Shown here one piece after another: positions 1 through 64,000 of a DNA stretch of 64,000 bases. Source of the DNA: Kibdelosporangium persicum (GTDB lineage: Bacteria; Actinomycetota; Actinomycetes; Mycobacteriales; Pseudonocardiaceae); assembly GCF_013280595.1 (NCBI RefSeq), contig NZ_JAAATY010000005.1:62001-126000 (forward strand), read 5' to 3'. A program made the translations under genes and the position numbers. The notes beneath the pieces are model-generated. The model saw nothing but the letters and a program-made list of their open reading frames with translations, searched no databases and was not told the DNA's origin. Every line of letters begins with the position of its first letter. Positions within the stretch are counted from its first letter, which is position 1.

Positions 1-2
1 CC

Positions 3-290
3 CACCGCGGTGCCGACTGGGGTCCGAAGCTGACCGCCGCCGGGTTCAGGCTCGAAGGCGAACGCACGATCACTGTCAACCTCGAACGTTCCGACACCAT
101 CGGCCGCTACGCCCTCACCAGCCTGCGGCGCCTGCGTAGCGGCATCGCCGACGCGCTCGCCGCCGACGACCTCGCCGCGCTGGACCAACTGCTCGATGTC
201 GACAGCCCGCACAGCATCCTGCGTCGCGACGACCTCACCGTACGCACCGAACGCACTGTGTGGGCCGCCCGACGCACTGCCCCCCGCTGA
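3..290 (+). CDS. SAM-dependent methyltransferase, C-terminal part (5' end outside window)
   Basis: An open frame enters from the left edge and stops with TGA at 288-290, giving 95 codons without a start. The translation (starting HRGADWGPKL, then GERTITVNLE, and ending TVRTERTVWAARR) resembles the C-terminal end of class I SAM-dependent methyltransferases of actinomycetes. The SAM-binding Rossmann motifs would lie upstream and cannot be seen, so the substrate is unknown. The last bases overlap, in another frame, the start of a DUF1684-like fragment, which suggests the downstream neighbour was altered by deletion. Confidence 0.6.
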   Translation, partial: HRGADWGPKLTAAGFRLEGERTITVNLERSDTIGRYALTSLRRLRSGIADALAADDLAALDQLLDVDSPHSILRRDDLTVRTERTVWAARRTAPR

Positions 291-591
291 CTACGAGGCG
301 TGGCGCAAGAGCAGGTGGGAGGAGATCGCCGGTCCGAACGGCAAGGCGAAGGTCGTCGCGAACGGCAAGGTGAGCGGCCCGGACGCGCACGTCATCCCGG
401 GTGTTCCCGGGCGGTGGAGCACCACCGAGGCAGGTGCCCTGACCGTGACCGCCGCCGCCGGAGATGGCGTGAAAGTCAACGGCGAGACAGCGGACGGGAC
501 GGTCGAGGTGCCGTCCGGCAGCACTCTTGAGTTCCCGGGAGGCCAAGTGGGCTTCGCGGGAGGAACGGGCGGGGCCTACGGCGTCCCCAGC
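289..591 (+). pseudogene. DUF1684-like fragment fused to the end of the methyltransferase region
   Basis: From 289 the frame reads DYEAWRKSRWEEI and later GVPGRWSTTEAGALTVTA and GVKVNGETADGTVEV. This is the look of the N-terminal half of DUF1684 proteins: W-x3-R near the start, then a G-x-W and beta-rich stretch. No start codon lies at the expected place, the family would be about twice as long, and after GGTGGAYGV the sequence turns into proline-rich filler with no family resemblance. The frame stays open into the SnoaL-like gene at 634. I read it as a remnant truncated at both ends rather than a true fusion protein; the function of DUF1684 is unknown. Confidence 0.4.
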
Positions 592-633
592 TGTCTTCAC
601 CTGCCCCCCGCGCCTCCTGGCAACCACCTGCCC

Positions 634-1026
634 ATGCGGATCGAGGCGGGCGAGCGTGCGCTCGTCCACACCGCCCTTCAGGACAAGGCGATCACGTACC
701 TGCGCTACCTGGAGAACAGGGACTGGGCGAGCGCGCGGACGATGTGCTCGGACACGGCGACCGTCTGGCACAACGACGGCAAGGGCGACGAGACGATCGA
801 CCAGAACATCTCCGGGATGCGCGGCCAGATCGACGCCATCGAGTCGATGCGCTACGAGATCGTCCGGCAGTTCACGAAGGCCGACGAAGTCCTCCAGCAG
901 CACGTCGTGCACGTGGCCACAAAGGACGGAACGCGCGGCCAGGTCCACGCGGCCGTGTACTTCCGCTTCGAAGACGGCCTGATCAGCCGCATCGAGGAGT
1001 ACGCCAACTTCGTGCCCAGCGCCTGA
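634..1026 (+). CDS. SnoaL-like / NTF2-like family protein
   Basis: The 130-residue product (MRIEAGERAL ... EYANFVPSA) has the length and pattern of the NTF2/SnoaL alpha-beta barrel fold: an N-terminal helix with YLRYLENRDWASAR, a TVWHND segment, and a final strand pair with VYFRFEDGLISRIEEYANF. Such proteins are small cytosolic ligand-binding or cyclase-like enzymes; the substrate cannot be told. The same frame stays open upstream to 196. I place the start at ATG 634 because the fold begins just after it and the upstream part looks like a DUF1684 remnant. No good ribosome-binding site precedes ATG 634, so expression is uncertain. Confidence 0.6.
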   Translation: MRIEAGERALVHTALQDKAITYLRYLENRDWASARTMCSDTATVWHNDGKGDETIDQNISGMRGQIDAIESMRYEIVRQFTKADEVLQQHVVHVATKDGTRGQVHAAVYFRFEDGLISRIEEYANFVPSA

Positions 1027-1027
1027 G

Positions 1028-1939
1028 TCACAACCGTGCGAGTTCGGCCTGGGCGCGGAACAACACCGACACCCAGGTCCGATACGGCCGCCATCTGTCG
1101 GCCACCCGCTCAAGATCCCTGACGTCCGGTTCTCGCAGGCCGTAAGCAGCCGTGATCGCCTTGTGCAGCCTCGGCTCGGCCGTGGCGAACACGTCCGGGT
1201 GTCCCGCTCCCCGCAACAGGACGAGCTGCGCGGAGAACGTGCCGATGCCCGGCAGCTTCGCCAGGAACCGCAAGGCGTCTTCGGCGGGCATGGCACGTAA
1301 CCGCGTCGCGTCCAGGTCACCGGCCAGTGCCGCCTCGGCGGTCGCCCGCAGGCGGCTGCTCTTGACCTCAGGTAAGAGCGGAACCCGGGCAAGTTCAAGG
1401 AGTCGCCGTGGGGCCGGGAACGTGTCGAGCTGTATCCCCGACAGCTCGGTCGCCCCGGCCGGCACGGCAACCGCACTACCGACCCTACGCGCGATCTGGT
1501 CCTTGAGCGCGGCCGCCTGGCCCATCCGCACCCGTTGGCTGATGATCGACCAGCAGGCCGCCTCGTACGGCGAGTGGAACAGCACTGGTCGCAGGCCCGG
1601 CAGTGCCTTTTGTAACCGTCGGACAACAGGATCACGCTCGGCCAGGGCCGGGAAGCCGACGCCGTCGACGTCCAGCGACAGGATCCGCCGGACGTGCCCG
1701 ACCGCGGCGGGCACATCCTCCTCGGCGGCGTTGAGCCGGACCTGCACCGGCCCATCCGCCCCCTGTTGCCGAACCAACGCGCCGACCGGCTCCCAGGACG
1801 GAGCCGCCGGGAACGCCAACCGCAACCGGCCATGCTCGTCGACAAAGGACCGACTCGGCGTGAACCCCTCGATGAACCGCGCCGAGGCGGCCAGGTCGAA
1901 CGGACCGGTGAACGGCAGGTCGAACCATTCGGTGATCAT
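1028..1939 (-). CDS. DNA-3-methyladenine glycosylase family (AlkA-like, HhH-GPD)
   Basis: This 303-residue protein belongs to the helix-hairpin-helix GPD superfamily of base-excision glycosylases, which remove alkylated purines. Residues around 120-150 carry SPYEAACWSIISQRV, the usual entry into the HhH-GPD domain. The hairpin LPGIGTFSAQLVLLRGAG lies near residue 230, followed by HPDVFATAEPRLHKA. In AlkA the catalytic aspartate sits in the segment after the hairpin (DVFLPDD); by alignment the same place here holds Glu (ATAE). The C-terminal WRPYRTWVSVLFRAQAEL is typical. The stop lies one base beyond the SnoaL-like gene's stop, so the two genes converge tightly. Confidence 0.75.
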   Translation of the reverse strand: MITEWFDLPFTGPFDLAASARFIEGFTPSRSFVDEHGRLRLAFPAAPSWEPVGALVRQQGADGPVQVRLNAAEEDVPAAVGHVRRILSLDVDGVGFPALAERDPVVRRLQKALPGLRPVLFHSPYEAACWSIISQRVRMGQAAALKDQIARRVGSAVAVPAGATELSGIQLDTFPAPRRLLELARVPLLPEVKSSRLRATAEAALAGDLDATRLRAMPAEDALRFLAKLPGIGTFSAQLVLLRGAGHPDVFATAEPRLHKAITAAYGLREPDVRDLERVADRWRPYRTWVSVLFRAQAELARL

Positions 1940-2003
1940 GTGCTATCCCTCCCACCGACACCATCGCAGAGGGGTACGACAATTCCGGGTCGGCACGGGG
2001 TGC

Positions 2004-2170
2004 GGGCCCCGGTTCGATCCCGCCGCCGCCTCCCGGGCCCCGGCTCGACCCCGGCGCCGCGCGGGCCCCCGGCTCGACCCCGCCGCCCCCGGCCCCCGGC
2101 TCGCCCCCGCCGCCCCCGGGCCCCGGCTCGATCCGCCACCTCCCGGGCCCGGCTCGATCCCGCCGCCTCC
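2004..2170. repeat. GC-rich tandem repeat, six imperfect units of about 28 bp
   Basis: Six head-to-tail copies of a unit close to GGGCCCCGGCTCGAYCCC followed by GCCGCCNCCC occupy the space between the glycosylase gene and the TetR remnant. Units vary by one to a few bases and by length. The unit leaves long accidental open frames on the minus strand (GGGGIEPGP-like repeats), which I do not believe are genes. The rest of the 1940-2427 interval shows no convincing gene. It does contain two CCCGCCGGTA direct repeats near 2247 and 2272 that could be binding sites. Confidence 0.7.
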
Positions 2171-2427
2171 GGTGAGGCGCCCACCCACGATCTCGGCCCG
2201 GTCCGTACCGATGGGATCGTCGGCGAATCCCGTTGTCCACAACCCGCCGGTAACCCTTCTACCAGGCATTACCCGCCGGTAGACTGGGTCCGGGGTCGCC
2301 CCCCGGGAGTGGCGGGGGCTGCCTGGGGGCATTTTGGGGCAGCACAAATGGGGGTGTGCTGGATGTCTGTGTTGGTCAGGAGGAGGTGCGCGCGGGTCGG
2401 CTGACTCGTGCGATGTTCTTGACGGGC

Positions 2428-2946
2428 TCAGTCCGAGACGTCGAGGAGGTACGCGCGCAACACGCGCTTGAGCCGCTCGTTCTCTGCCTGTGGCGGCGAG
2501 GACCGTGAGGAGCAACGCGCCGAGGATCTTGACGGTTACGGTGGCGATCAGGCGGCGTCGGCTGGGGGCGAGTTCAGGGACTCGGGTGCCGATGGTGCGG
2601 TCGACCTGTTCGGGGACGGCGGTCCGCAGCGCGTCGCGCGGTTCGGCCCAGAACATCGCCTCGAAGGCGCTGTGTTCCTCCGCTGTCTGGATTGGCGGGT
2701 CGGCCATGCGGTTGACGACGTCGTCCAGGAGCACGCCGACCACTTGCGCCGATGGGTCGTGCACGTCGGCGAGGACGGCCACGTACCGGTCGGCCAAGGC
2801 CGCGGCCATGGATTCCTTGTTCGGGAAGAGCCCGGTGAGACGCCTGCCGCTGTCGCGATCGCGTTGTCGAAGCCGTCGGCGGCGAAGACCTGCTCGGCGG
2901 CGTCCAGCAGTTGCGCCATTCGCCGCTCGCCGCCTGCGTGGTTTCC
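2428..2946 (-). pseudogene. TetR-family regulator, broken by at least two frameshifts
   Basis: Three minus-strand frames together give one TetR protein. The N-terminal helix-turn-helix begins MAQLLDAAEQVFAADGF at 2919 and runs to AGVSPGS. The sequence then continues in another frame as LFPNKESMAAALADRYVAVL. Family alignment suggests about 10 bases are missing where LYRL would stand. The ligand-binding part is open through GALLLTVLAA. The true C-terminus (AENERLKRVLRAYLLDVSD, stop at 2428-2430) lies in a third frame. Unless both are sequencing errors, the gene is dead. It lies upstream of nothing obvious and is separated from the peptidase gene by a strong hairpin. Confidence 0.7.
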
Positions 2947-2964
2947 ACTGTCGAGCAGCCTGAC

Positions 2965-3003
2965 GATCGGCGGCCACCACGCCAGGCGTGGTGGCCGCCG
3001 ATC
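2965..3003 (-). terminator. perfect 19-bp inverted repeat after the S33 peptidase gene
   Basis: Left arm GATCGGCGGCCACCACGCC (2965-2983), one base (A), then its exact complement (2985-3003). The hairpin starts three bases past the TAG stop of the peptidase gene and has no T-run, as is common for actinomycete terminators. It would also block transcription entering from the TetR remnant side. Confidence 0.8.
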
Positions 3004-3005
3004 CG

Positions 3006-4583
3006 CTAGAACGGCTGCACGTTCGGCTGGTAGACCTGCCCAGGCTTCGGCGTCTCCAGGTTGATCAGGTAGTTCGCCGCCGCCTTGTCGACGCCGAGCG
3101 AGTCACCCAGGATGCAGTGCCCGAACGAGTCCACGCTCAGCAGCACGGCGTTGTCGAGCTGCTGGACCATCCGCTTGGAGAACTCGTACTGGGTGGCCGG
3201 GTCGTAGTAGTTGCCCACGACGAGCACCGGGTTCTCGGTCTTGCGGTCCCATGGCCCGCGGTACGGGTCGGGGTGCTTGACCGGCCACGTCGCACAACCC
3301 AGCGGGTCGGAGAAGATCTGGAACCGGCCGAAGGTCGGCGACTCGCGCTCCCACTGGTGCGCCAGCAGCGGGATCAGGGCGGGAATCCGCGGGAACGGCT
3401 TGTCGGTGCAGTTCACAGCCTGATACGAGTCGTCGCTCGTGTACGGTGTGTCCGCGGGCATGTCGTACTTACCGGTCTTGTTGATCGTCGTGAAGACCGA
3501 CAGGTCGGACTGCGCCAGCTGCGCCGAGACAGGCGGGTGCAGCACGTTGTACACGCCCTGCAAGGCGTCCGCGAGCGGCTTGAGCGCGGCCGGGTTGTAC
3601 AGGTTGCTCGCGACGGCGCCGGTGAACGAGTCCAGCGTGACCGTGTCGCCGGTGGGCAGGGTGATCGGTTCCTTGCGGAGGTGGTCACGGATCTCGTCGA
3701 ACTTCGCGCGCGGGTTGCCGTCGCTGAAGCCGCACTTGGCGCCTTCGGCGTCGCAGCGCTTGAGGTACGCGTCGAGCGCAATTTCGAAGCCCCGTGCGCG
3801 TTCGCGGTCGTACTGCAGGCCGTTGCTCAGGCGCAGCGCGGGGTCGACGTTGCCGTCGAGGATGATCGCCCTGCTGTTGCGCGGGAACATGTTGACGTAC
3901 GTCGCGCCGAGCAGCGTGCCGTACGAGAACCCGACGTAGGTCAGCTTCTTGTCGCCGACGGCCTGGCGCAGCAGGTCCAGGTCCTGGGCGACGTCCTTGG
4001 TGGTCATGTGCTTGAGCAGGTCACCGGCGTTGCGCGCGCAGTACTGCGAGTAGTCCGCGTACGCGTCGACGGTGTCGTTGATCTGCTGCTTGGTCACCGG
4101 GACCAAGGCCATCCGGCCGAAGACCTCGTTGGCCTCCTCGTTGGTCGTGAAGCAGCGCAGCGGCGTGCTCTGGGCGACGCCGCGCGGGTCGAACCCAACC
4201 AGGTCGAACCGGTCGAGCACCTCGGGCTGGAAGATCGCCCGGCCGGACCGCGGCATGCCCCATCCGCTGCCGCCCGGACCGCCGGGGTTGAGGAACAGCG
4301 ACCCGATGCGCTGTGCCTGGTTGCTCGCGGCGCGACGCATCAGCGCCAGCGAGATCGTCTCCTTGCGTGGTTTGTCGTGGTCCAGCGGGACGGTGTACGT
4401 GGCACAGCTGAACAGCGGCTTGTCAGCTGGCGGAACGTTGTTGAGCGAACCTTCCGGACATGCACCCCATTGGACGGCTGGAACAGCCGACTGTTGTTGT
4501 TGCGCCACGGCCGCCGGTGCCGCGAGGACGGATCCCGCGGCCAGAATGCCCGCGAGTACCGCTGAGCGCGCCCTGATGACCAC
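3006..4583 (-). CDS. secreted alpha/beta-hydrolase, S33 tripeptidyl aminopeptidase type
   Basis: The product is an exported serine peptidase of the S33 family with the TAP-like C-terminal domain found in Streptomyces SlpD/TAP enzymes, which clip tripeptides from protein N-termini outside the cell. A signal peptide is visible (RARSAVLAGILAAGSVLAAPAAVA). The oxyanion segment FLNPGGPGGSG, nucleophile elbow GFSYGTLLGATY, a VVGNYYDPATQY region for the acid and SFGHCI for the histidine are all present. Length (about 525 residues) is normal. Two GTG codons compete as start. The second (4583) sits seven bases from an AGGAGG; the first (4589) would be only one base away, so I chose 4583. It is a single gene ending in a strong terminator. 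Confidence 0.88.
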   Translation of the reverse strand: MVIRARSAVLAGILAAGSVLAAPAAVAQQQQSAVPAVQWGACPEGSLNNVPPADKPLFSCATYTVPLDHDKPRKETISLALMRRAASNQAQRIGSLFLNPGGPGGSGWGMPRSGRAIFQPEVLDRFDLVGFDPRGVAQSTPLRCFTTNEEANEVFGRMALVPVTKQQINDTVDAYADYSQYCARNAGDLLKHMTTKDVAQDLDLLRQAVGDKKLTYVGFSYGTLLGATYVNMFPRNSRAIILDGNVDPALRLSNGLQYDRERARGFEIALDAYLKRCDAEGAKCGFSDGNPRAKFDEIRDHLRKEPITLPTGDTVTLDSFTGAVASNLYNPAALKPLADALQGVYNVLHPPVSAQLAQSDLSVFTTINKTGKYDMPADTPYTSDDSYQAVNCTDKPFPRIPALIPLLAHQWERESPTFGRFQIFSDPLGCATWPVKHPDPYRGPWDRKTENPVLVVGNYYDPATQYEFSKRMVQQLDNAVLLSVDSFGHCILGDSLGVDKAAANYLINLETPKPGQVYQPNVQPF

Positions 4584-4589
4584 CCTCAC

Positions 4590-4919
4590 CCCTCCTAGGT
4601 CTCTGGTCCCTGTCGCGTGGGGTAGTCAGCCTCACACGCGCCGAAGCCCACGGATAGCGACCATCGGAGGGACGTCGGGCCATTGCTCCGCCCAGCGTGG
4701 GGGTTGGCCTCATAAGTGCTGCGCGGAGCGCGAACGGGGTTGGGCTGGTGGGCTTCGGGCGTGTCGTGGGCTCAGCGGCATGCCCGGTTGGATTGTGGTT
4801 TGGTGCACCGCGAGTGACCGCACGGCTTCGAGTTTCCGGGCGCGGCGATCATGGTGGTCTCGATCGTCCTCCTGGAGCCGATCGAGAAGATCGGCATGGA
4901 TGCAGCTGCGGCATTTTGG
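4590..4919. other. intergenic stretch without a recognisable gene
   Basis: This contains the upstream region of the S33 peptidase gene (AGGAGG at about 4592-4597) and then degenerate sequence running into the integrase remnant. Short frames on both strands have no family resemblance that I can see. Confidence 0.5.
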
Positions 4920-5157
4920 CTGGGGTCAACCCGGAGTAGTGGGCAACTGACGCAGGCGTTTCGTGCGCACAAGGGGTTCCGTGGTCGCGGCCGCATGTTC
5001 CGGGAGCCACTTTCCTCAGCTCGAAGTGGGCGAGGAAGTCGTCCCATTCCTGGGCGGTGCGGTCGCGGTATTCCTCGCTGGGCCGTTCGGCTCGGCGGCG
5101 GGCGATGAACGCCCGGTGGTGTGCGATCACGTCCTCGGGGTGGTTCGCGGCGTGTCC
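4920..5157 (-). pseudogene. tyrosine-type site-specific integrase, C-terminal remnant (copy 1)
   Basis: The minus strand reads NHPEDVIAHHRAFIARRR, then AERPSEEYRD, EWDDFLAHFELRKV and GTCGRDHGTPCAHE. After a frameshift it continues NACVSCPLLRVDPSQ. This is the well-known tail of large actinobacterial integrase/recombinase proteins (family pattern: IARRRA-RPSEEYR, EWD-FL-HFE-RKV-GTC, TPC-HEHAC-RC-LLR-DPAQ). Only about 75 residues of the tail survive, the frame is broken once, and no catalytic Arg/His/Tyr domain remains. The remnant follows the TGA of the nuclease gene in the same frame. It marks a decayed mobile element. Confidence 0.75.
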
Positions 5158-5787
5158 TCACCCTCCCGGTTGATCGTTTGGGTGTCCCCGAGTTGCTTCC
5201 GTGTCGACGCATCCTGGGAGTTCGGTGAAGGTGCACTTGGTGGGCCCGTGCTCCCGCAGGCTGGCGAGAGTGATCGTTTTCTGTTCTCCGACCGCGGCGT
5301 TGAGCCGGTTCGTGGACATGACGTAGAAGTCCCACTGGTCCAGGTTGAGCGGGTCAGCGGTGGCTTTGTCGACCGGTGTGAAGACGCAGAAGACGTAGAC
5401 GTCGGCTTGGCGTTTGCGTTCGGCGGCGTAGGTGTTCGTTGTCGCGTCCCATCCGGTGGTGGGCTTGATGGTGAAGGCGATCGTCGAAAGCCGCTGCTGC
5501 TTCCAGCTTTGCAGGTAGGCCGAGGACTTCACCTCCACCCGCACCCCGTGCCGGGTGCGCAGGTCGGCGGCGTCCCACTCCAGACGCGTGCGACCATCGA
5601 GGCACCCCAGAGCCAGCCCGACGATGTACTCGGCGAGCACCCCGCGCATCGCGTTGCTGATCAGGTCGGAGCAGGCCCACGTCCAGAACTCGCCAAGCTG
5701 CGTGCCGATGCTCTGGCCCCGGTGCGTGAACGGCTCGTCACCGGTCTTCGGAATTGGGACGAGCGCGTCCAGATTGATGTGGGTCAC
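5158..5787 (-). CDS. PD-(D/E)XK nuclease-like protein within integrase remnants
   Basis: The 209-residue cytosolic protein has an N-terminal helical part (FWTWACSDLISNAMRGVLAEYIVGLALG). It then shows a restriction-nuclease-like core: LEWDAADLRTRHGVRVEVKSS contains Asp, then Glu-Val-Lys after a turn, fitting the PD-(D/E)XK metal site. A strand pair with ADVYVFCVF follows. I recognise the pattern as a conserved uncharacterised family; catalysis is inferred only from the motif. The start is GTG 5787, with AGAAAGGA six bases upstream. It overlaps by four bases (GTGA) the stop of the upstream integrase-like fragment, so the two may have been translated together. It could be a defence or mobile-element cargo gene. 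Confidence 0.6.
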   Translation of the reverse strand: MTHINLDALVPIPKTGDEPFTHRGQSIGTQLGEFWTWACSDLISNAMRGVLAEYIVGLALGCLDGRTRLEWDAADLRTRHGVRVEVKSSAYLQSWKQQRLSTIAFTIKPTTGWDATTNTYAAERKRQADVYVFCVFTPVDKATADPLNLDQWDFYVMSTNRLNAAVGEQKTITLASLREHGPTKCTFTELPGCVDTEATRGHPNDQPGG

Positions 5788-6110
5788 GGAAATCCTTTCT
5801 TCCGATCGGTTCCTGTCCGAGGGCTCCCGTCGCTGCTGGCGCGTTGCCAGGCGACCGCGACGCTGATGTGGATGCCGAGCATGCGGGCGAGGACGGCGGC
5901 GGGCAGTTCGGCGGCAAGCTGGAACAGGGAGATGGAGCGTACTTGGCCGGAGTGGAGGCCGAGTCGGCAGAGTCGTTCGGCGAGTTGGTAGGCGCTGATG
6001 CAGCCGCCGGAAAGCAGCCAGGGCGAAGCGCTGTCATCGCCGATGACGGCTTTGCCGTGGCGGCGGGCGACGACGTGCCGGGCGAGCGCGGCGAGTGGTT
6101 CGGGTAGCAC
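5784..6110 (-). pseudogene. integrase/recombinase C-terminal fragment (copy 2)
   Basis: The frame encodes LPEPLAALARHVVARRHGKA, SPWLLSGG, ISAYQLAERLCRLGL and LFQLAAELPAAVLARMLGIH, then AVAWQRASS. This matches the end of another actinobacterial tyrosine-recombinase family, in which PWLFPG...ISAYQL and FQLAAELPAAVLARMLGIH-AV-WQ are typical and the tail continues DWAAYAADVSRR. Here the tail is replaced by an unrelated short end and the N-terminal two thirds are absent. The open frame could still give a 108-residue peptide, but it is most likely a fragment left by the same mobile element as copy 1. Confidence 0.6.
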
Positions 6111-6369
6111 GACGGGGGCATCGCTCCTTGTCAGCGTTGCCGGTGCTTTTGGCCGTGATGGCGCCGTCGGAGCATCGAACTGCCGGTGGCGGGGCGGCCG
6201 TGGCCTTGCTGAGCGGAGCGTTGACCTCGACGGCAGGGACCACCGCGATGTTGGTGGTCCCTGCCCGTGACACTGGTCCCCGCCGGGCCGTGGGTGGCGT
6301 TCGCCGCGGCGGCCGCAGCGATGACGGCGGTCGGCACGATCGTGCGTGCCGCCCGCCGCCTGGTCGCGA
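6111..6369 (+). other. possible remnant of a small membrane protein
   Basis: Two plus-strand frames carry hydrophobic stretches. One reads AVALLSGALTSTAGTTAMLVV (about 6200-6260); the next frame reads GPWVAFAAAAAAMTAVGTIV (about 6285-6345) and continues into IVRAARRLVAI. Together they look like a short protein with two or three membrane segments broken by one frameshift. I know no family for it, and no complete gene is supported. Confidence 0.2.
6232..6265 (-). terminator. hairpin downstream of the ergothioneine operon
   Basis: Arms GGCAGGGACCACC (6232-6244) and GGTGGTCCCTGCC (6253-6265) pair perfectly around an 8-base loop. It lies about 105 bases past the egtD stop on the minus strand. It could end the egt transcript, or simply be structure inside the decayed region. 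Confidence 0.55.
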
Positions 6370-7341
6370 TCAGACCGCTTGGGACAGCGAAAGGCCGAAG
6401 CGGTGTAACGAGTCCGTCCACCAGCGAGTCAGGTCGAAGCCCGCGTCCGCGAGTTCGGCCGTGATGCCTTCGCGGCGGAACTTGGCGGATATCTCGGTGT
6501 GCAGTTCTTCTCCTTCCGCGAAGGACACCGTCATGTCGAGGACCGGGATGCTCACCCGCATCGCCCGTTGGGCACGCAGGCGCATCTCGATCCACTCGTT
6601 GTCGGCATCCCAGAGCGCGACGTGATCGAACGCGGACACGTCGAAGTCCGCGCCGAGTTCGCGGTTCAGCACGTGCAGCACGTTGCGGTTGAACTCGGCC
6701 GTCACCCCCGCCGAATCGTCGTAGGCGACGCGGACGGTCTCGACGTCCTTCACCAGGTCCGTGCCGAGCAGCAGCCACTCCCCCGGTTCGAGGACGTCGC
6801 GCAGCGAGGCGAGGAACTTGGCGCGTTCGGCGGGCAGCAGGTTGCCGATCGTGCCGCCGAGGAACGCGACAACACGCGGTGCTTCGCCTGGCAGTAACGC
6901 CAAGTGCTCGGTGAAGTCGCCGACGACTCCGTGTACCACCAGTGACGGATAGTCGACAGCCAGCGCCGCTGCCGCGTCGTGCAGCGCGGTGCGGGAGACG
7001 TCGAGCGGGACGAACTGGCGCAGGGTTCCGCCCGCCCTCAGTGCGTCCAGCAGCAGGCGGGTCTTCTCCGACGAGCCCGAGCCGAGCTCGACCAGCGTGT
7101 GCGCCTGGCTGGCCGAGGCGATCTCGCCGGCGCGGTCACCGAGGATCTCGCGTTCGGCGCGGGTCGGGTAGTACTCCGGCAGACGGGTGATCTGCTCGAA
7201 CAGCTCGCTGCCCCGCGCGTCGTAGAACCACTTGGGCGGCAGCGTTTTCGGGTCCGCGGACAAGCCCGTGCGCGCGTCCGCGGCCAGTGCGCGGGCGGCG
7301 TGGTCCTCCGCCAGGTGGACGTCGACCACCGGTTCAGTCAT
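6370..7341 (-). CDS. egtD: L-histidine N(alpha)-methyltransferase EgtD
   Basis: EgtD adds three methyl groups from SAM to histidine, giving hercynine, the first step of ergothioneine synthesis. The 323-residue length is normal. Near residue 35-60 it has KWFYDARGSELFEQITRLPEYYPTR, a hallmark of the family; the SAM-binding loop LVELGSGSSEKTR is at 83-95, and FLGGTIGNLLP follows. The C-terminal half carries NVLHVLNRELGADFD and the histidine-recognition region EISAKFRREGI. The start ATG follows AAGGGAA. It overlaps egtC by eight bases and is the last gene of egtABCD. Confidence 0.95.
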   Translation of the reverse strand: MTEPVVDVHLAEDHAARALAADARTGLSADPKTLPPKWFYDARGSELFEQITRLPEYYPTRAEREILGDRAGEIASASQAHTLVELGSGSSEKTRLLLDALRAGGTLRQFVPLDVSRTALHDAAAALAVDYPSLVVHGVVGDFTEHLALLPGEAPRVVAFLGGTIGNLLPAERAKFLASLRDVLEPGEWLLLGTDLVKDVETVRVAYDDSAGVTAEFNRNVLHVLNRELGADFDVSAFDHVALWDADNEWIEMRLRAQRAMRVSIPVLDMTVSFAEGEELHTEISAKFRREGITAELADAGFDLTRWWTDSLHRFGLSLSQAV

Positions 7342-8107
7342 GGGTTCCCTTTTCTCGGGCGCCGAGCGGTCGCACGGCGAGCGAAGGCGGCCCCGGGGTA
7401 ACCGTGGCCGTCACGATGTGGTGATCCGGGACGGGTGTCCATCGCGGATCGGCGTCCCACGGCTCGGAGCTGATCACCACGGAATCGTCGGTGACCAGGG
7501 TGGTGAGCGAGTGGGTCCAGGCGGTCGCCACCAGCGTCCGCCCGTCGGTGAGCATCAGGTTCAGTCGCGAGCCCGGAGCCAGCTCCGAGACCTCCAGCAC
7601 GGTTTCGGCCACGGCGTCGCACGGTGCTTGCCCGTCCCGCAGGCGGGCACGGACAAGCGCCCACAGCAAAGCCGCGTCGGTCGGCGCGTCCAGCGTCATC
7701 AGGTCGGTCACGGGCAGGCCCGCCGCCAACGAGGCGATCGACGACGGCCAGCCACGGACGACCCCGTTGTGGCTGAACAGCCACTGGCCGTCGGTGAAGG
7801 GCGCGGCCGCGGTCTCGACAACCGGCATGCCGACGGTCGCCGATCGCACAGCCGCCAGCACGCCCGTGGCCTGGACCGGTTTGAGCAGTCCCGGCAACGC
7901 CGTGTCGGTCCACATAGGACTGGCACGGCGGTACACGACGGCCCGGTCGCCGGCGAACCACCCCACGCCGAAGCCGTCGGCGTTGATGGTGCCGCCGCCG
8001 CGCATGTCCGCGGGGGCCCAGCTCTGCCGCAGCAGCGAATGCTGCGGCTCGAGCACCAGGCCCGCCACGGACACGGCGGGGCCGAGGTAACCCAGATGGC
8101 GGCACAC
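7334..8107 (-). CDS. egtC: gamma-glutamyl-hercynylcysteine S-oxide amidohydrolase EgtC
   Basis: EgtC is a class II glutamine-amidotransferase-type hydrolase that removes the gamma-glutamyl group from the sulfoxide made by EgtB. The N-terminal nucleophile cysteine is in place (MCRHLGYLG), followed by INADGFGVGW, the typical FSHNG segment, and SEPWD near the C-terminus. At 257 residues it is full length. It begins two bases after egtB and overlaps egtD, so the four genes are one transcript and probably translationally coupled. Confidence 0.93.
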   Translation of the reverse strand: MCRHLGYLGPAVSVAGLVLEPQHSLLRQSWAPADMRGGGTINADGFGVGWFAGDRAVVYRRASPMWTDTALPGLLKPVQATGVLAAVRSATVGMPVVETAAAPFTDGQWLFSHNGVVRGWPSSIASLAAGLPVTDLMTLDAPTDAALLWALVRARLRDGQAPCDAVAETVLEVSELAPGSRLNLMLTDGRTLVATAWTHSLTTLVTDDSVVISSEPWDADPRWTPVPDHHIVTATVTPGPPSLAVRPLGAREKGTHD

Positions 8108-8109
8108 GT

Positions 8110-9441
8110 CTACCGCGGCTCATCCAGGCCGGCATCCCGGGCGAGCCGGAATCCGCTGAAGATCTGCCTGCGGATCGGGTAGTCCCAGTTGCGGAACGTG
8201 CCACGGCAGGCCGCCGCGTCCGCGCCGAACGACCCGCCGCGCAGCATCTTGTAGTCCGGGCCGAAGAACACCTCGGAGTACTCGCGGTACGGGAACGCCA
8301 CGAAGCCCGGGTAGGCGTGGAAGTCACTGGACGTCCACTCCCACACGTCACCGATCAGCTGGGCCACCCCGAGCGGCGACTCACCGGCCGGGTACGCGCC
8401 GATCCGCGCCGGACGCAGGTGCGCCTGGCCCAGGTTGGCGTGCTCGGGCCCGGGATCCTCGTCGCCCCACGGGTATCTGCGCGAGCGGCCGGTCGCCGGG
8501 TCGAACCGGGCGGCCTTCTCCCACTCCACCTCGGTGGGCAGCCGTTTGCCCGCCCACGCGGCGAACGCCTCGGCTTCGTAGTAGCACACGTGCACAACGG
8601 GTTCGTCGAGCACGAGCGGTTCCACCACACCGAAACAGTCGCGCAGCCAACGATCGCCGTCACGTACCCAGAACCGCGGTGCGGTCAGATTCGCCTTGTG
8701 CCGGTAGGCCCAGCCTTCCGCACTCCACCACTGCTGCTGGTCGTAGCCACCCGACGAGATGAACTCGAGGTACATCCCGTTGGTCACCGGGTACTTGTCG
8801 ATGACAAACGCGTCCACGTGCACCTGGTGCGCCGGGCGTTCGTTGTCCAGGGCCCACGGCTCGACCGAGGTGCCCATGGTGAACGGTCCCGCGGGCACCA
8901 GGATCTCCCGGTTGAGCACCGGGCCCCGCGGCGCGGGCGGTAACGGCGCGTGCAGCACCGGGTCGCCGGTCCGCAACTGGTGCGTGGCCAGCATGGTCTC
9001 GTTGTGCTGCTGCTCGTGCTGGACGATCATGCCGAACGCGAAGGCGTTCTCCACCAGCTTGCGTCCTTCCAGCGGCGTGCTCGCCAGCACGTCCATCACC
9101 TTGTCCCGGACCTCGCGGACGTACGTGCGCGTCTCGATCGGCGAGAGCAACGGCAACGCCGGACGGTCCGCACGCGGGTGCTGGAAGGCGTCGTACATGT
9201 TGTCGATGTCCTCGCGCACCGGCTCCCGGCCGCCGACGTCACGGACGAGCCAGAGCTCCTCCTGGTTGCCGATGTGCGCGAAGTCCCACACCAGCGGCGA
9301 CATCAGCTTCGAATGCTGGCGGACCAGGTCGTCCTCGTCGACGGCGTCGGTCAGTGCGGTGCTGCGGGCACGCGACCGGGCCAGCTGCAGCGCGACCCGA
9401 TCGCGCAATGTCTCCGTGTCCAGCTCGCTGAACGCCGTCAT
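8110..9441 (-). CDS. egtB: hercynine oxygenase EgtB
   Basis: EgtB is the non-haem iron enzyme that joins gamma-glutamylcysteine to hercynine with oxygen. The N-terminal DinB-like domain has His56 (DFAHIGNQEE) and the pair His142/His146 (QHEQQHNET), the expected three-histidine iron site. The C-terminal half is the formylglycine-generating-enzyme (FGE-sulfatase) fold, with GPFTMGTS, RLPTEVEWEKAAR, GDVWEWTSS and RGGSF...GFRLAR. At 443 residues it is full length. Its start ATG overlaps the egtA stop by four bases. Confidence 0.95.
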   Translation of the reverse strand: MTAFSELDTETLRDRVALQLARSRARSTALTDAVDEDDLVRQHSKLMSPLVWDFAHIGNQEELWLVRDVGGREPVREDIDNMYDAFQHPRADRPALPLLSPIETRTYVREVRDKVMDVLASTPLEGRKLVENAFAFGMIVQHEQQHNETMLATHQLRTGDPVLHAPLPPAPRGPVLNREILVPAGPFTMGTSVEPWALDNERPAHQVHVDAFVIDKYPVTNGMYLEFISSGGYDQQQWWSAEGWAYRHKANLTAPRFWVRDGDRWLRDCFGVVEPLVLDEPVVHVCYYEAEAFAAWAGKRLPTEVEWEKAARFDPATGRSRRYPWGDEDPGPEHANLGQAHLRPARIGAYPAGESPLGVAQLIGDVWEWTSSDFHAYPGFVAFPYREYSEVFFGPDYKMLRGGSFGADAAACRGTFRNWDYPIRRQIFSGFRLARDAGLDEPR

Positions 9442-10667
9442 CCCCGGTTCCTCCCATCGTGCAGCCTGTGTTCGACGTCGCTGGTCACCGTTCGCGCCAG
9501 ATCGGGCGTCAGTCCGGTGACGCCGAGTTCGGCGATGCCGAGCTCGGCGAGCTTGGCGGCGGTGCGGGCGAGCGCGGGGTCGCGCAGCCCGTCGCGTGCC
9601 GCCGTCAGCCAGTGGTCCGCGACCGGCATGCAGATGTCGATCACCTCGTCGGCCTTGCCGAGCAGGGCCACGAGCAATGCCGCGGGCGAGAGCCAGCGGT
9701 CGCCCGGCTGGGCGTCGATGTACCGGACCTCCAGGTAGCCCTGCGCCCGCACCGGCGGGAACAGGGTGGTCAGGTGGTACTTGAGGTCGGCCACGGTGGG
9801 TGGCCTGCCGAGATCGGCCGTTCCGTCGATCCAGTCGGCGAACGTGACGCCCGGTGGCGCGTCCCAGCAGTCATCGTCGCGGCGAACGCACAGCAGCGGC
9901 GTTTCCAGCGCACGACGCGCCCAGCTGGTCGCCGGGTCGTCGGTGAACTCACTCGGGAAGGTCCGGACGGGGTCGGTGCCCAGCACCGCGCGCAGCCGGT
10001 TCGACACCCACCCGGTGCTCCTGCCGAGCACCCAGGGCGAGTTGGCGAACAACGCACTCAACGGCGGACCCAGCACGTGCGCGGCCCTCCACCGTGCGGC
10101 GTGGTCCTTGCGCTCACCGGCGTCCACACACAACTGGAAGCCGGCCGTGCTGCACATCATGGTGATGCCGTCGGTGCCCAGGGGCGCGAATGCCTTCTCC
10201 ATCGCCTTGTAGCGCGGAGTGTCCAGCACGCGCCTGGGTGTCCGGAATGGATCGACCGCCGAGGTGCCCAGCGTGAGACCGCGGGCAGCGAGCAGTCCGG
10301 TGACGTAGTCGGTGTCTGCGCGAACGGTGGCGTACAGGCCGGTCAGGGAATCCTCCGGCTGAGCCGAGATCTCGACCTGACCGCCGGGCTCGGCGGTGAG
10401 CGGTGAGCCACCTGGCAAGGGAATCTGAGGGCTGTCTTGGTGCAGTGTGCGGGGCGCGTGGTCGCCGAGTGCCTCCCGGAGCACTTCGGCGGTCAGCGGG
10501 CGCCGCGGGTCATCGTCGTGGTGGACTGTCCATTCGAGCTCGACACCGGTCAGTTTCGGTGGGCCGTGTTTGAAACACACGGACGCGACGTACGCCTCGG
10601 CTTCCACACGCTGGCGCAGCGTGCGGAACTCGGGCCCGTCGACGGGCGTGTCCCGCAGGATGGTCAC
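9438..10667 (-). CDS. egtA: glutamate-cysteine ligase EgtA
   Basis: EgtA makes gamma-glutamylcysteine from glutamate, cysteine and ATP, the thiol donor used by EgtB. The 409-residue protein has GVELEWTVHH near residue 42, EPGGQVEISAQP near residue 92, and SNRLRAVLGTDPVRT and GYLEVRYIDAQ later, as in the GCS2 family. It starts at GTG, seven bases after AAGGAG, and is the first gene of the operon, so the promoter should lie in 10668-10767. Because the host is an actinomycete with mycothiol rather than glutathione, dedication to ergothioneine is likely. Confidence 0.93.
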   Translation of the reverse strand: MTILRDTPVDGPEFRTLRQRVEAEAYVASVCFKHGPPKLTGVELEWTVHHDDDPRRPLTAEVLREALGDHAPRTLHQDSPQIPLPGGSPLTAEPGGQVEISAQPEDSLTGLYATVRADTDYVTGLLAARGLTLGTSAVDPFRTPRRVLDTPRYKAMEKAFAPLGTDGITMMCSTAGFQLCVDAGERKDHAARWRAAHVLGPPLSALFANSPWVLGRSTGWVSNRLRAVLGTDPVRTFPSEFTDDPATSWARRALETPLLCVRRDDDCWDAPPGVTFADWIDGTADLGRPPTVADLKYHLTTLFPPVRAQGYLEVRYIDAQPGDRWLSPAALLVALLGKADEVIDICMPVADHWLTAARDGLRDPALARTAAKLAELGIAELGVTGLTPDLARTVTSDVEHRLHDGRNRG

Positions 10668-10767
10668 GGTTGCACTCCTTCGTCTCGACCGCCATCGACG
10701 CTACCCCCGGGGTCCGACAAAATCATTGCGCGGAGCTTACGGCGACCTCTGGACCAGGAGCGATTAC

Positions 10768-11799
10768 TCAGCGCATCAGCAGTCCACCGGTACGGAGCAA
10801 CGCGTTACGCGCCAACGCCATCCGGGGTCGCATGGTCAACAGGCCGACCTGTCGTGCGGTGGCCGCGGTTCGCTGGGAAGGCTTGCGACGCAAGGAGTCG
10901 TAGCGTCGAAGCGCTTCTTCTGTGTCAGACATTGTCGCCAGGCAACGGCCGAGCACCGCCCCGTCCAGTAAGGCCTGACAAGCTCCCTGCCCCAGGTCGG
11001 GCGTCATCGCGTGCGCCGCATCCCCCACCAGGGCAACACGGTCCCGCACGTACGAGCGCAATCGTGGCGCCACATAACAGAGGTCATGGCGGAGGATGTC
11101 CGATTCGTCCGCCAGCGACAGGATTCGCGGAACCGGCTCGCACCATTCGCCGAATATCCGGTGAAGTTCCGGCAAACCCTCGCCGGCGTACCGCACACCG
11201 GCGGGCGCCCAGACCGGCGCGAACCAGTTCGTGCGACCGCCTTCCACGCCCGTGACGCCGAACTTGGCGCCATGGCCCATGATCTCTCCAGGCGGCCCGT
11301 ACTCCCCCTTGACGATGCCGCGCCACGCCGAGTATCCCGCGTAGCGGAGTCCATAGGCGTCGCCGAAGCACGCCTTGCGCACCACGCTGTGGATGCCATC
11401 GGCGCCGACGACCGCTCGGCTACCGGCGGCCAACTCATCCACATCGGACACTTCGACGCCGGTTTCGACCACACCGTCCGGCAACGCCGCACGCAGCAGC
11501 CGGGTGAGCGCGCCCCGGGAAATCAGAACCACCGCTTCCGGTGGCCGAATTCGGGCAAGAAATCGGCCGTCCGACCGCCGGAACACCGCTTCCGCCTGCG
11601 CCACACCGATGTGACGGACTTTGTCGCCGAGACCGAGCCGATCCAGGGCACGTAAGGCGTTCGGCCACATGCCCAGCGCAGTCCCCGCATCCGCCAACCC
11701 ATCACGCTTTTCCACCACGCGCACCGGATGTCCCGCGTTGACCAACGCGACCGCGCAGGCGAGCCCGCCGATCCCGCCACCCACCACCGTGATGTCCAT
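10768..11799 (-). CDS. FAD-dependent monooxygenase (aromatic hydroxylase type)
   Basis: The 343-residue flavoprotein has the N-terminal dinucleotide fold (VVGGGIGGLACAVAL), the middle motif VVGADGIHSVVRK (DG motif) and the second FAD motif VALVGDAAHAMTPDLGQGACQ. This places it in the p-hydroxybenzoate-hydroxylase/UbiH group of NAD(P)H-dependent hydroxylases. The substrate is not evident. It is divergent from a WYL-type regulator with only 48 bases between starts, so that regulator probably controls it. No membrane segments are seen. Confidence 0.82.
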   Translation of the reverse strand: MDITVVGGGIGGLACAVALVNAGHPVRVVEKRDGLADAGTALGMWPNALRALDRLGLGDKVRHIGVAQAEAVFRRSDGRFLARIRPPEAVVLISRGALTRLLRAALPDGVVETGVEVSDVDELAAGSRAVVGADGIHSVVRKACFGDAYGLRYAGYSAWRGIVKGEYGPPGEIMGHGAKFGVTGVEGGRTNWFAPVWAPAGVRYAGEGLPELHRIFGEWCEPVPRILSLADESDILRHDLCYVAPRLRSYVRDRVALVGDAAHAMTPDLGQGACQALLDGAVLGRCLATMSDTEEALRRYDSLRRKPSQRTAATARQVGLLTMRPRMALARNALLRTGGLLMR

Positions 11800-11809
11800 G
11801 CCGCGAGGC

Positions 11810-11838
11810 TACTACAGACATAGTTCGGCTCGTAGTAT
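11810..11838 (+). promoter_or_regulatory. shared promoter/operator between FAD monooxygenase and WYL regulator
   Basis: An inverted repeat TACTAC (11810-11815) / GTAGTA (11832-11837) spans the 48-base gap. TAGTAT at 11833-11838 is a plausible -10 box nine bases before ATG 11848, which would make the regulator mRNA leaderless or nearly so. No Shine-Dalgarno precedes that ATG. Confidence 0.4.
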
Positions 11839-11847
11839 CATTCCGGC

Positions 11848-12813
11848 ATGCGAGCCGAACGCCTGGTGGCGCTGCTGTTCACGCTGCAGAGCAGGCGCAG
11901 CGCGACGATTCCCGAACTGGCCGAGGCGCTCGGCGTGTCCGAACGGACCATGCACCGGGACATCGCCGCGTTGCAGGCCACCGGAGTTCCGTTGTGGACG
12001 GAACCTGGCCGCAATGGAGGCGTCCGGCTGGTCGACGGCTGGCGCACCCGGCTCGACGGCCTGACATCGCGGGAAGCCGTGGCGATCTTCGCGATGGGCG
12101 TGCCGCGGGCACTCGCCGAACTCGGCCTCGGCACAGCCGTGTCGGCCGCGCACGCCAAGGTCTCCGCGACTCTGCCTGCCCCGCTGCGTGACCAGGCGCA
12201 GCACGTGGCGCAGCGTTTCCACCTCGACGCCCCGGGTTGGTTCAAGCGCGAGGACGAAGCCGAGCACCTCGCCGACGTCGCACGCGCGGTATGGGAGCAA
12301 CAGCGGATACGTATCGGCTACAGCAGTGGCGAACGGACGGTCGAGCGTGTACTCGACCCACTGGGGCTCGTACTCAAGGCAGGCGTTTGGTACCTCGTCG
12401 CGCGCGTCAACGGCAGCATCCGTACGTACCGCGTCAGCCGGATCACCGCGGTGTCAGAGCTCGACGAACACTTCGACCGGCCGACGGACTTCGACCTGGC
12501 GAGCTGGTGGCAGCAGTCGTCGGCGCAGTTCGAGCGGTCCCTGCAGCAGGTGAAGGTCCGGGTACGGCTCAGCCCGGTCGGCGTGCGCGCACTGCCGGTC
12601 GTGCTCGACCCGGACCTGGCGTCCCAGGCGCTCGCGCAGGCCCAGCCGCCCGGGCCGGACGGCTGGACCGAGGTCGAACTGGGCCTCGAACGCCCCGACA
12701 TCGCCGCCGGGCAGCTGCTCGCGTTGGGTGTCGAGGTGGAGATCGTGGAGCCGGAGGCCGTGCGGGCCGCGTTCGCGGACGCCGCACGGCGGATGTGGGA
12801 CCGTCACCGGTAA
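11848..12813 (+). CDS. WYL-domain transcriptional regulator (DeoR-like HTH)
   Basis: The 321-residue protein starts with a DeoR/HTH_11-type winged helix (MRAERLVALLFTLQSRR, ELAEALGVSERTMHRDI). It continues with a WYL domain in which KAGVWYLVARV and RTYRVSRI mark the ligand-binding Sm-like core, and ends with the WCX region. Such proteins sense small ligands or nucleic acids and regulate a neighbouring gene. The divergent FAD monooxygenase is the obvious target. The 3' end overlaps the convergent SDR gene by ten bases. Confidence 0.88.
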   Translation: MRAERLVALLFTLQSRRSATIPELAEALGVSERTMHRDIAALQATGVPLWTEPGRNGGVRLVDGWRTRLDGLTSREAVAIFAMGVPRALAELGLGTAVSAAHAKVSATLPAPLRDQAQHVAQRFHLDAPGWFKREDEAEHLADVARAVWEQQRIRIGYSSGERTVERVLDPLGLVLKAGVWYLVARVNGSIRTYRVSRITAVSELDEHFDRPTDFDLASWWQQSSAQFERSLQQVKVRVRLSPVGVRALPVVLDPDLASQALAQAQPPGPDGWTEVELGLERPDIAAGQLLALGVEVEIVEPEAVRAAFADAARRMWDRHR

Positions 12814-13718
12814 CCGGTCGGGTCCGGGTCCTTGCCCGGCTCCTGGACCTCGTCGACGTACCGCCAGCCGTCCGGCCTGCTGCCGTCGACGTCGTCGATC
12901 TCGTAGATCTTGGCCAGCTGGCCGCTGTTGAGCGTCTGGCCGGAGAAGCGCGCCTTGTCCGGGTCCGCCGCCAGCGCCGCGACGGTCCGCCCGGTGAAGG
13001 TCGGCGTCTCCGAGATCGCGAAGTACGGCTGCTCCTTCAGCGCGTCACGCCAGTTCTCCTCGGTCACGCCGAACGCCTCCAGCATCGCCTCGGAGCGCAA
13101 CCAGCCCGGCGTCATGGCGACCACCGTCGTGCCGTACTCCTTGGTCTGGAACGCCTCCCCGATGGCCAGCGGGTGCGCCGCGGCCTTGGCGAGGAAGAAC
13201 CCCAACGACGTGCCCTTGCGGTACTTCGAGTTGTACTCGGCGGTGCCGTCGGTCATCTCCACGACCAGGCCGCCCGGGTTGCGGATGATCAGCGGGAACA
13301 GGAAATGGCTGGTGATGAGGTGCGCGTCGATGCCCAGCCGGATCATCCGCAGGCTCTCGTCCAGCGACTGCTCCCAGACCGGCTTGCCCCAGCCGATGTA
13401 GGCGTCACCACCCCAGATGCCGTCGACCAGGATGTCCAGCCGCCCCTGCTCGCGGTCCACCCGCTGGGCCAGGCCGGCGACCTGGTCGCGTTCCAGGTGA
13501 TCCACCCGGACGGCCACCCCCTTGCCCCCGGCCCGCTCGATCAGCTCGACGGTCTGCTCGATCGTCTCCGGACGGTCCACTTCGGAACGCCGGGTGCCCG
13601 AGCTGCGGCCTGTGACGTACACGAACGCCCCCGCACGACCGAGTTCCACCGCGATCGCCCTGCTCGCACCGCGGGTCCCGCCCGCGACCACCGCCACCTT
13701 GCCACTCAGATCTGTCAT
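12804..13718 (-). CDS. SDR-family oxidoreductase with Tyr-to-Phe change at the active site
   Basis: The 304-residue short-chain dehydrogenase has an N-terminal cofactor loop (VAVVAGGTRGASRAIA) with an Arg suited to NADP. The long C-terminal TPGWLRSEAMLEAFGVTEENW belongs to an SDR subgroup in which the catalytic motif normally reads Y-D-L-x-K. Here the matching segment is GFFLAKAA, so the proton-donor tyrosine is Phe while the lysine stays. Activity may be lost or altered. The divergent TetR gene is likely its regulator, since only 76 bases separate the starts. Confidence 0.8.
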   Translation of the reverse strand: MTDLSGKVAVVAGGTRGASRAIAVELGRAGAFVYVTGRSSGTRRSEVDRPETIEQTVELIERAGGKGVAVRVDHLERDQVAGLAQRVDREQGRLDILVDGIWGGDAYIGWGKPVWEQSLDESLRMIRLGIDAHLITSHFLFPLIIRNPGGLVVEMTDGTAEYNSKYRKGTSLGFFLAKAAAHPLAIGEAFQTKEYGTTVVAMTPGWLRSEAMLEAFGVTEENWRDALKEQPYFAISETPTFTGRTVAALAADPDKARFSGQTLNSGQLAKIYEIDDVDGSRPDGWRYVDEVQEPGKDPDPTGYR

Positions 13719-13760
13719 GCGGACAACGATGACGGCGAACCCTGACAGGTGCTGACATGG

Positions 13761-13788
13761 TTTACCGAAACTACATTTGCAGTACTAT
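13761..13788 (+). promoter_or_regulatory. promoter of the TetR gene at 13795
   Basis: TTTACC (13761-13766), a 16-base spacer and TACTAT (13783-13788) form a good -35/-10 pair. The GTG start follows six bases after the -10 box, so the message should be leaderless. AGTACT within the -10 region is itself a palindrome. Confidence 0.5.
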
Positions 13789-13794
13789 TCGCTT

Positions 13795-14361
13795 GTGCCG
13801 ACTCGTCGTAACGAGATCCTCATCGGGGCCGTGTCCGTACTGGCCAGGGGCGGGCCACGGGCCCTGACCCACCTGTCCGTGGACGCCGCCGCCGAACTGC
13901 CGAAGGGCAGCACGTCCAACCACTTCCGCACCAGGGACGCACTCATCCAGGGCGTGCTCGGGCACCTGGTGAAGACCGAGCAGTCCCTGCTGGCCGACTT
14001 GCTGGGCAAGGTCGAGGGGGTGGTCGACCGTGAGGCCTTCGTCCGCAAGTTGACCGACATGGTGCTGTACATGACCGAACCCGCGCGCGAGCTGACGCTG
14101 GCGCGGCGCGCGATCTTCCTGGAGGCGGCCTGGCGTCCGGAGATCGCCGACCAGATTCTCGGGTGGACTGTCCGGTACTGGCAGCTCGGCGGCCGGTGGC
14201 TGGATCGGCTGGGCTCCCCGGACCCCGAGGGGCACGCCCGGATTCTGCTGGCATGCCTGGACGGGTTGATCACGGAGGTGCTGACTCGCCCGCTGCCCGC
14301 TTTGGACATTCAGCGGGCCTGCCGGATCATCGTCGCCGGTTTGCTCGACGAGTCAGTTTGA
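13795..14361 (+). CDS. TetR-family regulator
   Basis: The protein starts at GTG 13795 (VPTRRNEILIGAVSVLARGG). It has a TetR DNA-binding domain in the first 50 residues, ending in the recognition helix region LPKGSTSNHFRTRDALIQGV. It is 188 residues long, normal for the family. The upstream in-frame ATG at 13777 lies inside the -35/-10 spacer of the likely promoter, so I reject it. The divergent SDR gene is the probable target. Confidence 0.85.
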   Translation: MPTRRNEILIGAVSVLARGGPRALTHLSVDAAAELPKGSTSNHFRTRDALIQGVLGHLVKTEQSLLADLLGKVEGVVDREAFVRKLTDMVLYMTEPARELTLARRAIFLEAAWRPEIADQILGWTVRYWQLGGRWLDRLGSPDPEGHARILLACLDGLITEVLTRPLPALDIQRACRIIVAGLLDESV

Positions 14362-14504
14362 CGGTGTCGGCCTAGGCCGCCTCGGCGGATCCGGCCCGCC
14401 GTGAACCGAGACAGCCTTCAGCCGAGGGTGACGAGCAGCCGCTGAGAGTCGCGCCGATCCTGTCCGCCGAGCCGCGCGAGGACATGGTCCCCGGATCAAG
14501 GCGC

Positions 14505-14680
14505 TCAAGCATGGTCACACCCTCGCGCGGCAACGAGGCGGGCAGCGATCCCGGATGACACCGTGGTGGGCCGTGTCACCAGGCCTCGGTCGTGCAGCGC
14601 GTGGATCACCTTGGTCATCGCCCGTGGTGACACGTGGGCATCGCGCGCCAATTCGGCAGGCCACGGCGGCCGAACGGCCG
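14505..14680 (-). pseudogene. MarR-like winged-helix fragment
   Basis: The minus strand encodes WPAELARDAHVSPRAMTKVI followed by HALHDRGLVTR. This has the look of helices 3-4 and the wing of a MarR-type regulator. The frame then runs into a short unrelated end with a stop at 14505. The N-terminal and dimerisation helices are absent, so only a scrap of about 45 residues remains. The flanking 14362-14504 interval shows nothing else that I can identify. Confidence 0.35.
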
Positions 14681-14721
14681 ATACAAGGTTTGTCCAAGGC
14701 GCGGTTGCTTGACTTCGGCAA

Positions 14722-16500
14722 GTGGGAACAGACGAACATGGTGATTCCCGGCAGATCGGCCGCTACCGGCTGCTGGCCCAGTTGGGCTCGGGCGGAATGG
14801 GCCGGGTGTACCTGGGACGGGCGCCGGACGGACAGCTGGTCGCGATCAAGCGAATGCATGCCCGGTTCGCGGACGACCCGGAATTCCGGGCGCGGTTCCG
14901 TCGTGAGGTTGAGATGTCCATGCGGGTGCCAGGGGCCTACACCGCGGCAGTCCTGGATGCCGATCCGGACGCGGCAATCCCGTGGTCGGCATCGGTTTTC
15001 ATCGCCGGGCCGTCGTTGCGCACAGCGCTGGAGCTCTCCGGGCCGTTGCCGGAGCAGGCGGTCGGCAGGCTGGCCGTGGGCCTGGCCGCGGCGCTGGCGG
15101 AGATCCACCACGCCGGCCTGGCGCACCGGGACCTCAAACCGGGCAACGTGATCCTCGCCGAAGACGGGCCCAGGGTGATCGATTTCGGCATCGCGCGGGC
15201 GACCGACGGCACGACCGAGCTGACCCACGCCGGGGACGTGCTCGGATCGCCGGCGTTCATGTCTCCGGAGCAGGCCGAAGGCAGGCAGGCGGGCCAGGAC
15301 AGCGACATCTTCTCGTGGGCCGCGCTGGTGGTGACGGCCGCTACGGGGAGAAGTCCCTGCCCGGGCAACTCGGCCGCCCAGATCCTGTACAACGTCGTTC
15401 ACCACGAGCCGGATCTGCGCATGCTGCCACCGGGATTGCGGCGGGTGGTGGAGATGTGCCTGGCGAAAGATCCGGCTCTGCGCCCCACGGCTCATCAGGT
15501 ACTGCGGGAGTTGCCGTCGGCGGATCCCGATCCGCAGCCGTGGCCGCCGCCGGTCCACGCGGCCATCGCGCAGCGCAAAGCCATGGCACGAGAAGCTCTC
15601 AGCGCCGGACGACCGCGTTACGGGTGGAAAATCGGCATAGCGGTGGGCGCGGTGGCGTTACTCGCCGTCGGAGCGATCGCGGTTGGTATGAGTGGTGGCA
15701 CCGCCTCGCCCGCTCCGCTCCCAGCAACGACAAGCAGCGGTTCGCCTCCACCGAATCAGCTGACCAAGCAGATTGTGCTGGACGTCGACCCGTGCGCCCT
15801 GCTAGACGGTGCACCAGCGCCGGGAGGCGGGGTTCTGCGACCCGAAAAGGTGAACGGTTTCGACGTCTGCGACTACCGCACGGCCGGTTATGAGGTCAGC
15901 CTGTTCCTCGGGCGGTTGAACACGGGCACCAGGACTTCGATCGTGGTGGAAGGACTCCAAGGCTTCACCGAGCCGCCACACAGCTCGAACAGATGCACGG
16001 CATACGTCCTGCTCCAGGACACACCGGGGTTGACCGTCGCGGTGCGGGTCGAGTCAGATCCGTCCTGTGACGGCGGCAAAGCCGTTCTCGGCGAGGCGGT
16101 CAGGCGGATCAAGGCGGGCCATGGCCGCTGGACCCAACCGGAATCACTGGGGCCGCTCGATCCGTGCGCAGCGGCCGACACGGCCGTGGCCGATCGGCTG
16201 GTCGGTGGCACGGCCAAGGTCAGACAGACCGGATTGCACCACTGCACTTGGCAGGCGTCGGCGGCGTTGTTGCTGATGTTCCGGCACGGTGCCGAGCCAT
16301 CCGGAACACCGGTCCAAGCCAACGGGATCACCCTTCATCAGCGACAGATCTCCAGCTCCGAGTGCGCACTGGAGTGGGCTCATCGCCCGCTGACCCCGCC
16401 GTTCTCCGAAGTCGTGCACATCCAATACGCGGGCTCTGACGCGGATCCGTGTGCCAAGGCCAGGGATTTCGCCGCGGCCGTCATCGTGAAGCTGCCTTAG
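14722..16500 (+). CDS. membrane-anchored Ser/Thr protein kinase (first of a tandem pair)
   Basis: The 592-residue PknB-type kinase has a glycine loop LGSGGMGRVYLG (21-32), catalytic Lys43, HRDLKPGN near 135, DFGIA near 155 and SPAFMSPEQAEG. A membrane segment near residues 308-328 (IGIAVGAVALLAVGAIAVGM) is followed by a Ser/Pro linker and an extracytoplasmic domain of about 240 residues. That domain holds paired cysteines (VDPCALLD ... DVCDY; LDPCAAAD ... HHCTW), like two related lobes. The outside part has no PASTA repeats, so it probably senses something other than muropeptides. The start GTG 14722 has no clear Shine-Dalgarno. Confidence 0.88.
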   Translation: MGTDEHGDSRQIGRYRLLAQLGSGGMGRVYLGRAPDGQLVAIKRMHARFADDPEFRARFRREVEMSMRVPGAYTAAVLDADPDAAIPWSASVFIAGPSLRTALELSGPLPEQAVGRLAVGLAAALAEIHHAGLAHRDLKPGNVILAEDGPRVIDFGIARATDGTTELTHAGDVLGSPAFMSPEQAEGRQAGQDSDIFSWAALVVTAATGRSPCPGNSAAQILYNVVHHEPDLRMLPPGLRRVVEMCLAKDPALRPTAHQVLRELPSADPDPQPWPPPVHAAIAQRKAMAREALSAGRPRYGWKIGIAVGAVALLAVGAIAVGMSGGTASPAPLPATTSSGSPPPNQLTKQIVLDVDPCALLDGAPAPGGGVLRPEKVNGFDVCDYRTAGYEVSLFLGRLNTGTRTSIVVEGLQGFTEPPHSSNRCTAYVLLQDTPGLTVAVRVESDPSCDGGKAVLGEAVRRIKAGHGRWTQPESLGPLDPCAAADTAVADRLVGGTAKVRQTGLHHCTWQASAALLLMFRHGAEPSGTPVQANGITLHQRQISSSECALEWAHRPLTPPFSEVVHIQYAGSDADPCAKARDFAAAVIVKLP

Positions 16501-16511
16501 GAGCTACAGCC

Positions 16512-18377
16512 ATGCAGCCGTTGCGTTCTGGAGATCCGGAGCGAATCGGGCCTTATCGCCTGGTGGCGTCGCTCGGTCAAGGCGGCATGGGCCGGGTTTT
16601 TCTTGGCGCGGCGCCTGACGGACGGCTCGTCGCGGTGAAACAGGTTCATCCCGAACTGGCCCGTGACGACGAGTTCCGTGCGCGCTTCCGGCAGGAGGTG
16701 GAGGTTTCCCGCCGGGTGTCGGGCGCGTACACCGCCGCGATCGTGGGCGCCGACCCGGAGGCGGATGAGCCTTGGCTCGCCTCGGTCTTCATGACCGGCC
16801 CGTCGCTGCGGCAGGCGATCGACGAGACAGGGCCGTTACCGGAGCACGCCGTGCTGCTTCTCGCCGCCGGGCTCGCGTCGGCGTTGCGGGCCATCCACGG
16901 GTCGGGGCTCGTGCACCGCGATCTCAAACCCGGGAACGTGCTGCTCACCGCCGACGGCCCGAAGGTGATCGACTTCGGGATCGCCAGGGCCCTGGCGGGC
17001 GGTCCCGACCTGACGAGCACCGGCTCCGTGGTCGGGTCGCCCGCGTTCATGTCGCCCGAGCAGGCCGAGGGAAGGGAACTGGGACCGGCAAGCGACATCT
17101 TCTCCTTCGGGTCAATGCTTGTCGCCGCCGCTGCGGGACACGGGCCGTTCAGCGGCGACTCCACTCCCCAGACGCTTTACAACGTCGTGCACACCGCGCC
17201 GAACCTCGCACTCGTCCCGCCCCGTATCCACCAACTGGTCGAGCCATGCCTGAGCAAGGATCCCCGGCAGCGCCCCACGGCGGCGCAAGTGCTCGACCAA
17301 CTCGACACATCTGGCGCCGTCACCTGGTCAGCACCGGTGAACGGTCTGATCACGCGGCAACATGAACAGGTACGCACCGCTCTGGCATGGCCTGCCCGTA
17401 CTCCTCCAGCGCCGCAGCCCAAGCCACGTCGCCGGCGGTGGACGGCGGTTCTGGCGTCGGCCATGGTGATCGTGACGGCGTTGCTCGCCGTCACCGCGGT
17501 TCACCTCTCGGACCAAGGGGATGGTGATCGATCCGTTCCGGTGGCGGCCCAGCCGGTTTTGACCGTCGCGGAAGCGCTGACCACGGACACGTTGCGCCGG
17601 GTCGACCCTTGTGCGTTGGTCAACGACATCACGGGTGTGGCCACGGGCAGTACCCGAGACCTGATCTCCGGTCCTCAACGGCCCGGCGATTCCACCGCAA
17701 CCGCCCAGGGCACCATGTGCGCGGCCCGGAACGCGGACCAGGTCACGGTCTTCCTGTTCGTCGGCAGGGAAATGATGTACTCCGCTGAGACCACCGTCGC
17801 ATCCGACGGTATCGTGACCTTCAACCCCACCCCTTCCTACTGCGTGGCCATGATGCCGTTGACGAACCGGCCGGCACTCGGCCTGAGCGCCGAGATCCGC
17901 GAACCCGCCGAGGGTTCCTGCGAAGTGGCGCGGACAGCGTTGCGGGAGGCCATCACTCGAATCCGTACTGGTGGATTCCGCTACAACCTGAAGCCCGGCT
18001 CCCTGCTGACGAAGGACGCCTGCACGTTCCTCGACTCCGCCACCGTGGAGCGGACCGCTGGGCCGATCACGTGGAGCGGCCTCGCCGAACTGCGCATCTG
18101 CGGGTGGCTGGCCACCGACACCGTCAAGGTCCAGATCGGTCCTGGCGTACCCGCGCAGGACGTCACCACGAACCTCGGCGAGCAGATCGAACTCGATGGC
18201 CGTACCGTCTACCGCAAAGCCGAGCCGGCATCACCCGGCGAGGATCTGTGTACCGTCACTTTTCGCCATCACACCGGAGAGGAGGTCGCGGTCGCTTACC
18301 GGCGGGTTTCCCCTCGCTCCGCCGACACGTGCGACCGTGCGACCGACCTGGCGCGCGTCGCGTTCAGCCGCACGTAG
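16512..18377 (+). CDS. membrane-anchored Ser/Thr protein kinase (second of the pair)
   Basis: The 621-residue paralogue of the upstream kinase starts at ATG 16512 behind a GGAG, 11 bases past that gene's stop. Glycine loop LGQGGMGRVFLG, Lys43, HRDLKPGN, DFGIARAL and SPAFMSPEQAEG are intact, so it should be active. A membrane segment with AVLASAMVIVTALLAVTAVH lies near residue 320. The outer domain again carries two cysteine lobes (VDPCALVND ... GTMCAARN; KDACTFLDS ... LRICGWLA). The matching architecture and adjacency point to gene duplication and shared expression. Confidence 0.9.
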   Translation: MQPLRSGDPERIGPYRLVASLGQGGMGRVFLGAAPDGRLVAVKQVHPELARDDEFRARFRQEVEVSRRVSGAYTAAIVGADPEADEPWLASVFMTGPSLRQAIDETGPLPEHAVLLLAAGLASALRAIHGSGLVHRDLKPGNVLLTADGPKVIDFGIARALAGGPDLTSTGSVVGSPAFMSPEQAEGRELGPASDIFSFGSMLVAAAAGHGPFSGDSTPQTLYNVVHTAPNLALVPPRIHQLVEPCLSKDPRQRPTAAQVLDQLDTSGAVTWSAPVNGLITRQHEQVRTALAWPARTPPAPQPKPRRRRWTAVLASAMVIVTALLAVTAVHLSDQGDGDRSVPVAAQPVLTVAEALTTDTLRRVDPCALVNDITGVATGSTRDLISGPQRPGDSTATAQGTMCAARNADQVTVFLFVGREMMYSAETTVASDGIVTFNPTPSYCVAMMPLTNRPALGLSAEIREPAEGSCEVARTALREAITRIRTGGFRYNLKPGSLLTKDACTFLDSATVERTAGPITWSGLAELRICGWLATDTVKVQIGPGVPAQDVTTNLGEQIELDGRTVYRKAEPASPGEDLCTVTFRHHTGEEVAVAYRRVSPRSADTCDRATDLARVAFSRT

Positions 18378-18651
18378 TGGTGCTTTCTGAGGCGTCGGGT
18401 CCGAGGTCCGGCTTGCCTCCGCTGTGGACGGGCAGTTCGCTCGATCGGATGACCAGGCTCGGGTGAGTTGTCCACGACCGGGCAACGGAGCCCACGTGAG
18501 CGATTACCGCTGCCAGCGAACTCGCTGACGCGGTGTTGATGGCGCCTGCGCCCCCACGAGCCGCACGGGACGTGCTGGATGTTCGCGCGGTGCCGCCTTC
18601 CTTGGTGGCCTCTGTGTCAAGACCTGTTACTCTGTGTACGCCCCAGCGCTC
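18378..18651. other. intergenic stretch without a recognisable gene
   Basis: Between the second kinase and the AcnR-like gene no frame on either strand shows family resemblance. A TTACTCTGTGTACG stretch near 18628 may belong to the promoter of the regulator. Confidence 0.4.
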
Positions 18652-18673
18652 GCAATCCGTACGTACGGATTGC
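18652..18673. promoter_or_regulatory. perfect 22-bp palindrome, likely operator of the AcnR-like regulator
   Basis: Half-site GCAATCCGTAC is followed directly by its complement with no spacer. It ends 32 bases before the ATG of the TetR-type gene at 18706, where an autoregulatory operator would stand. AGTACGTGGGACG just downstream repeats part of the core. Confidence 0.65.
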
Positions 18674-18705
18674 AATAGTCGCCCAGTACGTGGGACGATT
18701 CTTCG

Positions 18706-19305
18706 ATGCCACGGGTCAGCCAGGACCATCTCGACGCCCGGCGCCGCCAAATTCTGGACGGTGCCCGGACTTGTTTCGCACGCTTCGGTTACGAAGGCGC
18801 CACCGTACGCAGGCTCGAGGAGGCCACCGGCCTGTCGCGAGGCGCGATCTTCCACCACTTCCGGGACAAGGAGTCGCTGTTCCTGGCGCTGGCCGAGGAC
18901 GAGGCGCGCCGGATGGCCGACGTGGTGGCCGAGCAGGGTCTCGTTCAGGTGATGCGTAACCTGCTGGCCGCGCCCGCAGGCCAGGATCACCCGGCCGACT
19001 GGCTCGGTACCCGGCTGGAGGTGTCCCGGCGGCTGCGCACCGACCCGGAGTTCCGCGGCCGGTGGGCCGAGCGGTCCGAGGCGCTGACCGAGGCGACGCG
19101 TCAGCGTCTGCAGCGCCAGCGGGAGGCCGGCAACCTGCGTGACGACGTGGATGTCAAGGTGCTGACGGCGTTCCTGGAGCTGGTGCTCGAAGGGCTCGTC
19201 TCGCACCTCGCGATGGGGCTGCCGGCCGACGACCTGGAGCCGGTGCTCGACCTGGTCGAGGAGAGCGTGCGGCGGCACCGGCGCGGCGCCGAGATCAGCG
19301 ACTGA
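18706..19305 (+). CDS. acnR: TetR-family repressor, AcnR-like
   Basis: The 199-residue protein closely follows AcnR of Corynebacterium, the repressor of aconitase. Shared segments include ILDGARTCFARFGYEGATVR, RLEEATGLSRGAIFHHF, DKESLFLALAEDEARRMADV and VLDLVEESVRR. AcnR ties aconitase and TCA flux to citrate and iron state. In many actinobacteria acnR lies directly downstream of the aconitase gene; here the upstream neighbours are Ser/Thr kinases and no aconitase is in the window. Orthology therefore rests on sequence alone. A 22-bp palindrome lies in front of it. Confidence 0.72.
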   Translation: MPRVSQDHLDARRRQILDGARTCFARFGYEGATVRRLEEATGLSRGAIFHHFRDKESLFLALAEDEARRMADVVAEQGLVQVMRNLLAAPAGQDHPADWLGTRLEVSRRLRTDPEFRGRWAERSEALTEATRQRLQRQREAGNLRDDVDVKVLTAFLELVLEGLVSHLAMGLPADDLEPVLDLVEESVRRHRRGAEISD

Positions 19306-19316
19306 CCATCGAGGAC

Positions 19317-20252
19317 ATGACACATACCATGCTGACCGACGAACAAGTAGCTGCCCGCACGGACCGTGCGCGGGAGGCCGCAGCCGCCGCGGGGCGCGAT
19401 CTCGGGCTCACGGTCACCGAGCCGCACGTCCTCTACAGCGTTTTCTCCGTCATCGTGCACCTGGCGCCGTCACCGGTGGTCGCCCGCGTGCCGACGGTAC
19501 TTCCGCCGTGGTCGACGCCGGAGATCCAGGCAGCAGACCAGAAGCGGGAGCTGGCTGTCGCGGGTTGGCTGGCCGACCAAGGACATCCCGTCGTCGCGCC
19601 GAGCCCGCTCGTGCCGCGTGAACCCGTCCGTCGTGACGGGTTCTCCATGACGTTCTGGCAGTACGTCGAACAGGTCGAAGGTGCCCAGACGAGCCCGGAG
19701 CGAGCCGCGGGGCTCGCTGCCGGCCTGCACAGGGCGCTCCGGGACTATCCCGGCGAGCTGCCGTTCCTGGGCTCGTTCGACCCGTTCTTCGACAAGTCGT
19801 TCGAGTTCCTCGCCGACCGCCCGGATCTGGTCTCCCCCGCGGACGTCGACCGCGCGGTGCGCGAGTGGCAGGCGGTGCGGCCCCTGGTGGCGAGCGAAAC
19901 CGCGTTCACCACGGCGTTCCCCCATGTCGGCGTCCAGGCCATCCACGGCGACTCGCCGCTCTACAACCTGATCGCCACACCGCGGGGCGAACTGTGCTCG
20001 GACTTCGAACTGGTCACGCGCGGCCCGGTCGAGTGGGACCTGTCGTTCGCGGGTCCTGAAGGCGAGAAGGCGTACGACGAGGTCGCGCCGAAGCCGCTGA
20101 ACGAGCGCGTCCTGCGGCTGATGGAGGGCATCCGCATGCTGCAAGTGGTCGCCTGTCACGCGCAGGTGCCGGACATGCCGTCGCTCGGCGAGGGCATGAA
20201 ACCGGCGATCGAGGCCTGGCGCGCGATGCCGCCGCTCACCGACCTGCTCTGA
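19317..20252 (+). CDS. aminoglycoside-phosphotransferase-fold kinase
   Basis: The 311-residue APH-like protein has the catalytic segment AIHGDSPLYNLI (H-G-D-x4-N) near residue 210. The metal-binding DFE-type segment CSDFELVTRGPVEWDLSFAG follows, where many relatives have D-x-D. The family phosphorylates aminoglycosides, homoserine, choline or similar hydroxyl substrates; nothing here says which. The start ATG 19317 has a near GAGG; ATG 19329 is an alternative. It lies 11 bases after acnR and may be co-transcribed, though a functional tie is not obvious. Confidence 0.75.
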   Translation: MTHTMLTDEQVAARTDRAREAAAAAGRDLGLTVTEPHVLYSVFSVIVHLAPSPVVARVPTVLPPWSTPEIQAADQKRELAVAGWLADQGHPVVAPSPLVPREPVRRDGFSMTFWQYVEQVEGAQTSPERAAGLAAGLHRALRDYPGELPFLGSFDPFFDKSFEFLADRPDLVSPADVDRAVREWQAVRPLVASETAFTTAFPHVGVQAIHGDSPLYNLIATPRGELCSDFELVTRGPVEWDLSFAGPEGEKAYDEVAPKPLNERVLRLMEGIRMLQVVACHAQVPDMPSLGEGMKPAIEAWRAMPPLTDLL

Positions 20253-20257
20253 GGTGC

Positions 20258-20277
20258 CCGTCATCGGCGGATGACGG
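20258..20277 (+). terminator. short hairpin after the APH-like gene
   Basis: CCGTCATC (20258-20265) and GATGACGG (20270-20277) pair perfectly around GGCG, starting five bases after the stop codon. Confidence 0.6.
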
Positions 20278-20355
20278 AACTGAGACGCGTCACGAGTCAT
20301 CGTCGAGCTTGCCCGCGAACGAATCCGGCAGATTCTCGGCGGCGGAGGAGACGCG

Positions 20356-20577
20356 ATGAACGAGATGACGAAGCGGTTCTACCAGCACCCTGAGCCCGGC
20401 GCACCGGACGAGGCAGTCGCCGAGTGGTACCGGGCGAAAGGCCGGATGCACGAACGGCTCGCCGAATGCGACGGTCACGACGCAGCACAAGAACGCGCGT
20501 ATGCCGCTGCGAGCTATGAGCATGCGCGCACACTGGAGCTGCGCGCCGCCTCGTACGACACCGGCCAAGCAGCGTGA
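20356..20577 (+). CDS. small hypothetical protein
   Basis: The 73-residue product is mostly charged helix (EWYRAKGRMHERLAECDG, ERAYAAASYEHARTLELR), soluble and without a signal. GGAGG stands seven bases before ATG 20356, which supports translation. I do not recognise a family. It lies alone between a terminator hairpin and the MFS gene. Confidence 0.55.
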   Translation: MNEMTKRFYQHPEPGAPDEAVAEWYRAKGRMHERLAECDGHDAAQERAYAAASYEHARTLELRAASYDTGQAA

Positions 20578-20663
20578 GCCCGTCGGGCCGGGAATCCACG
20601 CGGAAAAGAGATCTCGGTCCCAACCGCGGCGGCAATCGATTGCCTGTGACGTAGCGTCGGCGT

Positions 20664-21803
20664 ATGCGGGCGATCAGGCTGTTGCAGCTCACAACGTTTG
20701 TGAGCACGCTCGACCGGTTCGTGATGCCGCCGATGCTGATCTCCATCGCCGCCGATCTGGCTGCCCCACTGTCCGAAGTGGTCCGTGCGGCCAGCGTCTA
20801 CTTCCTGGTCTACGGGTTGATGCAACTGGTGTGGGGCACGGTGTCGGACGCGCTGGGCCTGGTCAGGACGATGCGGCTGACGTTGCTCGCCGCGGCGGTC
20901 GCCACGATCGCCGCGGCTTTTGCCGGCGACCCGCTTTGGCTGGCCATCACCCGAGGACTGGCGGGCGGGTTCTTCGGCGCCGCCTATCCGGCGAGCCTGG
21001 TCTACGTCGGCGACACGGTTCCCGCGAAGGAACGGCAACCCGAGATCACCCGCCTGATGGTCGGTACAGCGATGGGCATCGGGTTGGCGTCCATCGGCGC
21101 CGGCGTGACCGCTCAGCTGCTGTCATGGCGTGCGGCCTTCATCGCGACGGGCGTCGTATCGATCGTTCTGGCCGTATATCTGCGTAACCTGCCGCAGCCG
21201 CCGATGACGCGTAAAGGCAGCAACGTCGTCAAGGCCATCGCGTCCGTGGGCCGGACCAAGGCCGCCCTTTTTGTCCTTCTCATGGCATTCACCGAAGGCG
21301 TTGTGCTGCTGGGTGTTCTGACGTTGCTGCCGCCCGCGGTCGAGCAATCCGGGGCGACGCCGACAACCGCCGGGGCTGTCACAGCGGTCTACGGGCTCGC
21401 CGTGTTCCTGATGACGCGAGTGGTGCTGACGCTGACCAAGCGGCTGCACCCGTCCAGGCTCATCGCGATCGGCGCGGGCGCCGCCGTCATCGCGAGCGCT
21501 CTGCTCGCCATCGGCCAGACTCCCCTGATCACCATCGGCGCCGCCGTCATGCTGGGCCTCGCGTGGACCGCGATGCACTCGTCGATCCAGACGTGGGCGA
21601 CCGAGGTGGTCCCGGACGCCCGCGCCACCATGATCTCGCTGTTCGCCACCGCACTGTTCGCGGGCAGTGCGGTGGCGGCCGCGGCGGTCGCCGGGCTGGC
21701 CGAAGCGGGCGCCTACGGCACGATCTTCTTCATCGCCGGCACGCTCACCATCCCCTTGGGACTGTTCGCGACGGTGGGCCGCGCTAGGTGGCGCGAACCT
21801 TGA
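20664..21803 (+). CDS. major facilitator superfamily transporter
   Basis: The 379-residue protein consists almost entirely of membrane helices (about 11-12). It has the MFS loop 2-3 signature GTVSDALGLVRTM and the second-half repeat beginning after TRKGSNVVKAIASVG. It is probably a drug or metabolite exporter; the substrate is unknown. The ATG lacks a Shine-Dalgarno and follows TAGCGT by seven bases, so the message may be leaderless. The 3' end overlaps the convergent P450 gene by 20 bases. Confidence 0.85.
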   Translation: MRAIRLLQLTTFVSTLDRFVMPPMLISIAADLAAPLSEVVRAASVYFLVYGLMQLVWGTVSDALGLVRTMRLTLLAAAVATIAAAFAGDPLWLAITRGLAGGFFGAAYPASLVYVGDTVPAKERQPEITRLMVGTAMGIGLASIGAGVTAQLLSWRAAFIATGVVSIVLAVYLRNLPQPPMTRKGSNVVKAIASVGRTKAALFVLLMAFTEGVVLLGVLTLLPPAVEQSGATPTTAGAVTAVYGLAVFLMTRVVLTLTKRLHPSRLIAIGAGAAVIASALLAIGQTPLITIGAAVMLGLAWTAMHSSIQTWATEVVPDARATMISLFATALFAGSAVAAAAVAGLAEAGAYGTIFFIAGTLTIPLGLFATVGRARWREP

Positions 21804-23007
21804 CCGGCAGCGTGGTCAGGCCACGCAGGTTGATCCGGTTGTTCCACCGCACGTCCCCGTCCAGCGTCAGCTCGGGGAACCGTCGCACCAGGCGGCCGAT
21901 CGCGATCTGACCTTCCAGCCGCGCGAGCGCCGCGCCGAGGCAGTGGTGCGGTCCGCCGCCGAACGACAGGTGGTGCCGTGCTTCCTTGCGGTCCAGCCGC
22001 AACTTGTGCGCGTCCGGGCCGAACACGCGCTCGTCCCGGTTGGCCGATGCCAAGCAGGCGAGCACGAACGAGCCCACCGGGATCTCGGCGTCTCCGACGG
22101 TGTACGGCGTGATCGTGATCCTTCTTGTCTGCTGCACCGGGGAGTCGTAGCGCAGGAACTCCTCCACCGCGTTCGCGGCCAGGTCCGGTTGCTCGTGCAG
22201 CAGCGCGAGCTGGTCAGGGTTATGCAACAGGGCCAGAGTCCCGTTGGCGATCAGGTTGACCGTCGTCTCGTGGCCCGCCACGTACAGCAGGATCACCTGG
22301 GCGACCAGTTCGTCCTCGTTGAGGACCTGGCCCTCGTGCTCGGCCGTGATCAACGCGGTCAGCAGGTCGTCCGCCGGATTCGCCCGCTTCCACGCCACCA
22401 GTTCCTTGGTCAGCACGGTCAGCTCGGCATTGGCGTCCGCGATCGCCCGTGCGGTCTCCTCATCGGTGACCACTTCGAGCGATCGCACCAGAGTGCCCGA
22501 GAGATCACGAATCCGGGTGCTGTCGACCGTCGGCAGCCCCAGCATCTCCGAGATCACCGCGAACGGCAGCGGGAACGCCAGCTGCTCGACCAGGTTCGTG
22601 CTGCCCTGTTCGGCCATCTCGTCGAGCGCCGCGTCGACCAACGCGGTGATCCGCGGTGCCAGCGCCGAGATCGCGCGTCGGGTGAACACCTTCGTCACCA
22701 GCGCACGCAGCCTGGTGTGGTCCGGTGGGTCACGGTCGAGCATGGAGGCGGTCAGCACGCTGACCTGGTCGCCCGCCGTGACCGCGTCGACCTGCTGTCG
22801 CACCGGGCCGTCGGCCATGTTGCGGATCTCCACCGACTGCCCGGCCCGCAGCAGGGCGAGCACGTCGTCGTACCGGCTCAGGAACCAGAACCCCAAGGGG
22901 TGATCCTGCACCGGGTGTTCCTCGGCCAGCTGCTTGTAATGCGGGTACGGGTCGTCGAAAAACCCAGGTGAGAACGGGTTGAACCACACCCTCTCCGGCT
23001 CGGACAC
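21784..23007 (-). CDS. cytochrome P450 (first)
   Basis: This 407-residue bacterial P450 has the oxygen-activation helix LLYVAGHETTVN, ExxR in VEEFLRYDSP and the haem-thiolate loop FGGGPHHCLGAALARLE. There is no membrane anchor, so it needs separate ferredoxin and reductase partners, none of which are nearby. I set the start at GTG 23007 because GGGAGGGG lies just upstream and the translation VSEPERVWFNPFSPGFFDDP starts like its relatives; the longer open frame upstream crosses the operator. The divergent TetR gene at 23067 is the likely regulator. Confidence 0.88.
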   Translation of the reverse strand: MSEPERVWFNPFSPGFFDDPYPHYKQLAEEHPVQDHPLGFWFLSRYDDVLALLRAGQSVEIRNMADGPVRQQVDAVTAGDQVSVLTASMLDRDPPDHTRLRALVTKVFTRRAISALAPRITALVDAALDEMAEQGSTNLVEQLAFPLPFAVISEMLGLPTVDSTRIRDLSGTLVRSLEVVTDEETARAIADANAELTVLTKELVAWKRANPADDLLTALITAEHEGQVLNEDELVAQVILLYVAGHETTVNLIANGTLALLHNPDQLALLHEQPDLAANAVEEFLRYDSPVQQTRRITITPYTVGDAEIPVGSFVLACLASANRDERVFGPDAHKLRLDRKEARHHLSFGGGPHHCLGAALARLEGQIAIGRLVRRFPELTLDGDVRWNNRINLRGLTTLPVKVRAT

Positions 23008-23035
23008 ATCCCCTCCCACATACGCTGTGTCTGTC

Positions 23036-23060
23036 ACATACACAATGTATGTCCTATGCT
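23036..23060. promoter_or_regulatory. TetR operator and -10 box between P450 and TetR genes
   Basis: ACATAC (23036-23041) and GTATGT (23047-23052) form a perfect inverted repeat around ACAAT. TATGCT at 23055-23060 is a good -10 box, with TGTCAC at 23032-23037 as -35, and the TetR ATG follows six bases later. A repressor bound here would cover the -35/-10 spacer of its own promoter and the upstream region of the P450. A related half-site CACATACG lies at about 23017. Confidence 0.65.
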
Positions 23061-23066
23061 GTGAGT

Positions 23067-23690
23067 ATGTCCACGGTTGCGAGCCGGCGCGAGCAGTACT
23101 CACAGGCCACCAGGGCGGCACTGCTGGCCGCGGCCACCCGCCGGTTCGCCGAACAGGGATTCGCCGGAACCGCGCTCGAGGACATCGCCGCGGACATCCA
23201 GGCCACGCGCGGCGCCATCTACCACCACTTCGCCAACAAGACCGCCTTGTTCCAGGCGGTCTTCGAGGAGTTGGAGCACGACGCGCTCGAGCAGTCCGCG
23301 GCGGCCGCGGCACGGGGGAAAGACCCGTGGGAGGCGGCGTTCCTCGCACTGGACGTGTTTCTGGAGCGGTGCTGCGACCCGGTCTACGGCAAGATCGTCT
23401 GGCAGGAAGGGCCGATCGCGTTCGGCTGGCCGCAGTGGCTCGCGGCCGAGGAAGCGTTGGCGTACGGCTTCATCCAGCGGCTGCTGAGCGATCTGATGGA
23501 GACGGGCCAGTTGGAGCGGCAGCCGTTGCAGACCACGACCCGGCTGGTCTTCGGCATGCTCAACGCGGCCGGGATGACACTGGCCGACGCGCCGGAACCG
23601 GCGAAACCACAGCTGAAGACCGAGTACCTGACCATGATCGGGCGGATGGCGTCGGCGTTGAGACCGCAGCCGAGCCCGGCATTCGAGTGA
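23067..23690 (+). CDS. TetR-family regulator, divergent from P450
   Basis: The protein starts at ATG 23067 (MSTVASRREQ). An HTH follows in RFAEQGFAGTALEDIAADIQ and TRGAIYHHFANKTALFQAVF, then a helical ligand domain with a WPQWLAAEEALAYGF stretch. At 207 residues it is normal length. An earlier in-frame ATG at 23049 lies inside the operator and -10 region and is rejected. The perfect palindrome in front supports autoregulation and control of the P450. Confidence 0.88.
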   Translation: MSTVASRREQYSQATRAALLAAATRRFAEQGFAGTALEDIAADIQATRGAIYHHFANKTALFQAVFEELEHDALEQSAAAAARGKDPWEAAFLALDVFLERCCDPVYGKIVWQEGPIAFGWPQWLAAEEALAYGFIQRLLSDLMETGQLERQPLQTTTRLVFGMLNAAGMTLADAPEPAKPQLKTEYLTMIGRMASALRPQPSPAFE

Positions 23691-23701
23691 ACCGGCACTC
23701 C

Positions 23702-23730
23702 TGACGGCAGGCGGCTCCGAATAGCCGTCA
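23702..23730 (+). terminator. hairpin after the TetR gene
   Basis: TGACGGC (23702-23708) pairs with GCCGTCA (23724-23730) shortly after the TetR stop, which makes a start of the next gene at 23730 less likely. Confidence 0.4.
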
Positions 23731-23807
23731 TGACGGTTCATCACCCCGAATGCGCCCGGCACACGCACTGCGCGGAAACCGCGACGGGACGGGCCACAAT
23801 CCCGGCC

Positions 23808-24497
23808 ATGCGCGGCGACCGATTACCGACCCGCCCGGTGACGGTGGTGCTCGCCGACCAAGAGCCCATCCTGTCCACTCTGCCCGCTCTGTCCACTTCG
23901 GACGGGATTGCGGTGGTCGGCAGCGCCGCGACCGGTCCGCAGGCGCTCGACGCCGTCCTGCGGCACCGCCCCGACGTGCTGGTCCTCGAACCGCATGACG
24001 CGGGCATGAACACCATTCGCGACGTGGTCCGTGCCGCACCGCAGACCGCTGTCCTGGTCGTCTCCAGGCTCGACGACGACGCCTCGATCCGCACCGCCGT
24101 ACAGGCAGGCGCCCGTGGTTATCTGGTCAAAGGCGCTGAGAAGGCGAGTATCGCGCCGGCTATCCGTGGCGTGGCCGCAGGCGAGGTGATCTTCGGTGCC
24201 GGGATCGCCTCACGGATCGGCAGGTTGCTCAGTACGGACGACGAGCTGACCGCCAGGGAACACCAGATCCTGAACATGTTGCGCGACGGGCTGTCCACCT
24301 CGGCGATCGCCCACCGACTGCGTCTCGCGCCCAAGACCGTGCGCAACAACCTGTCGTCGATCTACGCCAAACTCAGGGTTTCCGGCCGCGCCGAAGCCAT
24401 CGGCGCTTCTCAGGCCGCCGCTCGACCGGCTCCGGCTTCGGCCGGTTCGCCCGCCACTGTGCGACGACCTCGTCCGCGTCCACTCGTCCGACCCTGA
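23808..24497 (+). CDS. NarL/LuxR-type response regulator with a Glu in place of the phospho-Asp
   Basis: A receiver-like domain (VTVVLADQEPILSTL ... GARGYLVKG) is followed by a LuxR helix-turn-helix (ELTAREHQILNMLRDGLSTS, HRLRLAPKTVRNNLSSIYAK). Where the receiver should have the phosphoacceptor aspartate (usually in V-L-M-D-x-x-M-P-G), it reads LVLEPHDAGMN. The acceptor is thus Glu, a change often associated with phosphorylation-independent receivers. I chose ATG 23808 because homology begins right after it; ATG 23730 is possible. No histidine kinase is adjacent. The 3' end overlaps the convergent DUF1992 gene by 125 bases. Confidence 0.78.
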   Translation: MRGDRLPTRPVTVVLADQEPILSTLPALSTSDGIAVVGSAATGPQALDAVLRHRPDVLVLEPHDAGMNTIRDVVRAAPQTAVLVVSRLDDDASIRTAVQAGARGYLVKGAEKASIAPAIRGVAAGEVIFGAGIASRIGRLLSTDDELTAREHQILNMLRDGLSTSAIAHRLRLAPKTVRNNLSSIYAKLRVSGRAEAIGASQAAARPAPASAGSPATVRRPRPRPLVRP

Positions 24498-24843
24498 GGA
24501 TGAACGGGCCGGACGGCGCCCGCAGCCACGCGACGATCTCCGCGTTCAGGTCGGCCACCAGTTCACGGACTTCCCGTTCCGACCGCAGATCGCGCACGGT
24601 CTCCGGCAGCCGCTCGATCTGTCTGCGCAGCCGCAACGGCGTGGGCAGCATCGTCTCGGCGGTGAGCCCCTCACGTTTCAGGTAACTCTTGATCCACCAG
24701 TCCTCTTCGTACGGTTTCCCCGCGCCCGGCAACGGTTTCCCCATACCGGGCAGGTTGTCGAAGTCGCCTCGTTCCCGCGCCGCCCGGACCTGCCGGTCGA
24801 CCCACGTCTCGAAGGAGATGCCGGACGGCTTGCGTTCGGTCAT
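24373..24843 (-). CDS. DUF1992 (DnaJ-homologue subfamily C member 28-like) protein
   Basis: The 156-residue protein begins with the conserved DUF1992 block: SFETWVDRQVRAARERGDFD, NLPGMGKPLPG and DWWIKSYLKREGL. The C-terminal half is charged helix ending in a basic tail. The family is widespread and uncharacterised; the only clue is its occurrence in a eukaryotic DnaJ relative. Its last 125 bases are antisense to the end of the LuxR-type gene. Confidence 0.85.
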   Translation of the reverse strand: MTERKPSGISFETWVDRQVRAARERGDFDNLPGMGKPLPGAGKPYEEDWWIKSYLKREGLTAETMLPTPLRLRRQIERLPETVRDLRSEREVRELVADLNAEIVAWLRAPSGPFILRVGRVDADEVVAQWRANRPKPEPVERRPEKRRWLRRGRKP

Positions 24844-24922
24844 ACCCCCATGTTACGGACGGAACTTGTCGTCGATGTCCGGCAGCCAGAACGCCGTTTC
24901 CAACGTGCGCAGACAGGTCCAG

Positions 24923-24970
24923 CCTCGTGAGTGTTTATCCGGGTTCTAACCCCGATAAACACTCACGAGG
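24923..24970. repeat. hairpin repeat element, copy A
   Basis: CCTCGTGAGTGTTTATC (24923-24939) pairs exactly with 24954-24970. Inside it GGGTT/AACCC pairs again, leaving one C-C mismatch and a two-base loop, so the whole 48 bases form a near-perfect stem. A close relative stands at 60816-60867. It covers the 3' end of the histidine kinase gene and supplies its stop codon; it probably also ends transcription. Confidence 0.75.
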
Positions 24971-26146
24971 GGGTTTGGGGGGTGGGGTGGTGGGCGGGGA
25001 CGCGCCGGGCTCGGGGAACCACAGCACGAAGGTGCTTCCGCGCCCCAGCCGGGAGAACACGGCGGCCTTGCCGCCGTGGGACTCCACGATCTGCCGGACG
25101 ATGGCCAGGCCGAGGCCGGTGTGCCGGTCGCTTCCCCGGCGCCAGAACCGGTCGAAGACCCGGCTCTGGTCCTCGCTTGCGATTCCTGGGCCGTTGTCGG
25201 CGACCGCGACCCACAGCCATCCCTCGCCACGCCCGGCGCCGACCGTGATCACCTCGCCCGGAGGCGACAGCCGGACCGCGTTGGACAGCAGGTTGCCGAC
25301 CGCGCGCCGCAGGCCGTCGTGGTCACCGATCATGCGGAGGGAATCGCTGACCCGATAGGCCAGCCGGAGCCGCTTCTCCGCTGCCAGCAACGCGAACTCC
25401 TCCCCCGCTTCCCTGGCGATCGCACCGAGGTCCACGTCCGCGTCCACCAGGGCCGCCGAGTTCCGGCGGGCGGTCGCCAGCAGGTCCTCCACCAGCCGGG
25501 ACATCCGGTCGGTCGCCCGGTCGATCACCTCGACGGCCCGCGTCCGCTCGGCTTCGCCCGCCTGGGTGGACTTCAGCGAAGCGTCGAGGTGCGCACGGAT
25601 CACCGCCAGCGGTGTGCGCAGTTCGTGGGAGGCGTCGTCGATGAGCCGGCGTTGCGCGCGGAACGCGTCGTCCAGACGGTCGAGCATGGCGTCGATGGTG
25701 TCGGCCAGTTCCCGTAGTTCGTCCTTGGTCCCGCCGAGGTTGATTCGCCGGGACAGGTCCGTCGCCTGGATTTCCCGTGCGGCACGGGCAATGGACCGTG
25801 CGGGCCGCAGCGCCCGGCCGGACAGGATCCAGCCGATGCCGAGGCTGGTGACGAACAGGCCGCCGATCGCGTATCCCGAATACGTCCGCATCGCGTTCAG
25901 CGTGCGCAGTGTGACCTCGGATTCGATCTCCTGCACCGACGCCACCGTCATCGTGCCGACCGGGATCTCGGTCCCGTCGGCCCGTCGTTTCACCAGTTCG
26001 GCCTCGTACTGTTTGGTGATCGCCTGCGGGTCCGTGGTGCGCTCGACCGCGAAGTACGTGACCAGCAACCCGCCACCGGCGAGCACGAACAACAGCGTCG
26101 AGTACAACACCGTCAGCCGGAACCGGATCGAGCGCACGAACCGCAT
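24935..26146 (-). CDS. sensor histidine kinase (HAMP, HisKA, HATPase)
   Basis: The 403-residue membrane kinase has one membrane helix near residues 8-28, a short outer loop and a second helix near 90-110. A HAMP linker (RALRPARSIARAAREI), phospho-acceptor His in IDDASHELRTPLAVI, N-box NLLSNAVRLSP, G-boxes VADNGPGI and HTGLGLAIV follow. The start ATG 26146 overlaps the response-regulator stop (TGATG) and has GGAGG just upstream. The last residues (after FVLWFPEP) are a proline-rich extension that runs into the hairpin repeat, where the stop codon lies. It is the last gene of the MoxR run and the partner of the upstream regulator. Confidence 0.92.
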   Translation of the reverse strand: MRFVRSIRFRLTVLYSTLLFVLAGGGLLVTYFAVERTTDPQAITKQYEAELVKRRADGTEIPVGTMTVASVQEIESEVTLRTLNAMRTYSGYAIGGLFVTSLGIGWILSGRALRPARSIARAAREIQATDLSRRINLGGTKDELRELADTIDAMLDRLDDAFRAQRRLIDDASHELRTPLAVIRAHLDASLKSTQAGEAERTRAVEVIDRATDRMSRLVEDLLATARRNSAALVDADVDLGAIAREAGEEFALLAAEKRLRLAYRVSDSLRMIGDHDGLRRAVGNLLSNAVRLSPPGEVITVGAGRGEGWLWVAVADNGPGIASEDQSRVFDRFWRRGSDRHTGLGLAIVRQIVESHGGKAAVFSRLGRGSTFVLWFPEPGASPPTTPPPKPPRECLSGLEPG

Positions 26147-26829
26147 CACACCTCCTTCAACCGATATCCCTTGCCCACCACGGTCTCGATCACCGACGGC
26201 TCACCGCCGAGCTTGCGCCGCAACGTCCCCACGGTCACCCGCACGGTCTGCGTGAACGGGTCGATGTTCTCGTCCCACACGTGCTCAAGCAGGTCCTCAG
26301 TGGACACCACGTGCCCTGGCCGGGTCATCAGGTACTCCAGCACCGCGAACTCCTTCGGCGACAGGGAGACCTTCCGGTCTTCGTGCCAGATCTCATGCCG
26401 TGCCGAGTCCAGACGCAACGAGCCGTGCGTGAGGATCGCTGTGCTGCCCCGGGTTTCCCGTCGCAGCACCGCCCGCACCCGTGCCAGCAACTCGTCCAGT
26501 GCGAACGGTTTGACGAGATAGTCGTCCGCGCCGTCATCCAGGCCGCGTACGCGATCGGGCAGTCCGCCGCGAGCGGTGAGCATCACCACGCGGAGTTCCG
26601 AACCGCCGACAACAGGCATCGAACCGTCACGGATCGCGTTGCACAGCGCGAAACCGTCACCATCCGGCAGCATCAGGTCCAGCAGGAGCAAGTCGTACGC
26701 GTTCACCGTGAGCCGTTCGTACGCGGTGGCCACGGTTGTGGCGTGGTCCACCGCGTACCCGGCCCGCCGAAGTCCGATTCGCACGGCCTCGGCGAGATCT
26801 TCCTCGTCCTCGACGAGCAGCAGTCGCAT
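26146..26829 (-). CDS. OmpR/PhoB-type response regulator
   Basis: The 227-residue protein has receiver acidic residues VEDEEDLAEA, phospho-Asp in LLLLDLMLPDGDGF and Lys in DYLVKPFAL. A winged-helix effector domain follows (SPKEFAVLEYLMTRPGHVVS, RVTVGTLRRKLGG, IETVVGKGYRLKEV). It is co-transcribed with the histidine kinase by a TGATG overlap and sits four bases after the protease gene. It probably controls the genes of its own operon or the envelope response they serve. Confidence 0.93.
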   Translation of the reverse strand: MRLLLVEDEEDLAEAVRIGLRRAGYAVDHATTVATAYERLTVNAYDLLLLDLMLPDGDGFALCNAIRDGSMPVVGGSELRVVMLTARGGLPDRVRGLDDGADDYLVKPFALDELLARVRAVLRRETRGSTAILTHGSLRLDSARHEIWHEDRKVSLSPKEFAVLEYLMTRPGHVVSTEDLLEHVWDENIDPFTQTVRVTVGTLRRKLGGEPSVIETVVGKGYRLKEV

Positions 26830-26833
26830 CGTC

Positions 26834-27709
26834 TTACCTGCTCGTCGAGATGATGCGCTCGGCCACGCTCGCGGCCCGGTCGATCGGGATGGCGAAGCCG
26901 ATCCCGATCGACCCGCCGCCCTCGTACGTGGCGATCGCGGTGTTCACGCCGATCACCTCGGCACGGGAGTTGACCAGCGGCCCGCCGGAGTTGCCGGGGT
27001 TGATGGACGCGTCGGTCTGCACGGCGGTCTGCTGGCCACCGCCGATCCGGGCCTGCCGGTCGACCGCGCTGACGATGCCGGACGTGACCGTGCCCGCCAG
27101 GCCGAGCGGCGAACCGATCGCCAGCACCTGCTCGCCGACTCGCACGTCGGCCGACCGGCCGAGCACGAGCGCGTGCAGATCGGGGCTGGGCTCGACGCGC
27201 AGCACGGCGACGTCGTTGCTGGGATCGGTGCCGACGACGGTGGCAGTACGCCTGCGGCCGTCCGCACCGGTCACGGTCACCGACGACGCCCCGGCGACGA
27301 TGTGGTTGTTGGTGATGATGTGCACCCGGTCGTCGATCACGAAGCCGGACCCGGTGGCGGTCCGGCCGCCGCGTGGCGCCTGGACGGACACCACGCCCGC
27401 CCGGACCCGGTCGGCGACGCCGACCAGGCTGCCGGCCGGGGCGTCGGGTGCCGGTGCCGCCCGCGTGATGGTCGACGTTCCGGCCTGCTCGCCGGAGCCG
27501 CCCGCGTACCAGCCCGCCAGGCCGCCGGTCCCCGCCGAGACACCGGCGATCAGCAGCCCGGCGCCCAGTACCCGGCCCCACCGGCCGGGCGCCTGGGGCC
27601 CGGCCAGTGCGGGTGGCACCTGCCGCGGCGGAGGCGACGGCGTGAGTCCTGCGGCGGACTGGAAATCGGGCCCACGGGGTTCGCCCAGTCCAGTGTGGGT
27701 GGTGGTCAT
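26834..27709 (-). CDS. membrane-anchored HtrA/DegP-like serine protease without PDZ
   Basis: The 291-residue protein has a cytoplasmic proline-rich head and one membrane helix near 47-70, then an outside trypsin-like domain. The catalytic triad is intact: His136 (NNHIVAG), Asp166 (NDVAVLRV) and Ser241 (NPGNSGGPL). The chain ends right after the protease domain (IGFAIPIDRAASVAERI), so the PDZ domain of typical HtrA proteins is missing. It stands between the VWA gene and the two-component genes with gaps of 4-10 bases, suggesting an envelope-stress role. Confidence 0.88.
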   Translation of the reverse strand: MTTTHTGLGEPRGPDFQSAAGLTPSPPPRQVPPALAGPQAPGRWGRVLGAGLLIAGVSAGTGGLAGWYAGGSGEQAGTSTITRAAPAPDAPAGSLVGVADRVRAGVVSVQAPRGGRTATGSGFVIDDRVHIITNNHIVAGASSVTVTGADGRRRTATVVGTDPSNDVAVLRVEPSPDLHALVLGRSADVRVGEQVLAIGSPLGLAGTVTSGIVSAVDRQARIGGGQQTAVQTDASINPGNSGGPLVNSRAEVIGVNTAIATYEGGGSIGIGFAIPIDRAASVAERIISTSR

Positions 27710-27719
27710 CTCCTGCCTC

Positions 27720-28679
27720 CTACGGGATCCGCGAGAACCAGAACATCGACGCGGCGGTCGTGCCCAGCGCGAGCAGCAGGCCGATGCCGATGAACCGGCT
27801 GGAGATGTCGCGCTGTTCGGTGTCGTAACCGACCGAAGAACCGATGTCGGAGTAGACGTCCCGCAACTCGGTCGCGGTCGCGGCCTCGTGGTACGTCCCG
27901 CCGGTCCGTTCGGCGACCGCGCGCAACGTCTCACCGTCGACCGGCACCTGTTGCCGCGTGCCACCGATCTCGACCGACCCGTTCTCGGTGCCGACCGAGA
28001 CCGTGTCCACCGGGATGTTCGCCTGCGCGGCCTCGGCGGCCGCTTCGTCCGGATCGCGTCCGGTCGTGTTGGCGCCGTCGGACAACACGACCGCACGGGC
28101 CGGTGGCGGCTCCTGCGCCGCGCTGTCGTCGAGCGAACGCACGGCCTGCAGCGACGCGGTGATCGCCTCGCCGATGGCCGTACCGGTCGCTCCGGCCGAG
28201 CCCAACGTCAGCCGGTCGATGCCCGTCCGCAGCACCTCCCGGTCGGTGACCGGAGCGACGACCACGGACGCGTTGCCCGCGAAGGCGACGAGACCGACGT
28301 TGAAGCCGCCGGGCAACAGGTCGACGAACTCGTGTGCCGCCGCACGGGCGGCCGCGAGACGGTCGGGTGCCACATCCGTCGCACCCATCGACCGCGACAC
28401 GTCCACGGCGACGATCACGGTCGCGCGTTCCTTGGGAACCTGGACGGCGGCGGTCGGCTGGGCGAACCCGACGACCAGGACCGCCAGCATGGCGAGGAAC
28501 AGCCCGGCCGGAATGTGCCTGCGCCACCCGGGTTTCTTCGGCGCGACCCTGTCCAGCAAGGGCAGGTTGGTGAACCGCACCGCGTACTTGCTGCGTCGCC
28601 GTTGCAGCACAAGGTAAGCGACGAGCAGGGCGGCGACGGCGGCCAGCAGCCAGAGCCGGCCTGCCGACAGGAACGTCAT
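27720..28679 (-). CDS. VWA-domain membrane protein (BatA-like)
   Basis: The 319-residue protein has membrane helices near residues 8-25, 57-74 and at the C-terminus (ISSRFIGIGLLLALGTTAASM). Between the second and last lies a von Willebrand A domain with a full metal site: Asp93-x-Ser95-x-Ser97, a TAIGEAITA threonine loop and VVLSDGANTTG. BatA-type proteins partner with MoxR ATPases and DUF58 proteins; the genes overlap here (ATGA with DUF58). It probably presents the metal-site domain to client proteins at the membrane. Confidence 0.9.
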   Translation of the reverse strand: MTFLSAGRLWLLAAVAALLVAYLVLQRRRSKYAVRFTNLPLLDRVAPKKPGWRRHIPAGLFLAMLAVLVVGFAQPTAAVQVPKERATVIVAVDVSRSMGATDVAPDRLAAARAAAHEFVDLLPGGFNVGLVAFAGNASVVVAPVTDREVLRTGIDRLTLGSAGATGTAIGEAITASLQAVRSLDDSAAQEPPPARAVVLSDGANTTGRDPDEAAAEAAQANIPVDTVSVGTENGSVEIGGTRQQVPVDGETLRAVAERTGGTYHEAATATELRDVYSDIGSSVGYDTEQRDISSRFIGIGLLLALGTTAASMFWFSRIP

Positions 28680-29587
28680 CTCTTGCCTCCCAGGGCCAGT
28701 CGGCGTTGGGCGTGCACGTGCCGCACGATGTCGGCGACCCAGTCCCGGCCGGTGCTCAGCGGCACGTGCGCGGCACCGGCCGAACGCAATCCGCGTCGCA
28801 CCGCAAGGCGTTGCTCGGACGCGGCGGCGGCGTACCGTTCCCGCAGCCGACGGCTACCGGTCGCGATCTCGCGTTTCCTGCCGGTCTCGGGATCGACCAC
28901 GGTCAGCAGCCCGACGTCCGGCAACTCCAGTTCGCGAGGATCGGTCACCTCGATCGCGATCACCTGGTGCCGGGTAGCAAGCCTGCGTATCTCGCGTGGC
29001 CAGTCGCTGTCGTCGAGGAAGTCCGAGACGATCACGACAAGCGCACGCCGCCGCAACGCGGTGTGCAGAGCACGGATCGCATCGGCCAAAGCGGCCTGTT
29101 GCCCCTCCTGCCCGCGCGGTTGCGCGAGCAGCTTGCGCAGCAGGCCGATGAGGTGCGCGCGACCCGCCCTCGCCGGGTAACGGCGGACGCCGTCGCCGGT
29201 GAGAATGCCGGCGCCGAGCCGATTCCCGGCGCCCGCGGTGAGGAACCCGACCGCGGCCACCGCGGCCACGGCCAGTTCCCGCTTCTCCAGCTCGACGGTG
29301 CCGAAATCCATGCTCGGCGTGGCATCCACGAGCAACTGCGTCGTCAACTCGTGCTCCGCCACCGTTTCCCGGACGTGCGGCATGTCGGTGCGTGCCGTGA
29401 CCGCCCAGTCGATCCTGCGTACTTCGTCCTCACCCGGCCGGTACTCGCGGCTTCCGGCGAGTTCACTGCCCTGCCCGGGCAGCAGTCCCGCGTACTCACC
29501 GCGGAGCAAGCCGTCGAGCCTGCGGGTGATGGTCAGCTCCAGCTGCCGGATCCGGCGATCCGGCACCAGATCACTGACGCTGGTCAT
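28676..29587 (-). CDS. DUF58 domain protein
   Basis: The 303-residue protein carries the DUF58 signature ELAGSREYRPGEDEVRRIDW near residue 42. A degenerate VWA-like fold follows (LLVDATPSMDFG, VVIVSDFLDDSDW). DUF58 proteins form a conserved unit with MoxR ATPases and VWA proteins. Start and stop overlap both neighbours by four bases. The exact biochemical task of the family is unknown. Confidence 0.9.
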   Translation of the reverse strand: MTSVSDLVPDRRIRQLELTITRRLDGLLRGEYAGLLPGQGSELAGSREYRPGEDEVRRIDWAVTARTDMPHVRETVAEHELTTQLLVDATPSMDFGTVELEKRELAVAAVAAVGFLTAGAGNRLGAGILTGDGVRRYPARAGRAHLIGLLRKLLAQPRGQEGQQAALADAIRALHTALRRRALVVIVSDFLDDSDWPREIRRLATRHQVIAIEVTDPRELELPDVGLLTVVDPETGRKREIATGSRRLRERYAAAASEQRLAVRRGLRSAGAAHVPLSTGRDWVADIVRHVHAQRRLALGGKR

Positions 29588-30552
29588 GCCACGCTCGCCT
29601 GTGTCGGCGTGATCTGCGGGACCGGCACGCTCGCGACGATGTGCCGGACCACGGACTCCGCCGAGACACCATCGGCCAACGCGTCGAACGTCAGCACAAG
29701 ACGATGTGCCAGAACGTCCACAGTCAACTCCTGGATGTCCGTGGGAAGCACGTAGTCACGGCCGCGCAACAACGCGAGCGCTCGCGCGGCCGCCGCCAGC
29801 CCCAAGGTCGCCCTTGGGCTGGCTCCGAAAGCGATCTTGTCGGCGAGGCCGACTCGTTCCGGCTGACGCGAGGTGAGCACGAGCCGGACGATGTACTCGG
29901 CGAGGGCGTGATGGACGTAGACGTCCTTTGCCTGCTCCTGCAACGCGAGCAGCGTCTGCGGGTCGAGCACGCGGCGCGGGACCGGCCTGCGGACGCCCAT
30001 CCGGTACAGGATCGCCAGCTCGTCCGACTCGGTCGGGTAGTCGACGACCACCTTCATCAGGAACCGGTCGCGCTGGGCCTCCGGCAGCGCGTAAACCCCT
30101 TCCGACTCAATGGGGTTCTGCGTGGCGAGCACCAGGAACGGTTTCGGCACCTGGTACGAGTGGTCACCGATGGAGACCTGGCGCTCGGCCATGGCCTCCA
30201 GCAGCGCCGACTGGACGCGCGCGGGCGCCCGGTTGATCTCGTCGGCGACCACGACGTTCGCCATGATCGGGCCGAGTTCGACGTCGAACGTCTCCTTCGA
30301 CGACCGGTAGATCCTGGTGCCCACGATGTCCGAGGGCACCAGGTCCGGGGTGAACTGGATCCGGGCGAACGATCCGCCCGCGGCGGTGGCGAGCGTCTGC
30401 GCGGCAAGGGTTTTCGCGACCCCGGGCATGCCCTCCAGCAGGCAGTGCCCGTCCGCGAGCAGCGCGACCACCAGCCGTTCGACCAGCCGGTCCTGCCCGA
30501 CGATCATCCGCTTGACCTCGAACAGGGTCTGCTCAAGGGCTTCCGTCGTCAC
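29584..30552 (-). CDS. MoxR-family AAA+ ATPase
   Basis: The 322-residue AAA+ ATPase has Walker A GMPGVAKT (41-48), Walker B VVVADEINR (100-108), sensor 1 FLVLATQNPIE and the arginine region PEAQRDRFLMKV. MoxR ATPases act as chaperones that mature or remodel protein complexes together with VWA proteins, here the DUF58 and BatA-like products downstream. The start overlaps the small secreted-protein gene by four bases. Confidence 0.94.
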   Translation of the reverse strand: MTTEALEQTLFEVKRMIVGQDRLVERLVVALLADGHCLLEGMPGVAKTLAAQTLATAAGGSFARIQFTPDLVPSDIVGTRIYRSSKETFDVELGPIMANVVVADEINRAPARVQSALLEAMAERQVSIGDHSYQVPKPFLVLATQNPIESEGVYALPEAQRDRFLMKVVVDYPTESDELAILYRMGVRRPVPRRVLDPQTLLALQEQAKDVYVHHALAEYIVRLVLTSRQPERVGLADKIAFGASPRATLGLAAAARALALLRGRDYVLPTDIQELTVDVLAHRLVLTFDALADGVSAESVVRHIVASVPVPQITPTQASVA

Positions 30553-30776
30553 AGGGTCTCCGCGGACGGAGCCGGGGCCGCGCCGCCCGCGCCGCCGCCG
30601 CCGTTCTTCTCCGGGCAGTCCCGTTGCGGCTGCTGGTCCGGCTGTTCCTGCTGGACGATCCGCACGCTGGGCGTGGGCTCGTCAGCCCCACCGCCGCTCG
30701 CCCAGGCGACGCCGCCCGCGGCTCCCGCGACCACGGCGGCGCCGGCGATGACCAATCCAACGGTCTTGATCCTCAT
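30549..30776 (-). CDS. small secreted protein opening the MoxR operon
   Basis: The 75-residue product has a signal peptide or anchor (KTVGLVIAGAAVVAGAAGGVAWA). A low-complexity outer part rich in Gln, Gly and Ala follows, with one Cys (QRDCPEKN). No family is recognised. It overlaps the MoxR gene by four bases and is the first gene of the run, so the promoter should lie in 30777-30892. Confidence 0.6.
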   Translation of the reverse strand: MRIKTVGLVIAGAAVVAGAAGGVAWASGGGADEPTPSVRIVQQEQPDQQPQRDCPEKNGGGGAGGAAPAPSAETL

Positions 30777-30892
30777 CTGCTGATCCCTTCCGTGATTTCA
30801 CGATCAGGACCAATAGTGCAGCAGGAAAGGGCGAAAAACCGGCGAAGCAAAAACCGTGTTAAGCGCGACGGTGAATCGACAGCTGCGCAGCG

Positions 30893-31057
30893 TCAATGGA
30901 CCAGGCCACGGCGATAAGCCTGGACGAATCGACGGGGAACCGACAGTTTCCGGCCGTCCGGTGTGGTGACCACGACCAGGTCGGGGGCACTTGCCTTCCA
31001 CTGCGCCCGGCGGTGCCGGGTGTTGCTGCGCGACTTCTTGCGTTTCGGGACGGCCAT
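30893..31057 (-). CDS. rpmF: 50S ribosomal protein L32, zinc-independent form
   Basis: The 54-residue product starts [20 protein letters not shown], the standard L32 N-terminus. It lacks the four zinc-binding cysteines of the C+ form, so it is the C- type expressed when zinc is scarce. The ATG overlaps the L31 stop (TGATG), so the two are coupled. Confidence 0.93.
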
Positions 31058-31308
31058 CAGCGCCTCCTGTCGCCGTAGCGCTGACGGAACTTCTCGACCC
31101 GGCCCGCGCTGTCGACGAGCCGCTGCTTGCCGGTCCAGAACGGATGGGAGTCGGCGGTCACGTCGACCACGATCAGCGGGTACGTGTTGCCGTCCTCCCA
31201 CTCGACGGTCCGGCTCGACGTGGCCGTCGACCTGGTCAGGAAGGCCTTGCCGGTGGAGCCGTCCTTGAAGACGACGGGATGGTAGTCGGGGTGGATGCCT
31301 GGCTTCAT
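31057..31308 (-). CDS. rpmE2: 50S ribosomal protein L31 type B, zinc-independent
   Basis: The 83-residue product starts [20 protein letters not shown]. It has the [20 protein letters not shown] insert and [11 protein letters not shown] end of type B L31. No CxxC zinc site is present. Such copies replace the zinc-containing L31 during zinc limitation and free its metal; they are normally repressed by Zur. It is divergent from the S14 copy with 52 bases between starts. Confidence 0.94.
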
Positions 31309-31329
31309 GGCCTGAAGGATACTCTCATT

Positions 31330-31342
31330 GACAACGGTTGTC
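31330..31342. promoter_or_regulatory. possible Zur operator between L31B and S14 genes
   Basis: GACAAC-G-GTTGTC is a perfect inverted repeat in the middle of the 52-base divergent gap. It sits within TTGACAACGGTTGTCG and is followed by TTTTCA, which recalls actinobacterial Zur boxes (TGA-AA...TTTTCA). The location between two zinc-independent ribosomal operons is the main argument. Confidence 0.5.
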
Positions 31343-31360
31343 GTTTTCAGGAGGTCGTCC

Positions 31361-31666
31361 GTGGCCAAGAAGTCCAAGATCGCGCGGGATGCCCAGCGCC
31401 GGGAGGTGGTCGCCCGGTACGCCGAGCGGCGGGCCGAGGTGAAGGAGATCCTGCGGTCCCCGTCGGCCTCGGACGAGGCACGAGCCGCCGCCAGGGCGGA
31501 GCTTCAGCGTCAGCCGCGTGACGCCAGTGCCACCCGGCTCCGGAATCGGGATGTCGTCGACGGCAGGCCACGGGGATACTTCCGGGCTTTCGGTTTGTCC
31601 CGGATCCGGTTGCGGGAGATGGCGCACAATGGCGAGTTGCCCGGGGTTCGCAAATCCAGCTGGTGA
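31361..31666 (+). CDS. rpsN: 30S ribosomal protein S14, zinc-independent (long form)
   Basis: The 101-residue protein starts at GTG 31361, seven bases after AGGAGG ([20 protein letters not shown]). It ends [20 protein letters not shown], the classic S14 tail. The length and lack of the CxxC...CxxC zinc site make it the C- paralogue used under zinc limitation. Confidence 0.94.
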
Positions 31667-31691
31667 TTCGGTCATCCCGGGAAATACAGGT

Positions 31692-34049
31692 TCAACTCCC
31701 CGTCTCGCAGCTGGAACCACCTTTGGCGGTATCACTTCCCCGCGCGTTCGACACGGTGACTTCGACGGTGGCCCGATTGTCCGAACCGCAGACGCTGGTC
31801 ATGTATTTGTTGTCGTTCTCGTCCGTGATGGGGACACCGTCGACGATCCACCGGATCTGCAGCTTCGCCGGAGTGGCGGTCAAGGTGCAGGAGAATGTCC
31901 CCTTGCCCTGCGATCCGCACTCCAGGCTGGTGATCTGAGGTTTCTCGATCAGGGTGAAGGTGACGGAGACGCTTTGCTGCCCGGTCATGGTGAGCGAGCA
32001 CGTCGCGCCTTGACCGGCGCAGGCGCCACCCCAGGCGCCGAAGACCCGGTCGTCGGCCGGCTCCGCGGTCAACTTCACGGCGGTGCCGGTATTCCTCGTG
32101 ACCGAGCACGTCGACGGACACGTTCCGCCGCCGCCGACCAGCACCCGCCCGCCGGTCGGCGCGGCGATCGTGAGCGTGGCCTGGGGAACGGGCTTGGCCT
32201 CGAACGTGTGGCTGACGCTCTTCGCCTCATCCACGGTCACATCACAGGAAGCCCCGGATTTCCCGGCACAGGCGCCGCCCCACGAGCCCGCCTGGTGGGT
32301 GGCGTCCGGCTGGGCTGTCAACGTGATCTGGGTGTTGGGCTGCACGTCGACCGAACACGTGCCCGGACAGTTGATCCCGCCACCGGTGACGCTGCCACCG
32401 CCGCCGGGAACGCTGACCGTGAGCCGGACATGCGGCACCGCGGAAACAGTGACGTTGGCTGACGCCATCGCTTGCCGCCCGTCCGGCATCGTCGCAGTCA
32501 CTGCGACGAGGTACGGCGTGGCCCGAGCCGCCGCCCACCGGTGCGTGGTCGTCGTGCCACTCCCGGTGGCACCGTCACCGAACGTCCACTGTGCACTGAC
32601 GGGTGCTTCGCCGTTGAGGTTGTTGACCCGCAACGTCACCGTCTGGTTCTCGGTCGGCGTTGTGGTGCTCATCGAGATTTCGAGCCTCGGCTCCGCCGGC
32701 GGGGGATGCTGCGTCGTGGTCGTGGGTGTACTGCTGACCGACGGCGAATCGCTGGCTGTGGGCGACGCACCGGCAGGTTCGGAAGAGGGCTCGACAGGTT
32801 GCTGGTGCCCGGAAACCGGCGGACTGCCGACGCTTGTCCGCTGGGCGGCCTGACTCGGCACACCACCCCGCGGCGGCTGGGCCGGCGCGACCGCCTGACC
32901 GGCCGGCGAGGTTCGTTGCGGCGGCGCGGAGGGCGCGACGGAACCGCTCAGTCCTTTCCCCGGATTCCCGGCGTCGTACTTGGCGGCGTTGATCACCTTT
33001 CCGTCGAGCTGGATCACTCCGGCGCGTTCGGAGTTCGTGTCGTTGTAGAACACAACACCGTCACGGACCAGCAACTCGAACCGGACGTCCGGCGCGAGCA
33101 CGGTCGGCTTGGCGATCACGCGCGAGTTCTCGACGTCGATGATCCAGACCTGCCCGGTCGTGTAGTCGGGCACGAATACCTGGTCGCCTGCCTCGACCGG
33201 CGGCCCGTAGGTGTTGCCCTCGCGCAGTCCGATGACTTTGCCGCAGTCGTTCGCCGCCAGGTCACACACGTTCAGCACGCCGCGGCCGACCACCAGGTAC
33301 AGCCGATCAGCCCGGCGGGAACCGGAAACCTGGACGGTGTCCGTTGTGCGTAGGTCGAGTTCGACGGGATCGCCGGGCCGTCCGGTGTCGCTGTCGACGC
33401 TGACGGCCTTGCGGCCCGCGATGTCCACCACGACCGGACGGCCGCCGACCATGGTCAGTTCGGCGCCGCCGGGCTGGGCCACTTGGCGGCGGATGTTCAG
33501 CTTCCCGTCGCGCACGTGGGTCAGGTCGCCGGTGCGCGCGTCGATCGCCCAGAGCGTTCCGTTGTCGTCGATCATGGCTGTCCCCGCCGCGAACGTAACG
33601 GCGTTTCCTTGGGGCGCCAGGCTTTTGGGGTCGGTGTAGGCGAGCATGCCGCGTCGCTTGTCCACTGTGTACACAGTGTCGCGGCCGGGTATGACCGCGA
33701 GACCGTTCGTGGCGTCGGGAATCGGCGCCTGCGGGTCGGACAGTTCGTAGGTTCCGCCCTCCACCCGCCGTACGGTTCCGGCGCTTCTGTCGACGGCGTA
33801 GGCGGTCGAACCCTGTTGCGCCACTTCGAGACTGTGACCGGCGGGGGCGACCTGCACCTGCGCCGCGACTTCGACGTTGTTGCCGTCCAGCAGCGTCACC
33901 TGGCCGACCTTCGACGAGCTCAGCCAGGCCGCGCCGGACAGCAGTCGCACGTCGCGCACGGGCTCGCCCTTGTCCGAACCGATCACCACGATCACACCGA
34001 GCAGCAGTGCCGCCACAACGGCGAGCCCTGCCCGCGACCAAACACTCAA
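31692..34049 (-). CDS. large membrane-anchored surface protein: beta-propeller, PKD and Cys repeats
   Basis: The roughly 785-residue protein has a membrane segment right after the start (GLAVVAALLLGVIVVIG). About 350 residues of short beta repeats with WAID/YAVD/WIIDVE motifs suggest a seven-bladed propeller, and a Pro/Ser/Thr linker of about 100 residues follows. Next come a PKD-type domain (VSAQWTFGDGATGSGT), then two Cys-rich repeats (CPGTC ... WGGACAGKSGASC; CPSTC ... WGGACAGQGATC) and an Ig-like end with two more Cys pairs. I chose TTG 34049 because GGAGGAGGGG lies just before it; GTG/ATG at 34088 would add 13 residues before the anchor. Its function is unknown, perhaps surface binding. 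Confidence 0.75.
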   Translation of the reverse strand: MSVWSRAGLAVVAALLLGVIVVIGSDKGEPVRDVRLLSGAAWLSSSKVGQVTLLDGNNVEVAAQVQVAPAGHSLEVAQQGSTAYAVDRSAGTVRRVEGGTYELSDPQAPIPDATNGLAVIPGRDTVYTVDKRRGMLAYTDPKSLAPQGNAVTFAAGTAMIDDNGTLWAIDARTGDLTHVRDGKLNIRRQVAQPGGAELTMVGGRPVVVDIAGRKAVSVDSDTGRPGDPVELDLRTTDTVQVSGSRRADRLYLVVGRGVLNVCDLAANDCGKVIGLREGNTYGPPVEAGDQVFVPDYTTGQVWIIDVENSRVIAKPTVLAPDVRFELLVRDGVVFYNDTNSERAGVIQLDGKVINAAKYDAGNPGKGLSGSVAPSAPPQRTSPAGQAVAPAQPPRGGVPSQAAQRTSVGSPPVSGHQQPVEPSSEPAGASPTASDSPSVSSTPTTTTQHPPPAEPRLEISMSTTTPTENQTVTLRVNNLNGEAPVSAQWTFGDGATGSGTTTTHRWAAARATPYLVAVTATMPDGRQAMASANVTVSAVPHVRLTVSVPGGGGSVTGGGINCPGTCSVDVQPNTQITLTAQPDATHQAGSWGGACAGKSGASCDVTVDEAKSVSHTFEAKPVPQATLTIAAPTGGRVLVGGGGTCPSTCSVTRNTGTAVKLTAEPADDRVFGAWGGACAGQGATCSLTMTGQQSVSVTFTLIEKPQITSLECGSQGKGTFSCTLTATPAKLQIRWIVDGVPITDENDNKYMTSVCGSDNRATVEVTVSNARGSDTAKGGSSCETGS

Positions 34050-34328
34050 TGCCCCTCCTCCGCCTGTGCCATAGCGGATTCGGTGCACAGTACCGTGCGG
34101 TTTGGTGCGAGTTCTCTTTCACCTTCGCGTGTCCACCACTCCGGCACCCCGTGTCCACCACTGCGGCACCTCGAAATGCCCGTTCCGGCACCATGAGTCG
34201 CACGCACCGGCGGCCGCGAACCAACCTGGGACTGGATCCGATCGATCCCGGGCGGTCAGCGTGTCCGGCGAGAATTAGGTGATAGCCAGCCCGCGGCCGC
34301 CAGTCAATCGCGCGCAGTGCGCGGATTT

Positions 34329-35576
34329 TCACTCGACAGTGACCACGGTGCCGGTGCGGCGGGCGCGTTCGGCTGCCCAGACAAGCCGGTGCGAATCCAG
34401 GCTTTCCCGGCCGTCGGTCAGGATCAGGCCGCGGTCACCGGTGCGCACGGCCTCGACGAACGCGTCGACGATCCCCTGATCACCACCGCCGTGCCCGTCG
34501 GCCGCGGTCGACCCGCCCACCTCCCCCACGTCCACGACGTCCGGGCCGGTCAGGAAGTCGTGGACGGCGATGGTCTCCCCGTCGCCCTCGATCGAGCCGC
34601 GGGTGCCGAAGATCCTGGTCTTGCGATGCGTGCCCGGCGCGAACGCGGTCATCGTGAACGACGCTGTCACGCCGCCGGAATACTCGATGTTGACCACCTG
34701 ATGGTCGACCACGTCGTTGTCACAGGAGTACACGCAACGGCCGTAAGGCCCTTCCCGCAACGCCTTCATCACGCCGTCCACCGTGCGGTCGGTGGTGACG
34801 ACGGACAGCGGCCAGTTCTTCTCAGGCCGGTCGAGGAACGGCAGGTAGATCCGCAGTGCCGAGTAGGGGCACGTCGCCTCGACGCCGCAGTCGAGGCAGC
34901 GGTCGGCCGCGCCTTCGGGTTGCCGCTCCTTCCGGAACTCGTAGAGGCTGCCGAAGGACGAGACGCGCCGCGCGGGCCTGCCGATGATGTACGCCAGCCA
35001 GTCCAGGTCGTGGCAGGACTTGGTCATCAACATGAAGCTGGACTCGTCCTCACGCCGCCAGTTGCCGCGCACGTACGAGTGCGCCTGGTGCCACCAGCCC
35101 ACAGGCTCAAGGTGTTCCACGCTGACGATGTCGCCGATCCGCCCACTGTCGACGATCTGCTTGAGCACCCGCGAGTACGGCGTGTAGCGCAGCACGTGAC
35201 ACACCGCCAGCATCACGTCGGCTTCCTCAGCGGCCTGCACGATCCGCTCGCAGTCGGTCTCGGACGTGGCCATCGGCTTCTCCAGCAGCAGGTGGTAACC
35301 ACGGCGAGCCAGCGCGACGGCCGGTTCCACGTGGTCACGGTCCTGCGTGGAGATCACGGCGATGTCCGCGATCCTGGGCCGGTCCAGCAGCTCACGCCAG
35401 TCGTCGAAGACCGCGTCCGCGGGAACCTCGTACTTCTCCGCGAACAGTTTCCGCCGCACGAGCCGCGGTTCGGCGACGGCGACGACTCTCGCCTTGCCTG
35501 TCCGGACCGCGCCGGACGCGTAGTTGTTGCCGCGGCTGCCCGCGCCCACGATGGCCATGGTCACCGGATTCGACAA
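34329..35576 (-). CDS. Gfo/Idh/MocA-family oxidoreductase with a cysteine cluster
   Basis: The 415-residue NAD(P)-dependent oxidoreductase has the Rossmann loop MAIVGAGSRGNNYASGA. The EKP motif (HLLLEKPMA) and SCHDLDWL, the usual catalytic region of the family, are present. An insert reads CLDCGVEATCPYSALRIY, three cysteines close together that may hold a metal. It probably acts on a sugar or inositol derivative. The start TTG 35576 has AGGAGG six bases upstream; the ATG of MAIVG lies later and lacks one. It is a single gene. Confidence 0.82.
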   Translation of the reverse strand: MSNPVTMAIVGAGSRGNNYASGAVRTGKARVVAVAEPRLVRRKLFAEKYEVPADAVFDDWRELLDRPRIADIAVISTQDRDHVEPAVALARRGYHLLLEKPMATSETDCERIVQAAEEADVMLAVCHVLRYTPYSRVLKQIVDSGRIGDIVSVEHLEPVGWWHQAHSYVRGNWRREDESSFMLMTKSCHDLDWLAYIIGRPARRVSSFGSLYEFRKERQPEGAADRCLDCGVEATCPYSALRIYLPFLDRPEKNWPLSVVTTDRTVDGVMKALREGPYGRCVYSCDNDVVDHQVVNIEYSGGVTASFTMTAFAPGTHRKTRIFGTRGSIEGDGETIAVHDFLTGPDVVDVGEVGGSTAADGHGGGDQGIVDAFVEAVRTGDRGLILTDGRESLDSHRLVWAAERARRTGTVVTVE

Positions 35577-35762
35577 GCGAGACCTCCTGGAGAAGGGGTG
35601 CCGATGCCCATTCTCGCAGCCTGCACCGGCCGATCGGCGCGTCCGCTGGCCCTGCGTACGGCCGGTGCGGCACCGTTGAGAAGATTTTTCGGCGGCGATG
35701 TCCGGGTCGGGCACCCCTGCTTCGACGTCTCTGGCGTAACACCACCGGAGAGGAGCAAGACC

Positions 35763-36191
35763 GTGAAGTACATGATCATGCTGATGGGCTCGCAGCACGA
35801 CTACGACCTGCTCACCGGCAACACCCCCGCCGACCGGCAGCCGTGGACCGTCGAAGAGATCCGGAAGATGCACGAGTTCCTGGCGGACTGGAACAACGCG
35901 CTGGTCGAGTCCGGTGAGTTCGTCGAGGCCCGGGGCCTGAGTGCACCCGCGCACGCTCGCCGGGTGAGCACGAAGGACGGTGTGCCTGTGGTGACCGATG
36001 GGCCGTACCCGGAGACGCAGGAAGTGCTCGCCGGGTACACGATCGTCGAGTGCGAGAGCCTCGACCGGGCGACTGAGATCGCGGCCCGGCTCGCCAACAC
36101 CCCGCACCCGGAAGACAACCAGCCCGACGACGCCCCCTGGTACGTCGACATCCGGCCGATCGCCGAGCACCGGCCGGAACCGGAGGTCTGA
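35763..36191 (+). CDS. YCII / DGPF-domain protein paired with an ECF sigma factor
   Basis: The 142-residue protein starts at GTG 35763 behind GGAG (VKYMIMLMGSQHDYDL). It has the YCII fold with the DGPF-type motif (VTDGPYPETQEVLAGY). Such proteins are encoded beside ECF42 sigma factors, and their genes are often targets of that sigma factor. The stop overlaps the sigma gene's start by one base, so the pair is coupled. Confidence 0.9.
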   Translation: MKYMIMLMGSQHDYDLLTGNTPADRQPWTVEEIRKMHEFLADWNNALVESGEFVEARGLSAPAHARRVSTKDGVPVVTDGPYPETQEVLAGYTIVECESLDRATEIAARLANTPHPEDNQPDDAPWYVDIRPIAEHRPEPEV

Positions 36192-37426
36192 TGCCGCTCA
36201 CCGAGGTCGAGGGCCTGCTGCGGACGCTCGCGCCGCAGGTCCTCGGCGCGGTCGTGCGCCGCTACGGCCACTTCGACACCGCGGAGGACGCTGTCCAGGA
36301 AGCACTGCTGGCGGCGGCCACGCAGTGGCCCACCGAGCTGCCCGGCAACCCGCTGGCGTGGTTGATCACCGTGGCGTCCCGGCGGCTGACCGACCTGCTG
36401 CGCAACGAACAAGCACGCCAACGTCGGGAGAACAGGATCGCGCGGTGGGCCCTGCCGGAGGACTGGCTGTCCCCCGCGGCCGACCGGCCCGAGTCGGACT
36501 CCGACGACACGCTGATCCTGCTGTTCCTGTGTTGTCATCCCTCGCTGTCCGTGGCCTCGCAGATCGCGCTGACGCTCCGGGCGGTCGGCGGTCTGACGAC
36601 CGCCGAGATCGCCAGGGCCTTCCTGGTTCCCGAGGCGACCATGGCCCGGCGGATCAGCCGGGCCAAGCAGACCATCAAGGACAGCGGGGTGCCGTTCGCG
36701 GTTCCCCAGGGAGAGGCTCGACGGGAGCGGCTCGGGGCCGTGCTGCACACGCTGTACCTGATCTTCAACGAGGGGTACGCGAGCACGTACGGGCCTGACC
36801 TGCAGCGAACCGACCTCGCCGCCGAGGCGATCCGGCTGACCAGGCTGGTGCACCGGCTGCTGCGGGACGACTGCGAGGTCACCGGGCTGCTGGCGCTGAT
36901 GCTGCTGACGGACGCCCGCCGGCCCGCTCGCAGCGCGGCCGACGGCGGCCTGGTGCTGCTGGCCGAACAGGACCGCCGGTTGTGGGACTCCGCCCTGATC
37001 TCCGAGGGCGTCGCACTGATCAGCTCGGTCCTGCCGCGCGGCCAAGCCGGGCCGTACCAGATCCAGGCGGCCATCGCGGCCGTCCACGACGAGGCTCCGT
37101 CCTATGAGGAGACTGACTGGGCGCAGATCGCCGCTCTCTACGACGTCCTTCTCGGGTTCTCCGACAACCCGGTGACCGCTCTCAACCGCGTCGTCGCGGT
37201 CGCCATGGCCCGGGGAGCCGCCGTGGCACTCCCGCTGCTGGACGACCTCTCGGCACAGCTCGGCGAGCACTACCGGTACTTCGCCGTGCGCGGGCACCTG
37301 CTGGAGATGGTCGGGAATGCCACGGAAGCGCGGGCGGCGTACCAGTCCGCGGGCGAGCGGGCCACCAGCATGCCCATGCAGCGCTACCTGTTCGGCAAGG
37401 CCGCCTCGCTCGCCCCGCGGTCGTGA
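36191..37426 (+). CDS. RNA polymerase ECF sigma factor, ECF42 type
   Basis: This 411-residue sigma factor has region 2 (GAVVRRYGHFDTAEDAVQEA, WLITVASRRLTDLLR) and region 4 (AEIARAFLVPEATMARRISR). A long C-terminal extension of about 200 residues with helical TPR-like repeats includes IFNEGYAST. ECF42 members have this extension instead of an anti-sigma factor and pair with DGPF proteins, as seen here. The trigger is unknown. Confidence 0.92.
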   Translation: MPLTEVEGLLRTLAPQVLGAVVRRYGHFDTAEDAVQEALLAAATQWPTELPGNPLAWLITVASRRLTDLLRNEQARQRRENRIARWALPEDWLSPAADRPESDSDDTLILLFLCCHPSLSVASQIALTLRAVGGLTTAEIARAFLVPEATMARRISRAKQTIKDSGVPFAVPQGEARRERLGAVLHTLYLIFNEGYASTYGPDLQRTDLAAEAIRLTRLVHRLLRDDCEVTGLLALMLLTDARRPARSAADGGLVLLAEQDRRLWDSALISEGVALISSVLPRGQAGPYQIQAAIAAVHDEAPSYEETDWAQIAALYDVLLGFSDNPVTALNRVVAVAMARGAAVALPLLDDLSAQLGEHYRYFAVRGHLLEMVGNATEARAAYQSAGERATSMPMQRYLFGKAASLAPRS

Positions 37427-37435
37427 GCAGCCGCC

Positions 37436-37876
37436 TCACTTCGGGGCAAGCCGTTTGGCCTCACCGATCTCGCAGGTGACCTCGCCCTTCAGCGGCGTGT
37501 CGCCGGGGATGTCCTGGGTGACGGTCTGGCCGGGCTCCATCCGGTTCTTGGCGAACCGCGCCTCGCTCGTGCCACCGTTGGCGTCCTTGATGTTCACGCC
37601 GACCACATAGCGCTGCGGCAGCGGGGTGCTGTTGGTGACCTCAAGGGTGACGTCCTGGCCGTACGTCTTGTTCACGCACTTGGTGATCTTCACGTCCGAC
37701 GCGGCCGACGTGTCCTCCTGAGCGGCGGTGTTGCCTGGCGCACCCGTCGGCTGGGAGCTGCTGCCGGGCTGGTTCTGGACGGGCGGCGGCGTCGCGCCGT
37801 CCTGCTTGCTGCCGCAGCCGCTCAGCCCAAGCGCGAGAAGCGCTGCCGGCACAGCCAGAGCTGCCAGTCGGTTCAT
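37436..37876 (-). CDS. lipoprotein of unknown function
   Basis: The 146-residue product has a lipoprotein signal with lipobox LSGC near residue 21. A Gly/Ser/Pro/Gln linker and a beta-rich domain (VTLEVTNSTPLPQRYVVGV, EPGQTVTQDIPGD) with two Cys follow; the domain looks like the FxLYD or Ig-like folds of small surface lipoproteins. The start ATG 37876 follows GGAG. It is convergent with the sigma gene, nine bases apart. Confidence 0.75.
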   Translation of the reverse strand: MNRLAALAVPAALLALGLSGCGSKQDGATPPPVQNQPGSSSQPTGAPGNTAAQEDTSAASDVKITKCVNKTYGQDVTLEVTNSTPLPQRYVVGVNIKDANGGTSEARFAKNRMEPGQTVTQDIPGDTPLKGEVTCEIGEAKRLAPK

Positions 37877-37951
37877 CGGTGTGCTCCTGAAATAGCCCGA
37901 ATGGATCTTGCGCCGGGGATTCTCACACATCCCGGACGCCCGTAGGGGCCA

Positions 37952-38554
37952 TCACAAGAGTTCCGCAAGCCGACTGAAAGCCTGGTCAAGCGCCTCGGCC
38001 GGATCGCCGTGCGGATCTCGCGCCCAGTCGAGCAGCACGCCGAGCCCGACGCCGACGACCGCGTCCGTGATGATCTTGGCGTCCGGGCGCCGCGTCAGCG
38101 CCGCCATCCCGTCCGCCAGCGCACGCCGGCTTCTCGCGATCAGGCCGAGGTTCGCCGCCCACACCTCGGGGATGGTCAACATGGCCAGGTCACGTTCGTA
38201 GCGCGCCGCGCGCTCATCCGGTGCGAGGCCTGCGAAGACCGCGTGGAAGGCGCCGCGCAGGATCTCGACGGGCGTCGCGCCGGACGGTTGCGCCGCGATC
38301 GCAGAGCTCATCGCATCGGCGAGCGAGTAGTAGTCGTCGAGGACGGCCAGGTCCTCCTTGGTCGGGAAGTAGCGGAAGACCGTGCTGGGCGCGACCTCCG
38401 CGGCCTCGGCGATCTGCTCGACGGTCGTCGCCTGGTAGCCCTGCTCCTTGAACAGGCGCAGCGCGTGCTGCTGGATGGCGGTCTTCGTTCTGGCCTTCTT
38501 GCGTTCCCGCAGCCCGGTCGCTGGTTGATCCACGCGAAGAGGATAACCGGACAC
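37952..38554 (-). CDS. TetR-family regulator, divergent from the second P450
   Basis: The 200-residue protein has an HTH in [20 protein letters not shown] and [18 protein letters not shown], followed by a helical ligand domain. The start GTG 38554 is uncertain; GTG 38533 is an alternative. The 55-base gap to the P450 gene holds a palindrome on the P450 -10 box, so this regulator most likely represses that gene. Confidence 0.85.
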
Positions 38555-38570
38555 CGGAGTGTTCTCTTCT

Positions 38571-38605
38571 TTGACAGGTGACTGCCAAATCGGAGTAGAC
38601 TCCGA
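38571..38605 (+). promoter_or_regulatory. leaderless P450 promoter overlapped by a palindrome
   Basis: TTGACA (38571-38576) and TAGACT (38596-38601) form a -35/-10 pair with 19 bases between, eight bases before ATG 38610. TCGGAGT-AG-ACTCCGA (38590-38605) is a perfect palindrome lying on the -10 box. There is no Shine-Dalgarno, so a leaderless mRNA is expected. Confidence 0.6.
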
Positions 38606-38609
38606 AAAT

Positions 38610-39794
38610 ATGACCGACGTAGTGACGATCCCGACCGAACGCGATCACGACCGCCCGTTCGACCCGCCGCCCGACCTGGTCCGGCTCCCGCCGATCAACC
38701 GGCTGGAACTGCCCGGCGGCCATCTCGGCTGGCTGGTCACGACCCATGCCGCGGCCCGGACGGTGCTGGTCGATCCCCGGTTCAGCACCCGTCCCGATCT
38801 CAAACGCCCCGTGTTCGCCTCGGTCGCCCGGCCGGGCGGCGCCACGAATCCGGCCGCGCCCGGCTGGTTCGCCAGCATGGACGCGCCGGAGCACACGCGT
38901 TACCGCCGTGTGCTGATGCGCCAGTTCACCGTGCGACGGATCAACCAGCTCGAACCGTGGATCACCCGGATCACCGACGAACACCTCGACGCGATGGCGG
39001 ACGCCGGGCCACCGGCCGATCTGGTGCGGGCGTTCGCCCTGCCGATCCCGTCGCTGGTGATCTGCGAACTGCTCGGGGTGCCCTACGACGATCACGAGTT
39101 CTTCCAGCACCAGACCTCGATCTTGGCCAGCTTCGACCGGACGCAGGACGAAGTCATGGCCGCGCTCGGCCGACTCGCGGGTTATCTGCGTGACCTGATC
39201 GTCGGCAAGCGGTCGCGCCCCGGCGAGGATCTGCTCGGCGGGCTGATCAGCGAAGGGGAACTGACCGACGAGGAGCTGACCAACATCGCGTTGCTGCTGC
39301 TCGTCGCCGGCCACGAGACGACCGCGAACATGTTGGCACTGGGGACTTTCGCGCTGCTGCGGCACCCGGACCAGATCGCCGCCCTCGGCCACCCCAACGC
39401 GATCGAGGAGTTGCTGCGCTACCTCACGATCATCCACCTGGGTACGCCGAACCGGGTCGCACTCGAGGACGTCGAGCTGGAAGGGCAGGTGATCCGGAAG
39501 GGCGAGACCGTCGCGATCGGACTACCAGCGGCCAATCGCGACCCGCGGGTGTTCGGCAACCCGGATGTCCTTCACCTGCAACGGGAAGAGGCACGCCGGC
39601 ACCTCACGTTCGGCGGTGGCATACACCAATGCCTAGGTCAGCAACTGGCCAGAGTGGAGATGCGGATCGGCTACACGCGACTGTTCGAACGATTCCCGAC
39701 GCTGCGGCTCGCGGTGCCCGACAAGGAGATCCGGATGCGGGAGAAGTCGGCGGCGTACGGCGTATGGGAACTTCCCGTCGCCTGGGACGTCTGA
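38610..39794 (+). CDS. cytochrome P450 (second)
   Basis: The 394-residue P450 has [18 protein letters not shown], ExxR in IEELLRYL and the haem loop [18 protein letters not shown]. It looks like the CYP105/CYP107-type soluble bacterial P450s that modify natural products or xenobiotics. No ferredoxin gene is adjacent. The start ATG 38610 is set by the promoter and by homology ([20 protein letters not shown]). Confidence 0.9.
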
Positions 39795-40029
39795 GCCCCC
39801 GCTCGCTGTCGCATGGCGAACTCGAACAGCTCGAAACCGCTGTGCGGCCCGGGTCAGTCGTTGGGACGGGCGACCGCCGGTGGGCTACAACGGATCGTTT
39901 TGGCCTGCGGACAGACGTTACGCTCCGTCATGAACGCGCCACTCGTGACGTGAGTGGTTCGCGGCGGAAGAGGACGCGTCACCCATTGATCAGGATGTCG
40001 ACTCTGCGAGGTGATACACCTCCAACCGG
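39795..40029. other. intergenic stretch with a short inverted repeat
   Basis: No gene is seen between the P450 and the promoter of the next operon. CCACTC (39939-39944) and GAGTGG (39952-39957) pair around a 7-base loop and may be a weak terminator or a small relative of the hairpin repeats elsewhere in the window. Confidence 0.4.
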
Positions 40030-40079
40030 TTGAGCAGTCGCTCAAACCCGCCTATCCTCTGCTTTGAGCAGTCGCTCAA
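40030..40079 (+). promoter_or_regulatory. promoter with two identical TetR-type operators
   Basis: TTGAGCAGTCGCTCAA occurs twice, at 40030-40045 and 40064-40079. Each is a perfect palindrome (arms TTGAGC/GCTCAA). The first copy provides the -35 TTGAGC; TATCCT at 40053-40058 is the -10 with a 17-base spacer; the second copy lies at and after the start point. A regulator bound to both would close the promoter. The TetR gene at 42821 is the natural candidate. Confidence 0.75.
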
Positions 40080-40092
40080 CAGGGGAGGGTCG

Positions 40093-41262
40093 ATGGCTGA
40101 GCGCATCGTGGTCGTGGTGGGCGGTGGGATCGGCGGTCTGGCCGCGGCGGTGGCTCTGCATCGGCGCGGCTGGCGGGTGGCGGTGCTGGAACGGGCCGGC
40201 GAGTTCACCGAGGTCGGTGCGGGTCTTTCGCTGTGGCCGAACGCGATGAGCGCACTCGCGGCGCTCGGCCTGGCGGAACGAGTGCGTGCGCTCGGTGCGG
40301 TGGAAATGGCGGGCGGCGTACGTGGTCGCAGGGGTCGCTGGCTGTCCAGGGTGGACAACGCCGAGATCGCGAGGCGTCATGGCCAGCCGCTCCTGGTGGT
40401 GCACCGGGCGGACCTGGTGCGGGCGCTGGTCGAGGCGTTGCCGGCGGAGTCGCTGCGGCCAGGCAGCGAGGTGCACACCGTGCGCCCGGATGGCGAGGCT
40501 GTGGTGGTCGAGCACCGGGGTGGGACCCTGCGAGCGGATCTGGTGGTTGGCGCGGACGGTGTGCGTAGCCAGTTGCGACGGCTGTTGTGGCCGAGTGCGA
40601 TAGGGCCCCGATATGCCGGCTGCACGGCTTGGCGCATGATCACTGAGCCGCTTGCCGGCATTCGGACCGAAGGCGCGGTGTTCTGGGGTCGCGGCGAACG
40701 GATCGGGTTCACAACACTGCCCGCTGGGCGGTTCTACTGTTTCGCGGCCGCCACGGTGCCCGCCGACGGCGCCAGCATCGATGGTGAACATGCCGCGATG
40801 CGGCGCCGATTCGGTGACTGGCCCGATCCGATCCCGGCGCTGCTGGCGGCGGTGCCCGAAGACGGTGTACTCCGTCATGACGTGTACGACCTGCCGCCGC
40901 TGTCGACCTACGTGTGCGGCAGGACGGTGCTGTTGGGGGACGCGGCGCACGCGATGGATCCGATTCTGGGGCAGGGCGCCTGCCAGGCCTTGGAGGACGC
41001 GGTCACGCTCGCCGCCTGTCTGGGCGCGACGCCGAACGTCGGCGCGGCACTGGCTCACTATGACCGCCTGCGCCGACCACGGACTCAGGGGATTGTCCGC
41101 CGGTCCTCCCGTCTCGGGACGGTCGCCCAATGGTCCTGGCCGCCGGCGGTGATGGTTCGTGATCTGGCCGCGAGGCTGACCCCTGCCGCCGCGACCCTGC
41201 GCGCCATGGCGCCCGTCCTCGGCTGGACGCCGCCCATGCCGACGGAAGGGGCTGGGCGCTAG
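40093..41262 (+). CDS. FAD-dependent monooxygenase opening a TetR-controlled operon
   Basis: The 389-residue flavoprotein monooxygenase starts at ATG 40093 behind GGGGAGGG. It has the Rossmann motif VVGGGIGGLAAAVAL, DLVVGADGVRSQLRR and the second FAD motif TVLLGDAAHAMDPILGQGACQ. It is related to the monooxygenase at 10768-11799 but is not a close copy. The substrate is unknown; salicylate-hydroxylase-like aromatic or polycyclic substrates are possible. The stop overlaps the next gene by one base (TAGTG), so the two are coupled. Confidence 0.85.
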   Translation: MAERIVVVVGGGIGGLAAAVALHRRGWRVAVLERAGEFTEVGAGLSLWPNAMSALAALGLAERVRALGAVEMAGGVRGRRGRWLSRVDNAEIARRHGQPLLVVHRADLVRALVEALPAESLRPGSEVHTVRPDGEAVVVEHRGGTLRADLVVGADGVRSQLRRLLWPSAIGPRYAGCTAWRMITEPLAGIRTEGAVFWGRGERIGFTTLPAGRFYCFAAATVPADGASIDGEHAAMRRRFGDWPDPIPALLAAVPEDGVLRHDVYDLPPLSTYVCGRTVLLGDAAHAMDPILGQGACQALEDAVTLAACLGATPNVGAALAHYDRLRRPRTQGIVRRSSRLGTVAQWSWPPAVMVRDLAARLTPAAATLRAMAPVLGWTPPMPTEGAGR

Positions 41263-42821
41263 TGCCCGACTGGACCTATCACCCGCTGCGCGGGATCGCG
41301 GCCGCGCTGTGGGGAACGCGCCGATCGCAGCGGGCCGCACTGCGGACCCTGGCCGCGATCGGATCGTTGCCCGGCGCCGGTGGGCTGATCGCCCGAGGGC
41401 TCGGACACCGCCACCCGCCGCCGCACCTGGCCGGTTCGGTCGCCGGCGTCCCAGTGCGGAACAGGCTCGGCGCGGTGGTGCCGCCCAGCGTGGCATGGGA
41501 TGCGCTGCGCGCGTTGCCCCCGCTGGGGGCCGGACTGATCGAGGTGGCACCGGTTGGCCTTGCCGACGTCCCAGTGGTGCGTGAGGCCGCTGCGGGCCGG
41601 CGTGTCCCAGTGGTGGTGCACGCGGCCGGGCCGGACGCGGCGGCTGTGGTGACCGCCTTGGCGCCGCACGTCGACGCGGTCAGAACCGAAGCCGACCCGA
41701 GCGTGGTCCATGTGACGTCCCCGTCGGTGGCGCTGGCCGCCCATGCGCTGAACGAGCGGGCCAAGGCGGTCCTGGTCACGCCCTCGGTGCTGGTGCAGGC
41801 CGGCCCGGGCTGGTTCGCCCGGGTGACCGAGGCAGCGACTCCTACCCATCCGGCGCCCTCGGTGCGCGACGTCGGCTGGGATCCCCGGCGGTGGCCGGCG
41901 TGGTGGTGGGGTCTGCTGGTCGGCCTGGGCATGATCGGCGCGGGCCTGGGAGCCGCGGCGATCACGCTCGGACCGGTGCTGCTGTGGTACGACCGCGAGT
42001 TCCTGGGCATGGGGGTGGATCGGCTCCACGCGATCAACCACCACCTGGTGCATTTCCTGCAACACGACCGGATCACCATGGCCGGCACGATGGTGGCGAT
42101 CGGCGTGCTCTACGCCGGCCTCGCGGTCGGCGGCATCCGGCGAGGATGGCCCTGGGCCCGCGAGGCATACCTCGTCTCCGGGTGGATCGGGTTTCCCACG
42201 TTGCTCTACTTCCTGGGTTTCGGGTTCGTGGAGCCGCTGCACACCGCGGTCGCCCTCGTGCTCTTCCCGATGTTCCTGATCGGCACCCGGCGCCAGCCAG
42301 AGCGGCCACAGTGGACAGTGCGGCCGGCAGGGCCGGAACACCAGCGGCGCAGGGCACTGGTCGGCCAACTTCTGCTGGTGTGCACTGGGATCGGCCTGTT
42401 CATCGGCGGTGTAGTGGTGTCGGCGGTCGGCCTGACCGAGGTGTTCGTGCCCAGCGACCTGGAATTCCTGCGGACCGAGCCGGACGCGTTGCGGGCGGCC
42501 AATCCCCGGCTGCTGTCGTTCGTCGCGCACGACAGGGCCGGCTTCGGCGGGGCGCTGATGGCAGCCGCCACCGCGATCACACTGCTCACCGCGTGGGGAT
42601 GGCGCCGCGGCGAGTCCTGGGTCTGGTGGTCACTCACACTGGCCGCGATCGCGGGATTCCTCCCGGCCGTCGCCGTGCACAGCATCATCCGGTACACCGA
42701 CTTCGGGCATCTGGCACCGGTCCTCGCCGGGATCGGTCTCACCCTGACCGCCCTGATCCTTGCCCGCCCCTACCTGTGCGCGTGCCCGGAGAAGGTTCGC
42801 GGGCCCCAGGACCTACCGTAA
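41262..42821 (+). CDS. dihydroorotate-dehydrogenase-like domain fused to a duplicated membrane domain
   Basis: This 519-residue fusion is unusual. Residues 1-200 resemble dihydroorotate dehydrogenase (GHRHPPPHLAGSVAGVPVRN, then WDALRALPPLGAGLIEVAPV) but lack the full length and catalytic loops. The rest is a membrane domain of about eight helices made of two related halves: FLQHDRITMAGTMVAIGVLY with GIRRGWPWAREAYL, and FVAHDRAGFGGALMAAATAI with GWRRGESWVWWSL. Both halves are preceded by a EFL...L-A-N segment, so an internal duplication is visible. The start is GTG 41262. The neighbours point to quinone-linked or lipid-linked oxidation; function is unknown. Confidence 0.7.
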   Translation: MPDWTYHPLRGIAAALWGTRRSQRAALRTLAAIGSLPGAGGLIARGLGHRHPPPHLAGSVAGVPVRNRLGAVVPPSVAWDALRALPPLGAGLIEVAPVGLADVPVVREAAAGRRVPVVVHAAGPDAAAVVTALAPHVDAVRTEADPSVVHVTSPSVALAAHALNERAKAVLVTPSVLVQAGPGWFARVTEAATPTHPAPSVRDVGWDPRRWPAWWWGLLVGLGMIGAGLGAAAITLGPVLLWYDREFLGMGVDRLHAINHHLVHFLQHDRITMAGTMVAIGVLYAGLAVGGIRRGWPWAREAYLVSGWIGFPTLLYFLGFGFVEPLHTAVALVLFPMFLIGTRRQPERPQWTVRPAGPEHQRRRALVGQLLLVCTGIGLFIGGVVVSAVGLTEVFVPSDLEFLRTEPDALRAANPRLLSFVAHDRAGFGGALMAAATAITLLTAWGWRRGESWVWWSLTLAAIAGFLPAVAVHSIIRYTDFGHLAPVLAGIGLTLTALILARPYLCACPEKVRGPQDLP

Positions 42822-43453
42822 TGGACATGGCCGACACCCGACAGCGACTGATCGACGGCGCGATCCAGACGATCCGGCAGCACGGCATCACCGGAACGTC
42901 CGCGCGGACGATCGCCAACACCGCCGGCGTCAACCAGGCCCTGGTTTTCTACCACTTCGGCAGTGTGCACGAACTGCTCGAGGTGGCGTGCCTGGCGGCC
43001 ACCGAGGCCAGGGTCGCACCGTTCCTGGCGCGGGTGGACGCGGTCACCAGTCTCCGGCAGTTGCTGGACCTGGGACGTCAGCTGCACGCCGAGGAACGCT
43101 CATTGGGCAACGTCATGGTGCTCGCCCAGATGCTGGCGGGCTCCCAGGCGGACCCGAAGCTCGCCAAGGCGACATCAGCCGCGCTGCACCTGTGGATCGG
43201 CCCGATCGAGCAGGCTCTGAACCGGCTGCTGGCCGACTCCCCACTGGCCACGCTCGTCGACACCGCCGGACTGGCCCGCGCCGTGTGCGCCGGATTCATC
43301 GGCCTGGAACTGTTCGAGGGCGTCGACCCCACCGGCGCACACGCCGCACTGGACGCCCTGGACCGCCTGGCGTCTCTCGTCGAAGTGATCGACGACCTCG
43401 GCCCAGTCGCCCGTCGCGCACTACGCGGCAAACTCCGCAAGTCACCGGCATAA
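42821..43453 (+). CDS. TetR-family regulator of the monooxygenase operon
   Basis: The 210-residue protein starts at ATG 42821, which overlaps the preceding stop (TAATG). The HTH reads AIQTIRQHGITGTSARTIAN and VNQALVFYHFGSVHELLEVA. It is third in the operon, so it would repress its own transcript through the paired palindromes at 40030-40079. Confidence 0.88.
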   Translation: MDMADTRQRLIDGAIQTIRQHGITGTSARTIANTAGVNQALVFYHFGSVHELLEVACLAATEARVAPFLARVDAVTSLRQLLDLGRQLHAEERSLGNVMVLAQMLAGSQADPKLAKATSAALHLWIGPIEQALNRLLADSPLATLVDTAGLARAVCAGFIGLELFEGVDPTGAHAALDALDRLASLVEVIDDLGPVARRALRGKLRKSPA

Positions 43454-43504
43454 AGACCAACCAGGTTGTGGCGCGACGCGCTGAGGGCACGTGAACAAGC
43501 CCGC

Positions 43505-44341
43505 TCAGAGGCCTGGGAAGACTTTCATGGCGTTGCCGGACAGGACGCCGTCGAGAATGTTCCCCGGCAAGCCGAGAGCGGCGACCGCCTGGGCGTTGCG
43601 GGCGACGCCGGGGACGCCGGGCCAGTCCGTGCCGAAGATCCACTTGGTGGCGAGGCGATGGAGGTCGAAGCGGGCGTAGTACTCGGGCAGTTTCCGGGGT
43701 GGCAGGCCCGCGAGGTCGAGCCAGACGTTGGGTTTGGCCAACGCCAGGAATGCCGCGGTGTCGTACCACCAGCCGCGCCCGCCGTGCGCGAACACGAAGT
43801 CCAGGCCGGGGAACTCCTCCACGACGTCCAGCATCAGCTCCGGGTTTCCGTACTTCGACTGCGATCCCGGGAAGCTGGACACGCCGGAGTGGATGATCAC
43901 CGGCACGCCGCGTTCGACGCAGAGGGCGTACGCCGCGCGCAGTTGCGGGTCGCCGGGTGAGAAACCGCCGTGCACGGGGTGGATCTTCAACGCGACCGCG
44001 CCGAGGTCGAGCTGACGCTCCACTTCGGACGCCACGGGATAGTGCAGATGCGGGTTGACGTTGGCGACCAGCCGGAACCGATCGGGGTTGAAGTCCCTGA
44101 GCGGCAACAGGTCCTCGATCACCTGCGACCCGGTGGCGCGTGGACTGTACTCGCAGAACAACAAGGCACGGTCGACGCCCTCGGATTCCAGCAGCGCGAC
44201 GACCCTTGCCGGGATCGGGTCGCCGAAAGCGTCGTACGCGTCGCGCCACGGATAGCCGCGCGAGAACTCGGCCGCCCACTCCAACCACGCCGGCTTCACC
44301 GTGGACAGCCGGGGCATGTGCATGTGCGCGTCAACCAGCAT
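43505..44341 (-). CDS. metal-dependent amidohydrolase (amidohydrolase_2 family)
   Basis: The 278-residue TIM-barrel hydrolase or decarboxylase has the metal motif DAHMHMP at the N-terminus. KIHPVHGGFS and PVIIHSGVSS follow, then FAHGGRGWWYD and the terminal aspartate in IFGTDWPG. Members include gamma-resorcylate and ACMS decarboxylases. It is the last gene of the box operon and overlaps the ligase by 11 bases, so it may act on an aromatic acid or a ring-cleavage product. Confidence 0.82.
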   Translation of the reverse strand: MLVDAHMHMPRLSTVKPAWLEWAAEFSRGYPWRDAYDAFGDPIPARVVALLESEGVDRALLFCEYSPRATGSQVIEDLLPLRDFNPDRFRLVANVNPHLHYPVASEVERQLDLGAVALKIHPVHGGFSPGDPQLRAAYALCVERGVPVIIHSGVSSFPGSQSKYGNPELMLDVVEEFPGLDFVFAHGGRGWWYDTAAFLALAKPNVWLDLAGLPPRKLPEYYARFDLHRLATKWIFGTDWPGVPGVARNAQAVAALGLPGNILDGVLSGNAMKVFPGL

Positions 44342-45944
44342 GAGCCGCAGCCGCCGTCAGAGTGCCGTACACGTGCTCCCGCAACACATTCCGGCGGACC
44401 TTGCCGGTCGCGGTCTTCGGCAGTTCGCTCACGACGACCACCGCGCGAGGCCGTTTGAACGCCGCCAGGCCCTCGCGGCACCAGGTGATCAGCTCGTCGG
44501 CGTCGACCGGCACCCCGGAAACCGGGACAACACAGGCGACCGGCTTGTCCAGGCCGTCGGCGTCGGGGGCGGCGACCACGGCGACCTCGGCCACGCCCGG
44601 GTGTTCGAGCAGCCGCTCCTCCACCTCGGCGGGCGAGACCCAGATGCCGCCGGCCTTGAGCATGTCGTTGGAGCGCCCCAGGCAGCTGTACGTGCCGTCT
44701 TCGTTGCGCATGTACGTGTCGCCCGTGCGCAGCCATTCCCCTTGGAACACTTGTCGTGTGGTCTCCGCACGGCACCAATAGCCTGTCGCGACCGAAGAAC
44801 CGCGTAAGTACAGGTCGCCGGGCTGCCCGGCCGCGGTGATCACGCCGCCCTGCTCGTCTCGCAGTTCGACGTCGTACCCCGGCACCGGGACACCGGACGA
44901 TCCCGGGTGCACGGCACCGGGACGGTTCGACAGGAAGATGTGCAACGCCTCGGTGGAGCCGATCCCGTCGAGCACCTCCAGCCCGAACCGGTCACGGATG
45001 CGTTGGTACAGCACGGGAGGCAGCGCCTCACCGGCCGAGATCCCCTGCCGGACACCGGTGAAGGTGTCGTCCGGGATGTCGCTGTGCAGCAACGCCGAGT
45101 AGAACGTCGGCACGGCGAAGAACAACGTCGGCTGATCCGAGCGGACCTTCTCGGCGACGAGCCGCGGGGTCGGGCGTGTCCGTTCCAGGATCGCGCTGGC
45201 CCCGACCGCGAACGGGAAGAAGCACGAGTTGCCGATCCCGTAGGCGAAGAACAGTTTCGCCACGGACAGGCACCGGTCGTCCGGGCCCATGTCGAGCACG
45301 CCCTTGCCGTACGCCTCGGCGACCATCCGGATGCTGGAGTGCCGGTGCATGGCGGCCTTCGGCAAGCCGGTCGTGCCGGACGTGTACAACCAGAGCGCGG
45401 GCGAGTCCTGCCAGGTCTCGTAGGGCCGCCTGGGAACGTCGCCTTCGAGCTCCAGCCACTGCCGGACCCGGACACCTCGCCGGGGCGTGAACCGCACCTC
45501 GCCGTCCAGCAGGACATCGGTCACCTCGGGCGCCGCCGCCACCGCCGCCTGCGCGACCTCGGCGAACTCGGCCGACACCGACAGCACCCTGGCCCGTGAG
45601 TCGGCCAGGACCTTGCCCAGCTCGGGGCCGGTGACCATGGTGGACGTGGGGACCGGGACGGCGCCGATGTACATCGCGCCGAGGATGCCCGCCAGCAACT
45701 GGATGTCGTCGGCCATGCAGAACATGACCCGCTCCTCCGGCCGGACGCCGATCGAACGGAAGGCGGCGGCGCTGCGCCGCATCTCCTCGCCGAGTTCGCG
45801 GTAGGTCAGGCTGCCCGACTCCGCCACGACCGCCAGTCGTTCGCCGCGCCCGGCCTTGACGTGCCGGTCCACCAGGTACTCCGCGGCGTTGAACGGCATG
45901 CTGCCTGGCTTCACCGAAGGCGCAGTTGACGGCAAAGCAGACAT
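44331..45944 (-). CDS. benzoate-CoA ligase family protein
   Basis: The 537-residue adenylate-forming enzyme has the P-loop-like LYTSGTTGLPKAAMHRH, GIGSTEALHIFLSN, WLRTGDTYMRNEDG and C-terminal Lys in LPKTATGKVRRNVL. The N-terminal NAAEYLVDRHVKAGRGERLA is typical of benzoate-CoA ligases (BclA/BadA). It activates benzoate or a relative to the CoA ester consumed by BoxB and BoxC. The start ATG 45944 follows GGAGG by ten bases. Confidence 0.88.
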   Translation of the reverse strand: MSALPSTAPSVKPGSMPFNAAEYLVDRHVKAGRGERLAVVAESGSLTYRELGEEMRRSAAAFRSIGVRPEERVMFCMADDIQLLAGILGAMYIGAVPVPTSTMVTGPELGKVLADSRARVLSVSAEFAEVAQAAVAAAPEVTDVLLDGEVRFTPRRGVRVRQWLELEGDVPRRPYETWQDSPALWLYTSGTTGLPKAAMHRHSSIRMVAEAYGKGVLDMGPDDRCLSVAKLFFAYGIGNSCFFPFAVGASAILERTRPTPRLVAEKVRSDQPTLFFAVPTFYSALLHSDIPDDTFTGVRQGISAGEALPPVLYQRIRDRFGLEVLDGIGSTEALHIFLSNRPGAVHPGSSGVPVPGYDVELRDEQGGVITAAGQPGDLYLRGSSVATGYWCRAETTRQVFQGEWLRTGDTYMRNEDGTYSCLGRSNDMLKAGGIWVSPAEVEERLLEHPGVAEVAVVAAPDADGLDKPVACVVPVSGVPVDADELITWCREGLAAFKRPRAVVVVSELPKTATGKVRRNVLREHVYGTLTAAAAHAG

Positions 45945-45958
45945 GATCGCCCGTCCTC

Positions 45959-47380
45959 CTAGTGGAAGTACACGTACTCGTAGTCGAACGGCTTGCCGTT
46001 GATCCCGTTGGCCGGTGGCGCGACCCAGCTGGCGATCTTGCCGCGTTGGTGGACAGGGTGCATCAGCGACCGGACGAACGCCAGGTCCTCGCTGGTCGGC
46101 AGCCAGTTCCTGCTGCCCTTGCGCCAGGTCTCCTCGTCGACGATCGAGCCGTCCGGCGTGATGTGGAACCCGGCGTGCAGGCCGACCTGCCGGTTGAACC
46201 CGACGTGCGGCAGGGCGAACCGGTACTCCAGATCCGCGTCGGCGAGGATCTTGTTCCACCGTTTGATGCCGCTCTGGCAGTCGGCGATGTACTCGCTGCG
46301 CAGGTCGAGGTTCAGCGCGAGCAGCGCGGAGAGCTCCTCGGTGGTCCACGTGCCGTCGGCGTTCGGGCGTTCCAGCTCGATGCCGTGCTCGGTGAGCCGG
46401 TGGTCGTCCTTGCGGCGCTCCTCCATCCAGCGGCCCTTGAGCCCCGCGGTGAAGTAGTTCGCCGCGTTGGTGGACGTCTCGCTGCCGAACAGGTCCAGCG
46501 ACACCGTGTAGTGGAAGTTGATGTACTTCTGGATGACGTCCAGCGGGATGCCGCCGTGCTTGCCGATGTCCAGCGTGTCGTGCTCACGGATCAGCTGGGC
46601 GCTGCGCGTCACCACGCGGTCGACACCGGTGGTGCCGACGAACATGTGGTGCGCCTCCTCCTTGAGCATGAACTCGCAGGTGCGCGACAGCGGGTCGAAG
46701 GCGCTCTCCTTGAGCGTGCCGAGCTGGTACTTGCCGTCCCGGTCGGTGAAGTAGGTGAACATGTAGAACGCCAGCCAGTCCGCGGTCTCCTCGTTGAACG
46801 CACCGAGGATACGCGGCGAATCCGGGCTGCCGGAGTTGCGGACCAGCAGCGCCTCCGCCTCTTCGCGGCCCTCCCGGCCGAAGTAGGCGTGCAGCAGGTA
46901 GACCATTGCCCAGAGATGCCTGCCTTCCTCCACGTTCACCTGGAAGAGGTTGCGCAGGTCGTACAGGCTCGGCGCGGTCAGGCCGAGCAGTTTCTGCTGT
47001 TCCACCGACGCGGGTTCGGTGTCGCCCTGGATCACGATCAGCCGCTGCAGGTCGGCCCGGTACTCGCCGGGCACCTGCTGCCAGACCGGTTGTCCTTTGT
47101 GCTCGCCGAACGCGATCCGCCGGTCCGGCTTGGGTTCGGCCAGGAAGATGCCCCACCGGTAGTCCGGCACGTCGACGTGGTCGAAGTGCGCCCAGCCGTC
47201 CCGGCCGACGCTGACGGCGGTGCGCAGGTAGACGCCGTGCGTCTCCAGCGCCGGGCCCATCTCGCCCCACCAGTTCATGAACTTCGGCTGCCAGCCCTCC
47301 AGCGCGCGCTGCAGCCTGCGGTCGGACGACAGGTCGACGTTGTTGGGGATCTTGTCCTCGTAGTCGATCGAGGTCGTCAT
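45959..47380 (-). CDS. boxB: benzoyl-CoA 2,3-epoxidase subunit BoxB
   Basis: BoxB is the di-iron oxygenase that epoxidises benzoyl-CoA in aerobic benzoate breakdown. The 473-residue length is normal. Di-iron ligand helices are visible in NVEEGRHLWAMVYLLHAYFG and FMLKEEAHHMFVGTTGVDR (E-x2-H type), with NEETADWLAFYMFTYFTDRD between. The start ATG 47380 lies two bases after the boxC stop. The reductase BoxA is not in the window. Confidence 0.93.
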   Translation of the reverse strand: MTTSIDYEDKIPNNVDLSSDRRLQRALEGWQPKFMNWWGEMGPALETHGVYLRTAVSVGRDGWAHFDHVDVPDYRWGIFLAEPKPDRRIAFGEHKGQPVWQQVPGEYRADLQRLIVIQGDTEPASVEQQKLLGLTAPSLYDLRNLFQVNVEEGRHLWAMVYLLHAYFGREGREEAEALLVRNSGSPDSPRILGAFNEETADWLAFYMFTYFTDRDGKYQLGTLKESAFDPLSRTCEFMLKEEAHHMFVGTTGVDRVVTRSAQLIREHDTLDIGKHGGIPLDVIQKYINFHYTVSLDLFGSETSTNAANYFTAGLKGRWMEERRKDDHRLTEHGIELERPNADGTWTTEELSALLALNLDLRSEYIADCQSGIKRWNKILADADLEYRFALPHVGFNRQVGLHAGFHITPDGSIVDEETWRKGSRNWLPTSEDLAFVRSLMHPVHQRGKIASWVAPPANGINGKPFDYEYVYFH

Positions 47381-47382
47381 GC

Positions 47383-49023
47383 TCACACCCGCTTCCTGTC
47401 GAAGATCGCCTTCTGACCGGTGCCGTACCGGCGTAGCGCGCCTTCGTCCCCGGCCGCGCCGGGCCGGGTGAAGATCCAGTTCTGCCAGGCCGACAACCTG
47501 CCGAAGATCTTGGTCTCGATCGTCTCGGGGCCGGTGAACCGCAGGTTCGCCTCCAGACCGGTGCACGCGTCGGGCGAGAGCGAGGCCCGGCTCTCGATCG
47601 CGATCCGGATCTCGTCCGCCCAGTCGATGTCGTCCGGGATGTCGGTGACCAGGCCCAGCTCGTTCGCCTCGGCCGGGCTCAGCGGCCGGCCGGTCTCCTT
47701 GCGCAGCCAGTCGACGTGGTCCGGATGGCCGTGGAACCGGGACTCCAGCCGGGAGATCCCGTTGCCCATCGGGAACAGCCCGAAGTTCGCGTCGGTCAGC
47801 GTGAGCGCCGCGCGTTCCTCGCTGTCCTCGTCCTCGACCGGCGGGCCGTCCAGCATGTACTGCCGGTCGGCGGCGAACGCCAGTTCGGCCAGCATCCCGG
47901 CGAAGCAGCTGCCGGGCTCGACCAGGGCGATCAGGCTGCGGCTGGTGACGTCGAGCCGCTTGAGGGTGCGTTTGTAGTACCGCAGGATCTCGTCGGCCAG
48001 CCAGTGGTCCTGGTTGCCGGCCAGCAGGTTCTCGTAGGCCCCGACGGTCTCGGCGTCGCCTTCGGTTCTGATGATCCAGGTGCCGAGCGTGGTCTCGTTG
48101 GTGCGCAGCCGCAGGATCAGGTCGTCCAGCTCGCGGGTGACCGCGAGCGGCCAGAACGACGCGTCCAGTTCGGACACCGCGGGTGGCGCTGGTACCCGCG
48201 GTGCCCGGACGGTGATGGTCACCGCGGAGGTGGACCTGTCGAACTCCGCCGTGACGTGCTCGTAGCGAATCCCGTCCGCGCTGATTTCCCGGTTGAGCGG
48301 CGTCAGCTCCACGCCACGCGCGTCCCGTGGCCGGGCGGAACGGGCCGCGAGTTCGGCGGCACGGGCGCGGACCGCGTCCTCGAACCGGCGTGGCGGAGCG
48401 AGTTCGTCCACCAGGCGCCAGTCCAGCGCGGTCCTGCCTTTCACCCCGTCCGGCCGGGTGGCGAACACGTCGGCCAGGTCCTTGCGGACTTTGCGCTTGT
48501 CCACCACGCGGGTGAGCCCGCCGGTGCCCGGCAGCACGCCGAGCAGCGGCACCTCAGGTAAGGACACCGCGGCGGAGTTGTCGTCGACGAGCAGGATGTG
48601 CTCGCAGGCCAACGCCAGTTCGTACCCGCCGCCCGCGCAGGAGCCGTTGACGGCGGCCAGATACGTCTGCCCGGCGGAGTCCTCCATGGCGTTGCGGGTC
48701 TCGTTGGTGAACTTGCAGAAGTTGACCTTCCACTCGTGCGACGACGCGGCCAGCATCCGGATGTTCGCGCCCGCGCAGAACACCTTGTCCTTGCCGCTGG
48801 TCACGACGACGGTGCGCACCTCGGGATGCTCGAACCGCAGCCGTTGCGTGGCGTCGTAGAGCTCGATGTCCACACCGAGGTCGTAGGAGTTCAGTTTCAG
48901 CTCGTAGCCGGGGACGATCCCGCCCGCCTCGTCGACGTCGAGGACCAGCCAGGCGACCTCCCCGTCGGTCCGCAGCTGCCAGTGCCGATAGGTGCTCGGG
49001 TGCGCGTCGAAGGACACGTCCAT
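47383..49023 (-). CDS. boxC: benzoyl-CoA-dihydrodiol lyase BoxC
   Basis: BoxC opens the epoxide ring hydrolytically, giving dehydroadipyl-CoA semialdehyde and formate. The 546-residue protein is a double crotonase fold: the first half has VFCAGANIRMLAASSH, NGSCAGGGYELALAC and VPLLGVLPGTGGLTRVVDKR; the second has EPGSCFAGMLAELAFAADR. The start ATG 49023 follows GAGGAGG by five bases. It is first in the operon boxC-boxB-ligase-amidohydrolase. Confidence 0.93.
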   Translation of the reverse strand: MDVSFDAHPSTYRHWQLRTDGEVAWLVLDVDEAGGIVPGYELKLNSYDLGVDIELYDATQRLRFEHPEVRTVVVTSGKDKVFCAGANIRMLAASSHEWKVNFCKFTNETRNAMEDSAGQTYLAAVNGSCAGGGYELALACEHILLVDDNSAAVSLPEVPLLGVLPGTGGLTRVVDKRKVRKDLADVFATRPDGVKGRTALDWRLVDELAPPRRFEDAVRARAAELAARSARPRDARGVELTPLNREISADGIRYEHVTAEFDRSTSAVTITVRAPRVPAPPAVSELDASFWPLAVTRELDDLILRLRTNETTLGTWIIRTEGDAETVGAYENLLAGNQDHWLADEILRYYKRTLKRLDVTSRSLIALVEPGSCFAGMLAELAFAADRQYMLDGPPVEDEDSEERAALTLTDANFGLFPMGNGISRLESRFHGHPDHVDWLRKETGRPLSPAEANELGLVTDIPDDIDWADEIRIAIESRASLSPDACTGLEANLRFTGPETIETKIFGRLSAWQNWIFTRPGAAGDEGALRRYGTGQKAIFDRKRV

Positions 49024-49075
49024 GGGGCCTCCTCGGCTATGAAGGTACCGCACCATCATCTACAGAACCAAGCGC

Positions 49076-49089
49076 TAACGTCAACGTTA
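49076..49089 (-). promoter_or_regulatory. palindrome in the box operon promoter
   Basis: TAACGT-CA-ACGTTA is a perfect palindrome 53 bases before the boxC start. On the minus strand it contains TTGACG, a good -35 box, with TAGATG 16 bases downstream. A regulator bound here would block transcription. No regulator gene lies next to the operon. Confidence 0.55.
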
Positions 49090-49227
49090 TGTAGACAGTT
49101 TGCCGGCGTGCTCGCCCCGGAATCACGCGGGCGATGATGGCTTCGACCGCCAAGCAGCCATGGGATCGTTCGAGCCAATTGGACCGCTCGCCGACACCGG
49201 CCACCCCTCGCCGTCGTCACGCACTGG

Positions 49228-51051
49228 TCAAGTGCGCGCCTCCGAGGTGATCAGCACTCGGAGGTGGGCGGCCAGCCAGGTTGCCGGGGCAGGATCTCCG
49301 ATGAAGTCCTTCAGCAGGCGTGACGGCGTGCGTAAGCCGATGCGGTGCATGTCCTCGGCGATCTCGGTCAGGCGGGATCGCAGGCTGGGTGGCACGTCCC
49401 GCAGGCCGCGGTGGGCGGCTTCGGCGAGAACCAGCAGCGCACTGTCCAGTGTGGAGGTTATTCGGTCCGGTGTGGACATGGAGCTCGGCAGGCCGGCCGC
49501 GGAGGCGGTCGCGAGATCGGGCACGACGACGCCGGACGGCGTGAGTACGGCCAAGGGGTCGATCACGATCGTGCCGCGCGTGCGGCGCAGCGTGCCACTG
49601 ATGTGTGTGGGTGACGAGCGCAGCGCTTCGACCAGTGCGTCCAGGGACTGCGGGCAGACGCCCCGGTACGTCGCGGACACGACGGCTGTGCCGCCCGCCG
49701 CGTCGGCGACGACAGCCTCAAGGGTTTGGGCTGCGGGGTCGTAGCCGATGGCACGGAGTTCGGCGACCTCGACGACCCGCACGAGTTCGGCGGCGACACG
49801 GGCGCGCACGACGCGCGGCCGCAGGGCGTTCAGCTCTTCGGCGCACGCCGCCAAGTCGCGGACCAGCAGCGAGTCCGGCAACTCCTGCCAAGCCGTGCCG
49901 ACGGGAGTGACCGACGTCTGAGCGACCCGGCCGGCGCGTAGGCGGAGCACACGGCTCGCGCTGCGCGAAACCGACTCAGACACGACGTTGGCCGCCGCCG
50001 TCCGGGTCGCGGTGCGCATCGGCGCGTCGCGGTGCACCAGGACCATGTCGCCAGAAGCGAAGTACACGTCGGCAGTGCGCTCGTCGGGAACGCCGTTCAC
50101 CCGGCAACCCAGTGCTGTCAGGCGAACGCGGCGTAGCGGCGTCTCCGCGGGCTCGTCCGTGCCGAGGACCTCTGAGCGCGGGCCCGTGGCGCGGCTGCGG
50201 GCGTGCAGTTCGGTGACCAGCTCGGCGAATCGCTCCGCGCGGTACCTCGCACTGCGTTTGCGGTACGCGCCAAGCTGGTCGAGCAGATCCTCGACCGCGG
50301 CGGCAGGCCAGTGCATATGCCGCGCACTGAGATCACGCTGGACTCGACGCCACGCGGCGTCCAGCACCGGGCCCGCGTGCGCGGCGCCATCCGTCAACAG
50401 CTGGGCCAGCAAGTCCTCCAGCGAACTCAGATCACCGGCCTCGACCGCACCTCCGCCCACGTCAAGCTTCGTGACGCCCGCCGCGTCAGCCTCACGGAAC
50501 GCCCACACAGCAAGCACAATCGCCTCGTCCCGGCGTGCGGCTTCCACGTCGGTATGGACGTACCCCAAGTCTCCCGGCACCAGGAAACGGACTGTGCACG
50601 TGGGCAGCTCCGCTGTCGCAACCGGGTCGGCCGCCGTCGGCCTACGCACGGTCGCCGAATACCCTGACCGCAACGTCCGGCGAGCCTGCTGCACCAGGCG
50701 CTGGCCGAACCGCGCCACCAGTTCCTCGTCTGTCACCGAACCCGGCGACCACGGCGGCACTTCGGTGACGGGGTTCTCGACCGCACGCTGATAGGCCAGG
50801 ACAAGCGCGATGCGGTGTCGGCACACGCCGAGCGCGCCGCAACTGCACGCCGCCGCGTCGAGCGGTGTGCCTGGTGGCAGGGACGAGGCGACGCCATCGG
50901 CGAACTTGCCGTGCACCGTGCCGTCCGCGGCGACCTCGACGGCAGGGCCCGCACCGGCGTCGAGTTCTTTCGTGGCCCGCTTGACCAGGCCACGGTTCGC
51001 GAGCGCCGCCAGCCCGTCGGGGGTGAGCGCGAGCAGGTCGGGTCTCGTCAT
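49228..51051 (-). CDS. SWIM zinc-finger protein (YehQ-like)
   Basis: The 607-residue protein has an N-terminal SWIM zinc finger: CSC (69-71) and CRH (77-79), i.e. C-x-C-x5-C-x-H, right after DGTVHGKFADGV. The rest is a long alpha/beta and helical region without recognised domains. SWIM fingers bind nucleic acid or protein. It is the last gene of the five-gene operon and overlaps the VWA gene by four bases. E. coli YehQ, encoded in the same kind of gene set, also has a SWIM finger. Confidence 0.82.
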   Translation of the reverse strand: MTRPDLLALTPDGLAALANRGLVKRATKELDAGAGPAVEVAADGTVHGKFADGVASSLPPGTPLDAAACSCGALGVCRHRIALVLAYQRAVENPVTEVPPWSPGSVTDEELVARFGQRLVQQARRTLRSGYSATVRRPTAADPVATAELPTCTVRFLVPGDLGYVHTDVEAARRDEAIVLAVWAFREADAAGVTKLDVGGGAVEAGDLSSLEDLLAQLLTDGAAHAGPVLDAAWRRVQRDLSARHMHWPAAAVEDLLDQLGAYRKRSARYRAERFAELVTELHARSRATGPRSEVLGTDEPAETPLRRVRLTALGCRVNGVPDERTADVYFASGDMVLVHRDAPMRTATRTAAANVVSESVSRSASRVLRLRAGRVAQTSVTPVGTAWQELPDSLLVRDLAACAEELNALRPRVVRARVAAELVRVVEVAELRAIGYDPAAQTLEAVVADAAGGTAVVSATYRGVCPQSLDALVEALRSSPTHISGTLRRTRGTIVIDPLAVLTPSGVVVPDLATASAAGLPSSMSTPDRITSTLDSALLVLAEAAHRGLRDVPPSLRSRLTEIAEDMHRIGLRTPSRLLKDFIGDPAPATWLAAHLRVLITSEART

Positions 51052-52151
51052 GTCAGCTTCTCCGCCACGAACTCAGCCAGCTGGCCCGGCGTCATCGCAC
51101 CTACGTGAGCACCCACGTTCGCCAGCCGCTGAGCGAGCATGCGGTCGTACGACGGCACCGCCTCGTCATCGAGCGCCGCGAGCCCCAGCACGTGCGTGCC
51201 TTGCTCGACGAGCTTGCGGACAGTACGGATCAGGTCCTGTTCGTCGCCGCCTTCGTAGAAGTCGGTGATGACGGCGACGATCGCACGGCGCGGGTTGTCG
51301 ACCAGGCCCGCGCCGTACGCCACCGCACGGGCGATGTCCGTGCCGCCGCCGAGCTGGACCTTCATCAGCAGCTCCACCGGGTCGGTCACGTCCGACGTCA
51401 GGTCCACGACGCTCGTGTCGAACGCGATCAGGTGCGTACGCAGCCCTGGCAGGCTCCACAGGCACGCCGCCGTCACCGCCGAGTGGATCACCGAGCTCAC
51501 CATCGACCCCGACTGGTCCACGATCAGGATCAGCTGCCACTGTTCGACATTACGGCGGGTCCGGGAGACGAACTTCGGTTTCTCGATCGCGATCCGCCGC
51601 TGATCCGGTTGGTAGTGCGCGAGGTTCGCGCGGATCGTGGCCTTGAAGTCGAAGTTGCGCGAGTTCTTGTGGTTCGACGGGCGGCGCGACCGCGCGCCGG
51701 TGAACGACTGCCGGACCTCCGTGGCCAGTTTCTCCATCAGTTGCCGCACAACGGCTTCCACGATCCGGCGGGCCATCGCGAGCACCGCAGGGTTCATCAG
51801 GTGCTTGGTGCGCAGCACCGCCCGCAACAGCGCGGGGTTCGGCTCGATCCGTTCCAGGACACTCGGGTCGGTGACGACGTCGGCGATCTCGTACCGCTCG
51901 ACGGCGTCGCGCTCCAGCCGTTCGATCGTCTCCCGCGGGAAGAGCTGGTGGACCTCGTCCAGCCAGTCGACGGTCCGCACCACGGACTCACCGCTCCCGC
52001 CCCGCCGCACGTCCCGGTCGGCGAGGTCATCGTCACGTCCGTACAACCAGTCCAGCGCGGCGTCGCGGCGGGCGGCACCCCCGCTGAGCGCTCCGGTGCA
52101 GCGCTCGGCGGGCGGTCCCAGGATCAGCCGCCAGCGTTCCAGGTCGGTCAT
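51048..52151 (-). CDS. CoxE-like VWA protein (YehP-like)
   Basis: The 367-residue protein has a helical N-terminal half and a C-terminal VWA domain with an intact metal site: DQSGSM at 212-217, LGGGTDIARAV and ITDFYEGGD. VWA proteins of this CoxE type pair with MoxR ATPases, here the one at 54382-55458. There is no membrane segment, unlike the VWA protein at 27720. Both ends overlap neighbouring genes by four bases. Confidence 0.87.
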   Translation of the reverse strand: MTDLERWRLILGPPAERCTGALSGGAARRDAALDWLYGRDDDLADRDVRRGGSGESVVRTVDWLDEVHQLFPRETIERLERDAVERYEIADVVTDPSVLERIEPNPALLRAVLRTKHLMNPAVLAMARRIVEAVVRQLMEKLATEVRQSFTGARSRRPSNHKNSRNFDFKATIRANLAHYQPDQRRIAIEKPKFVSRTRRNVEQWQLILIVDQSGSMVSSVIHSAVTAACLWSLPGLRTHLIAFDTSVVDLTSDVTDPVELLMKVQLGGGTDIARAVAYGAGLVDNPRRAIVAVITDFYEGGDEQDLIRTVRKLVEQGTHVLGLAALDDEAVPSYDRMLAQRLANVGAHVGAMTPGQLAEFVAEKLT

Positions 52152-54382
52152 GCCAGTCCCTCCCGTACCAGCAGCTCGTCCACGCGCCGGTCGAGTGCCA
52201 TCGCCTCGGCGACCACGAGCGGGTCGACGGTGGTGCGCAACAACGATCGGGCCGAACCCGGCGCGCCGCGGTGCGCGAGCACCCGTTCGGCGATCGTTTC
52301 CCGTTCCAGCGGCGGGAAGTAGGCGAACGCGAGGCGCAACGCGGGCAGCGCGACCAGGAACTCGTCCTCGGTCATCGCGTGCACCAGCTCGTCCAGCACC
52401 CCGACGACATGACCGCTGGTCAGCACTTCTTCGCGGGCCACCGCGAACAAACCCGACAACCAGTCGCCCAGCGTGTCCGGGGCGGCCATGCCGCGCACGG
52501 CTCGCTCGACGTCGGGCAGTTCGCCCAACGCCCAGCCCAGGCCGAGGGCTCCACCCCGCAGATCGGGCGGGGCTTCGGGATCGCCCGCGATCCGGCGAGC
52601 CACTCCCCTGACGTCACCGCGTTCCACCGACAGCACGGAATCCGCGTGCAGCACCGCGTCCCGGACCGCGACCAGCGCCCGTAGCCGCTCGGTGTCGGCT
52701 GGCGCCGGACCACTGTGCAGGCCCTCAACGAGCCACAGGATTCTGGTCACGGTCACGTCGATCACCGTGCCCAGCACCGGGTCCCGCGCTGTTCCGAACA
52801 CCCTGTCGTGCCGCCACAAGCCGAGCACGCCCGCGAGTACGGCGCCTAACGCCGCCACGTCGCTCCCGCCCCGCACTCGCCGAGCCAACGTGGTGGTCAC
52901 CTCGTCGGACATCGTCGAGATCCCGCACAGCGCCGCGTCGAACAGGATCGCCGCCAGCGCCGGCATCGACGCGTCGGGAATCCGGCGCTGCAACGCCCCG
53001 CCCGCCGCCTCGCCCAGCGTCGCGCCGAACGCCGCCGCCTCGATCAACGCACCGACCCGTTCATCGCACGGCGTCAGCTGCCAACGCTCGTCCAGCACGG
53101 GATCCGCACCTGACGAGGGACCGGACTGCCGCACGAATCCCGGAATGTGCAGCACCCGCAAGCGGTGCAACACACGGCTGCGCGTCATCTCGGCCGGATC
53201 GGTGAGGTCGAGGTGGACCAGGCCCTCGCGGTCGAGCCGCAGCTCCTGAAGCTCTTGCAGCACGGCCGAAACCAGCGGCGGCGCGGGAGTGGCCGGGTGC
53301 AGCCTGCCAACCCGGTCACCACTCAGCGCCGCCACCATTTCCACGAGCGCGGGATGTGCGCCCGGCAGCAGCGGGCCACGGCGCGTCCACGGCGGCGGTT
53401 GCGTGAGGTCCTCGGACACCAGCGCACTGACCAGACCGTCAAGCACGTCCGTCCGCGCCGGGTGCACGTGACCACGCAGCCGGGCGAGCCCGGCCGACAA
53501 CGTCCGCGCCGCGATCAGGTCCGCTGTCGACACCGGCTGCTTACGGCGACGCAGCCGGTCCACGACGGACTCGACAAGCCCGTCAGCCGCCTTGGCGAGT
53601 CCGTCGGTCCAGACCTGGTGGTAGTACTCGGGCGACGGCATGCCGGACTGGTAGCCGGTGAACGCGTCCAGCCGCTGATGCGAGTACGGCACCAGATAGC
53701 TCGCGCCGGACGACCGGGGAATCTCGGGCCAGTCCGTGTCACCGGTCACCGTCATGGCCTTCAGGGCAGGCATGTGGAAGCCACCCGTCACGACGACTGC
53801 AGGACGGTCGCCCGCGTGGTGCACCGCGGCGCGGACCCAGCGCGCCATGTACTCCTCGCGGGCTGTGTCGCCCTCGTCGGCCGCCTCCGAGCCGCGCAGC
53901 AGGTCGAAGTACTGCGCGAGCCGGTCGGCTATGTCGTCCGGATCTGCTTCGAAAAGGTGGTCCCACAACGTGTCCACGTTGTCCGCCGCGAACTCCCGGC
54001 ACAGTCGCTCGGTGACCTCGGCGTAGCGCAGCTCGGCGTCGGCGTACCGGTTGCTACGCCCCGCGAACGCGGGATGCCACGCGGGCAGGTCGATGAACCG
54101 GACGTCGGCGCCGGTCGCGCGGCCGGTCGTCAGCGCCACCCATTCTGGCGAGTAGTCGCAGAACGGTGTCCACGAGGCGGTGCCGAAATGATCGGCACCG
54201 CCGTCGTAGCTGAAGATCGCGATCGGCAGCTCGTGGCCGAGCAGGAGCTCGTCCAGCCGGTCGTTGACGTCCGCGGGTCCCTCGATGAGCACGTACGCGG
54301 GTTTCAGCCGCTCGATGGTCTCGGCTACCAGCCGTGCGCACGCCGGGCTGTGGTGGCGGACGCCGATGAACGTCGCCGTCAT
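52148..54382 (-). CDS. DUF5682 family protein (YehM-like)
   Basis: The 744-residue protein opens with FIGVRHHSPACARLVAETIE and AYVLIEGPADVNDRLDELLL, a pattern shared with TraB/EreA-type folds (His pairs and acidic loop). It continues with VVTGGFHMPALKAM and a long helical C-terminal region. E. coli YehM is of this type. Function is unknown; the His/Glu motifs could form a hydrolase site. The start ATG overlaps the ATPase stop by one base (TGATG). Confidence 0.8.
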   Translation of the reverse strand: MTATFIGVRHHSPACARLVAETIERLKPAYVLIEGPADVNDRLDELLLGHELPIAIFSYDGGADHFGTASWTPFCDYSPEWVALTTGRATGADVRFIDLPAWHPAFAGRSNRYADAELRYAEVTERLCREFAADNVDTLWDHLFEADPDDIADRLAQYFDLLRGSEAADEGDTAREEYMARWVRAAVHHAGDRPAVVVTGGFHMPALKAMTVTGDTDWPEIPRSSGASYLVPYSHQRLDAFTGYQSGMPSPEYYHQVWTDGLAKAADGLVESVVDRLRRRKQPVSTADLIAARTLSAGLARLRGHVHPARTDVLDGLVSALVSEDLTQPPPWTRRGPLLPGAHPALVEMVAALSGDRVGRLHPATPAPPLVSAVLQELQELRLDREGLVHLDLTDPAEMTRSRVLHRLRVLHIPGFVRQSGPSSGADPVLDERWQLTPCDERVGALIEAAAFGATLGEAAGGALQRRIPDASMPALAAILFDAALCGISTMSDEVTTTLARRVRGGSDVAALGAVLAGVLGLWRHDRVFGTARDPVLGTVIDVTVTRILWLVEGLHSGPAPADTERLRALVAVRDAVLHADSVLSVERGDVRGVARRIAGDPEAPPDLRGGALGLGWALGELPDVERAVRGMAAPDTLGDWLSGLFAVAREEVLTSGHVVGVLDELVHAMTEDEFLVALPALRLAFAYFPPLERETIAERVLAHRGAPGSARSLLRTTVDPLVVAEAMALDRRVDELLVREGLA

Positions 54383-55458
54383 CAGCCGGGCAGCAGGTGC
54401 CGGGCCTGGTGCAGCGCCTGCCATTGCTCCCCCTTGCGGCGGCTCGCGTGTTGTTCCAGGTAGCGCCGCAGCCGGGCGAGATCGTCGGCGTTGTCCTTGG
54501 CCGCCGTGCCTGCCAGGCACTCGACCACATCCGCCGGCGTGCCCTCCTCGCCGCGCAGAAACCAGCCACGTAACCCGACCGCGTGCGCGACCGACACCGC
54601 CTCGGCTGTGCTCATGACCGTGGACAACCGGTCGCTGCCGTTGCCGTCACGCAGGTCGCGGAACGTGCGGACCAGCACCTCCAGCACATCGCGGCGCGGC
54701 GGCAGCCCGACGCCGGACTGCGCGAGCAGCTTGCCCGCCTCCTGCTCGACCAGGCTCAGCTCGGTCTGGAAGTCCGGGATCGGGAACACCGTCTCGAAGT
54801 TGAAGCGCCGCTTGAGCGCCGCGCTCATCTCGTTGACACCCCGGTCACGGGTGTTGGCGGTGGCGATGACGTTGAACCCGGCCTTGGCGAACACCATGCC
54901 GTCCGGCCCGGTCAGTTCCGGAATCGCCACGACCCGTTCGGACAGCAACGACAGCAGCGAGTCCTGGACCTCCAAGGGACAGCGGGTGATCTCCTCGAAC
55001 CGCACGATCCTGCCCTCGGCCATGCCGCGCAGCATCGGCGCGGGCACCAGTGATCGGGTGGACGGTCCTTCCGCGACGAGCAGCGCGTAGTTCCACGAGT
55101 ACTTGATCTGGTCCTCGGTGGTCGCCGCGCCGCCCTGGATGGTCAGCGTCGACTCGCCGCTGACCGCCGCGGCGATCAGCTCGGACAACAGGGACTTCGC
55201 CGTGCCCGGCTCCCCGACGAGCATCAGGCCGCGGCTTGTCGCCAGCGTCACCAGCGCTCTGTCCACCAGGGACGGATCGCCGACGAACTTGCGGCTGATG
55301 TCGCGAGCCGGATCACCCACGATGAACCGGCGGGCCGCCTGCAGGCTCATCGCCCAGCCCGGCGGTCGCGGGCCGCTGTCGTCCGCGCGCAACCGCTTGA
55401 GTTCGTCGGCGAACCGGATCTCCGCGGGCGGCCGCTGGAGGGAGGTGTTGTCACTCAC
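54382..55458 (-). CDS. MoxR-type AAA+ ATPase (YehL-like)
   Basis: The 358-residue AAA+ protein has Walker A VGEPGTAKS (81-89), Walker B RIVRFEEITR (150-159), sensor-1 FNVIATANTRDRGVNEMS and the arginine-finger region SAALKRRFNFETVFPIPD. It is a different subfamily from the ATPase at 29584-30552. It probably drives remodelling of clients brought by the VWA protein. It starts 24 bases after the DUF4132 gene. Confidence 0.9.
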   Translation of the reverse strand: MSDNTSLQRPPAEIRFADELKRLRADDSGPRPPGWAMSLQAARRFIVGDPARDISRKFVGDPSLVDRALVTLATSRGLMLVGEPGTAKSLLSELIAAAVSGESTLTIQGGAATTEDQIKYSWNYALLVAEGPSTRSLVPAPMLRGMAEGRIVRFEEITRCPLEVQDSLLSLLSERVVAIPELTGPDGMVFAKAGFNVIATANTRDRGVNEMSAALKRRFNFETVFPIPDFQTELSLVEQEAGKLLAQSGVGLPPRRDVLEVLVRTFRDLRDGNGSDRLSTVMSTAEAVSVAHAVGLRGWFLRGEEGTPADVVECLAGTAAKDNADDLARLRRYLEQHASRRKGEQWQALHQARHLLPG

Positions 55459-55482
55459 TGGATCACTTCCGGTTTCACAAGG

Positions 55483-58400
55483 TCAGTCGGTGAGGGAGGC
55501 GAACTCGGACAGCAGTTCCGACGCCGTGACGGCGTCGACATCCGGGACTGCGGCGGCGTTCCTCGGCGAGGACCAGTAATCGTGGCCGTCTCCGCCGGGC
55601 GAGAACGACAGACCGGCCACCTTCTGCTCGGGAAACTCGTTGACCAGTCCGACCGCGATGCCCGGCTCGAGCCCCACGACGACCGCGCCGCCGGACGGTA
55701 ACGGCCGGGTGATCCAGCACTCGATGCCCGCGTCCTGTGGTTCCCCACGGACCCAGCCGCGCTTGGTCAGGCCGAGCAGCTTGCCCACCGGGACCACCAG
55801 TCCCTCGAACTGCTCGAGCAGTTCGGCGAACGGCCGCTCCGGATCGACCTCGTGCACGGGCCTGCCCAACTGCGGGAATGGTTGCAGGATCTCGTAGTCC
55901 GCGAACACCTCGCCCCACGCCGCCAACGTGTCCGCGTCGAGAGTCACCGGGTGGGCGATGCGCACCACCGCGTCGTCCGGCAGCACGAACGTGTCGTCGT
56001 CGGCGTTGGCGAACGTGCGGTCTTCGGCCAGGCGGAAGGTCTCGCCCGCGTCGGTGGTCCAGACGAGCCTGCGGACGATGTGCCACAGCAACGGATGCCC
56101 GGCCAGCAGGTCACGGAACTCGGTCGCGGTCCAGGTCCGCTGGGTGACCAACGCGGCTTCGAGCCGGTGGATCTGGTCCGACGCGATCGTGCGCACGTCT
56201 TTCTTCAACGCGGTGAACCGCTTGTACTCGGCCGCCGCGACCTCCTGGTCGTCACGCGCGCCGGGTTTCGGCAAGTCCTTGCGACGCTTGCCATCCGAGT
56301 CGACGACGTACGGCTTGAGCTGCTCGTCGAAACCGACGGTGAACTTGCGCGTGCCGTAGTCGATCGTCAGCGACGCGGTGTCGTCCAGGCCGAGCCGCGG
56401 CACCAGCCGGTCGGCCAGCTGCTCACGGCTCAGCCCCAGCTGGGCGGCGATGGCGGCGACCTTCTCCCGCGCGCGTGCCTTGAGCGCCTTGAACTTCACC
56501 TTCTCCGCGATGCCGTTGAGGTGCGCGAGCGCCACCTCGGTGCCGATCTCGGCGAGCACGTCCAGGCCCGCGACGGCGCGCTGATGCTGGCTCTCCCCCG
56601 GCCATTGGCGGATCAGCGGCGACAGCCTCCGGACCGTCTCGTCGTCACCGAACCAGCCCAGTGCGGTGAACGCCCAACTGTCCTTCGAAGGCGCCCCGGC
56701 CTGCTGCCACAGCTCGAACAGCGCCCACCCGAACGACGCCAGCGAAGCCGGATCGCAGACATCTCGTGCGATCGGCAGGCCCGCGTAGACCTCGGCGGGC
56801 TTCGACAGGGCGGCGGTCATCAGCAGGTGGTTGATCGCGCTCGACGGCAACGCGTACTGCCCGTCGCGCAGCCGGACCTGGGGCAGCAGGTTGGAATCGA
56901 CCCACGCGCTCAGCGCAGGCAGCTTCGCGGGCAGGAGTTCGGTCTCGTCGACGTCGACCAATGCGCGTATGCCGTTCTGTGCCTCCTCGCCGTACTCGCC
57001 CGCGATGGCGACGAGGTCGTGCCCCCGCGCACCCAGGAAACGCAAAGCGGCCTCAGCGTTCGCCCGCGGGGCGCCTGGCTTGCCCAACGCGGCCGGAACC
57101 AGCAAGCGGACCGCGGTTTCACCATGGCGGACAAGCCAGTCCACGGCGTACTTGCGGGCGGACTTCAGGCGCGACAACCAGTCCGCCATCAGCGCGGCGA
57201 CCTCCGCCGAGGCGTACGGCATCAGCAACACGGCGCCGTTCGGCGCGTTGCCGGCCACCAGACGCACTATGGCGGGCAACGCGTCCAGACCGTACTTCGC
57301 GACGACCACCTTGCCCCACTCCTCGGCGTAGTAGACGTACGAAGTCGTCCAGTCGGCGAGCAGCGGGCGGATCATCTCCTCGGGCGCCCGCGCGAAGAAC
57401 GTCGCCTCGTGGTACCTGTCGGTATTGGTCCGCTGTTTGCTGTGGTACGTCTCCAGGTGCTTCGCCCAGTTGCCGTCGGACCAGTGGTCCCAGTAGCCGC
57501 GCACGGCGGCCCACTGCTCCCGCTCGCCGGGCTCCCACAAGATCGACGGCTCAGGCGCCTCGAGTCCCGTGACCACGATCGGCTTCACCTGCTTACGGCT
57601 GCGCGTCCACGGCGGGTCAACGAGCAACGGCGGCAGCAGGTCCGCCGGAGCATCAGGCAGCACGTCCGCACTCGTGGTCACCTCGTCCGCGACCGCCCGC
57701 ACCTGCTCGGGCAACTCCAGATCGGGATGGGACTTCAGGTGCGCGTCGAACAGTGTGCGGGCTTGCTTGTCCTCAAGGGCGCGTTCGGCCAGCAACCGCG
57801 CGGCGCGCCGCGGATACGCCTTCATCGCGGCGAGCAGCGCCGGCTGAACCTTGTTCTGCGCCACCCGGTCGAGCAACGCGAGGAAGGCCTCGTCCGTCGG
57901 CATCGCCGCCAGCACACTGACGGTCCGCTTGCGGAAATCGGTGTGGTGATGGGTGTCCAGTTCGGCCGCCAGCCTCGGCACGACCGCCGGGCCGACCGCC
58001 TCGATGAGGGTGTACAGCACGCCCTTGTCGAACGCGATCCCGTGTGTCCTGCTGAGCGCGGCGAGTTCGTCCGCCGTGCCGACACTGCGCGCGACAAGCA
58101 ACCACAGCTGGTATTCCACGTGCTCGGCCAGCGCCTCGGCGACCCAGTCGGATCGTGTCGGCATCAGGTACGCCCGCAGCACGTTCGGCATTCCTGGCGC
58201 GCCAAGCGGTTCGAGCGCCGCTTCAGCCGCGGCGTAGTCGGCGTCGCTCGCCGCGGCCAAAGCCGTCCTGATCACCTCGGTGCCGACGGTGATGAAGTGG
58301 GAGTAGACCGGCAGGTCGTCGGACTGCGGCAGCACCCAGCTCGGCGCGCGCTCGCCGTTGCGCCAGAAATGCCCGGCCGAGTTGTCGACCGCCACGGTCA

Positions 58401-58776
58401 CCTTGGCGCAGTTCAGCACCGCCTCGGCGGCGAAGACGACCCCGTGCTCGGCGACCCAGTAGTGGACGAGCGTGCTCATGTCGTCCCGGTCCTGGTTGTC
58501 GAAGGTCGCGGCCATCCGCACCACCGCCGCACCGAACGGGGTCACGTCACCCGCGAGATACGCGCGGCCGGCCTCGGCGAGCGGCTCGGCGGACCGCGGG
58601 TCGCCGAAGATCCGTTCCAGGCTGGTGCGCAGCTTGCCGACCAACGCGGCCCCCGCCGCGATCGCCTGCTGGTCCGGCTGGAACTCGGGTTCGCCGCGAT
58701 CACGGCGTGAGTGCGCGAACCGTCTCCATGCCGACGGCATGACGAACGTGTCCTCGTCCAGTCGCGGCTTGCCCAC
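55483..58776 (-). CDS. very large DUF4132 protein (YehI/MolR-like)
   Basis: The 1097-residue cytosolic protein has HEAT-like helical repeats through residues 200-700 ([53 protein letters not shown]). A C-terminal DUF4132 region contains [40 protein letters not shown] and RRLVWTT. I see no separate WGR domain, which the E. coli YehI protein has. The start GTG 58776 has GGGTAGGA upstream. It is the first gene of the operon and is divergent from the GNAT gene. Confidence 0.85.
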
Positions 58777-58882
58777 CTGTGTCCTACCCCCTGCGGTCGA
58801 TCCGATGTTGCGGTGAACCGTACGGCAGGGGTCCGACAATTCCGGATAACCTCGGCTCAGCCGACCGACGACTGGGGAACGA

Positions 58883-59317
58883 ATGATCACGATCGACGCT
58901 CTGGCACAGGCCGACCGCGCCGCGTGGCAACGGCTGTTCGAGGGGTACAACGCCTTCTACGAACACCCGATGCCCGCGGAGTTCTACGACCAGGCCTGGG
59001 CACAGTTCCAAGCAGGGGAACGGATGCACGCGCTGGGCGCGAAGCTCGACGGGAAGCTCGTCGGCATCGTGCACTTCCTTGTCCACGCCAACACGACCGC
59101 GGCGGACGTCTGCTACCTGCAGGACCTGTTCACCGATCCGGACGCGCGCGGGCAAGGCGTCGCCCGCGCGCTGATCGAGGCGGTCAAGCAGTGGGCCGCG
59201 GGCCAGGGGTGTTCCCGGGTCTACTGGCACACCAAGGAGGACAACCACACCGCGCGCCGGTTGTACGACGAGGTGGCGGAGAACCGGGGATTCATCCAGT
59301 ACGTCATTCCGCTGTAG
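58883..59317 (+). CDS. GNAT-family N-acetyltransferase
   Basis: The 144-residue acetyltransferase has an acetyl-CoA loop in YLQDLFTDPDARGQGVARAL and a final YWHTKEDNHTARRLYDEVAE segment. Its acceptor is unknown. It is divergent from the DUF4132 operon and its 3' end overlaps the convergent methyltransferase gene by 14 bases. Confidence 0.85.
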   Translation: MITIDALAQADRAAWQRLFEGYNAFYEHPMPAEFYDQAWAQFQAGERMHALGAKLDGKLVGIVHFLVHANTTAADVCYLQDLFTDPDARGQGVARALIEAVKQWAAGQGCSRVYWHTKEDNHTARRLYDEVAENRGFIQYVIPL

Positions 59318-60131
59318 CGGTGATCAACACGACGTCCGAGCGCCACCGCACGCCGTCGTCCGTCTCGAATGGACGCAACGCTTCGGTCATCGCCGCGTGG
59401 ATCTCCCCGGTGTCGTCGACTTCCGCCTGCTCCAGGGCGTAACGCACCGGGCCCCACGTGAGGATGAAGTCCGTCGCGTCGACGGCATCCGCTCCGACAA
59501 TGGACACGGTTTCGTGTGTCTGCACGGTGATCGCGTGGAAACCGGCGGCGGTGAAGATCTCGCGGATGCGGTCCGGATCGGACAGCGCGGCCGGACTCGG
59601 GCTGTTGTCGCCGGGTTCGCGGGCCGGGCGCGGGATGAACCGGCTGAGCGTGGTGAACGCCGCCATGCTGTCACTGTCCGGTTTCTGCGCACCGCCCGCG
59701 ATGAACGCGACACGTCCGGCCGGCCGCAGTGCACGGCGGATGTTGCTGAACGCGGCGACCGGGTCCTCGAAGTACATGATGCCGCCGCGGCTGATGGCGA
59801 TGTCGAACTCGTGCCGCGGGAACGGATACACCTGCGCGTCGCCTTGGATGAAGGTCACGTTGGCCAGATCGGCCGACGCCGCCCTGGCCTGTTCGAGCAT
59901 CGGGCCGGACAGGTCGATTCCGGTGGCGTGGCGGGACGACGAGGCGGCGATGCGGGTGGTCTCACCCGCGCCGCAGCCGACGTCGAGGACACGTTCGCCG
60001 GCGGTGATCGCGGCGGCGGGGAACAGTTTGGCGTTGAGGTCGGCGAGCATCGCGTCGTAGCGCGTGCGTCGCGCCGCCCAGTGCTCGCCTTCGTAGCCGT
60101 TCCACGCCTTGGTCTGATGTTCGTTCGCCAT
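59304..60131 (-). CDS. class I SAM-dependent methyltransferase
   Basis: The 275-residue protein has the SAM loop VLDVGCGAGETTRIAASSSR, GIDLSGPMLEQAR and FDIAISRGGIMYFED. The closest look-alikes are UbiE/Methyltransf_11/25 enzymes. The start ATG 60131 follows GGAGG by seven bases. It is divergent from a TetR gene, with two operators between them. Confidence 0.85.
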   Translation of the reverse strand: MANEHQTKAWNGYEGEHWAARRTRYDAMLADLNAKLFPAAAITAGERVLDVGCGAGETTRIAASSSRHATGIDLSGPMLEQARAASADLANVTFIQGDAQVYPFPRHEFDIAISRGGIMYFEDPVAAFSNIRRALRPAGRVAFIAGGAQKPDSDSMAAFTTLSRFIPRPAREPGDNSPSPAALSDPDRIREIFTAAGFHAITVQTHETVSIVGADAVDATDFILTWGPVRYALEQAEVDDTGEIHAAMTEALRPFETDDGVRWRSDVVLITATAE

Positions 60132-60148
60132 CCGGCACCCTCCGGTCG

Positions 60149-60211
60149 TATCGCAACTGCCAGTTGCGATAGCCTGGCAGACAACCCGGACGTAACGCAA
60201 CTGGGAGTTGC
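60149..60211. promoter_or_regulatory. two TetR operators between methyltransferase and TetR genes
   Basis: TATCGCAACT-GCC-AGTTGCGATA (60149-60171) is a perfect palindrome with 10-base arms. GCAACT-GGG-AGTTGC (60197-60211) is a second site with the same half-site and spacing. The second ends one base before the TTG start of the TetR gene, so it blocks that gene; the first lies just upstream of the methyltransferase start. Confidence 0.75.
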
Positions 60212-60212
60212 T

Positions 60213-60797
60213 TTGGAGCGAATCGGCCGAGGTGAGAAGGTCAGGGCCGCGGTCATCGCGGCCACGTTGACCGAGCTCACCGAGAAGGGCTACGCGGCGC
60301 TGACGATCGACGAGATCGCGCGCCGCACCGGCGTGCACAAGACGACGATCTACCGTCGCTGGCGGGACGTTCCGACGCTGGTGCTCGACGCGGTGACCGT
60401 GCACGCCGAAGTGGACATCCCCATCCCGGACAGCGGGGACATCGAGCGGGACCTGACGCGACTGGCCACCTCGTTCATCGGCTGGGCGACCAGCACGACC
60501 GGCCGCGCGATCCTGACCGTCCTGCTGTCCGACGCGGCCCGGATCCCGGAGATCGCGGCGATTCGCAGGCAGCTCTTCGAAGACGGCCCGCGCCGGGCGG
60601 ACACCATGATCACAGCCGCACTCGCCCGGGGTGACCTGCCCGCGGACGTGGACCCGGCCGAACTGCTGAAGGCACTGATCGCGCCGATCTTCTTCGAGAT
60701 CGTCATCATCGGCGCCACTGTGGACCAGAAAACCGCTGCGCACGCCGTGTCCGTCGCTCTCGCGGCGGCCCGGGCCGGTGTGCTGGGAAGGCAGTGA
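60213..60797 (+). CDS. TetR-family regulator, divergent from the methyltransferase
   Basis: The 194-residue protein starts at TTG 60213 (LERIGRGEKVRAAVIAATLT); GGGAG lies nine bases upstream, inside the operator. The HTH is in LTIDEIARRTGVHKTTIYRR, WRDVPTLVLDAV, and a TetR_C helical domain follows. The two operators suggest that it represses itself and the methyltransferase. Confidence 0.85.
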   Translation: MERIGRGEKVRAAVIAATLTELTEKGYAALTIDEIARRTGVHKTTIYRRWRDVPTLVLDAVTVHAEVDIPIPDSGDIERDLTRLATSFIGWATSTTGRAILTVLLSDAARIPEIAAIRRQLFEDGPRRADTMITAALARGDLPADVDPAELLKALIAPIFFEIVIIGATVDQKTAAHAVSVALAAARAGVLGRQ

Positions 60798-60815
60798 CCT
60801 CTGCGCCGCCGATCA

Positions 60816-60867
60816 CCCCTCGTGAGTGTTTATCAGGGTTAGAACACGGACAAACACTCACGAGGGG
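60816..60867. repeat. hairpin repeat element, copy B
   Basis: CCCCTCGTGAGTGTTT (60816-60831) pairs exactly with 60852-60867. The loop ATCAGGGTTAGAACACGGAC is related to that of copy A at 24923-24970. The right arm carries the TGA stop of the AraC gene (minus strand), and the element lies 3' of both the TetR and AraC genes, so it may be a two-way terminator. Confidence 0.72.
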
Positions 60868-61718
60868 GAGTGTGCGACCCGCATGCCGGAGGGGGTCGTG
60901 CCGCGTACTCGTTTGAAGGCGGCGCTCAGCGCGAACGCGTTGGCGTAACCGACTCGGCGCGCGATGGACGCGACGGTCGCGTCGGTGTCACGCAGCAGGT
61001 CCGCGGCCAGCGCGATACGCCAGCTGGTGAGATATGCGATCGGCGGTTGCCCGACCTGGGCGGTGAACCGGCGGGCCAGCGCGGCCCGTGACGTGCCGAT
61101 CTTGGCGGCGAGGCTCGCGACCGTCCACGGATGCGCCGGGTCGTCGTGCATGATCCGCAACGCGTCACCGACCAGCGGGTCCGATGTCCGGTACCAGACC
61201 GGGGCCTCGTTCTGGTCGAACCACGTTCGCAGCGTCTCGACGAGCAACAGGTCCAGCATCCGGTCGAGCACGACCCGCTGTCCCGGCCTGGACCGTGTCA
61301 TCTCGCCGGCGATCATGTCCAGCATCGCGGTTCCGGACCGCACCACGGCCACCCGCGGCAGCGCGTCGAGCAGCCGTTCACTGATCGAGCCCTGGTAGGC
61401 GCCGCTGAACAACAGCGACGGGCCTTCCGGCAGGACGCACTCGTCGATGCAGTAGTCGGTGTCCTTGACGAGGTACTGCGGCGGCGTACGCGGATCGTCG
61501 GCGATCGTGTACGCGCCCTTGACGATCGCGATGTCGCCTTCCCGGATGGCGGCTGGCCGATCGTCGCCGATCACCCACGCGTCGCCACGGATCATGGTGG
61601 CCAGCGTCAGCTCGACGCCGAGTTCGAAGCGCAGTGACCACGGCGGACGCAGGGCCGTCTGGTTGAACAACGCGCCACGCGCCCGTACGCCGTCCAGCAG
61701 GTCCGCGAGCATGTCCAC
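60858..61718 (-). CDS. AraC-family regulator with cupin domain
   Basis: The 286-residue protein has an N-terminal AraC-type cupin (FELGVELTLATMIRGDAWVI). Two HTHs follow (WTVASLAAKIGTSRAALARR; DATVASIARRVGYANAFALS with AAFKRVRGTTPSGMR). The start GTG 61718 is divergent from the NmrA gene. This AraC-plus-oxidoreductase arrangement is common, with the regulator controlling the NmrA-like gene. The last residues HSPS and the stop come from the hairpin repeat. Confidence 0.88.
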   Translation of the reverse strand: MDMLADLLDGVRARGALFNQTALRPPWSLRFELGVELTLATMIRGDAWVIGDDRPAAIREGDIAIVKGAYTIADDPRTPPQYLVKDTDYCIDECVLPEGPSLLFSGAYQGSISERLLDALPRVAVVRSGTAMLDMIAGEMTRSRPGQRVVLDRMLDLLLVETLRTWFDQNEAPVWYRTSDPLVGDALRIMHDDPAHPWTVASLAAKIGTSRAALARRFTAQVGQPPIAYLTSWRIALAADLLRDTDATVASIARRVGYANAFALSAAFKRVRGTTPSGMRVAHSPS

Positions 61719-61798
61719 GGACCAAGGTTAGACGCTCACGTATCGCACCGAGCTTTCCGGCCATGGCCCGTCTCACCGTCCGGCGATTGACTGGCGCC

Positions 61799-62653
61799 AT
61801 GGATCCGATACTGGTGATCGGCGGGACCGGCAAGTCCGGCAGCCGGGTCGTGGCGCAGCTCAAGCAGCAGGGCAGGGAGGTCCGGATCGGGGCACGGTCC
61901 ACCGGGTTCGACTGGCTCGACGAGTCCACTTGGGACTCGACGGTGACCGGAGCGGCCGCCGTGTTCGTCGTTCCCCTTGACGGCACGACATTGACGGGCG
62001 CCTTCGTCCGCCGGGCGGTCGAACTGGGCGTCCGGCGCGTGGTGTTGTTGTCCGGCAGAGGAGTCGACACTCCCGGGTACGGCAGTGCGGACAACGCCCT
62101 GGGTAACACCCATGTCCTCGGCGAGCAGGCCGTGCGGGCACTGGACGTCGACTGGACGATTCTGCGGCCCGGCTGGTTCGCCCAGAACTTCAGCGAGGGG
62201 TTCTTCGCCCCGGCCGTGCAGGCGGGTGAGATCCGCGTGCCCGCGGGCGACGGCGCCGCCACCTTCGTCGACGCGGAGGACATCGCCGCCGTGGCGGTCG
62301 CGGCGCTCACCGAAGACAAGCACGGAGGCGAAATTTACGAACTGTCCGGGCCGCGCGCGTTGACGATGGCCGAAGCGGCGGCCGAGATCTCGGCGGCGAG
62401 CGGCAGGCAGGTGCGCTACGTGCCGCTCACGCCGGAACAGTACGTCGCCGAGGCCGTCGAGCAAGGCATGTCGCCCGAGGAAGCTGCGGCGTTCGGCGAG
62501 GTCTACGACGCGCTTCGCCGCGGACTGGACGCGCACGTGTCCGACGGCGTCGAACGCGCGCTCGGCCGCCGGCCCCGCGACTTCAGCGACTTCGCGAAGA
62601 GCACGTGGCTTGCCGTCCCGCTCCCTCTACGGGACGACAAGCCTTCCACGTGA
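61799..62653 (+). CDS. NmrA-like NAD(P)-binding protein
   Basis: The 284-residue protein starts MDPILVIGGTGKSGSRVVAQ, the NmrA/atypical-SDR cofactor loop. It continues with VVLLSGRGVDTPGYG, WTILRPGWFAQNFSEGFF and FVDAEDIAAVAVAALTED. Such proteins act as NADPH sensors or as quinone or azo reductases. The earlier ATG at 61763 gives 12 extra residues before the fold and is less likely. It is the probable target of the divergent AraC regulator. Confidence 0.85.
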   Translation: MDPILVIGGTGKSGSRVVAQLKQQGREVRIGARSTGFDWLDESTWDSTVTGAAAVFVVPLDGTTLTGAFVRRAVELGVRRVVLLSGRGVDTPGYGSADNALGNTHVLGEQAVRALDVDWTILRPGWFAQNFSEGFFAPAVQAGEIRVPAGDGAATFVDAEDIAAVAVAALTEDKHGGEIYELSGPRALTMAEAAAEISAASGRQVRYVPLTPEQYVAEAVEQGMSPEEAAAFGEVYDALRRGLDAHVSDGVERALGRRPRDFSDFAKSTWLAVPLPLRDDKPST

Positions 62654-62669
62654 CCGGGAAACATCCGGC

Positions 62670-62700
62670 TCGCCGTCCCGCCCCCGACGCGGGACGGCGA
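62670..62700. terminator. bidirectional hairpin between NmrA and anti-sigma genes
   Basis: TCGCCGTCCCGC (62670-62681) pairs perfectly with 62689-62700 around a 7-base loop. It lies between two convergent stops, 17 bases after the NmrA gene and 5 bases after the anti-sigma gene. Confidence 0.7.
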
Positions 62701-62705
62701 ACCCG

Positions 62706-63407
62706 TCAGACCGTCGCGCTGACGTACTGCTTCCCGGTGGTGGTCTCCACGATCACCCCGGCCACATCGGCGGCCGGGATCAGCGCCGAACCGTCCAAAG
62801 TGGTGCCGTCGGCCTTCTCCTTGTCCGGCACGACCCAGCTGCCCGCGGACTCGTGCCTGCCGTCCTTGCTGACGATGATCAACCGGCATTGCTCGCCCGC
62901 CGGAATCCCGCTGACCGCGGCGTTGACCCGGACCCAGCCCGAGGCCGGGGTGATCCGGGCGACGATCCGGGCGCCGGTCGTGCCGTCGGTCGCGCTGGCG
63001 AACCGCACGCCAGGCGGCTGGGTCGCGGCCGTCGTCGGCGTCGCGGACGGTTCCGTGTCCGAAGTGGACTGACCAACCAACACGCCGCCACCGGCCAGCA
63101 CCGCACCGGCGACTACCGCGGCGGCAACGGTGAGAAACCGGCTCCGGCGGCGCACGGCGGTCGATTCCGCACGCATCCGGCGCAGGGTCCGTTGCAGGAC
63201 CAGGTCCGCGTCCTCCGGATACCCCTCCAGCAACGCCTCCGGCGGAACCTCGCCGAGGAACTCCCGCATCTCCCGCAACGTGTCCGCCTCCCGCCGGCAG
63301 TCCTCGCATCCGGCGATGTGCTGTTCCACCTCAGCGGCCTGGCCCGGCGCCAGCTGACCGGCGACGTAGGCGTCGATGTCCACGTGCTGCTGCTCGGACG
63401 TGCTCAT
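62706..63407 (-). CDS. zinc-finger anti-sigma factor (membrane)
   Basis: The 233-residue protein has an N-terminal ZAS domain with H-x3-C-x2-C (HIAGCEDCRRE, residues about 30-38). A membrane helix follows near 115 (FLTVAAAVVAGAVLAGGGVLVG), then an outside beta domain like that of RskA-type anti-sigma factors. It holds the ECF sigma factor until an outside signal releases it. The start ATG overlaps the sigma stop (TGATG). Confidence 0.9.
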   Translation of the reverse strand: MSTSEQQHVDIDAYVAGQLAPGQAAEVEQHIAGCEDCRREADTLREMREFLGEVPPEALLEGYPEDADLVLQRTLRRMRAESTAVRRRSRFLTVAAAVVAGAVLAGGGVLVGQSTSDTEPSATPTTAATQPPGVRFASATDGTTGARIVARITPASGWVRVNAAVSGIPAGEQCRLIIVSKDGRHESAGSWVVPDKEKADGTTLDGSALIPAADVAGVIVETTTGKQYVSATV

Positions 63408-63952
63408 CAGGCCACTCCTTCCATGTCGGCGCCGCGCGCGGAGAACAGGTCACGTAGGGCTCGTAGGGCGTAGTAGGACCGCGATTTCACCGTTCCCGGC
63501 GGGATGCCGAGTGTTTCCGCGGTCTCGCTGACGCTCTGCCCACGGACGTAGATCTCGACGAGCACCGACCGGTGCACGTCCGGCAGCTGCTCCAAGGCGT
63601 CGAGCACCACCAGGGAGTTGACCACCTTGTCGGCGTGGTCGCGTTCCACCGGACCGGTGGTCGGCGACTCGGCGACCTCCTTGGGCCGGGCGTTCTTGGC
63701 CCGCACCCCGTCCAGGACGAGGTTGCGCACCACGGTCAGCAACCAGCCACGCACCGACCCTTTGCCGTTGACCAGCGCCTCCGGGTGTTTCCACGCCCGG
63801 ATCAGCGCTTCCTGCACGACATCCTCGGCCGTGGCCCGGTCGTTGGCCAGCCGCGTCGCGTACGCGAGCATGGCCCGGCCGTGTTCCTCGAACAACCTCC
63901 GGACCAACGCCTCGTCGGCGACTTGGCGGTGACGAGCACTCACCCCGCCCAT
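63407..63952 (-). CDS. ECF RNA polymerase sigma factor (SigK/SigL-like)
   Basis: The 181-residue ECF sigma factor has region 2 (RLFEEHGRAMLAYATRLAND, AEDVVQEALIRAWK) and region 4 (DVHRSVLVEIYVRGQSVSET, LGIPPGTVKSRSYYALRALR). It is normal length and coupled to its anti-sigma factor by a TGATG overlap. I set the start at ATG 63952 with GGAGGTG nine bases upstream rather than the longer frame to 63991. Its target promoters are unknown. Confidence 0.9.
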   Translation of the reverse strand: MGGVSARHRQVADEALVRRLFEEHGRAMLAYATRLANDRATAEDVVQEALIRAWKHPEALVNGKGSVRGWLLTVVRNLVLDGVRAKNARPKEVAESPTTGPVERDHADKVVNSLVVLDALEQLPDVHRSVLVEIYVRGQSVSETAETLGIPPGTVKSRSYYALRALRDLFSARGADMEGVA

Positions 63953-64000
63953 CCGTTCACACCTCCACGGCCTCAAGTTCCCGACCAACACGGCCGCGGA

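Follow-up and report, generated by a model that had tools for sequence, protein, structure and literature searches.

The yeh genes of Escherichia coli, in the order yehI-yehK-yehL-yehM-yehP-yehQ, are near-universal in that species yet carry the annotation "uncharacterised". The ddrTUVWX operon of Deinococcus (Deide_18730 to Deide_18690) belongs to the RDR regulon, a DNA-repair regulon; it is strongly radiation-induced and, according to the consulted sections of PMC5552922, under IrrE/DdrO control. The text of PMC5552922, its list of most-induced genes included, does not name Deide_18700, which holds the ddrW/DUF5682 place, and our search of the literature found no paper linking the E. coli yeh genes with ddrTUVWX. 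Here, we analyze an operon in a 64,000-nucleotide actinobacterial stretch of DNA (the window). Joining yeh and ddrTUVWX, with a candidate catalytic site in DUF5682, makes one testable hypothesis from two unknowns.

The window genes pair one to one with E. coli yeh genes

Five minus-strand genes fill positions 49228-58776 of the window, in the order DUF4132, MoxR-type AAA+ ATPase, DUF5682, CoxE-like VWA and SWIM. The DUF4132 gene (55483..58776) encodes 1097 aa from a GTG at 58776, with the Pfam DUF4132 domain near the C-terminus. It is separated by a 24-base gap from the MoxR gene (54382..55458; YehL type, 358 aa, Walker A motif GEPGTAKS at 55215-55192), which overlaps the DUF5682 gene (52148..54382; 744 aa from an ATG at 54382) by 1 base. 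Overlaps of 4 bases each join DUF5682 to the VWA gene (51048..52151; 367 aa, MIDAS motif DQSGS at 51518-51504) and the latter to the SWIM gene (49228..51051; 607 aa). Pfam cut-offs were exceeded for DUF4132 (200 bits), AAA_5 (125), DUF5682 (364) and VWA_CoxE (197); the SWIM protein gave no Pfam SWIM match and was called from its CxCx5CxH motif (CSCGALGVCRH, 50847-50815) and its homology to YehQ. The unstranded intergenic region 58777..58885 presumably holds the operon promoter and also serves a divergent GNAT gene.

In BLASTP searches with seven yeh proteins of E. coli K-12 as targets, the window genes paired one to one, with identities of 65% for MoxR/YehL, 59% for VWA/YehP, 39% for DUF5682/YehM, 34% over 526 columns for DUF4132/YehI and 27% over 609 columns for SWIM/YehQ (E 3e-42). 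The orthologues of YehI, YehL, YehM, YehP and YehQ stand in the window in the E. coli order. In a tree of 21 rows, the window MoxR protein, YehL and the protein of locus L047 form one starred clade (100/100) apart from the other DUF5682-linked MoxR proteins; YehL is a long branch in it, of the kind that the tool warns about. The two sets differ in that yehK separates yehI from yehL in E. coli, in that the upstream yehF of E. coli carries a WGR domain where DUF4132 is encoded in the window by one gene only, with no WGR match in a domain search, and in that YehQ contains a second SWIM-like motif, CDCIEGTLCEH, not kept in the window SWIM protein. Judged by sequence, the window operon is an actinobacterial copy of the E. 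coli yeh gene set. The sequence-only reading had proposed this match, and the BLASTP pairing and gene order bear it out; the gene order and spacing it gave likewise agree with open reading frames, domains and translations.

The gene set co-occurs in several phyla and layouts

All five families are present in 70 of 80 loci selected by MoxR. Among 40 DUF5682 loci hand-chosen from the family to which the window belongs, MoxR and VWA adjoin DUF5682 in every case (40/40), a SWIM profile or motif is found in 35, and the five genes keep a single order in all 20 loci of type A (the yeh type). At the level of the phylum, MoxR and VWA lie beside DUF5682 in 19 of 20 loci, the twentieth starting at its contig end. 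The sequence-only reading had taken conservation with E. coli to imply one functional unit and had suggested co-occurrence and fixed order as a check; orthology, order and these counts support one conserved unit shared with the E. coli set.

The gene set is also found in records of Pseudomonadota, Deinococcota, Bacteroidota and Fusobacteriota, the evidence beyond Actinomycetota consisting of plasmid-collection records and E. coli. DUF5682 is patchy in actinobacteria (21/296 phylum genomes, 90/200 family genomes), and its loci fall into at least four layouts. Of the type-A loci, 106 in number, 51 encode a WGR-like domain. Layout D, among the 40 chosen loci, gave no SWIM, DUF4132 or DUF5691 match. 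The DxSxS part of the VWA MIDAS motif is intact in 70/70 rows; six of eight layout-D rows have another residue in place of the MIDAS threonine. Between layouts A and B, the SWIM proteins align in the finger region alone (hhalign, 81 columns, probability 42).

Deinococcus ddrTUVWX is a sister operon

The layout SWIM-DUF5691-MoxR-DUF5682-VWA is that of ddrTUVWX, the published radiation-induced Deinococcus operon. Its MoxR, DUF5682 and VWA proteins are homologous to those of the window, and each set also includes a SWIM gene and an additional protein; however, ddrU encodes DUF5691 where the window has DUF4132, and the SWIM gene comes first. By Pfam, the window operon contains DUF4132 and no DUF5691. 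The operon of Deinococcus taeanensis was recognized as ddrTUVWX through its extra 78-aa gene (consulted sections of PMC9510100), and the window proteins are 42% (MoxR/DdrV), 28% (DUF5682/DdrW) and 37% (VWA/DdrX) identical to its products. Within the genome of the window, contig C34 carries the closer relative of ddrTUVWX (MoxR 67%), a set with the ddr-type layout including DUF5691. Both the kinship with ddrTUVWX and this second, ddr-layout system are new here, having escaped the sequence-only reading.

DUF4132 and DUF5691 showed no homology in hhalign (probability 0.6); their gene positions suggest that they may play equivalent parts. According to published data, a DUF4132 gene of D. radiodurans goes up upon DdrO depletion.

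DUF5682 carries a predicted TraB/Tiki-like domain

The DUF5682 protein is predicted to consist of a TraB/Tiki-like N-terminal part (residues 1-280; 53543..54382, minus strand) and a mostly helical, HEAT-like C-terminal part (residues about 370-740; 52163..53275, minus strand). In an AF2 model of the protein (pLDDT 84.7), the best VIA-align match to residues 1-216 was 7w5z_E (Z 9.7, rmsd 4.3 over 184 residues), a chain that the PDB lists as a TraB family protein. In a profile comparison the N-terminus aligned with PrgY over 188 columns (probability 48); with YbaP, another TraB-family protein, little beyond the late GxxH could be aligned (probability 2.9). Weak, below-cut-off Pfam matches to ChaN/Tiki in 7/33 and 6/27 members and to TraB/PrgY/GumN in 3/27 came from scans in which unrelated families also gave chance-like matches with E-values in the same range. 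The full model had no Foldseek match with an E of 0.001 or less, and searching the PDB with a profile of the N-terminus gave repeat-protein and other unrelated matches only.

Residues H10 (54355-54353), E34 (54283-54281), D98, E145, R175, E176 and H203 (53776-53774; all minus strand) are invariant in 138/138 rows across four layouts, and the His-Glu pair, spaced as in PrgY, and the late GxxH are conserved in all of these rows. Besides a fold that is predicted to be alike, DUF5682 has in common with the TraB/PrgY and Tiki/ChaN/Ere superfamily an early GxxH, a Glu 24 positions further along (also the spacing of PrgY) and a late GxxH; it differs by its long HEAT-like fusion, by the adjoining MoxR and VWA genes and by a similarity that lies under Pfam cut-offs. 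A TraB/Tiki fold of the N-terminus is probable, with a candidate His-Glu-His catalytic set, and we predict a hydrolase, most likely a peptidase. Hydrolysis does not follow from the fold alone, since ChaN carries a haem-binding annotation and PMT, a superfamily member without the catalytic set, showed no KRas cleavage. This domain had been missed by the earlier reading and is new here. As a side observation, a TraB-family match was found in one of 60 phylum genomes; it was set aside on account of an early motif of atypical appearance.

LexA-type and RDRM sites

No LexA-type box was found in the presumed promoter region of the window operon (58777..58885), and none stood out upstream of the actinobacterial relatives: one was found in 61 type-A upstream regions, with 0.25 expected, and none in 20 type-B regions. 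Five alphaproteobacterial upstream regions, Iodobacter and Proteus gave none either. SOS control of the actinobacterial operons was rejected, as LexA-type boxes were not above background. In E. coli, molR appears in published listings as LexA-regulated; the LexA-like site before yehF owes its weight to such listings, since a scan of 30 kb returned two matches, this one included, against an expectation of 0.76. This site may not control yehL-Q, which have their own 306-base gap.

In a scan with a 17-base RDRM consensus, the best two matches in the window start a long way from the operon, at 17615 and 21280, giving no sign of RDRM/DdrO control of these genes. The ddrT site of D. taeanensis scores 12/17 by plain consensus matching, as does a second place in that locus; a relaxed pattern with an expectation of 0.01 was written after the site was known, which makes this value flattering.

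A proposed remodeling complex and its alternatives

We tentatively favor, at a little short of an even chance, one ATP-driven remodeling complex that is coupled to a Tiki-type hydrolase and linked to genotoxic stress. The five gene products would build one complex, in which MoxR, presumably a hexameric AAA+ ring, and VWA would form an ATP-driven remodeling pair comparable to RavA-ViaA and NorQ-NorD. This pair may act on, or feed, DUF5682, whose predicted hydrolase domain, likeliest a peptidase, would lie ahead of the HEAT-like helices. Recognition and scaffolding would fall to the SWIM protein and DUF4132, the target probably being nucleic acid or a protein bound to it; in the sister layout DUF5691 fills the extra place, and DUF4132 elsewhere often comes with WGR. 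The machine would most likely help the cell to respond to stress of a genotoxic or desiccation type, and would not serve phage defense.

Complex formation, cleavage activity, the target and the role in this organism are what we infer from these data; a role in surviving DNA damage is possible but unproven. The sequence-only reading had envisaged an ATPase-driven machine with a nucleic-acid- or protein-binding arm, and the SWIM protein and the WGR-like domains of type-A loci make a nucleic-acid-binding arm probable. Its further suggestion, a link to defense or stress, holds for stress through the sister operon, radiation induction of whose genes is established by published data, but not for classical defense, given the near-universal presence in E. 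coli. It seems doubtful to us that the set represents an unrecognized class of ATP-powered hydrolase machine acting at damaged nucleic acid in at least five phyla, in which WGR and SWIM would locate a lesion or stuck protein, MoxR-VWA would pull and the Tiki-type DUF5682 would cleave. If this were true, a single damage-response protease would exist in three versions, E. coli yeh, Deinococcus ddrTUVWX and the window operon.

NorQ-NorD, RavA-ViaA and CoxD-CoxE share with the window-type set an AAA+ ATPase and a VWA partner with an intact MIDAS DxSxS. MoxR and VWA might act as NorQD/CoxDE do, in a cofactor-insertion machine whose TraB/ChaN-like DUF5682 domain binds metal or haem for a client enzyme. 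NorQD powers iron insertion (PMC13036017), the window VWA is CoxE-like, ChaN is the commonest Tiki-type Pfam match of the DUF5682 N-terminus, MolR is linked to molybdate regulation (consulted sections of PMC8533742), and the gene two downstream of the window operon has a weak PaaA/PaaC-like match. We nevertheless regard this reading as unlikely, if deserving of consideration. The window-type set has DUF5682, SWIM and DUF4132 in addition, and no conserved client metalloenzyme gene was seen beside MoxR/VWA in actinobacterial flanks of up to 4 kb per side. Between genera, flanks of 49 of the 80 loci, some of them short or absent upstream, had a gene in common in 3/957 locus pairs upstream and 1/957 downstream, a comparison that had no control operon and is no proof of mobility. 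Moreover, the invariant DUF5682 residues include the set expected of hydrolases, and the Deinococcus operon sits in a DNA-repair regulon, where moeA and moeB are without response.

We also think it improbable that the operon encodes a pure chaperone, in which MoxR-VWA would assemble or disassemble a stress-related complex and DUF5682 would be a catalytically dead TraB-type scaffold. RavA-ViaA offers a precedent, and in 2009 Deide_18710 and Deide_18690 were suggested to have a role as folding/activation chaperones (consulted sections of PMC2669436), but a scaffold without activity would not usually keep the His-Glu-His set and its surroundings invariant, as they are in every row and all four layouts.

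MoxR-vWA pairs form the core of published conflict systems, whose third component is VMAP, iSTAND, FtsH or a beta-propeller (Kaur et al. 2020; consulted sections of PMC7159879). The window shares this core, but none of its five proteins gave a Pfam match to any of the four, which speaks against the membership in such ternary systems that the sequence-only reading had raised. An anti-phage or inter-bacterial conflict system of this type, to which the patchy actinobacterial distribution and an Iodobacter plasmid copy near type I restriction genes might point, is very doubtful, and ordinary phage defense is disfavored, as 5162 E. coli genomes out of 5426 have yehL-Q at a coverage of at least 80%, compared with 576 for K-12 mcrBC and 5375 for metG, PADLOC gave weak matches only (best 14.6 bits), and two pattern-based scans of viral contigs yielded no relative. 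The prevalence search needs high identity and would miss divergent mcrBC alleles, and coverage of at least 80% does not equal intact genes, one listed copy containing an inserted transposase; variable presence within the species, tested in E. coli, was not seen for yehL-Q. On the same prevalence controls and empty viral scans, a defense island was disfavored as well. The sole phage-labeled match, MT835988, is an unverified 14-kb faecal clone. Among Pfam matches of the window proteins, bpMoxR reached 24 bits against a cut-off of 27.

Operon structure and orthology

The window operon comprises five minus-strand genes, from 58776 to 49228, encoding in this order DUF4132, MoxR-type AAA+, DUF5682, CoxE-like VWA and SWIM proteins, which are separated by a 24-base gap and then by overlaps of 1, 4 and 4 bases. 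Gene content, strand, order and overlaps as described in the sequence-only reading were thus borne out by the open reading frames, domains and translations of the window. Because a Pfam scan of the window SWIM protein gave no SWIM match, this assignment is based on its homology to YehQ together with a CxCx5CxH motif. A divergent, plus-strand GNAT gene adjoins the operon upstream, and the presumed operon promoter should therefore lie within 58777-58885. Directly 3' of the SWIM gene (44331-49059, minus strand), three genes, for an enoyl-CoA-hydratase-like protein, a protein matching PaaA/PaaC weakly and an AMP-dependent ligase, resemble an aerobic benzoyl-CoA (box-type) degradation cluster.

In BLASTP searches against the E. 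coli K-12 yeh proteins, each window protein paired with one yeh protein (identities of 34% to YehI, 65% to YehL, 39% to YehM, 59% to YehP and 27% to YehQ), and the K-12 gene order is that of the window operon, so that the proposed match to yehI-L-M-P-Q holds. The MoxR subfamilies, YehL among them, reportedly go back to Snider and Houry (2006). A 21-row MoxR tree placed window MoxR, YehL (on a long branch) and one further row in a starred clade, apart from the other DUF5682-linked MoxR proteins; subfamilies including YehL are listed in PMC3893208. Taken by itself, the window locus is an unremarkable yeh-type operon.

Co-occurrence of the five families

A MoxR-alignment scan of named genomes yielded at least 562 relatives, the best 80 of which, all actinobacterial, were kept; 70 of these 80 loci contained all five families. 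Among the other ten, seven (L067, L080, L086, L090, L097, L106 and L116) end at a contig edge where genes are absent, L092 is cut downstream by a contig end and also has no DUF4132 in the 6 kb on its upstream side, DUF4132 is likewise missing from L091, and L128, a full-length locus, contains a partial DUF5682 and neither VWA nor SWIM. MoxR and VWA adjoin DUF5682 in 19 of 20 loci from a phylum sample, the twentieth beginning at a contig end. We also inspected 40 family DUF5682 loci, picked by score class rather than drawn at random (20 yeh-type, and 10, 5 and 5 of the others). All 40 encode MoxR and all 40 VWA, while SWIM was found by profile or motif in 35, five of them by motif alone. The five genes kept a single order in 20/20 yeh-type loci, at least five of which (e.g. 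L152 and L053) are already within the 80 MoxR-selected loci. The co-occurrence and fixed order across genomes, named as a check in the sequence-only reading, were therefore found, and the five genes very probably constitute one functional unit.

Four gene layouts around DUF5682

DUF5682 loci show at least four layouts. Layout A is DUF4132-MoxR-DUF5682-VWA-SWIM, often with tandem DUF4132 matches; on two rhizobial plasmids it is varied to MoxR-DUF5682-DUF4132-VWA-SWIM. Tandem DUF4132 genes lie upstream of MoxR in L054-L066 and others, with at least two matches, some of them fragments, in 44 of 106 layout-A loci. Layout B, SWIM-DUF5691-MoxR-DUF5682-VWA (10/10 in the chosen family loci), also occurs outside the family in Deinococcus, Rhizobium, Methylosinus, Methylobacterium and Hymenobacter, with SWIM and DUF5691 fused in the latter. 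SWIM and DUF5691 genes diverge from the remaining genes in three layout-B loci (L034-L036), and Fusobacterium has SWIM, MoxR, DUF5682 and VWA with no DUF5691 match. Layout C is MoxR-DUF5682/VWA-SWIM; Streptomyces atratus carries a DUF4132-domain gene separately. In several layout-C loci, DUF5682 and VWA profile matches share one open frame. Layout C also encodes a conserved protein of about 1650 residues just 5' of MoxR (L142:2729-7651 and relatives), which lacks a Pfam match in L142. Layout D, VWA-MoxR-DUF5682, had no SWIM match in 5/5 chosen family loci, and two conserved proteins of about 190 and 470 residues precede its VWA (L145:5633-7542; similar frames in L184-L188); the L145 pair gave no Pfam match.

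The window's genome (G000) combines layout A in the window with layout B on contig C34, where the second, ddrTUVWX-type set SWIM-DUF5691-MoxR-DUF5682-VWA occupies 5148-12274 of L033 (C34:86500-105635). L143 (MT835988.1), labelled as a bacteriophage from human faeces, carries MoxR-DUF5682-VWA and is possibly a piece of bacterial, not phage, DNA. Several plasmid-collection records of 2.1-4.9 Mb (L140, L141 and hits H9, H10 and H14) appear to be complete chromosomes filed under a plasmid label.

Kinship with ddrTUVWX and possible stress regulation

Layout B is that of the radiation-induced Deinococcus operon ddrTUVWX. Window MoxR shares 42% identity with DdrV, window DUF5682 28% with DdrW and window VWA 37% with DdrX, and all five proteins of the C34 set match ddrTUVWX. 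According to parts of PMC5552922, the SWIM gene is induced more than 10-fold and Deide_18720, Deide_18710 and Deide_18690 (CoxE-like VWA) more than 5-fold, with an RDRM site upstream of the operon in every analysed species having it; Deide_18700 is not named in the available portion of that text. Deide_18710 (MoxR-like) and the VWA protein Deide_18690 have been suggested to form a chaperone pair (excerpts of PMC2669436). In D. taeanensis, an additional 78-residue gene is described between ddrV and ddrW (portions of PMC9510100). We found an annotated 78-codon frame between MoxR and DUF5682 in this locus; ddrT is therefore SWIM, ddrU DUF5691, ddrV MoxR, ddrW DUF5682 and ddrX VWA. An RDRM-type site ends 19 bases 5' of D. 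taeanensis ddrT, scoring 12/17 against the 17-base consensus. As another place in the locus equals that score, and as the relaxed pattern that also matches the site was written after the site had been seen, its weight rests on position and on the published motif.

Just 5' of yehI lies yehF/yehH, presumably molR. YehF carries a WGR domain. The start of a LexA-like site lies 25 bases 5' of yehF, although such matches are not rare. molR appears in published lists of LexA-regulated E. coli genes (sections of PMC11039860 and PMC4576408), and the D. radiodurans DUF4132 protein DRA0166 is strongly upregulated upon DdrO depletion (sections of PMC8533742). LexA-type boxes were not prominent in the upstream regions of 61 layout-A actinobacterial operons (one match, 0.25 expected), were absent upstream of 20 layout-B actinobacterial operons, did not stand out upstream of five alphaproteobacterial operons or in Iodobacter and Proteus, and were not seen at the window operon. 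This scarcity argues against LexA control as a general rule. We consider a role in genotoxic stress a plausible yet tentative proposal.

Fold and candidate catalytic residues of DUF5682

An AlphaFold model of DUF5682, built from 33 window and locus sequences, reached a mean pLDDT of 84.7 and a pTM of 0.78. Its residues 1-216 matched chain 7w5z_E with a Z of 9.7 (184 residues superposed at an rmsd of 4.3). The PDB names this chain 'TraB family protein', in agreement with a figure legend in PMC10060162. The next match had a Z of 8.0, and the remaining rows mostly concern the helical C-terminal part; as values of 7 to 8 are typical of models that lack a clear match, the 9.7 is good but not overwhelming. 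The C-terminal half resembles HEAT-type repeats in the model and structural matches. Pfam models matched weakly, ChaN in 7/33 and 6/27 members of overlapping sets (best E 0.006) and TraB in 3/27 (best E 0.009), with unrelated families at similar E-values in single members. In window DUF5682 itself, the ChaN match (E 0.04) falls on the late GxxH, at residues 173-204. The N-terminal profile aligned with PrgY, the TraB/GumN-family protein of pCF10, along 188 columns (hhalign probability 48), matching GxxH, a Glu 24 residues on and the late GxxH; for five other pairings of these profiles, regarded as unrelated, the probability did not exceed about 1. A TraB/Tiki fold of the N-terminal part is thus likely.

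Twelve residues (H10, E34, E80, D98, W140, E145, R163, R175, E176, M179, G200 and H203) are invariant in 138/138 DUF5682 rows spanning the four layouts; the rows are non-identical sequences that cover 75% or more of the profile, and a single unassigned row was excluded. Water activation in Ere and Tiki enzymes has been attributed to a His-Glu pair, and PMT, without the catalytic set, did not cleave KRas (passages of PMC6254334). The invariant residues argue for catalysis without proving it, and the case for DUF5682 being a hydrolase, its predicted activity, is evenly balanced.

Proposed mechanism

MoxR residues G82, G85, K88, E155, E156, N202, D205, R217 and R218 are invariant in 147/147 rows counted. 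The VWA DxSxS motif is kept in 70/70 rows passing the coverage filter, and the MIDAS threonine is replaced in 6/8 layout-D rows. The WGR domain, which is associated with nucleic acids in other proteins, gave no Pfam match in the window's DUF4132 protein. A small local profile matched it in 51 of the 106 layout-A loci (duplicates included), where a DUF4132 match begins or shortly ahead of it in the 40 cases printed, and Pfam confirmed it in YehF, two rhizobial proteins and one Lentzea copy.

We favor a reading in which the MoxR-VWA pair would perform ATP-driven remodeling together with a Tiki-type hydrolase (DUF5682), SWIM with DUF4132 or DUF5691 would provide recognition and scaffolding, and the machine would serve genotoxic stress. 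In NorQD, a VWA finger inside the AAA+ pore can transmit force (parts of PMC13036017). In the open-access literature searched, including text of PMC5552922 and PMC2669436, we found no paper joining the yeh genes to ddrTUVWX, and none that places DUF5682 in the Tiki superfamily. Among MoxR-VWA systems, the class delimited here is a variant of its own.

Distribution and probable host function in E. coli

A defense role had also been raised in the sequence-only reading. Of 5426 E. coli genomes, 5162 cover yehL-yehQ to 80% or more (yehI, 5177; metG, 5375; K-12 mcrBC, 576), PADLOC gave only weak matches on the window, and no relative turned up in two pattern-based scans of viral contigs; the E. coli yeh system therefore behaves like a host function. 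DUF5682 in any layout is patchier in actinobacteria (90/200 family and 21/296 phylum genomes), where the system could still be mobile. In an E. coli ST131 sublineage, the resistance transposon TnMB1860 is inserted in the DUF4132 region (excerpts of PMC9334617), and the metG/DUF4132/yeh region therefore tolerates disruption there.
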